Part shown: positions 1 to 24,277 of the stretch, piece after piece | How the letters are laid out: every line of letters starts with the position of its first letter | How positions within the stretch are numbered: the stretch's first letter is position 1 | Source of the DNA: a virus | DNA: 24,277 nt | IMG/VR virus record: IMGVR_UViG_3300028393_000323 | Coordinates: 1 to 24,277 of that record | Reading direction: 5' to 3' (one strand) | The notes under the pieces: model-generated | The model's input: only the letters and a program-made list of their open reading frames with translations | Database searches by the model: none | Told to the model about the DNA's origin: nothing | Position numbers and translations under genes: made by a program

Positions 1-1
1 T

Positions 2-802
2 TCTCAGTACGATGGTGAAACCACTTTTGCCGGTGGCACTGACGATATTGGTTTACAAGTCACTGTAGATAAAACAATATATCTCAGAGTAGGAGACAAC
101 CAGTGGGCATTTGGTGCTGGTGCTGGCGGAGCTAATATTTTACAACTGCCCACAGGTGGCGAGATTACGTCAGCCGCTGGCGTAGGTGATGTTGTTATTG
201 AAGCAAATAATGGTGCTGTAACACGTACTTGGACATTTGGCGGTGATGGTACATTAACATTACCCACAGTCAGTGGCAATGAAGGTGCTGAGATTGATTT
301 TATTAAAGCACCGAACAGCACATTGAGTGGTACGGCAGTTATTGTAGACCAGTATGTTGACAGACTTAGAATTTTTGAAAACGGTGGAACTAGTCGTGGT
401 GCTTATATTGATTTGAGTCAAGCGGCTGCAGGTGTAGGTACTCTATTAAATAATCGTGTAAGTGCTTTTGTCAACGCTGGTACATTTGTCATAATGGACA
501 ACTTAAAAGCCACAGTAACAACTAGTAGTAATCGCGGATTGAGTTTGGCTAGTGTATCGGGATCTTTTGTTATGCGTATAGCCGGGACCTATGCTACCCC
601 AGGTGCCACAGGCGGCTCAAGAGCAGATGTAACAGTTACTACTACGCCGTCTGTTTCAATGTTTGATTGGAACTTTGCCGGTGCTGGTGATATGGCAACA
701 TACGTTATTACAGACACAACCAACAGCAGAGCCTATCGCATAACAATTCAGATAGGTTATCTCTATGACGATAATATGATTAGTATTGAGAGATTGATTT
801 AA
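2..802 (+). CDS. Tail-fibre/virion structural protein, N-terminus cut off by window
   Basis: The reading frame is open from base 2 to the TAA at 800-802, so this is the C-terminal ~266 residues of a longer protein. A TTG at 323 is in frame but coding continues upstream of it with the same composition, so I do not take it as the start. The visible part is rich in Gly, Thr, Ala and beta-branched residues. It contains the phrase TWTFGGDGTLTLP (encoded about 227-271), a module I know from tail-fibre and structural proteins of marine T4-like phages. It has no enzyme motif, no Cys cluster and no signal peptide. It is probably a distal tail-fibre or baseplate-attached protein, given that the next genes are adhesin-like. 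The stop overlaps the next ATG (TAATG), suggesting coupled translation. The family name is inference; the coding status is firm. Confidence 0.8.
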   Translation, partial: SQYDGETTFAGGTDDIGLQVTVDKTIYLRVGDNQWAFGAGAGGANILQLPTGGEITSAAGVGDVVIEANNGAVTRTWTFGGDGTLTLPTVSGNEGAEIDFIKAPNSTLSGTAVIVDQYVDRLRIFENGGTSRGAYIDLSQAAAGVGTLLNNRVSAFVNAGTFVIMDNLKATVTTSSNRGLSLASVSGSFVMRIAGTYATPGATGGSRADVTVTTTPSVSMFDWNFAGAGDMATYVITDTTNSRAYRITIQIGYLYDDNMISIERLI

Positions 803-1515
803 TGACTATTACTATTCGTCCAGGAATAAAACTTGGCCCGGGCACTACAGTCAAGGTGCCAACACTACCATTGACAACCACTGGGCTAGTATTACATTAC
901 GATTTTAGTAACCCTACTAGTTACAGTGGAAGTGGTGCTAGCGTAACCGACTTGTCAACTGCTACTAATAACGGCACTGTAGTAAATGACTACGGCCATA
1001 TATCTTATGTCAGTGATGGCACTAATAGTTATTTCAACTGGGACTCTGATGCAGGTGGTGGTGGCGATGCTAACGCATTTGGAGGCAGCATACACACGAC
1101 CTCAACAAATGTCTACAAAGATTTTACCATAGTACTACAACCAGATTTTACCATGGGTGGCATGGGCGGAGTATTCTGTGCTCCGGGTGATAAGAGTTTG
1201 AGAGTTTATAACAATGGCTGGGCATTGCCTAATCCAGGTAATGATGATGATTGGTGCACCAGTTCAGTTGGGACCACTACATTCTACGTAAACGGACAAG
1301 CAAGTAATCAAATGCTAGCTGGATGGAATATCATTGGCGGAGCAACAAATAACTCTGCGTTCCTTACAGCTAAACAATTATACATCGGCACTAGCGGATA
1401 TGGGGGTAGACACATGCAAGGTAAGATTGCTGTAGTTCTAATGTATAACAGAGTGCTGACACAAGAAGAACACCTAGTGAACTATAACCACTACAAATTA
1501 AGATTTGGATTATAA
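802..1515 (+). CDS. LamG/concanavalin A-like lectin-fold fibre protein
   Basis: A 237-aa protein that looks like a single LamG/concanavalin A-like beta-sandwich domain. It shows a typical opening, GLVLHYDFSNPTSY (residues ~28-41), then DLSTATNNGTV, a central FTIVLQPDF strand, and a closing IGTSGYGGRHMQGKIAVVLMYNRVLTQEE near the end, arranged as strands plus the usual hydrophobic 'kiavvlmYNrvLt.eE' terminus. LamG-type domains bind carbohydrate or other surface ligands, so this is probably a receptor-binding or adhesin component of the tail fibre. No catalytic glycosidase residues are evident. Its ATG overlaps the stop of the preceding fibre gene, and the cysteine peptidase gene follows within 11 bases, so the three form one transcription unit. 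The fold assignment is from pattern recognition; ligand and exact virion position are unknown. Confidence 0.7.
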   Translation: MTITIRPGIKLGPGTTVKVPTLPLTTTGLVLHYDFSNPTSYSGSGASVTDLSTATNNGTVVNDYGHISYVSDGTNSYFNWDSDAGGGGDANAFGGSIHTTSTNVYKDFTIVLQPDFTMGGMGGVFCAPGDKSLRVYNNGWALPNPGNDDDWCTSSVGTTTFYVNGQASNQMLAGWNIIGGATNNSAFLTAKQLYIGTSGYGGRHMQGKIAVVLMYNRVLTQEEHLVNYNHYKLRFGL

Positions 1516-1525
1516 TGGAGCGAAT

Positions 1526-2374
1526 ATGAAAACAACGGGCGTAAATTTATCAACAATCAATGTGTCAGGAATTTTTAATCCCAGTCTACTGGGCAAGTAT
1601 CGCTGGCTACCAGATCCTCCGGATAGTAGAGATCATATCTATCAACTAAACACAGCACTAACTCTAGCACCGCGTGTTGACTTAAGGCAATACTGTAGTG
1701 CTATTGAAGATCAAGGCAACATTGGATCATGTACTGGCAATGCCATTGCTGGACAAATTGAGCTCATTGACCGTAAAGTCGGTAAGCAATTAGATGTAAG
1801 TCGCTTGTTTATCTACTACGAAGAGCGTGTATTAGAAGGATCAGTACGCTATGATGCTGGTGCTTACATTCGTGACGGTATCAAAGTTACCTATACCAAA
1901 GGTGCTCCGCTTGAAACACTTTGGCCATATGCTACAAACAAGTTTGCCACTAAACCACCCACTGCCGCATATACTGATGCACTAAAACGCAAAGTAACTG
2001 GCTATCAACGCTGTGCTGACTTTAACGCAGTTAAGAACGCTGTAGCCGCTGGTAATCCTGTTGTTATAGGATTCACAGTTTACGACAGCTTTGAAACTGC
2101 ATGGGGAGACATACCACACGGACAAGCAGGATCTGGCATGATGCCGTTCCCTAACACAGCTACAGAATCAGTACTGGGTGGACATGCTGTTTGTATTGTG
2201 GGATACGATGATACCTTGCCTGTGGCCGGTAAGGCTAACGGACGTTTTATCGTGCGTAACAGTTGGGGAACGTCATGGGGAGATGCTGGTTATTTTTATA
2301 TGCCTTATGATGTGATTAAAAACACCAGTATGAGCAGTGATTTTTGGCTAATCAGTGCGGTTAAGAACCCTTGA
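1526..2374 (+). CDS. Papain-family (C1A) cysteine peptidase
   Basis: A 282-aa protein with the full papain catalytic set. The oxyanion Gln and nucleophile lie in EDQGNIGSCTGNA (Gln63, Cys69), the general-base His in GGHAVCIVGYDD (His220), and Asn in RNSWGTSWGDAGYFYMPY (Asn245). I place the start at ATG 1526 because GGAG at 1517-1520 sits five bases upstream; an in-frame TTG at 1505 lies inside the previous gene. There is no signal peptide, and the ~50 residues before the core may be a short propeptide or a linker. Papain-type enzymes usually cleave peptide bonds. Its place between a lectin-like and a repeat fibre gene suggests a virion-associated protease that could attack host surface proteins or process fibres; that role is inference. 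It ends just before a late-type promoter box. Confidence 0.85.
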   Translation: MKTTGVNLSTINVSGIFNPSLLGKYRWLPDPPDSRDHIYQLNTALTLAPRVDLRQYCSAIEDQGNIGSCTGNAIAGQIELIDRKVGKQLDVSRLFIYYEERVLEGSVRYDAGAYIRDGIKVTYTKGAPLETLWPYATNKFATKPPTAAYTDALKRKVTGYQRCADFNAVKNAVAAGNPVVIGFTVYDSFETAWGDIPHGQAGSGMMPFPNTATESVLGGHAVCIVGYDDTLPVAGKANGRFIVRNSWGTSWGDAGYFYMPYDVIKNTSMSSDFWLISAVKNP

Positions 2375-2380
2375 TAAATA
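2373..2380 (+). promoter_or_regulatory. T4-like late promoter box GATAAATA
   Basis: GATAAATA differs from the T4 late consensus TATAAATA only at the first base and lies 19 bases before the ATG of the 2399 fibre gene, with AGGAG between. It overlaps the stop codon of the peptidase gene. Similar boxes stand before other late-type genes here, which strengthens the call. T4 late transcription uses gp55/gp33 and the sliding clamp; none of these is in the window. Confidence 0.5.
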
Positions 2381-2398
2381 CTATATCAGGAGCAGACA

Positions 2399-3664
2399 AT
2401 GGCTATTCAGAATATTAACATCGGTGCATATGCAAACGACGGCACAGGCGATGACTTACGAAGTGCATTTAATAAAATTAATGAGAATTTTCGTGCATTA
2501 GATCTTGTAGTAGCAACCGAAGAATCCAATATTGGAGCACTTGGCCAGCCTATTTTTAAATTAGAAGCACCGGACAATTTAAATTCGTTTGGTCAGAAGT
2601 TACTGTTCAGAAAAATTGCAGGCAGCACTAACATAACTGTCAGCACTATTAGTGACTCTATTACAATTTTTACACCAGATTCTATCAATCATGTGGTTGA
2701 AGATATTGATCCACACTTGGGCGGAAATTTAGTTTTAAATAATTTTGCTATTCAAGGCACTGGTAATATAGGAATTACAGGCTATGTTCATGCCACATCC
2801 GTGGCTTCTACATTTACAGGTGACTTAACAGGTAATGTTAATGGAAATTTAGTTGGTAATGTTACAGGCAATACAGCAGGATTGCACACAGGTAATGTTG
2901 TTGGAAACATAACCGGAAATGTTACTGGATTACATACAGGTAATGTTGTTGGCAATGTTACTGGTAATGTTGTTGGCAATGTTACTGGTAATGTGTCCGG
3001 TAGCTCTGATTCAACTACAGGTAATGCGGCTACTGCTTCTAGATTACTTGTTGCAAAAAATATTAACGGAGTGGCATTTAACGGAACTATTGATATTACT
3101 GTTCCGGCATCTGCCGATACACTGTACGGAACAAGTTTAAATTCAACAGTAGTAAATTCACAGTTGACCAGTGTTGGAACTTTGAGCAATTTAACTGTTA
3201 CAAACACAATTACAGGAAGTATAACGGGTAATGCTGGAACTGTGACCAGTATTTCAAATCATCCGTTATCACATTTAAGCAATGTAGCTTCCACTAATCC
3301 CACTGATGGACAAGTATTAACTTGGAGCAATGCTCTATCAAAATGGACGCCAGGTACAGGTGGAGGAGGTGGCCTTGCCCATGTACAAAGTGATACAGCT
3401 CCATTGCTAGGTGGTAATTTAGGATTAAACGGACACTTTATATACGGGCCTGGAGATGTGCAAACTACAGTGATGGGTGTTAGTGTTGATGCATTATCTT
3501 CTTTAGTCTCTTTACTGCTAGAGTCAAATTCTCTCAGCATTAATTTAGGAACATTTACGCAACCAACAGGTTATCAAAGTAGACAACATGGATATAAGTT
3601 GGATATGGGATTTCTCTCAGACAATCCAATAATCAACGATATTAATTTTGGAACATTTGTATAA
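2399..3664 (+). CDS. Tail-fibre protein with Gly-Asn tetrapeptide repeats
   Basis: A 421-aa protein. The N-terminus, IGAYANDGTGDDLRSAFNKI followed by NENFRAL, is a module common at the start of fibre and baseplate proteins of marine T4-like phages. A similar but weaker version opens the 6506 protein. Residues ~141-202 are an almost uninterrupted run of four-residue units of the type G-N-V-T/V, then come Ala/Thr-rich and Gly-rich segments (TPGTGGGGG near residue 320) and phrases such as HLSNVASTNPTDGQVLTW that recur in such fibres. The repeat probably forms a trimeric beta-prism or beta-helix shaft. An AGGAG ribosome site and a GATAAATA late box precede the ATG. It is a structural protein without visible enzymatic motif; its exact location on the virion is unknown. 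Confidence 0.75.
   Translation: MAIQNINIGAYANDGTGDDLRSAFNKINENFRALDLVVATEESNIGALGQPIFKLEAPDNLNSFGQKLLFRKIAGSTNITVSTISDSITIFTPDSINHVVEDIDPHLGGNLVLNNFAIQGTGNIGITGYVHATSVASTFTGDLTGNVNGNLVGNVTGNTAGLHTGNVVGNITGNVTGLHTGNVVGNVTGNVVGNVTGNVSGSSDSTTGNAATASRLLVAKNINGVAFNGTIDITVPASADTLYGTSLNSTVVNSQLTSVGTLSNLTVTNTITGSITGNAGTVTSISNHPLSHLSNVASTNPTDGQVLTWSNALSKWTPGTGGGGGLAHVQSDTAPLLGGNLGLNGHFIYGPGDVQTTVMGVSVDALSSLVSLLLESNSLSINLGTFTQPTGYQSRQHGYKLDMGFLSDNPIINDINFGTFV
2819..3002 (+). repeat. 12-bp coding repeat array (Gly-Asn-x-x units)
   Basis: About fifteen consecutive degenerate 12-bp units, most beginning GGTAAT, GGAAAT or GGCAAT, encode G-N-x-x tetrapeptides within the 2399 fibre gene. The last part is cleanest: a 24-bp block occurs twice in perfect tandem at 2939-2962 and 2963-2986. 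Such an array can gain or lose units by slippage, changing shaft length in frame. Confidence 0.85.
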
Positions 3665-3665
3665 C

Positions 3666-6509
3666 ATGACGTTACCTGCATTGAATATTTGGACTAGATC
3701 ATCTGGTTATAACTTGGGTCAAACTCCAGAGTTTGGTGCAGAAGTTGCTGTGGGCAATCTAATCATTGGCAGAGAATACATAATCAAAAATGTTGGCACT
3801 ACTGATTTCACACTAGTTGGTGCAAGATCTAATACAGTAAATGTTATATTCACAGCAACTGCAACTGGTAGCAGGGCTGGCCCGTTTACAGGAATAGAAC
3901 CTGTGAGTCATCCAGGTACTGGCACAGTATACGAAGCATTCATACGTGAACAAACTGTTTTTAATCAACAACTACCAGTAGCTAACGACACTGACGTTAA
4001 CTATGCAGTTATATCTGGCAAGCTACCTCCAGGGTTACGTATCAGCGGAAATAGATTAATTGGTACTCCGTTTGAAGTAGTGGACTACACACTTTTTACA
4101 TTTTGTATACGTGCATCTAAGGCAGGTTATAGTGTTTCTGATAGAACATTTTCAATATTAGTAGACGGCCCTGACTTACCTACATTCACAACTGCGGCAG
4201 GCTCGATAGCAATTGGCGTACACGAACAATTATATGTACTGGATAAAACGTATGTTGATTTCCAAATAGAAGCATTTGATCTAGATACTGCCGCTGGACA
4301 AAAATTAACATATTTTATTTCAAGCGGCGACGGCACATTGCCGCCAGGCGTCACTATGACTAGCGATGGTTTTATTTCAGGTTATATTCTGCCTGCACCA
4401 AAGATCAAACCAGAAGACGGTGCAGGCACATATGACGAAGGATATTATGATGCGGCATCATATGATTTTGCATTAAGGCCAACTAATGGATTTGATAGTT
4501 ATGTATACGATCAAGTATTTTACGACTATAACTTGCCTTACTCTAAACCATCTAGTTTAAATGTTAATTACCAATTTAAAGTAACAGTAACCGATGGCAG
4601 TCATTATGCACAGCGTATTTTTAAAATATTTGTAGTAGGAGACGATCAGTTTCGTGCAGATACAACTACCAAAGATGGTTTTGCCAGCGGATTATTCACA
4701 GCTGACGTTACATACTTACGGCAGCCTGCATGGCTTACCAATACTAATATTGGATTGTTTAGGGCAAATAACTACCTTACAATTCCTATATCATTGTACG
4801 ATCCTGAAAATGTATATTACAATTTAGAATACATAAATCAAGAAGTGACCTGTACTAGTGTTAATGTATCAATTACTGATAACGTTAAAAACAGTAACTA
4901 TATAACAATAACAAATGTAAAAGGAACTATTCTTCCCAATTATTACATAGTGTTTGAAGGCATTATTGATGGAGCAACAGATCAATTGTACCGAGTTGTA
5001 ACAGTAACTGATATAGGAAATGGTCGTTATCGTCTTTATGTGGTTTCAACATTATCCATAGATATTCCAAACGGCACTTCATTCTATATTGGAAGCAAGA
5101 GTATCTTGCCAGCCGGTACATCTTTTGACTTGCAAACTGCCACAGTATACGGTGCTGTACCATACCAACCTGCTATTACAAAAAATTATAACTTTACTAT
5201 TACTGCGGTTAGATTGGGGGATAAAGGTGACTCTGCTAGAACTTCTAGAACATTTACCATTGGTATTATTGGAGAAATTGACAGTGTTATCACATGGAAT
5301 AGTGATAGCAATTTGGGAACAATAAATGCTAACTTAGTATCAACATTAAAAGTTTCAGCCTCCAGCACTATTACCGATGCAGTGGTTCAATATAAGTTAA
5401 TAGACGGCAAATTGCCTCCAGGATTGACTTTAAACTCAGACGGAGAAATTGTAGGTAAAGTATCTCAATTTTATAACGCAACAACTGGTAAACTCGGACT
5501 AACACGTTTTTATGATCAGCCTCCGCGAGTACCTACCAAGGTGTTTACAACATTTGATAACGATACCAGCACATTTGATAAAAAATATGTGTTTACTATA
5601 CAAGCAAAAGATCAATACGATTATAGTGCTACTACTAGACAATTTACAATTTTAATATTGACTCCAAATAGTATTGGGTACAGTAATGTAAAAACACATC
5701 CGTTTTTGAAACAATCTCAAAGATTATCGTGGAAGACATTCATTAACGATAATTCAATTTTTACTCCAAGCAGTATATATCGAACAAACGATAGTAACTT
5801 TGGAATACAAGTTAATCTAGATATGTTAGTGTATGCTGGTATAGAAACTAAATCAGCCGCTGAGTATATTTCAGCAATTGCATTGAATCACAAACGGAAA
5901 AGATTTGCATTTGGTGCTGTTAAATCAGCAAGTGCAATCGTTCCCGGTACCAAGTCAACTGCATATGAAGTTGTATATATTGAAATGAAAGACCTTGCTG
6001 AATCAAACGGTAAACATCTTCCAACACAACTTAAATTTAACGGTGTGGCATCTAATACTATAACTTCGGATAATAGTGGTGATTTTTGGAGTAGAAATAT
6101 AGATGTTCTGTTACGCGATGAACCTAGATTAAATCGTCCTGACCCTATACTTACAATAGATAATACAGGATATCAAGCATCAAATTCAAATACCAATGTA
6201 TATTTTCCAAATAGTATTAGTCTTTGGAGACAACGATTAAAATCTGTAGGATCTACCGAACGGAATTACTTACCGTTGTGGATGCGTAGCATACAACCTG
6301 GCACCAAAGAAGAATTAGGATTTGTATTAGCAGTTCCTATTTGCTATTGTAAAACGGGAACAAGTGCAGATATAGTATTAAACATCGAACACAGCGGTTT
6401 TGATTTCAAAACATTGGATTATACCGCAGATAGGTACATAATTGACACAGTGGACAACCTGAGTATCGATAAATACCTTATATTTAGAAACGATAGGATA
6501 ACAGTATGA
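3666..6509 (+). CDS. Large adhesin-like tail protein with Ig-like (He_PIG-type) domains
   Basis: A 947-aa protein, counted from ATG 3666; an in-frame TTG at 3648 lies inside the preceding gene. Near residues 30-70 is the phrase GREYIIKNVGTTDFTLVGA, a module repeated in many marine phage tail proteins. At least three putative Ig-like domains of the He_PIG kind follow, each marked by a 'LPPGL..s.dG.I.G' signature: GKLPPGLRISGNRLIGTP, TLPPGVTMTSDGFISGY and GKLPPGLTLNSDGEIVGK. These domains are usual in surface adhesins and phage fibres. The C-terminal ~250 residues are unlike the rest and may be a separate domain. There is no signal peptide. The next gene overlaps by ATGA. It is probably a large distal fibre or baseplate appendage that contacts the cell surface; function is inferred from domains and position. 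Confidence 0.72.
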   Translation: MTLPALNIWTRSSGYNLGQTPEFGAEVAVGNLIIGREYIIKNVGTTDFTLVGARSNTVNVIFTATATGSRAGPFTGIEPVSHPGTGTVYEAFIREQTVFNQQLPVANDTDVNYAVISGKLPPGLRISGNRLIGTPFEVVDYTLFTFCIRASKAGYSVSDRTFSILVDGPDLPTFTTAAGSIAIGVHEQLYVLDKTYVDFQIEAFDLDTAAGQKLTYFISSGDGTLPPGVTMTSDGFISGYILPAPKIKPEDGAGTYDEGYYDAASYDFALRPTNGFDSYVYDQVFYDYNLPYSKPSSLNVNYQFKVTVTDGSHYAQRIFKIFVVGDDQFRADTTTKDGFASGLFTADVTYLRQPAWLTNTNIGLFRANNYLTIPISLYDPENVYYNLEYINQEVTCTSVNVSITDNVKNSNYITITNVKGTILPNYYIVFEGIIDGATDQLYRVVTVTDIGNGRYRLYVVSTLSIDIPNGTSFYIGSKSILPAGTSFDLQTATVYGAVPYQPAITKNYNFTITAVRLGDKGDSARTSRTFTIGIIGEIDSVITWNSDSNLGTINANLVSTLKVSASSTITDAVVQYKLIDGKLPPGLTLNSDGEIVGKVSQFYNATTGKLGLTRFYDQPPRVPTKVFTTFDNDTSTFDKKYVFTIQAKDQYDYSATTRQFTILILTPNSIGYSNVKTHPFLKQSQRLSWKTFINDNSIFTPSSIYRTNDSNFGIQVNLDMLVYAGIETKSAAEYISAIALNHKRKRFAFGAVKSASAIVPGTKSTAYEVVYIEMKDLAESNGKHLPTQLKFNGVASNTITSDNSGDFWSRNIDVLLRDEPRLNRPDPILTIDNTGYQASNSNTNVYFPNSISLWRQRLKSVGSTERNYLPLWMRSIQPGTKEELGFVLAVPICYCKTGTSADIVLNIEHSGFDFKTLDYTADRYIIDTVDNLSIDKYLIFRNDRITV

Positions 6510-7615
6510 CAAGCCAAATAAATTACGGAGCAATTACAACATCTTACCCAGTAGCGGGCGAGGATAACGATAGCCAAGGATTTAGAGATAATTTTACAGC
6601 AATTGCCGCTGGACTACAACAAGCAAAAGTTGAATTAACACAATTGCAAAACAGCTCTGTATTACGTGCAGATCTTGCAACAAACACCACCGCTGTACAA
6701 AATGATTTAAACGGCAGTACTATTGCCAATGCATTTTATAATAAATTTTACGGTGTTTATTTTAACGGCGGGTCACAGTCTGCGTCAGCTGACATTAATA
6801 TAGTAAACGGACCAATACAGAAATTTACATTAACTGATGATACTGTTCTAACATTTAAAGGCTGGCCGGCAAGCGGCTGGGCAAAAATTCAAGTAGTACT
6901 TGCGGCCAATGCTCCATATGACTCAGTAAGACACCCAACTTTTGCAACTACCGCAGGCGGAACAATAAAATACGATGTTGCATTTCCTACTATTCCAGGA
7001 ACAAGTGAACAAGGTATCCGGGTAGGTGGGGAAAGTCTTGCATCTATTACTGTTGAAAATCAAGGTTCTGGTTATACAACTGCAAAAGCAGTAACATTTA
7101 GTGGTATCTCTGGACCGTTTGTGCCAACAGCAACAGCTACTTATATTATAAAAACTGCAACCGTAGCTGGTGGCGGAACGGGATACGCTGTTGGTGATCA
7201 TGTAGCAATAAACGAAAATTCTGATGTAATATTGTCAGTGGCCGGTATTTCAGGTGGTGGTGCAACAGGCCCAGCTACATCGTTCAATATATTAAGTGGT
7301 ACCTTACTCCCAACACCGTTCCTTGGTGCCAAACCAGTTACTGCATTAACAGGCACAGGTACCGGTGGAACAGTTAATTTAACATGCGGTATTGATTCAG
7401 TAAGGATTACAGATGCTGGTGATGGATTTTTAACTACACCTCCAGGAGTAGTAATTAACAGTCTCAATAAGGCTGATGCAATTTCAGGAGGCGGAAGCAA
7501 TGCTTACGGAGTTGCTGTGCTGACACAAAATACACGTGACAATGTAAAAATGATCGAAGCATCATCATTTGATGGCGGAGTGACTGTATACTTGAGATAT
7601 ATTGGCGAGTTTTAA
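6506..7615 (+). CDS. Tail-fibre/baseplate-attached structural protein
   Basis: A 369-aa protein whose ATG overlaps the stop of the previous fibre gene (ATGA). Its N-terminus has DNDSQGFRDNFTAI followed by a helical, Gln-rich stretch that may be a short trimeric coiled coil (residues ~34-60). This resembles the N-terminal module of the 2399 protein and may be a shared docking segment. The middle contains VENQGSGYTTAKAVTFSG and a related VRITDAGDGFLTTPPGVVI, a duplicated 'GSGYTTAPtVt'-like beta module frequent in phage fibres. It has no catalytic motif or signal peptide. It closes the fibre block, and the next gene again starts in a TAATG overlap. The structural role is inferred from these modules and position. 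Confidence 0.68.
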   Translation: MTSQINYGAITTSYPVAGEDNDSQGFRDNFTAIAAGLQQAKVELTQLQNSSVLRADLATNTTAVQNDLNGSTIANAFYNKFYGVYFNGGSQSASADINIVNGPIQKFTLTDDTVLTFKGWPASGWAKIQVVLAANAPYDSVRHPTFATTAGGTIKYDVAFPTIPGTSEQGIRVGGESLASITVENQGSGYTTAKAVTFSGISGPFVPTATATYIIKTATVAGGGTGYAVGDHVAINENSDVILSVAGISGGGATGPATSFNILSGTLLPTPFLGAKPVTALTGTGTGGTVNLTCGIDSVRITDAGDGFLTTPPGVVINSLNKADAISGGGSNAYGVAVLTQNTRDNVKMIEASSFDGGVTVYLRYIGEF

Positions 7616-7845
7616 TGCATCCATTAGTAACTGATTTAAGTGCTGTTAAGGATCCTGAGTTAGAATCAAAAATTAATGAACTAACTCGTAAATACTTTAT
7701 GACGTATAATCCTGGCATCCAAGCCCAAATTGTTGCGGTGCTGGATTCATACAAAGAAGAATTGGATAAGCGTAGACGACTAGATTACGAAAAAATGATG
7801 AATACTCGTGATAAAGGCCTTGACAAACTCATTAATGTAAGCTAA
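7615..7845 (+). CDS. Conserved small phage protein of unknown function
   Basis: A 76-aa, mostly helical, highly charged protein without Cys, signal peptide or membrane segment. The sequence around YNPGIQAQIVAVLDSYKEEL and the basic run DKRRRLDYEKMM resembles a family I have seen in marine T4-like phages, but I cannot name it. Its ATG overlaps the stop of the fibre gene upstream (TAATG), so it is probably translated with the virion genes. A small tail or assembly accessory protein is possible, but nothing in the sequence proves it. Confidence 0.65.
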   Translation: MHPLVTDLSAVKDPELESKINELTRKYFMTYNPGIQAQIVAVLDSYKEELDKRRRLDYEKMMNTRDKGLDKLINVS

Positions 7846-7855
7846 ACTATGGGTT

Positions 7856-8365
7856 ATGCATACAGACAAGTACAGTAATCCTATATTTACAGAACAAGAC
7901 CTATTTGATTCCTTATACAAAGGTTATGAATTTAATGTTGACGACACCATGCTCGTTGAACGTACAGATGCTGTTAAACAACTAGAAACTCAGTTAGGTT
8001 TTAAATTCTTAGAACCATACGAAACTCATTTTGAAGTTGCTGATTATGACAAGGCTTGTCAATCCAACTGGTTCATGCCCAAAGCGTATAAAACTCTAGA
8101 TATTGAAGAATGGCTATATAGTCATATTCCACCCGGGGATCCCGAGCATACTAGAGTAGAAGAAGAACTGACTGCATACAAAGAACGAAATATGCTGGAT
8201 TTGTTACGCTGGCTCAAGTACTTTGTGGATACTTGCACAGAAAACAACATTGTTTGGGGTGTAGGGCGTGGAAGTAGTGTGTCCAGCTATATTTTATACA
8301 TAATCGGAGTACATCAGATTAACAGTATCAAATATAATTTAGACTGGCGAGAATTCCTGAGATAA
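7856..8365 (+). CDS. Stand-alone fragment related to DNA polymerase III alpha (DnaE) palm region
   Basis: A 169-aa protein. The last ~70 residues match the DnaE/PolC segment entering the palm: an acidic-helix start (RVEEELTAYKERNMLDLLRW), a hydrophobic helix, then WGVGRGSSVSSYILYIIGV (residues 134-152) and KYNLDWREFLR at the very end. In DnaE the corresponding text is the GRGS..gSlvaY.lgIT segment followed by ..ferFLn, after which come the catalytic aspartates (PDFDxDF). Here the protein stops exactly before them, so it cannot polymerise DNA alone. The N-terminal half (residues 1-95) is not recognised. The frame is intact, with ATG at 7856 and only a weak ribosome site. It may be a domesticated nucleotide- or DNA-binding piece, or one half of a split enzyme whose partner is outside the window. 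Function unknown. Confidence 0.65.
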   Translation: MHTDKYSNPIFTEQDLFDSLYKGYEFNVDDTMLVERTDAVKQLETQLGFKFLEPYETHFEVADYDKACQSNWFMPKAYKTLDIEEWLYSHIPPGDPEHTRVEEELTAYKERNMLDLLRWLKYFVDTCTENNIVWGVGRGSSVSSYILYIIGVHQINSIKYNLDWREFLR

Positions 8366-8392
8366 GTACTAGTATAACACAAGGAGATTGCT

Positions 8393-8659
8393 ATGGCAAT
8401 GAAAGAACAACCTAAACAGGTCCACCGAAGCATGCAAGGTAAAATCGTCGATATGAACAAATTAATTAGCCAAAATGAGCTAACTGTTGCTGTTGGCAAT
8501 GTAAAAGTAAATGCACGTGGCGACGAACTTGGCCCGGGCGGACGCATTATTAAAAAGCGTGAAGAAGTACTGCGTGAAGCCAGTGCAACATCCACTCCAT
8601 CACAAGTCAATGTACGTCAAAAGAACGTGTCCGATATGGATCCTGAAGGTAACGAATGA
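8393..8659 (+). CDS. Conserved small phage protein, function unknown
   Basis: An 88-aa basic protein with a strong AAGGAG ribosome site at 8380-8385 and ATG at 8393. The core has VDMNKLISQNELTVAVGNVK and then NARGDELGPGGRIIKKREEV, which I recognise as a family widespread among marine T4-like phages but without a proven function. The C-terminus is Ser/Thr/Gln-rich and probably disordered. It has no signal peptide, membrane segment or metal site. It overlaps the GroES-like gene by ATGA, so the two are translated together. The gap in front of it (8366-8392) has a GATAAGTA sequence that is one base from the late box, but the promoter class is uncertain. Confidence 0.7.
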   Translation: MAMKEQPKQVHRSMQGKIVDMNKLISQNELTVAVGNVKVNARGDELGPGGRIIKKREEVLREASATSTPSQVNVRQKNVSDMDPEGNE

Positions 8660-9060
8660 CATCTAAAGTAACAGGCAACTTAATTCCCCTCAATGATAAT
8701 ATTCTTATCACGGACATGAACTTTGATGCGAGAGTAACTGCCGGTGGTATTGTACTACCAAGTGATGACGGAAAAAGCGAAGGTGTACGCCATCGCTGGG
8801 GTCGTGTTTGGAAAGTTGGACCAAAACAAGTCGATGTCAAAGTCGGCGAATGGATTCTTCTTGAGCACGGCCGCTGGACACGTGGTGTTACAGTTGTGGA
8901 AGCGGATGGTAAAGAGATTACTATTCGTCGTGCTGATCTTAACGGAATTTTAGCAGTGTCCGAAGAAGAACCAGGCGATAATACATTTGGTAATCACAGC
9001 AAGGTTACTCATGCTGAGTTTGATCCAAGTTCATTTGCAAGACCAAGTTTCGAACAATAA
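8656..9060 (+). CDS. groES: GroES-like co-chaperonin (functional counterpart of T4 gp31)
   Basis: A 134-aa protein with a GroES-type beta-barrel. It opens LIPLNDNILI (like 'irPLhDrviV'), followed by the mobile-loop signature VTAGGIVLPSD (residues ~27-37) that docks the chaperonin ring. Then come GRVWKVGP, VKVGEWILLEHG and a final ADLNGILAV matching the end of the GroES barrel. It is longer than bacterial GroES (~97 aa) because of a ~30-residue polar tail and a longer loop after the mobile segment. In T4, gp31 replaces host GroES so that GroEL can fold the large capsid protein; the same role is likely here. The GGIVL docking sequence is intact, so host GroEL can plausibly be engaged. The gene overlaps its upstream neighbour by ATGA and is followed by an intrinsic terminator. 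Confidence 0.85.
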   Translation: MTSKVTGNLIPLNDNILITDMNFDARVTAGGIVLPSDDGKSEGVRHRWGRVWKVGPKQVDVKVGEWILLEHGRWTRGVTVVEADGKEITIRRADLNGILAVSEEEPGDNTFGNHSKVTHAEFDPSSFARPSFEQ

Positions 9061-9076
9061 TTAATTTTGTTTGAGC

Positions 9077-9104
9077 AACAGGGCTATTGACTAGCCCTGT
9101 TTTC
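9077..9104 (+). terminator. Intrinsic terminator after the groES-like gene
   Basis: Perfect stem ACAGGGCT (9078-9085) with AGCCCTGT (9093-9100), extendable by an A-T pair, a seven-base loop, and a TTTT tail at 9100-9103. It lies 17 bases after the groES-like stop. The loop and right flank also hold a promoter -35 hexamer. Confidence 0.8.
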
Positions 9105-9115
9105 ACCTGTATACT
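9087..9115 (+). promoter_or_regulatory. Sigma70-type promoter inside the terminator
   Basis: TTGACT at 9087-9092 and TATACT at 9110-9115 are separated by exactly 17 bases; each hexamer differs from consensus at one base. The -35 lies in the loop of the terminator. Start of transcription would be near 9122, only about 11 bases before the ATG at 9133, so the leader would be very short, with the GGAG ribosome site almost at the 5' end. That is the main reason for caution. Confidence 0.5.
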
Positions 9116-9132
9116 ACATAAAAGGAGAGTCT

Positions 9133-9273
9133 ATGATTTTACTAACAGTAGTATTAACACTCATGTCCATTTACTTTGCTAAAAAAGAATATGAAGCCAA
9201 CAGAATCTTATGGGCAATGTTTTGGGCATTTCTGTTAGGTTGGGATGTTCATACACTGTTGTCTATCATATGA
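9133..9273 (+). CDS. Tiny hydrophobic membrane protein (46 aa)
   Basis: ATG at 9133, with AAAGGAGAG seven to twelve bases upstream, opens a 46-residue frame ending TGA at 9271-9273. It starts MILLTVVLTLMSIYFAKKEY and continues with a second hydrophobic stretch WAMFWAFLLGWDV, so two short membrane spans flanking a charged turn (KKEYEANR) are likely. The stop overlaps the next start by ATGA, supporting that both are real. It directly follows a terminator-embedded promoter, so it is the first gene of its unit. Function is unknown; small phage membrane proteins of early units often alter host envelope or block superinfection, but nothing here shows that. Confidence 0.65.
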   Translation: MILLTVVLTLMSIYFAKKEYEANRILWAMFWAFLLGWDVHTLLSII

Positions 9274-9530
9274 ACTGTACATTGTGTCGTAAAGAATATA
9301 CAATAGAGTGTACACACAACCAAGGGCGGTGTCCGCATCATCCGCCACTAATAGGAAATAAAATGGAAATACAACCAAAGGATACCAGCAAGGGACATTT
9401 TTATGTTAGCCTTGCAAAAAGTGTTATTAGAATTTTAGCAGGAACAGCACTTATATATGGACTCGTGTTTGAGGCCGGCTGTTTTCTTATTTTAGCAGAA
9501 GTACTAGGCATTGTTGAGGAACTGGTATGA
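9270..9530 (+). CDS. Small protein with Cys/His knuckle and membrane anchor
   Basis: An 86-aa protein. I choose ATG 9270 because it overlaps the stop of the 46-aa gene (ATGA). The first 25 residues hold MNCTLCRKEYTIECTH and CPHH, so Cys3, Cys6, Cys14, His16, Cys21, His23 and His24 could form a small zinc site. Residues ~50-80 are a hydrophobic span (VIRILAGTALIYGLVFEAGC and on) that should sit in the membrane. No family is recognised. The next gene again starts by ATGA overlap. A host-takeover membrane protein with a cytoplasmic zinc knuckle is a fair guess but no more. Confidence 0.65.
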   Translation: MNCTLCRKEYTIECTHNQGRCPHHPPLIGNKMEIQPKDTSKGHFYVSLAKSVIRILAGTALIYGLVFEAGCFLILAEVLGIVEELV

Positions 9531-9835
9531 ACGAACGAATTCGACAACTGGCTGATGAGGCTGCAAAATACAGTGCTATAATGGCTCTTCCTACAGGTGA
9601 GTCGGGAGACAAATTATTTGTGGAAAAGTTCGCCGAGTTGATTGTAAAAGACATTATCAATGTATTAGAAACTAAAAACGAGATTAGGCACATTGCTTAT
9701 ACTACATATGACAGTAGTATGGTCGAAGCAACAGTTGAAAAAAGTATCAATGCTATCACTGAGCATTATGGAATGAAACAACATCATAGGATTAAAAATG
9801 AAAGAACTGTGGGTAGAAAAGTATCGTCCCTCTAA
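9527..9835 (+). CDS. Conserved small phage protein, function unknown
   Basis: A 102-aa soluble protein starting MNERIRQLADEAAKY, with a central FVEKFAELIVKDIINVLE. 'MNERIrelA...' with 'FAELIvre' is a pattern I know from short hypothetical proteins of many T4-like and other phages; no function is established. The start overlaps the previous gene by ATGA. The end overlaps the clamp-loader gene by 38 bases, which is long for this window, and the basic tail in that overlap may not matter for function. It has no membrane segment or metal motif. Confidence 0.65.
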   Translation: MNERIRQLADEAAKYSAIMALPTGESGDKLFVEKFAELIVKDIINVLETKNEIRHIAYTTYDSSMVEATVEKSINAITEHYGMKQHHRIKNERTVGRKVSSL

Positions 9836-10715
9836 GGTAGACGGATACGTCTTTAGAGATAATCATCAAAAAGAGCAAGTTGAGTCTTGGATTAAACAAA
9901 AAAGTATTCCGCATTTGCTGTTTAGTGGCAATGCTGGCATTGGCAAAACTACACTGGCACGAATTCTATTCAACGAATTAGATATAAATGATTTGGATGT
10001 ATTGGAAATTAATGCGTCACGCACCAACTCGGTTGAAGATGTGCGTGATAAGATTGTTAATTTTGTACAGATGATTCCGTTTGGCGACTTCAAAGTAGTA
10101 CTGTTAGACGAAGCAGACTACTTATCACCTAATGCACAAGCCGCCCTACGTGGAGTCATGGAGGAGTATCACACAACTGCACGTTTTATTCTTACTTGTA
10201 ATTATCCTAATCGTATTATTCCTGCACTCCATAGTCGTTGTCAAGGATTTCATATCGAACGAGTTGACGTTGCTGAGTTTACTGCTCGTGTGGCTACCAT
10301 TCTCATGGAGGAAAAAGTAGAGTTTGATCTCGACACATTAGATACTTTTGTTAAAGCAACTTATCCTGACTTGCGTAAATGTATCAATACTGTACAAATG
10401 AATAGTCTCGAAGGTTCATTGCACAGTCCAGAAAAAGGCGATACAGGCGAGCAAGATTACAAATTAGAAATGGTTACCTTATTTAAAGCTGGCAAGATTA
10501 GCGAAGCCCGTAAGCTAGTTTGTAGCCAAGCAAGGCCAGAAGAGATGGAAGAAATATATCGATGGTTGTATGACAATATTGCAATCTTTGGTGATGATGC
10601 AACACAGGACAAGGCTATTCTTATTATCAAGCAAGGACTTGTGGATCATACATTAGTAAACGATGCTGAGATTAATCTTGCGGCAACGCTTATTCGCCTT
10701 AGTCATCTACAATGA
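9798..10715 (+). CDS. 44: Clamp-loader ATPase subunit (T4 gp44-like, RFC small-subunit-like AAA+)
   Basis: A 305-aa AAA+ ATPase that would load the sliding clamp onto primed DNA. Residues 5-11 give the RFC/gp44 opening WVEKYRP. Walker A is GNAGIGKT (44-51), Walker B VVLLDEAD (100-107), sensor 1 is in LTCNY (Asn135), and the arginine finger lies in HSRCQG (SRC at 146-148). The C-terminal ~100 residues are the helical collar domain. All catalytic residues are present. An AGGA ribosome site precedes ATG 9798, and EKYRP near the N-terminus shows that this start is right. In T4 the gene for the partner subunit gp62 lies next to gene 44; here it is absent from the window, and the flanks are small unknown genes and a DUF2061 gene. 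Confidence 0.93.
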   Translation: MKELWVEKYRPSKVDGYVFRDNHQKEQVESWIKQKSIPHLLFSGNAGIGKTTLARILFNELDINDLDVLEINASRTNSVEDVRDKIVNFVQMIPFGDFKVVLLDEADYLSPNAQAALRGVMEEYHTTARFILTCNYPNRIIPALHSRCQGFHIERVDVAEFTARVATILMEEKVEFDLDTLDTFVKATYPDLRKCINTVQMNSLEGSLHSPEKGDTGEQDYKLEMVTLFKAGKISEARKLVCSQARPEEMEEIYRWLYDNIAIFGDDATQDKAILIIKQGLVDHTLVNDAEINLAATLIRLSHLQ

Positions 10716-10915
10716 GTGATAACGCAGTCCGTAGTTTGGCAAAAGCAGTAAGCTGGCGTGTAACTGGCACTGTTGATACTTTCCTTATCAGTTGGCTTAT
10801 TACGGGCCAGGTACTGTTGGCTAGCAGTATCGCTCTTACAGAAATTATGACAAAAATATTTTTGTTCTGGATGCATGAACGTGTTTGGAATAAAGTCACA
10901 TGGGGCAAAAATTGA
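10712..10915 (+). CDS. DUF2061-family small membrane protein
   Basis: A 67-aa protein matching the DUF2061 family: RSLAKAVSWRVTGTVDTFLI near the start and a terminal HERVWNKVTWG, with two hydrophobic spans (about residues 22-34 and 36-52). The family occurs in many bacteria and in some marine phages; its function is unknown. Its ATG overlaps the clamp-loader stop by ATGA, and its own end overlaps the dCMP deaminase start, so it sits in one operon with replication and nucleotide genes. Confidence 0.8.
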   Translation: MSDNAVRSLAKAVSWRVTGTVDTFLISWLITGQVLLASSIALTEIMTKIFLFWMHERVWNKVTWGKN

Positions 10916-11349
10916 AACAAAAACTGATCGATGCATACATGAAGACTGCGGAAACATTTGCAGAGCTGAGTCATGCTCGTCGCTTGCACGTTGGTGCTAT
11001 TGTGGTCAAGGATGATAGAATCATTAGTATTGGCTACAATGGTATGCCAGCCGGGTGGGATAATAACTGTGAAAACGAAGTAACTATAGAAGTTGAAGAT
11101 GACTACGAAACTGTTTTAAAATCAAAACCGGAGGTGTTACATGCAGAAACAAACGCAATTGCCAAGTTGGCTAAGAGTACTGAGTCTGGTGCTAATGCTA
11201 CTATGTTTATTACTCATAGTCCTTGTTTGGATTGTGCCAAACTTATATTTCAGTCTGGGATTACTAGTGTGTTCTACCGCGACGCTTATCGTAGCGAAGA
11301 TGGAATACAATTCCTCACAAAGTCAGGCGTCAAAGTAAAACAAGTATAA
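10900..11349 (+). CDS. dCMP deaminase
   Basis: A 149-aa zinc-dependent deaminase that converts dCMP to dUMP, feeding dTTP synthesis. It shows ARRLHVGAIVVKDDR (substrate pocket) and GYNGMPAGWDNNCE typical of dCMP deaminases. The catalytic motif is LHAETNAI (His81 zinc ligand, Glu83 proton shuttle), with zinc cysteines in SPCLDCAK (Cys109, Cys112). Length fits the bacterial and phage enzymes. The start is uncertain: ATG 10900 overlaps the DUF2061 gene by 16 bases, while an in-frame TTG at 10912 would give the four-base overlap usual here. Either leaves all motifs intact. It is the last gene of the rightward unit and ends at a shared terminator with phoH. Confidence 0.9.
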   Translation: MGQKLKQKLIDAYMKTAETFAELSHARRLHVGAIVVKDDRIISIGYNGMPAGWDNNCENEVTIEVEDDYETVLKSKPEVLHAETNAIAKLAKSTESGANATMFITHSPCLDCAKLIFQSGITSVFYRDAYRSEDGIQFLTKSGVKVKQV

Positions 11350-11373
11350 AAAAGGACCCGAAGGTCCTTTTTT
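11348..11373. terminator. Bidirectional intrinsic terminator between dCMP deaminase and phoH
   Basis: AAAAAAGGACC (11348-11358), loop CGAA, GGTCCTTTTTT (11363-11373). The symmetrical A and T runs make it work on both strands, and it exactly fills the gap between the two converging stop codons. Confidence 0.9.
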
Positions 11374-12107
11374 TATGAGTCGCCGTATATGCTTAATATC
11401 TCCTTAACAGCATTATGTCGCTCAATGTCCATATGATCAAACTGTACAATATCTACATGTCTGAGGTTTCTTTGGCTTCCTAGTAGGTTGCAAAAATTGA
11501 TGAGTCCATTATCATTTAATCTATCTGCTTGGGCTAAATCTCCTGTGACCACCATTCTGGATCCTTCTCCTAAACGGGTCAATAACATTTTCATTTGATT
11601 AACAGTGGTGTTTTGACACTCATCTGCAATAATGTATGCGTTTTTAAATGTGCGGCCACGCATATAAGCAAGCGGGCTTATTTCTATGGTTCCTTCCTCT
11701 AGCATTTTAGCTATGTCTGTTTGCTTATAGTATTCTGCAAATACGTCAAAAATAGGACGGGTCCATGGTGCCATCTTTTCATTCAGCGTACCTGGCAAAA
11801 ATCCCAAATCTTCATCTACACTAACGGCGGGTCTTGTCACAATTATCTTATCAACTACACCTTCCTGAAACAATTTAATACCGTTCTGTACAGCCAACAT
11901 GGTTTTACCCGTGCCGGCTGGGCCAATAGCAAGTACAATGCTTTTGTCTTCGTCTTGTAGCTTTTGGAGGTATATCTTTTGATTAGCGTTACGTGCGGAA
12001 ATGACAACACGTTGCTTTTTTTGGGGTAGATATGGTTGAAAGTCAATTATGTTAACTTCTGATGTAAAACGTTTTTTCACTCGTTGCGTTACTCGTTGTT
12101 TACTCAT
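11373..12107 (-). CDS. phoH: PhoH-like P-loop ATPase
   Basis: A 244-aa protein of the PhoH family, common in marine phages. Walker A is GPAGTGKT (residues 62-69), followed by IIVTRPAVSVDEDLGFLPG, which is diagnostic for PhoH, then the Walker B region AYIIADECQN (Asp162-Glu163) and VVTGDLAQAD (about 187-194). These are the features of a superfamily-1-like ATPase; an RNA-helicase role is proposed for the family, and phage function is not settled. The start at 12107 is supported by AGGAG (12120-12116 on the minus strand). It is the only minus-strand gene here. Its leader carries a strong hairpin with a U-run and a late-type box. Confidence 0.93.
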   Translation of the reverse strand: MSKQRVTQRVKKRFTSEVNIIDFQPYLPQKKQRVVISARNANQKIYLQKLQDEDKSIVLAIGPAGTGKTMLAVQNGIKLFQEGVVDKIIVTRPAVSVDEDLGFLPGTLNEKMAPWTRPIFDVFAEYYKQTDIAKMLEEGTIEISPLAYMRGRTFKNAYIIADECQNTTVNQMKMLLTRLGEGSRMVVTGDLAQADRLNDNGLINFCNLLGSQRNLRHVDIVQFDHMDIERHNAVKEILSIYGDS

Positions 12108-12130
12108 CTAAGTTGCTCCTACTTTTATGG

Positions 12131-12179
12131 AAAAAAGTAGAACGTGTAGTGACCGCCCTGATAACTACAGTGGTTCTAC
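12131..12179 (-). promoter_or_regulatory. phoH leader stem-loop with U-run (possible attenuator)
   Basis: Read on the minus strand, GTAGAAC (12179-12173) pairs with GTTCTAC (12143-12137). Inside it, GTAGT (12168-12164) pairs with ACTAC (12150-12146), around a 13-base loop. Six Ts (12136-12131) follow at once. This is the form of an intrinsic terminator lying between the putative promoter and the phoH ribosome site. Confidence 0.55.
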
Positions 12180-12184
12180 ACAAG

Positions 12185-12192
12185 TATTTACT
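12185..12192 (-). promoter_or_regulatory. Late-type box AGTAAATA facing phoH
   Basis: On the minus strand the sequence is GAGTAAATACTT, close to the GATAAATACTTC before gene 20026. If transcription begins six to seven bases after the box, as in T4, the RNA would start at about 12179, the first base of the phoH leader hairpin. Confidence 0.35.
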
Positions 12193-12235
12193 CTATCCCT
12201 AAAATAATAAACTAATACGTTATGGATTTGAACCA

Positions 12236-12243
12236 GCTAAATA
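12236..12243 (+). promoter_or_regulatory. Late-type box GCTAAATA before the 12271 gene
   Basis: CTAAATA stands 28 bases before the ATG of gene 12271, and the same CTAAATA lies before the gene at 24131. It faces away from phoH. The 163-base gap 12108-12270 holds only this box, the phoH leader elements and an ATAAGT/ACTTAT inverted repeat (12241-12246, 12262-12267). Confidence 0.4.
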
Positions 12244-12270
12244 AGTATAGAGGATTCTGGGACTTATAAA

Positions 12271-12858
12271 ATGCATGATATATTAGACGTAATACAAAAC
12301 ATACAAGATCTATACGAGAATAACAGTAGCCTTGCTGTGCTAAAGGATTTTGAACGAGTTCTAGACGAGATGGATACTTATGTGTACGAGAACTGGGAAG
12401 ATGGCGAATTAGCCTACGGCCCACAGGTAGATCGTCACTGGATTACAGCCGCTTTTATGTGGCCACAAGATAAAATGCCAGATCCAGATGCGGGCAAACG
12501 CCTTATGGATTTAGGCTGTAAAATCAAGTATCAAAAAAGCCATTTGTTAGAGCCACGTAAAATACGCACACACGAAGATTTTCGTCCAGGTGCCAAGAAA
12601 GGTAAGCTAGATCGAAAACCTATTTGGATTGTGGAAATTCAAATGCCCAAGAAAATTGCGTTTGACATTTATCGTGGCTATATGGACAAGATGAAAACTG
12701 AACAACAAGGCGATACTTCTCCTAAACCAGGAACACCATTAGCAGGTTCTCCGGCAGCACCCACAACACCACCGCCAATGCCTGCGGCTGGCCCAGCATC
12801 AGCAGGAGTACCAGCAGGCGGTGCCGCTCCAGCAGGTGCATCACCTGCACCAATGTAA
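12271..12858 (+). CDS. Conserved phage protein with Pro/Ala-rich tail, function unknown
   Basis: A 195-aa protein. Residues 1-145 are a folded domain with conserved-looking text: VDRHWITAAFMWPQDKMPDP, GKRLMDLGCKIKY and KPIWIVEIQMPKKI. I have the impression of a family found in marine T4-like phages but cannot name a function. From residue ~148 the chain becomes a low-complexity tail of Pro, Ala, Gly and Thr (for example TPPPMPAAGPASAGVPAGG), probably disordered. There is no signal peptide. It begins the block behind the late-type box at 12236, so virion or assembly timing is likely. The ribosome site is weak (GGGA before the ATG). Confidence 0.7.
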   Translation: MHDILDVIQNIQDLYENNSSLAVLKDFERVLDEMDTYVYENWEDGELAYGPQVDRHWITAAFMWPQDKMPDPDAGKRLMDLGCKIKYQKSHLLEPRKIRTHEDFRPGAKKGKLDRKPIWIVEIQMPKKIAFDIYRGYMDKMKTEQQGDTSPKPGTPLAGSPAAPTTPPPMPAAGPASAGVPAGGAAPAGASPAPM

Positions 12859-12863
12859 TTATT

Positions 12864-13598
12864 ATGACAAATATAAACGAAAGCCTAAGAGCAAACGATC
12901 TAAAGCACCTTGTTAAGAAAGTGTTTGGAGTTGATTGTTATAAAAGTAAAATTGGCAATGACGAAGAAGTTGTTGTGTTAAGTTTTACAGTTAGTCAAGA
13001 AGACCCTGCTAAAGATCTTGAAAATTTTATTGAGATGGGATATGACTTTGTACTGGATGCAGACATTACTCCTGGCGAAACAGACGATGGTGACTACATA
13101 GTATTTGTTGAATTAGAACGCGGTAGACATCTTGTTGATCAAATATCAGAAATTATCAAAGGTGTTAATTTATTAACTGGTCACGACTATATGCGTTTTA
13201 GATATTTTAAGAATTTTAAAAGTCAGGATGCAACAGAAGAAAATCTACGTGCCATTATTCCGGCAGACAAAGAATCTTACGAGATTGCAACACAACGCAA
13301 TGGTATTGATAACTTTAGCGAGTTTTTTGTTAACAGTTACGCAAATGATATTAAACTGCTTGACGAATCTATTTTGTTCCAACGCACATACAGTGGTCCT
13401 ATTAAATTTGAAATACTTGAAAGCGGCCCAAAACAAGAAGTATATAATTCAATTAGCGGCCCTATGATGATGGAAAGTAAAGACATGGCTGAAGTCATGT
13501 TCCTAACTAAAATCATTGGTAATTATAATATTAATAAAATTGGCAATGCATTTATATTTGAACACAACGGCTGGGCTGTTGCATTAGAAAGGAAATAA
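12864..13598 (+). CDS. Phage protein of unknown function
   Basis: A 244-aa acidic protein with no recognised motif. The N-terminus MTNINESLRANDLKHLVKKV is helical; the middle has FIEMGYDFVLDADITPGETD and a strand DYIVFVELERG; the end is GNAFIFEHNGWAVALERK. It lies five bases after the previous gene, without a clear ribosome site, and two bases before the endolysin gene, so it belongs to the same late unit. It has no membrane span and no Cys cluster. It may be a virion protein related to its upstream neighbour, but that rests on position alone. Confidence 0.65.
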   Translation: MTNINESLRANDLKHLVKKVFGVDCYKSKIGNDEEVVVLSFTVSQEDPAKDLENFIEMGYDFVLDADITPGETDDGDYIVFVELERGRHLVDQISEIIKGVNLLTGHDYMRFRYFKNFKSQDATEENLRAIIPADKESYEIATQRNGIDNFSEFFVNSYANDIKLLDESILFQRTYSGPIKFEILESGPKQEVYNSISGPMMMESKDMAEVMFLTKIIGNYNINKIGNAFIFEHNGWAVALERK

Positions 13599-13600
13599 CA

Positions 13601-14227
13601 ATGAGTTTTGAATTTGATTTTACACAAGAAAAATTAGGCCAAGTTATTGGAAAAAATCCGTATGTCGAACATTGGTACGAAGCATTATGCCAAGTATTAC
13701 CCGACTATGATATCAATACAATTCCTAGGATGGCTGCATTTTTGGCACAGACTGCACACGAATCTGGCAACTATACCGCAATCAAGGAAAACTTAAACTA
13801 CAAGGCAGCAAGTCTTTGTAAAGTTTGGCCTAAGTATTTCCCTAACATGGATGTTGCAAATCACTATGCACAACAACCAGAAAAGATTGCCAATCGTGCC
13901 TATGCAAATCGTATGGGCAACGGTCCAGAAGAGTCAGGCGATGGTTGGAAGTTTTGTGGGCGTGGCCTTATTCAATTGACTGGCAAGGATAATTACACCA
14001 AATATGCACAAAGTTTAGAAATTAGCCTAGACGAAGCAAGCGAACATTTGACAACATTTGAAGGTTGTGTACAAAGTGCCGCTTGGTTCTGGGAAGCAAA
14101 CAATTTAAATCAATGGGCTGACAAAGGCGACATGCTTACATTGACTAAACGAATCAATGGTGGAACACTTGGATTAGAGGATCGTATTAAACATTACGAA
14201 CATGCTATCCATGTACTACAAGGATAA
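13601..14227 (+). CDS. GH19 chitinase-like endolysin
   Basis: A 208-aa glycoside hydrolase of the GH19 fold, expected to cut the glycan strands of peptidoglycan at lysis. Signatures in order: FLAQTAHESGNY (residues 47-58; Glu54 is the expected general acid), ENLNYKAASLCKVWPKYF (63-80), PEKIANRAYANRMGNG (93-108), and GDGWKFCGRGLIQLTGKDNY (113-132), the substrate-cleft motif. Near the end come AAWFWEANNLN and TKRINGG, also typical. Length is that of a single-domain phage GH19 lysin without a separate wall-binding domain. There is no signal peptide, so it needs a holin. A GGAA ribosome site precedes the ATG. Spanin and holin-like genes follow directly. Confidence 0.92.
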   Translation: MSFEFDFTQEKLGQVIGKNPYVEHWYEALCQVLPDYDINTIPRMAAFLAQTAHESGNYTAIKENLNYKAASLCKVWPKYFPNMDVANHYAQQPEKIANRAYANRMGNGPEESGDGWKFCGRGLIQLTGKDNYTKYAQSLEISLDEASEHLTTFEGCVQSAAWFWEANNLNQWADKGDMLTLTKRINGGTLGLEDRIKHYEHAIHVLQG

Positions 14228-14230
14228 ATT

Positions 14231-14686
14231 ATGTTTAGCTGGATGATCGACTTTGTATTAAGTAGTATTCCATCTTGGTTTTGGTTAGTTGGGGCAGGTG
14301 CATCACTTACTGCATTTTTATTAAGCGGTGTATTATCACATTTTCCAGGCGTAGGAATTTACGCTAAATTTATTAAACCTGTAGCAGGAGTACTTACTCT
14401 TGCATGTGTATTCATGTATGGAGGTGCAGGTGTTCAAGCCATGTGGGAAGAAAAAGTACGTGTAGCACAAGAAGTAGCAGATCGTAAAGCTAAAGAGTCT
14501 GAAGAGTTTAGTAAAAAGTTAGATGACGAACGTAAAAAGAAACAAAAAGTTCGTGTTGAATACTACAACACAGTCAAAACTGAAATCAAAGAAGTGGAAA
14601 AAGTAATCAATAGCAAGTGCGAAATTGATCCTAAAGTTCCTGAACTACTCAATAAAGCCGCTACTAATCCGGAGAAAGCTAAATGA
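14231..14686 (+). CDS. Inner-membrane spanin (Rz-like), with two membrane spans
   Basis: A 151-aa protein. Two hydrophobic spans (about residues 13-36 and 48-70) are followed by a long charged coiled coil (73-125, rich in Glu, Lys and Ala) and a C-terminus KCEIDPKVPELLNKAATNP that resembles the ends of Rz-type i-spanins. It lies between the endolysin and a short lipoprotein gene with ATGA overlap, the usual i-spanin/o-spanin order. Classical i-spanins have one span; two spans raise the alternatives of a combined holin-spanin or a differently anchored spanin. Its role would be to help fuse inner and outer membranes at the end of infection. Confidence 0.72.
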   Translation: MFSWMIDFVLSSIPSWFWLVGAGASLTAFLLSGVLSHFPGVGIYAKFIKPVAGVLTLACVFMYGGAGVQAMWEEKVRVAQEVADRKAKESEEFSKKLDDERKKKQKVRVEYYNTVKTEIKEVEKVINSKCEIDPKVPELLNKAATNPEKAK

Positions 14687-14952
14687 AACGTTTAGTTTTA
14701 TTAATTCCTATATTATTACTGGCCGGTTGCCTAAGCGATCCTGTACCCATTAAACAAGTATGGCCAACTGTTCCTAAAGAATTATTAGAAGCATGCCCTG
14801 ATTTGAAACAAGTAGATCCTAAAGTTGACAAATTAAGTGACATTATAGATGTCGTGAGCGATAACTACGCTCTATACTACGATTGTAAAGCTAAGGTAGA
14901 CGACTGGATTATTTGGTATAATGGTCAACAAAAAATATACAATGGAAAATAA
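14683..14952 (+). CDS. Outer-membrane spanin lipoprotein (Rz1-like)
   Basis: An 89-aa predicted lipoprotein: MKRLVLLIPILLLAGC gives a lipid-attachment box (LAGC, Cys16 becoming the acylated first residue), followed by DPVPIKQVWPTVP, Pro-rich as in Rz1. Later residues include ACPDL and DCKAKVDDWIIWYNGQQ, so two more cysteines may pair. It overlaps the Rz-like gene by ATGA, which fits a spanin pair. In the outer membrane it would bind the periplasmic coiled coil of its partner. Rz1 proteins are often shorter, so the family call rests on lipobox plus context. Confidence 0.78.
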   Translation: MKRLVLLIPILLLAGCLSDPVPIKQVWPTVPKELLEACPDLKQVDPKVDKLSDIIDVVSDNYALYYDCKAKVDDWIIWYNGQQKIYNGK

Positions 14953-14954
14953 TT

Positions 14955-15239
14955 ATGAGTTTTATTAGACGAGTAGAAGAGGCCGCCGCAAAAAAACTTA
15001 AAAAGTTGTTTTTGGATGCTAAAAGTTATGCAGATTCAGCAGTAGCAGATGTGGATCGTGCAGAGAAAGCTCTCGCAGATGCAAAAATACGGGCCGCTGA
15101 AGCAACTGATAGAGCACATAAAGCGGCAATTGATGCCGCACAAAAAGCACAAACTGTGGCCACTGAACTGCTGTTAGAGGTAAGAGCAGCCGAAGAAGTT
15201 GCAATTTACCAAGCAAGTTTAGTTGATAAAAAGCCATAA
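14955..15239 (+). CDS. Alanine-rich helical protein, function unknown
   Basis: A 94-aa protein that is nearly one long amphipathic helix, with alternating Ala, Lys, Glu and Asp (for example AEKALADAKIRAAEATDRAH at about residues 36-55). Coiled-coil formation is likely. It has no signal peptide, Cys or membrane span. It starts two bases after the spanin lipoprotein and its stop overlaps a CATAAATA late box. Being inside the lysis cassette suggests a lysis-timing or membrane-bound helper role, but a structural oligomerisation protein is equally possible. Confidence 0.6.
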   Translation: MSFIRRVEEAAAKKLKKLFLDAKSYADSAVADVDRAEKALADAKIRAAEATDRAHKAAIDAAQKAQTVATELLLEVRAAEEVAIYQASLVDKKP

Positions 15240-15242
15240 ATA
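15235..15242 (+). promoter_or_regulatory. T4-like late promoter box CATAAATA
   Basis: CATAAATA has seven of eight bases of the T4 late consensus, lies across the stop codon of the Ala-rich gene and is 26 bases before the ATG of the holin-like gene, with AAAGGAGC between. Confidence 0.5.
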
Positions 15243-15267
15243 ATAGTGTGCTATAAAGGAGCTAGAG

Positions 15268-15846
15268 ATGGCAGATGAAGATACAAGCGAAAAGAAAGAA
15301 GGTGGTGCTGAATGGATGCAAAAACTATGGCGTCCGGCAATGGGCTGGATGTACATGATTATATGTCTTGCAGACATGTTAGTATTTCCAGTATTGTGGT
15401 CACTATTACAGGCAATGATGCATATGCCTATTACACAATGGAATCCACTAACACTGCAAGGTGCAGGCTTGTTCCACATTGCAATGGGAGCTGTCCTAGG
15501 TATTAGTGCATTTGGTCGTACACAAGAAAAACTAGCAGGTACTGCGGCAAACCCAACAGCCAGCGTACAAACTACTAACAACAATATGGCAGGAAATGTT
15601 TCTGGTGGTTTTGGTAGTGGTTCATCAGGAGGATTTGGAAATGGCGGTGCAGGCACAGCAACAACAGGATTTTCAGGCGGGGGTTCAGCATTTGGCTCTC
15701 CGGCAGCAGGAGGCTTCGGTTCCACCGGTGGTTTTAATTCACCAGCACCAGGTAGCTTTGGCGGAGGCGGGTTTGGAAGCACACCTCCAGCAACAACAGC
15801 AAGCGGTAAAAAGATAGTACCGGATTTTGGTCAACCAGCAATTTAA
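15268..15846 (+). CDS. Holin-like membrane protein with Gly-rich tail
   Basis: A 192-aa protein with a strong AAAGGAG ribosome site. After a charged start comes WRPAMGWMYMIICLADMLVF (residues 21-40), continuing to about residue 50, then a second span around 64-82 (GLFHIAMGAVLGISAFGR) and a charged end RTQEK. The RP at the first span and the 'G..gisafGRtqEK' close resemble 3TM-type holins (GTA_holin family). Residues ~105-175 are a disordered tail of Gly, Ser, Phe and Ala (GFGSGSSGGFGNGG). Holins open the inner membrane to release the endolysin, which matches the neighbourhood. The long Gly/Phe tail is unusual for a holin; it could set timing or mark a structural membrane protein instead. Confidence 0.65.
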   Translation: MADEDTSEKKEGGAEWMQKLWRPAMGWMYMIICLADMLVFPVLWSLLQAMMHMPITQWNPLTLQGAGLFHIAMGAVLGISAFGRTQEKLAGTAANPTASVQTTNNNMAGNVSGGFGSGSSGGFGNGGAGTATTGFSGGGSAFGSPAAGGFGSTGGFNSPAPGSFGGGGFGSTPPATTASGKKIVPDFGQPAI

Positions 15847-15857
15847 GGAAAATTAAA

Positions 15858-16061
15858 ATGAAAAAATTATTAGCACTATTAGCATTATGCGTGGTCTGCA
15901 CAGCATTCGCAGGCGGCGAAGAAAAACAAGTTTGCACAGATGTAAAAGATGCCAAAGGCAATGTAGTTAAAAAAGCCGACGGTAGTGCAAAGCAAACTTG
16001 CAAGACTATCAAAACACACAAGAAAGTTGAAGGGGATGCAGTTCCGGACAAGAAAAAGTAA
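15858..16061 (+). CDS. Small secreted/periplasmic protein
   Basis: A 67-aa protein with a classic signal peptide: MKKLLALLALCVVCTAFAGG, likely cut after AFA (residue ~18). The mature part, about 49 residues, is very basic and contains two cysteines (VCTDVK and QTCKTIK) that could form a disulfide, plus a lysine-rich end. No lipobox is present. GGAA before the ATG is the ribosome site. It closes the lysis-region unit and is followed by a terminator. Function is unknown; periplasmic location is inferred from the signal peptide. Confidence 0.7.
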   Translation: MKKLLALLALCVVCTAFAGGEEKQVCTDVKDAKGNVVKKADGSAKQTCKTIKTHKKVEGDAVPDKKK

Positions 16062-16069
16062 TCAAACTC

Positions 16070-16098
16070 TTGACAGGTCAGATTTAAGATAGTATAAT
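16070..16098 (+). promoter_or_regulatory. Consensus sigma70 promoter for dnaJ
   Basis: TTGACA (16070-16075), 17 bases, TATAAT (16093-16098): a perfect match to the bacterial housekeeping promoter. RNA would start near 16105, 32 bases before the dnaJ ATG. An ATAGTA/TACTAT dyad (16089-16094 and 16099-16104) covers the -10 element and could bind a repressor. Confidence 0.85.
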
Positions 16099-16124
16099 TA
16101 CTATTATGAAACTGACCTGTTTTT
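16073..16124 (+). terminator. Terminator-like hairpin overlapping the dnaJ promoter
   Basis: ACAGGTCAG (16073-16081) pairs perfectly with CTGACCTGT (16112-16120), followed by a T-run ending at 16124. The 30-base loop contains the -10 box and a second small dyad. The left arm begins inside the -35 hexamer. Only RNA reading through from the lysis genes contains both arms; RNA started at the embedded promoter lacks the left arm. Confidence 0.6.
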
Positions 16125-16136
16125 ACGAGACCAATT

Positions 16137-16985
16137 ATGACTGACTACTATCAAACATTAGGGGTTCAGCCAAATGCTAACCCAGACGAAATTAAAAAAG
16201 CCTACAGAAGTTTGGCCAATAAGCACCATCCCGACAAAGGCGGTGATCAAGCAACATTTAAAGATATAAGTGTAGCATATGAAAATTTAAGCGATCCACA
16301 AAAGAAAGCTGAATACGATCAGCAACGCATGGGTGGGCCGCAAGTAAGATTCCATACCGCCAACGGCGGGTTTGATCCTTTTGAACATATGTTTGGAGGT
16401 GGTGGCCCGTTTGGGGGAGGACCGTTTACTGATATGTTTGGTAGGCAAATTCGACGTAATCGAGATTTGAACATACAATGTCAAATTACATTACTAGATT
16501 CTTACATTGGCAAACAGCTTGAAGCCAACTACAGATTACCGAGTGGTAAGAATCAAACAGTTGTTATTAATGTGCCGCCCGGTATTGCACACGGTGAAAC
16601 TATTCGTTATCAAGGTTTAGGCGATGATAGTGTTCCTCAAATGGCCCGTGGCAATCTTAATGTAACCATTGTTGTACAACCAGATGCTAACTTTAGTCGT
16701 AGAGGAGATGATTTATATACTACTATTAACATTAGTCCTATTGAGGCAATGATTGGTTGTAGAAAAACTGTGATGACACTGGCTGGACAACGTTTAGAAT
16801 TGGATATTCGTGCAGGTATCGAAAGCGGTGCAGAATTTGCCAGCCATGGAACTGGATTTACAAATGTAAATACTGGGCATAAAGGTCGATTTGTATCTGT
16901 CGTAAATATTAAAACACCAACTATTACTGATCCAGTATTAATTGCAAAATTAAAAGAGTTAGATTCCGAAATAAACAAATACTAA
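16137..16985 (+). CDS. dnaJ: DnaJ-family co-chaperone (type B/CbpA-like)
   Basis: A 282-aa J-domain protein. Residues 1-65 are the J domain, with YYQTLGV at the start and the essential HPD at 31-33 (KHHPDKGGD). A Gly/Phe-rich linker follows (FGGGGPFGGGPFTDMFG). The C-terminal substrate-binding domains (about 105-280) include VINVPPGIAHGETIRYQGLG and ISPIEAMIGCRKTV, as in CbpA and DnaJ. The four-Cys zinc domain of full DnaJ is absent, so it is the type B form. It would recruit substrates to host DnaK and stimulate its ATPase. No phage DnaK or GrpE is seen here. It stands behind a perfect sigma70 promoter, unlike the late genes around it, so early expression is likely. The ribosome site is weak. 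Confidence 0.93.
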   Translation: MTDYYQTLGVQPNANPDEIKKAYRSLANKHHPDKGGDQATFKDISVAYENLSDPQKKAEYDQQRMGGPQVRFHTANGGFDPFEHMFGGGGPFGGGPFTDMFGRQIRRNRDLNIQCQITLLDSYIGKQLEANYRLPSGKNQTVVINVPPGIAHGETIRYQGLGDDSVPQMARGNLNVTIVVQPDANFSRRGDDLYTTINISPIEAMIGCRKTVMTLAGQRLELDIRAGIESGAEFASHGTGFTNVNTGHKGRFVSVVNIKTPTITDPVLIAKLKELDSEINKY

Positions 16986-17000
16986 TACATGTCGAATAAA

Positions 17001-17028
17001 TTGACATATAGAAATAATAGTGTACAAT
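17001..17028 (+). promoter_or_regulatory. Sigma70-type promoter for clpA
   Basis: TTGACA (17001-17006), 16 bases, TACAAT (17023-17028). It lies in the 74-base gap between dnaJ and clpA, with AAAGGAAA just before the clpA ATG. A perfect TATAAT at 17028-17033 also occurs, but its 21-base spacing is too long. Confidence 0.7.
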
Positions 17029-17059
17029 ATAATATAAATGCAATTACAAAGGAAATTAA

Positions 17060-19330
17060 ATGGTAGAACCAAGTGATAACTTACAAGCAGTTTTTGAAAA
17101 AGCAATCGATACTGCCAAAAAACTACATCACGAATATCTCACAATAGAACATCTGTTGATGTGTATGCTTATGGAGGAATCATTTGCTAATTGTTTGCAA
17201 GGATTTGGATCTGATCCAGACAAACTTAGAAAATCATTGACAAATTACTTGCATAAAGAGTGTAACGAAATTACTGTCAAAGATGTAGTAGTTAAACCAA
17301 AAAAAACGCAAAGTGTGGAACGTGTTCTTAATCGTGCATTTACACAAGTACTGTTTAACGGACGCCAACGTATTGAACCTACTGACGTATTCATTGCCAT
17401 GATGGGAGAAAAACGTAGCTGGGCATATTTTTATATTGCCGAAGCAGGTATTGACCGTGATAAGTTTGCAGAATTTCTGAATAACACAAGTGAAGAGCCA
17501 GAAGAAGGCGGCCAGGACGCTCCACAGTCAAATAAAGCACTGCAAGCATTTACAACTAACCTTAACGAAGAAGTTAAGAAGAATAAAATTGACCCGGTTA
17601 TCGGTCGTATTGACGAAATAGAAAACATTGCACTGGCATTAGGTCGTCGTAGCAAGAACAATGTAATTCTTGTGGGTGATCCAGGTGTTGGTAAGACTGC
17701 TATTGCAGAAGGTCTTGCTTTTAACATTGTTAAAGGTGCTGTTCCAGATTTCTTAAAAGACTACACTGTGTATAACTTGGACATCAGTGCCATGCTTGCG
17801 GGATCAAAGTACCGTGGCGACTTTGAAGAACGATTTAAGCACGTTATCAAGGCACTGGAAAAGAAGGGCAAGACAGTTTTGTTTATTGATGAAGCACACA
17901 TGATTAGTGGTGCTGGCTCTGCTGGCAACAGTGCCAATGATCTTGCTAACATGATGAAGCCTGCACTGAGCAAAGGCAATATTAAAGTCATTGCCAGTAC
18001 TACATGGGAAGAATACCGCAAGCACTTTGAAAAAGATCGTGCGTTGATGCGTAGGTTCCAACGTATTACTATTGACGAACCGACACAAGAAGTAGCATTG
18101 CAAATTCTCAAAGGTATTAAAAAGTACTACGAGCAATTCCACAATGTTAAAATTAAGGAAGATGCATTGCAGGCCGCTGTTAAGTTGAGTGTTAAGTATC
18201 TTGCAGATAAGAAATTGCCGGATAAGGCAATTGACTTGATTGATCTTGCTTGCAGTCGTTTCAATCTTAAACTTGCGGATGAAAGAGTTATTACTGAACG
18301 TGAGATTCAATACGAACTTGCTAAACTGACTACAATTCCCGAAGAACAAGTTATGGAGGCTGAAAGTGTGAGCCTATCTAAACTGCACGGCAATCTAATG
18401 TCCGATGTTTATGGACAAGATATGGCAATTGAAGAAATTGTTGATCGCATTGTGGTTGCACAAGCAGGATTGAAAGTAGAGAATAAGCCAATTGGTAGTT
18501 TTGTGTTCATGGGCCCAACTGGTTGTGGTAAGACTGAAACTGCTAAATCACTGGCAAAACATCTTGGTACTAAACTGTTGCGTTTTGATATGAGTGAGTA
18601 TCAAGAAAAACATAGTATCAGCAAGTTGATTGGTAGCCCTCCAGGTTATGTTGGCTTTGAAGACAATGCTGGGTTATTGATTACACAGATTCAAGAGAAT
18701 CCAAATGCAGTGGTATTGTTTGACGAAGTTGAAAAATCGCATCCAGACGTTAGCACAGTATTGCTACAAATCATGGACAATGGATTTATCACTGGTTCAA
18801 ACGGGAAGCAAGCAGATTGCCGTAATATTGTGTTGATTCTAACTACTAACGCTGGTGCTCAAGCAAACGAAAAGAATCAAATTGGATTTGGCAGTCAGGA
18901 AAAGGACTATACTGATGCAGAGTTGAAGAAGTTCTTTACACCAGAATTCCGTAATCGTTTGGATGCTGTTATTACATTCAACAAACTTGGTAAAGAAACA
19001 ACTATTAAAGTTGTTGATAAGTTTATTGATGAGTTGCGTGAGCAAGTTAAAGAGAAGGGTATCCGTATTAAGATCAATTCAGAAGCAACTAACTGGCTAA
19101 TTACCAAGGGCTTTGATAGTAAGATGGGTGCTCGTCCGTTGCAACGTGTTATTGACAAGGAAATTAAACGTGACCTTGCTCGTATGATGTTGTTTGGCGA
19201 CTTGAAGGGCGGCGGCTGGTTGCATATCAGTGTTGCAGATGACAAGTTGGTATTAGTGGCAAAACCCAAGACACTTAAAGTTCCGTTATTGTCAGTTGAA
19301 ATTATAGACAATGCAGTACAAACTAACTAA
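17060..19330 (+). CDS. clpA: ClpA-type AAA+ unfoldase
   Basis: A 756-aa protein, the length of E. coli ClpA. A Clp N-domain (residues ~1-140, with HEYLTIEHLLMCML) precedes two AAA+ modules. Module 1: Walker A GDPGVGKT (206-213), Walker B VLFIDEAH (273-280). Module 2: Walker A GPTGCGKT (485-492), Walker B VVLFDEVE (551-558), and KMGARPLQRVID (sensor 2) near 688. The long middle coiled-coil of ClpB is absent and that of ClpC is not seen. The loop NQIGFGSQ (606-613) has the IGF tripeptide that ClpA and ClpX use to bind ClpP. All active residues are present, so it can probably feed host ClpP. No ClpP or ClpS gene is in the window. Its end overlaps the next gene by 20 bases. Confidence 0.95.
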   Translation: MVEPSDNLQAVFEKAIDTAKKLHHEYLTIEHLLMCMLMEESFANCLQGFGSDPDKLRKSLTNYLHKECNEITVKDVVVKPKKTQSVERVLNRAFTQVLFNGRQRIEPTDVFIAMMGEKRSWAYFYIAEAGIDRDKFAEFLNNTSEEPEEGGQDAPQSNKALQAFTTNLNEEVKKNKIDPVIGRIDEIENIALALGRRSKNNVILVGDPGVGKTAIAEGLAFNIVKGAVPDFLKDYTVYNLDISAMLAGSKYRGDFEERFKHVIKALEKKGKTVLFIDEAHMISGAGSAGNSANDLANMMKPALSKGNIKVIASTTWEEYRKHFEKDRALMRRFQRITIDEPTQEVALQILKGIKKYYEQFHNVKIKEDALQAAVKLSVKYLADKKLPDKAIDLIDLACSRFNLKLADERVITEREIQYELAKLTTIPEEQVMEAESVSLSKLHGNLMSDVYGQDMAIEEIVDRIVVAQAGLKVENKPIGSFVFMGPTGCGKTETAKSLAKHLGTKLLRFDMSEYQEKHSISKLIGSPPGYVGFEDNAGLLITQIQENPNAVVLFDEVEKSHPDVSTVLLQIMDNGFITGSNGKQADCRNIVLILTTNAGAQANEKNQIGFGSQEKDYTDAELKKFFTPEFRNRLDAVITFNKLGKETTIKVVDKFIDELREQVKEKGIRIKINSEATNWLITKGFDSKMGARPLQRVIDKEIKRDLARMMLFGDLKGGGWLHISVADDKLVLVAKPKTLKVPLLSVEIIDNAVQTN

Positions 19331-19958
19331 AAAACTGTTCTATGGCACATATCAGTATAAAATTGTACTGGTATGTGCTGGTGCGTCATTGTTTAGAACT
19401 AACGACTTAGATGCAGTGTTGGAAAATTTAAAACAGGTTAAAAAAGACTTCGGTGAAGATCACAAATATTTAATTTTTAAAAATAGAAATATCATCAGAA
19501 CCAAAGAAGACCTGGATTATGCATTAAAACTTCGACACGAATTGTCACTGTTAACAGATTTTGATTTACGTATTGAAAGTCCATGGGTCAATGTATATAC
19601 CAATAGCAAGTTTGCTGTAGATACATTGTCTAAAATAGACGAATCTAAGGTAAAGTACATAAGCGAACCTCCAGCAGATTCGCCATTAGCTGTCAATACC
19701 ATCATATTACCCAAGATCAACTTTGATTATAGAGTAACTGTTGGCAGAACTTCTCAAGATTGTACTGCTTTTGTATCGTGGGCTGACACTAACGGCAAGT
19801 TAAAACTGACTAAATCTTGTAAAAAGTCATTGTTAAAATCACGTAGTTGGGGCGGCAGTTACTTTTACATCACAGGTGATAACAACTTGCTCATGGCAAA
19901 GATGCATTTGGGCGGCTGTATCAGCAAAGTCGAACGAATTATCAAAGATAAAGCCTGA
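19311..19958 (+). CDS. Phage protein of unknown function downstream of clpA
   Basis: A 215-aa protein starting MQYKLTKKLFYGTYQYKIVL. It overlaps clpA by 20 bases, so its translation is probably coupled. It is a mixed alpha/beta protein with many basic residues; notable segments are VKKDFGEDHKYLIFKNRNII, WVNVYTNSKF and DFDLRIESPWVN, and a C-terminal part rich in Lys and Arg (KLTKSCKKSLLKSRSWGGSY). Four cysteines are scattered. Nothing indicates a catalytic site. The opening reminds me of hypothetical proteins of other T4-like marine phages but I cannot name a family. The tight link to clpA suggests, without proof, an adaptor or substrate relation. Confidence 0.65.
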   Translation: MQYKLTKKLFYGTYQYKIVLVCAGASLFRTNDLDAVLENLKQVKKDFGEDHKYLIFKNRNIIRTKEDLDYALKLRHELSLLTDFDLRIESPWVNVYTNSKFAVDTLSKIDESKVKYISEPPADSPLAVNTIILPKINFDYRVTVGRTSQDCTAFVSWADTNGKLKLTKSCKKSLLKSRSWGGSYFYITGDNNLLMAKMHLGGCISKVERIIKDKA

Positions 19959-19968
19959 ACGCGATTGC

Positions 19969-19976
19969 GATAAATA
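19969..19976 (+). promoter_or_regulatory. T4-like late promoter box GATAAATA
   Basis: GATAAATACTTC lies 50 bases before the ATG of the 20026 gene. A hairpin GATGGA/TCCATC (19984-19989 with 19997-20002) begins seven bases after the box, so it would sit at the very 5' end of the RNA. Confidence 0.5.
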
Positions 19977-20025
19977 CTTCAACGATGGAGTATATTTCCA
20001 TCTTTGCTAAAAACTGGGCTTTATA

Positions 20026-20397
20026 ATGCGTATACGTGAATTATTAGAAAATAGACATTTTAACGATTTAGATTTTGTCAGTCCCACTGAAGACGGGCGT
20101 GAAATCAACTTTGACCTTATCGAAGATTTAGTGCATTTCATGAACCATGACGATAATGTGTATCGTCGTCATGTGTTTCCAAGCATTGCAAAGTGTGTGG
20201 ATAGATCCAAGGAAAATCGATCATTTAACTCTTCAGTATTCAAACCAGCTGTGGAAAAAAGCTATGAAGCATATGTTAAACAATACCCCATTCGTGAATT
20301 GCCACAATCATTAGACGAAGAAACATGTGTGAAAGTGTGTAAGAAGATGAAAGAAGAAGTCAGCAAACATATTGCCGACGGCAAGTATAAGGATTAA
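20026..20397 (+). CDS. Small protein with capsid-targeting-like N-terminus
   Basis: A 123-aa protein. It opens MRIRELLENRHF, sharing the pattern of short basic/hydrophobic start and (I/L)xE seen in the next genes and in the T4 capsid-targeting peptide. The rest is charged and helical, with DLVHFMNHDDNVYRRHVFPS and a C-terminal KVCKKMKEEVSKHIADGKY. It has no catalytic motif or membrane span. Conservation in marine T4-like phages seems likely from the style, but I cannot name it. There is no clear ribosome site before ATG 20026. It heads a late unit behind the GATAAATA box. Confidence 0.68.
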   Translation: MRIRELLENRHFNDLDFVSPTEDGREINFDLIEDLVHFMNHDDNVYRRHVFPSIAKCVDRSKENRSFNSSVFKPAVEKSYEAYVKQYPIRELPQSLDEETCVKVCKKMKEEVSKHIADGKYKD

Positions 20398-20399
20398 AC

Positions 20400-21617
20400 G
20401 TGTTATTAAGAGAGCTTTTTGTCCGTGAAGCTAATGAGCCTGTCAAGGCAAAAGTTGGCCGGGCATTTAACCACGTGGAAGATCTTGCATTTTTGCACGG
20501 GACTGCTGGCGTGATCAAAGCCCTTGAACATGTACGTATGGCAGGATCAGCAAGTGCAAAACATACACGATTTAAATGGGACGGTGCTCCTCAAATTTAT
20601 TGGGGTTATACTAAAGATGGCCAGTTTATTCTATGCGGACATAATGGCTGGAGTAGGGGTGGTACAGGCACTAGTGATGTAAGTGATTTTACCAGTGTGC
20701 GTGGTATCTATAATTTCATTCTAAATAAAAGCGGTGACACAGCAGGGCTTCCTCCGGAGAAGCAAGCAGAACGTCAGCAATTTGCAACTGAATTTAGTCA
20801 CTTGTACGAAATATTTAAAACAGCAACCAAGGTTCCAAGAAAAGGCCAAGAAATTTATTTTTATGCCGATGGATTGTTTACACAGCCGCCCGAAGAAGTC
20901 AATGGCGTTTATGAATTAAATCCAAATTTAAAAAGCAAAACACAATATCATATAAGTGTTGATTCAACACTTGGTAAGCGTATTGCAGATGGAGCACAAG
21001 CTATGGTTGCGGCACATGGTAGCTTTGATACATTTGGAGCTCCTGATACTGCACAAAAACCTGTTTCAGATTTTACAAAATATATGACTCCTACTACAGA
21101 GTTAATTGTATTAAGTCCGTACTATGCTATGGAACAACCAAAAATAGATACTAAAGCAATAGATAAGATAGAACAAGATCTTACTAAAGACAAAGCAACT
21201 ATCGAAGGATTCCTTGCACCCATCGATAAAGTATCAAATTTTAAAGGTATTATCTATCGCTATATGAATGAAAAGTCTAAAGGCGGGCAACTTGCTAATG
21301 TAGGCGATGACTTTATGAACTGGATTGAGCAAGGTGCGGCTGGTATGGTTAAAAGCGATAGCATGAAAGCCAATATTAGAAATCGCGTAAACATGGTGCC
21401 TGCAGGTGTAACTATTGTGTTTAAATATGTCAAACAAATTATGGGTCTTAAAAATCAATTGCTATCTCAACTTGAAATGGCACCTCCAGAAATAAAAGTG
21501 CTTAATTCGGAAGGATGGGTACAGTACGATACAAGTGGTGATATGCATACAAAATTTGTTCCGCGTCACGATGTACAACATAAGAGCGGTGAAGTATTGC
21601 CGCAATGGGTGCCATAA
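20400..21617 (+). CDS. Ligase-like nucleotidyltransferase with capsid-targeting-like N-terminus
   Basis: A 405-aa protein with a GTG start at 20400, backed by AAGGA seven bases upstream. It opens MLLRELFVREANEP. Residues 58-66 are FKWDGAPQI, which fits motif I (KxDG, Lys59 as the nucleotidylated lysine) of the DNA/RNA ligase and capping-enzyme superfamily. Near the end SEGWVQYD (Glu371) fits motif IV, and TKFVPR (Lys385) motif V; EIYFYADGLF (151-160) may be motif III. Together these suggest a covalent nucleotidyltransferase of unknown substrate. The large insert between motifs III and IV is unlike common ligases. Its stop overlaps the next gene (TAATG). It is probably expressed late and, if the N-terminal peptide works as in T4, packaged in the head. 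Enzyme activity is inferred. Confidence 0.68.
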   Translation: MLLRELFVREANEPVKAKVGRAFNHVEDLAFLHGTAGVIKALEHVRMAGSASAKHTRFKWDGAPQIYWGYTKDGQFILCGHNGWSRGGTGTSDVSDFTSVRGIYNFILNKSGDTAGLPPEKQAERQQFATEFSHLYEIFKTATKVPRKGQEIYFYADGLFTQPPEEVNGVYELNPNLKSKTQYHISVDSTLGKRIADGAQAMVAAHGSFDTFGAPDTAQKPVSDFTKYMTPTTELIVLSPYYAMEQPKIDTKAIDKIEQDLTKDKATIEGFLAPIDKVSNFKGIIYRYMNEKSKGGQLANVGDDFMNWIEQGAAGMVKSDSMKANIRNRVNMVPAGVTIVFKYVKQIMGLKNQLLSQLEMAPPEIKVLNSEGWVQYDTSGDMHTKFVPRHDVQHKSGEVLPQWVP

Positions 21618-22756
21618 TGAAATTAAGAGAAATATTTGAAGGTGGTGCCGGCAATGCTGTAATGCATGGAATTGAAGATCTTATTAAGATGGGCGGGAAG
21701 TCTGGTTCAAAGGCCGCTGAGAAAGAAGTTGGTGCAATAGCTAAACCGGAGACTAAAGTCATATCGCAAGCAAAAGCTATTGCAAAAGATAAAGAAAAAA
21801 CGCCCGGCTCAGCAATTGGTATTATATTTGGTCGTTTTAACCCTCCGCATAAAGGTCATAAAGCCGCTTGGCAAATGGCCAGCAAATTACCATATTGGTA
21901 TGTGGGGACAAATCAAAGTACCCAAGGTCCGAAGGATCCATTGCCGTATGATATTAAAGTTGAAGCAATGAAAACCATATGGCCTGCTGTTGAAGGTCAT
22001 TTAATGGCGGAGCAAAGTTGGTTAACGCTTGCTAGTCATTGTTTTAAATCGCATCCCGATGCTAAAACTTTAGTATGTTTTACTGACGAGGCGTGGGTTA
22101 CTAAAACTATTCAGCAATATAACGGTGTACAAGCCGCACACGGATTTTATAAGTTTGACGAGATTAAACAACAAGAAACTCCACGGTTAAGTAGTGCATC
22201 TGCATTACGAGCCGCAGTACAAGCTGGCGATAGAAAAGCATTTTCAGTTGCGGCTGGTGTTTCTGCAGAGACTCCAGTTGCTGGACATCCTTACTTTGAT
22301 TTAGTATCATATTACTTATCACAGTATCCAGAAAAGGCTGCTAAAAAAATAAAAGAAGTTAATAGGGCGGTAAGAGAAATGAGAGCACATCAATTTGTAA
22401 AAGAAAGTGGCGGAACACAAAAGATACATGGACATCATAAATCCGCTATAAAAAATGCAACTACATTCCCTGATCAAAATCAAAGTACAGGCAGTGCATA
22501 TATGGGATATCGTATGGCTATAGCTCTAGCTGGTGCTCCGGATTATCCTACTAAACAAGCGGCTGATAACTGGATTGGTGGCGATCCATTATTGGCTCCT
22601 TATACCGATGAAGAAAATGAAATGATCAATGCGGCGGCAAAACAAGTAGGAAGCGGTGGAAGACAAACTTGGAGTAATAACCGTAGTTTGGAAACTGCTG
22701 ATACTAACAAAACCAGCGCAGTTGCAAAACCTAAAAAGAACAAGTACGGAGTATAA
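21617..22756 (+). CDS. NMN/cytidylyl-transferase-like enzyme with capsid-targeting-like N-terminus
   Basis: A 379-aa protein. I choose ATG 21617 (TAATG overlap) over the ATG at 21605 because it exposes MKLREIFEGG, the peptide shared by its neighbours. After a Lys/Ala linker, IGIIFGRFNPPHKGHKAAW (residues 67-85) gives the HxGH nucleotide-binding motif (His78, His81), and TPRLSSASALRAAV (188-201) the SSxxxR signature of the nucleotidyltransferase fold (NadM/NadD, cytidylyltransferases). Both active motifs are intact. Residues ~265-379 form a second domain, with NQSTGSAYMGYRMAIALAGAP, NWIGGDPLL and PYTDEENEMI, ending KKNKYGV; this appears in other marine phage proteins. Substrate unknown: NMN or pantetheine-phosphate or CTP-type substrates are possible. 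Confidence 0.78.
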   Translation: MKLREIFEGGAGNAVMHGIEDLIKMGGKSGSKAAEKEVGAIAKPETKVISQAKAIAKDKEKTPGSAIGIIFGRFNPPHKGHKAAWQMASKLPYWYVGTNQSTQGPKDPLPYDIKVEAMKTIWPAVEGHLMAEQSWLTLASHCFKSHPDAKTLVCFTDEAWVTKTIQQYNGVQAAHGFYKFDEIKQQETPRLSSASALRAAVQAGDRKAFSVAAGVSAETPVAGHPYFDLVSYYLSQYPEKAAKKIKEVNRAVREMRAHQFVKESGGTQKIHGHHKSAIKNATTFPDQNQSTGSAYMGYRMAIALAGAPDYPTKQAADNWIGGDPLLAPYTDEENEMINAAAKQVGSGGRQTWSNNRSLETADTNKTSAVAKPKKNKYGV

Positions 22757-22757
22757 C

Positions 22758-23195
22758 GTGGACGAAAAATATCATTTAGCATTACAAACTGCATTTGCCA
22801 GTGAATATGCATTTGCACTAAAAGCACAGAACTTTCACTGGAATGTAGAAGGTCCGTTGTTTTATCAAAATCATTTATTATTTGAAACAATATACGACGA
22901 AGTATACGGAGTAGTTGATAAGTTTGCAGAAGAACTACGTGCCTTACAAATATACACACCTGCAAGTTTGCAAAAGTTCAGTATGCTCAGTAGAGTTGAA
23001 GATGAAAATCAAGTTCCTGATTTTCAAGGTATGCTAAGAGAGTTACTTGCTGATAGTGAAAAAATGGCTAACATGTTTAAAATTGTTTTTACTATGGCCG
23101 AAAATGCCGGTGATCACGGATTAAGTAATTTCTTTGCAGATCGTCAAGATGCACATAAAAAGCACAGCTGGTTTTTACGTTCAAGTTTAAAATGA
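22758..23195 (+). CDS. dps: Dps-like ferritin
   Basis: A 145-aa ferritin-like protein of the Dps family, which oxidises and stores iron and can protect or compact DNA. The start is GTG 22758, two bases after the previous stop. The signature NFHWNVEGPLF is typical. The ferroxidase ligands fit the Dps spacing: His27, His39, Asp54 and Glu58 (12, 15 and 4 residues apart), in HWNV, QNHLLFETIYDE and VDKFAEELRAL. Glu43 stands where many Dps proteins have Asp. An intact site suggests an active enzyme. It lies between putative packaged proteins but lacks their N-terminal peptide. Its stop overlaps the next start (ATGA). It might guard phage or host DNA from iron-driven oxidation; that is inference. 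Confidence 0.9.
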   Translation: MDEKYHLALQTAFASEYAFALKAQNFHWNVEGPLFYQNHLLFETIYDEVYGVVDKFAEELRALQIYTPASLQKFSMLSRVEDENQVPDFQGMLRELLADSEKMANMFKIVFTMAENAGDHGLSNFFADRQDAHKKHSWFLRSSLK

Positions 23196-23452
23196 AACAA
23201 TATAGAATTACTGCCCAAGATATAAATCCATCATCCGATGATGATTGTTATCTCGCACCAGACGATCCTATTCATGCACTGATGCCTGCGGCAGCAATGG
23301 GCGGATTAGGTAGCGGTCAGGCACTTGCAAATTATAACAATTTACAGCTGCCTCAAGTACAAGGAAGTGATAATGGGCGTATTGCCCGCGAACAAAATAT
23401 CAAACCAGGAACTGATGCTTGGTTTAAACATTGGTTTGGAGATAAACGATGA
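23192..23452 (+). CDS. Small phage protein, function unknown
   Basis: An 86-aa acidic protein, MKQYRITAQDINPSSDDDCY at the start, with a Gly/Ala-rich middle (PAAAMGGLGSGQALANYNNL) and an end KPGTDAWFKHWFGDKR that looks like a small conserved tail. No motif or membrane span is seen. ATGA overlaps on both sides (with dps and with the 23449 gene) tie it into the same translational unit. I cannot assign a function. Confidence 0.65.
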   Translation: MKQYRITAQDINPSSDDDCYLAPDDPIHALMPAAAMGGLGSGQALANYNNLQLPQVQGSDNGRIAREQNIKPGTDAWFKHWFGDKR

Positions 23453-24102
23453 AAATGTCAGATTTAATCAACGAAAACGATATGGTTTCGTTTTTTAAGG
23501 ATTTACAAAAGAACAATCCTAAATTTAAAAATCTACGGGTACACGGTGATCCAGAACACGATGAGTTACGTCGTCAAGATCAAGAAAAACGTGATACAGA
23601 ACGTCGAGCTGTACATCAACGTTCTCAAGATGCTACAGGTCAGGATCATGCTAATCTACATCAGTTAGAAGCCGAATATGAAAAAATGAAAAGAGAATAT
23701 AAGGCATTAGGCGGAAGTAGCTGGCAATATGCAGATCGTGAACAAAATCTTACTGCTAGCGAGCGTAAAGCACGTGGTATGGAAGATGGATTGAATCGTC
23801 TACATGCACGAATTGTTAGGGCTAGAAAACATGGCGAGCAGGGTATATCAGAAACAGCTACAGCAGGTGCTACATCTTCTGCTATGGGTGGTACACTTGA
23901 AAATCCGGCGGCTGTTACATTAGGAAAAGCAAAGGGCAAGAAAAGTTATACAGGAACACCTGGGCACAGTGGTACAAAAGCACCACCGCAACCCAAAGTA
24001 ATACAGCCTAAAACATCGGCTGGAACTGCTAAAAACGGGCTTGATATCAAAGCAAACATTTTTGGTCAAGCTAAAGAGTCAGCAGTAATTAAAAGACGCT
24101 AA
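23449..24102 (+). CDS. Charged coiled-coil protein with capsid-targeting-like N-terminus
   Basis: A 217-aa protein beginning MKMSDLINENDM, close to the shared start peptide (LINE matches (I/L)xE). Residues ~60-125 are strongly charged and helical (ELRRQDQEKRDTERRAVHQR). A second (I/L)xE occurs in GISETATAGATSSA at about 130-144, a style of sequence frequent in packaged proteins of T4-like phages and a possible prohead-protease site. The C-terminal third is Gly/Ser/Thr/Pro-rich and probably disordered, ending KESAVIKRR. A second ATG at 23455 could also serve. It overlaps its neighbour by ATGA. It is probably virion-internal or DNA-binding; function unproven. Confidence 0.68.
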   Translation: MKMSDLINENDMVSFFKDLQKNNPKFKNLRVHGDPEHDELRRQDQEKRDTERRAVHQRSQDATGQDHANLHQLEAEYEKMKREYKALGGSSWQYADREQNLTASERKARGMEDGLNRLHARIVRARKHGEQGISETATAGATSSAMGGTLENPAAVTLGKAKGKKSYTGTPGHSGTKAPPQPKVIQPKTSAGTAKNGLDIKANIFGQAKESAVIKRR

Positions 24103-24105
24103 ATA
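24099..24105 (+). promoter_or_regulatory. Late-type box CTAAATA before the last gene
   Basis: CTAAATATATAAAG covers the stop of the 23449 gene and stands 25 bases before the ATG at 24131, with GGAG at 24118-24121. The same CTAAATA occurs at 12237-12243. Confidence 0.4.
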
Positions 24106-24130
24106 TATAAAGATAACGGAGTTACATACC

Positions 24131-24277
24131 ATGCCACCAGAATTAGACCAAATGAATCCAGACATGTCAGCACAGGCTGCTACACTACCAAGCGGAGAAG
24201 TAGACCGCGAAGGTGCAATGGCCAAAGCTGATTTGTACAAATTAGCCAATTATAGCCACAAATTATTCCAACAAATT
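24131..24277 (+). CDS. N-terminal part of a conserved phage protein (cut by window end)
   Basis: Open from ATG 24131 to the window end, 49 residues: MPPELDQMNPDMSAQAATLP at the start and KADLYKLANYSHKLFQQI at the end. 'DLYKLAnYS.KLF..I' is a conserved helix I recall from small and medium proteins of marine T4-like phages, of unknown function. A GGAG ribosome site and a CTAAATA box precede it, so late expression is likely. Confidence 0.7.
   Translation, partial: MPPELDQMNPDMSAQAATLPSGEVDREGAMAKADLYKLANYSHKLFQQI

Follow-up and report, generated by a model that had tools for sequence, protein, structure and literature searches.

Putative capsid-targeting propeptides at the start of four unrelated proteins in one gene block of a T4-like phage

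We analyzed an IMG/VR fragment of 24,277 bases from a T4-like phage, referred to here in its full length as the window. A short start peptide is carried by four of the six genes found between positions 20026 and 24102, all on the + strand. A first-pass annotation had noted that four proteins of this block open with a similar peptide, and all four were recovered where it had placed them. The first gene (20026..20397) encodes a 123-aa protein without a match in Pfam or PHROG profile searches, and it starts MRIRELLENRH (tag MRIRELLE, 20026..20049; predicted cut LLE/N, the slash marking the cleaved bond). The second (20400..21617) begins with a GTG codon that is also GTG in 14 of 14 relatives and encodes a DUF6267 protein with ligase-type motifs (PF19782, E 3.4e-14) starting MLLRELFVREA (tag MLLRELFVRE, 20400..20429; predicted cut VRE/A). 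The third (21617..22756) encodes a cytidylyltransferase/NMNAT-like protein (phrog_3041, E 2.4e-15) that carries a KPKKNKYGV module at its C-terminus and starts MKLREIFEGGA (tag MKLREIFE, 21617..21640; predicted cut IFE/G). At its longest this reading frame starts at 21605 (MGAIMKLREIF), but 21617 is the better start because homologues align from the methionine at 21617 and differ just upstream (AI/GT/GN/AT). Two untagged genes follow, encoding a Dps/ferritin-like protein (22758..23195; PF00210, E 1.7e-19) and a small protein without a family match in Pfam or PHROG (23192..23452). The last gene (23449..24102) encodes a 217-aa protein whose Pfam and PHROG matches are weak and below the cut-off, and it starts MKMSDLINEND (tag MKMSDLINE, 23449..23475; predicted cut INE/N). 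This tag is the weakest of the four: it is degenerate in relatives and is not top-ranked among the starts of a 356-kb relative described below. The four tagged proteins are otherwise unrelated, with one DUF6267 protein, one cytidylyltransferase and two proteins without a useful family.

A T4-late-promoter-like element, CGATAAATA, lies ahead of the block (19968..19976, + strand) and is kept 56-65 bases upstream of the first tagged gene in 13 of the 15 relatives examined. The heptamer ATAAATA has four copies in the window, all of them on the + strand and 25-56 bases upstream of a gene start. The position of the late-promoter-like CGATAAATA before the block is consistent with expression during head assembly.

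The enzymatic labels that the first-pass annotation had given to two of these proteins fared differently. The NMN/cytidylyl-transferase-like assignment is supported by the phrog_3041 profile and by the motifs NPPHKGH (HxGH) and LSSASALR (SSxxxLR), and PF01467 (E 4.8e-4) falls just short of the cut-off; the third protein is a cytidylyltransferase/NMNAT-like enzyme. The ligase-like assignment of the DUF6267 protein is supported at the level of motifs only. Residues K59-W-D-G62, E371-G-x-V374 and K385 are invariant over 34 sequences, and this arrangement of KWDG, EGxV and a downstream lysine resembles that of covalent nucleotidyltransferases (ATP-dependent ligase superfamily). The structure model of the protein is poor (pLDDT 65), however; ligases lead its fold search with E-values of 0.2 at best, and the fold search with a second DUF6267 model provided no ligase support. 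A sequence search of the PDB returned nothing useful for either enzyme.

Annotated phages contained no counterpart of the window DUF6267 protein and only four distant counterparts of the cytidylyltransferase. Relatives were therefore taken from IMG/VR, where the same block was found again, among other places, on a contig of 356 kb (G001) and on one of 94 kb; gene starts not taken from annotation or published coordinates were called with a simple purpose-written gene caller. The tag of the first gene is identical in relatives at 67% protein identity, reads MRINELLE at 40% and MKINEIFD at 28%. Across the ten codons of the DUF6267 tag, 14 relatives present 37 synonymous against 8 nonsynonymous codon differences, counts that are not independent since the loci are related. 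All eight nonsynonymous differences fall at residue 8 (V/I/L/F). The (I/L)xE end predicted earlier fits LLE, IFE and INE directly, and the V of VRE in the DUF6267 tag of the window is replaced by I or L in many of the relatives. A distant DUF6267 homologue (locus L019) presents at the same place a start, MRFSEFSIISE, that does not align with this tag but is tag-like. Similarly, cytidylyltransferase homologues lacking the following ~55 residues still start MKLREMFE, MRLFELFE or MKLRQLFE, and the C-terminal module of this enzyme, which stands alone in two contigs and at G001 334320, has a tag of its own (MKVYDIICE, MRAKEFLPE). Counterparts of the fourth tagged protein start MKMHELDE in the 356-kb relative and MKIKDLDE at locus L014. 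Lack of conservation in homologues had been named as an outcome that would speak against the peptide; we found it conserved down to 28% identity and also where the adjacent sequence is gone. This outlasting of the adjacent sequence is confined to distantly related homologues of the window genes, and the broader statement that the tag is better conserved than the sequence next to it proved false for close P-SSM2 orthologues.

The first-pass annotation had suggested looking for a gp21-like protease and for the same start on other proteins. A PF03420 search of the 24-kb window gave no protease match, as expected for a fragment, but the 356-kb relative encodes an S77 (gp21-like) prohead protease (E 6.5e-27) as well as a capsid protein of the gp23 type (E 3.5e-82). 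Its head proteins are nearest to those of Sinorhizobium phage Phosso; the protease is close to that of Pseudomonas phage PA5oct too. The T4 gp23 cut FLTE/A aligns with YLLE/S in this relative, and the relatives as a group present YLLE/S, FLVE/N, LLTE/A and FLSE/A. Further tagged starts were indeed found across the 356-kb genome, including MKVKEILTEG, MRATEFITEG, MRVIDILSEA, MKVLDVILEG, MRAKEFLILEA and others. Tags are also carried there by M23, GH19 and LysM/lysozyme proteins and by a HAD/PNK-like protein.

Tag-like starts are statistically overrepresented. In the block, three of seven genes fit ^M[KR].{1,2}[ED][FILMV], and the rate in six control phages is 0.0136 (binomial 8.5e-5, uncorrected for the choice of block). 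In the 356-kb relative, M[KR]x1-2[ED][FILMV][ILVFM] occurs 11 times against 2.0 expected (~5-fold; 0/2000 column permutations), and a stricter form with Glu occurs four times against 0.16 expected (0/2000); the null was generated by shuffling alignment columns among proteins, which keeps column composition. Several motifs were tried in all, and those used for this genome were written after its starts had been read; independent tests were therefore sought. The strict motif retrieves ipII, ipIII and gp61.1 in T4 (3 against 0.17 expected; 1/1000) and is absent from phiKZ, which has no S77 hit and no cluster of shared starts. In two further contigs, G005 and G006, the motif is found on 9 of 48 and 9 of 50 genes (binomial ~2e-8; permutation 0 and 1 of 2000), mostly consecutive, forming stretches of some ten tagged genes. 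An (I/L)xE site near the N-terminus, taken without the rest of the motif, shows no enrichment in the 356-kb relative, so the cut site by itself is no evidence. In Melnitz the regular expressions fail, though the orthologous genes there begin with MKKFSEIIE, MQGFKTFLSE or similar peptides. An origin by chance, by compositional bias of N-termini or by RNA-level selection on the translation start would account for single weak tags such as that of the fourth tagged gene and for the jumbo phages CBB and phAPEC6, where the motif stands at chance level and a pattern-free comparison indicates that the shared start differs from this tag. Such an origin is nevertheless next to negligible for the tags as a whole, given the composition-keeping permutations in the 356-kb relative and the predominantly synonymous change of the DUF6267 tag codons (37 against 8).

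We also compared all N-terminal pairs within a genome without any predefined pattern, after removing homologous pairs. The top cluster of T4 consists of ipI, ipII, ipIII, gp61.1 and ORF 144561, which looks like a thymidylate synthase; the top cluster of P-SSM2 groups five MKSFSQFLTE-type proteins, and the 356-kb relative yields clusters of nine and three tagged proteins. The earlier statement that the peptide is common to unrelated proteins is borne out by this clustering and by the different families of the cargo. It remains conceivable, with very low probability, that the starts are functionless and were copied between neighbours by recombination or duplication: the MRAKEF starts of the 356-kb relative are grouped in one region, and a single pair among the motif genes of G005 and G006, located in G005, is homologous. 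Against shared ancestry, the clusters persist with homologous pairs removed, the codons that encode the tag differ from gene to gene, and the tags vary within their class and outlast the adjacent sequence.

The tags had been described as repeating the design of the T4 capsid-targeting sequence, and the likeness holds: both are N-terminal peptides of about 10 residues with an acidic residue before two hydrophobics and a hydrophobic-x-Glu end, common to unrelated proteins of one genome, and a protease and a capsid protein of the T4 type are encoded in the 356-kb relative. The accompanying statement that MKTYQEFIAE is carried by Alt and IPI-III is right for IPII and IPIII but not for IPI, which starts MKTFKEFTST, or for Alt, which starts MELITELFDE. 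The cargo also differs, with enzymes in the window and small internal proteins in T4, such as the anti-restriction protein IPI, and tagged genes are more numerous per genome here than in T4. Mutations of the T4 sequence indicate that residues 4 and 7 control targeting and residues 8 and 10 processing (PMC9026906). For IPIII, replacing the final Glu of the tag by Asp is reported to abolish processing while leaving packaging intact. In 80 P-SSM2-type (cyanophage-like) orthologues, K2, F4, F7 and E10 are kept at 95-100%, residue 8 is Leu in 78% and otherwise mostly Ile, and residues 3, 5 and 9 vary; the conserved positions 4, 7, 8 and 10 thus match the T4 targeting and processing residues. The IPIII pattern of aromatic residues at 4 and 7 is present in these orthologues; the window tags depart from it at residue 4, which is R, R, R and S. 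The window tags, 8-10 residues long and up to two shorter than the T4 IPIII tag, are therefore a variant and not the IPIII tag itself. The nearest known sequence is the start of T4 gp24, MAKINELLRE/S, a protein from which ten N-terminal residues are removed (PMC9958956); together with the Alt start, this propeptide is closest to MRINELLE, MKINEIFD and MLLRELFVRE. In contrast to the window cargo, gp24 is a shell protein and Alt a single injected enzyme. Judged by sequence, the window tag is a shorter variant of the T4 peptide that resembles the gp24 propeptide. N-terminal segments also send proteins into the head in P1 (the DarB targeting region) and in SPN3US, but the P1 Dar proteins have no common short peptide, and the SPN3US propeptides are mostly >100 residues long with an AxE site.

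In our assessment, the strongest support for a targeting role comes from published virion mass spectrometry of related phages, a method whose detections are no proof of location inside the head. We fixed a motif in the T4/P-SSM2 register before the S-CREM2 genome was read. It matched four proteins: a SAM hydrolase (MKDFDSFLEE), ORF13 (MKDLHSFLTE), an APH/ChoK-like kinase (MKRFDAFLTE) and a cytidylyltransferase (MKNFSSFLTE). All four belong to the published virion proteome, against 48 of 189 other proteins (p=0.0048; p=0.022 when restricted to proteins of at least 78 aa) (PMC10665884). The virion cytidylyltransferase (ORF154) belongs to the enzyme family of the third window protein. The S-CREM2 DUF6267 protein lacks the tag and is missing from the virion proteome, a single case that fits the targeting model. 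The trend is weaker and only suggestive in PA5oct, whose virion proteins are those marked ESI-MS/MS in the GenBank record: three of four proteins tagged by the pre-set motif are virion-marked against 90 of 348 others (p=0.058), and 7 of 12 with a looser motif chosen afterwards (p=0.018). A cytidylyltransferase (T4-GC190) is also found in S-SM1 virions (PMC3037559) and an NMNAT (ORF91) in S-SCSM1 virions (PMC9602691). An S-SCSM1 gene starting MKSFLQFLKEA resembles the P-SSM2 cytidylyltransferase and may encode the same protein as the virion NMNAT. The enzymes of S-SM1, S-SCSM1 and S-CREM2 are the same kind of nucleotidyltransferase as the third window protein, but the cyanophage cytidylyltransferase tag is in the T4 register, unlike the window tag. 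The accessible text of the three reports does not tie virion detection to a targeting peptide.

The S-CREM2 and S-SCSM1 authors allow for both cargo and contamination (PMC10665884, PMC9602691). The peptide might accordingly have a target outside the capsid, for example a host protease, a chaperone, a membrane or an intracellular phage structure, with virion detection as carry-over. We consider this highly unlikely: detection follows the tag in S-CREM2, the conserved positions are the targeting and processing residues of T4 (PMC9026906), the tag ends at hydrophobic-x-Glu, and a small residue follows the Glu in most tagged genes of G001 and G005, though not of G006.

The enrichment of the peptides, their persistence in distant homologues, the presence of protease and capsid protein in the relative and virion detection in related phages together lead us to conclude that the four start peptides are most likely capsid-targeting propeptides. 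For the phage of the window, we infer packaging, cutting after (I/L)xE and injection. The tagged genes would be transcribed late from a T4-type late promoter, and the N-terminal 8-10 residues would attach to the growing prohead scaffold core and bring the protein inside. The S77 prohead protease would then cleave behind the Glu of the hydrophobic-x-Glu site, and the mature enzyme would stay in the head with the DNA and be ejected into the host at infection. The benefit would probably lie in controlling NAD or nucleotide pools and repairing nucleic-acid ends as soon as infection begins. Alternatively, the peptide could anchor proteins to the prohead core for a role in head assembly or genome packing, without their being injected as effectors. 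A small head-operon protein encoded between portal and protease in the 356-kb relative has the same start (MILRELFYID), its PA5oct counterpart (MKINDIITE) is virion-detected, and T4 gp24 has a similar propeptide although it is a shell protein. Nevertheless, the cargo includes catalytic families without an assembly function (cytidylyltransferase, HAD/PNK-like, M23 and GH19 hydrolases), S-CREM2 tags are on a SAM hydrolase and a kinase, and the T4 tag is carried by injected proteins, which makes a purely structural role unlikely.

The mechanism is already known from T4, and a review has put the targeting-peptide idea forward for T4-like phages as a group (PMC9026906). The novelty lies in this variant of the tag, in enzymes as its cargo, in how large the tagged blocks are and in the connection to virion enzymes that had lacked an explanation. 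NMNAT-like proteins, kinases or hydrolases have been described from the virions of several cyanophages, in papers that do not decide between cargo and contamination; our literature search found no paper in which enzymes of cyanophages or jumbo phages are tied to the targeting peptide. The tag offers a possible mechanism and a testable prediction for these enzymes. If capsid targeting is correct, the sequences of uncultured T4-like phages would allow their injected proteins to be predicted, and the tag suggests time-zero infection functions for families now called hypothetical.

The peptide may further be a general, exchangeable label across T4-like phages, jumbo and marine phages included, a proposal to which we give even weight for and against. 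It predicts at least a dozen preloaded, injected proteins per phage, among them nucleotidyltransferases, ligase-like DUF6267 proteins, HAD/PNK-like enzymes and peptidoglycan hydrolases. Among DUF6267 homologues, some carry the tag and others do not. The neighbouring genes for DUF6267, a small basic protein and cytidylyltransferase mostly start with a tag in 79 marine contigs and in Melnitz, and these starts resemble MINFSSYLTE, MKTFDELMxEL and MKKFSEIxE.

Runs of about ten tagged genes each, mostly consecutive, were found in two further relatives, G005 (15360-28011; L355-L356) and G006 (12899-22288; L357-L358). The tags in these runs are of the MRLxELFE and MKINExxE types, and both runs contain far more tagged genes than the window block. 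The Dps/ferritin-like protein encoded at window 22758-23195 is untagged, although it lies within the tagged block.

Tag-like starts were also found on peptidoglycan hydrolases (M23 with PG-binding, GH19 and LysM/lysozyme) of the 356-kb relative G001 (332020-335350, or 9020-12350 of L044). If such starts work as tags, these hydrolases would be capsid cargo. In T4, the 54-residue hypothetical protein gp61.1 (18966-19130; L361) begins with MKTFKEFIKED, which resembles the starts of the T4 internal proteins, and it may be packaged. The virion-detected Cas9-like protein of cyanophage S-CREM2 (7704-10313; L343) presents a tag-like stretch, RFASFMAEA, at approximately residues 18-26, within an extended start.

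A different start, MLPFxRxxxYGN, is common to at least nine proteins in the jumbo phages CBB (L139-L157) and phAPEC6 (L158-L175). Because several RCC1-like 'DNA condensation' proteins were detected by mass spectrometry in phAPEC6 virions (PMC7247149), this start may be a packaging peptide of another kind.

Finally, GATAAATA/CATAAATA elements, which look like T4-type late promoters, occur at window 2373, 6468, 15235 and 19969, always on the coding strand and with gene starts 25-56 bases downstream. The tail-gene region of the window includes a papain-family (C1) cysteine protease gene (1526-2374), which is unusual in a phage.
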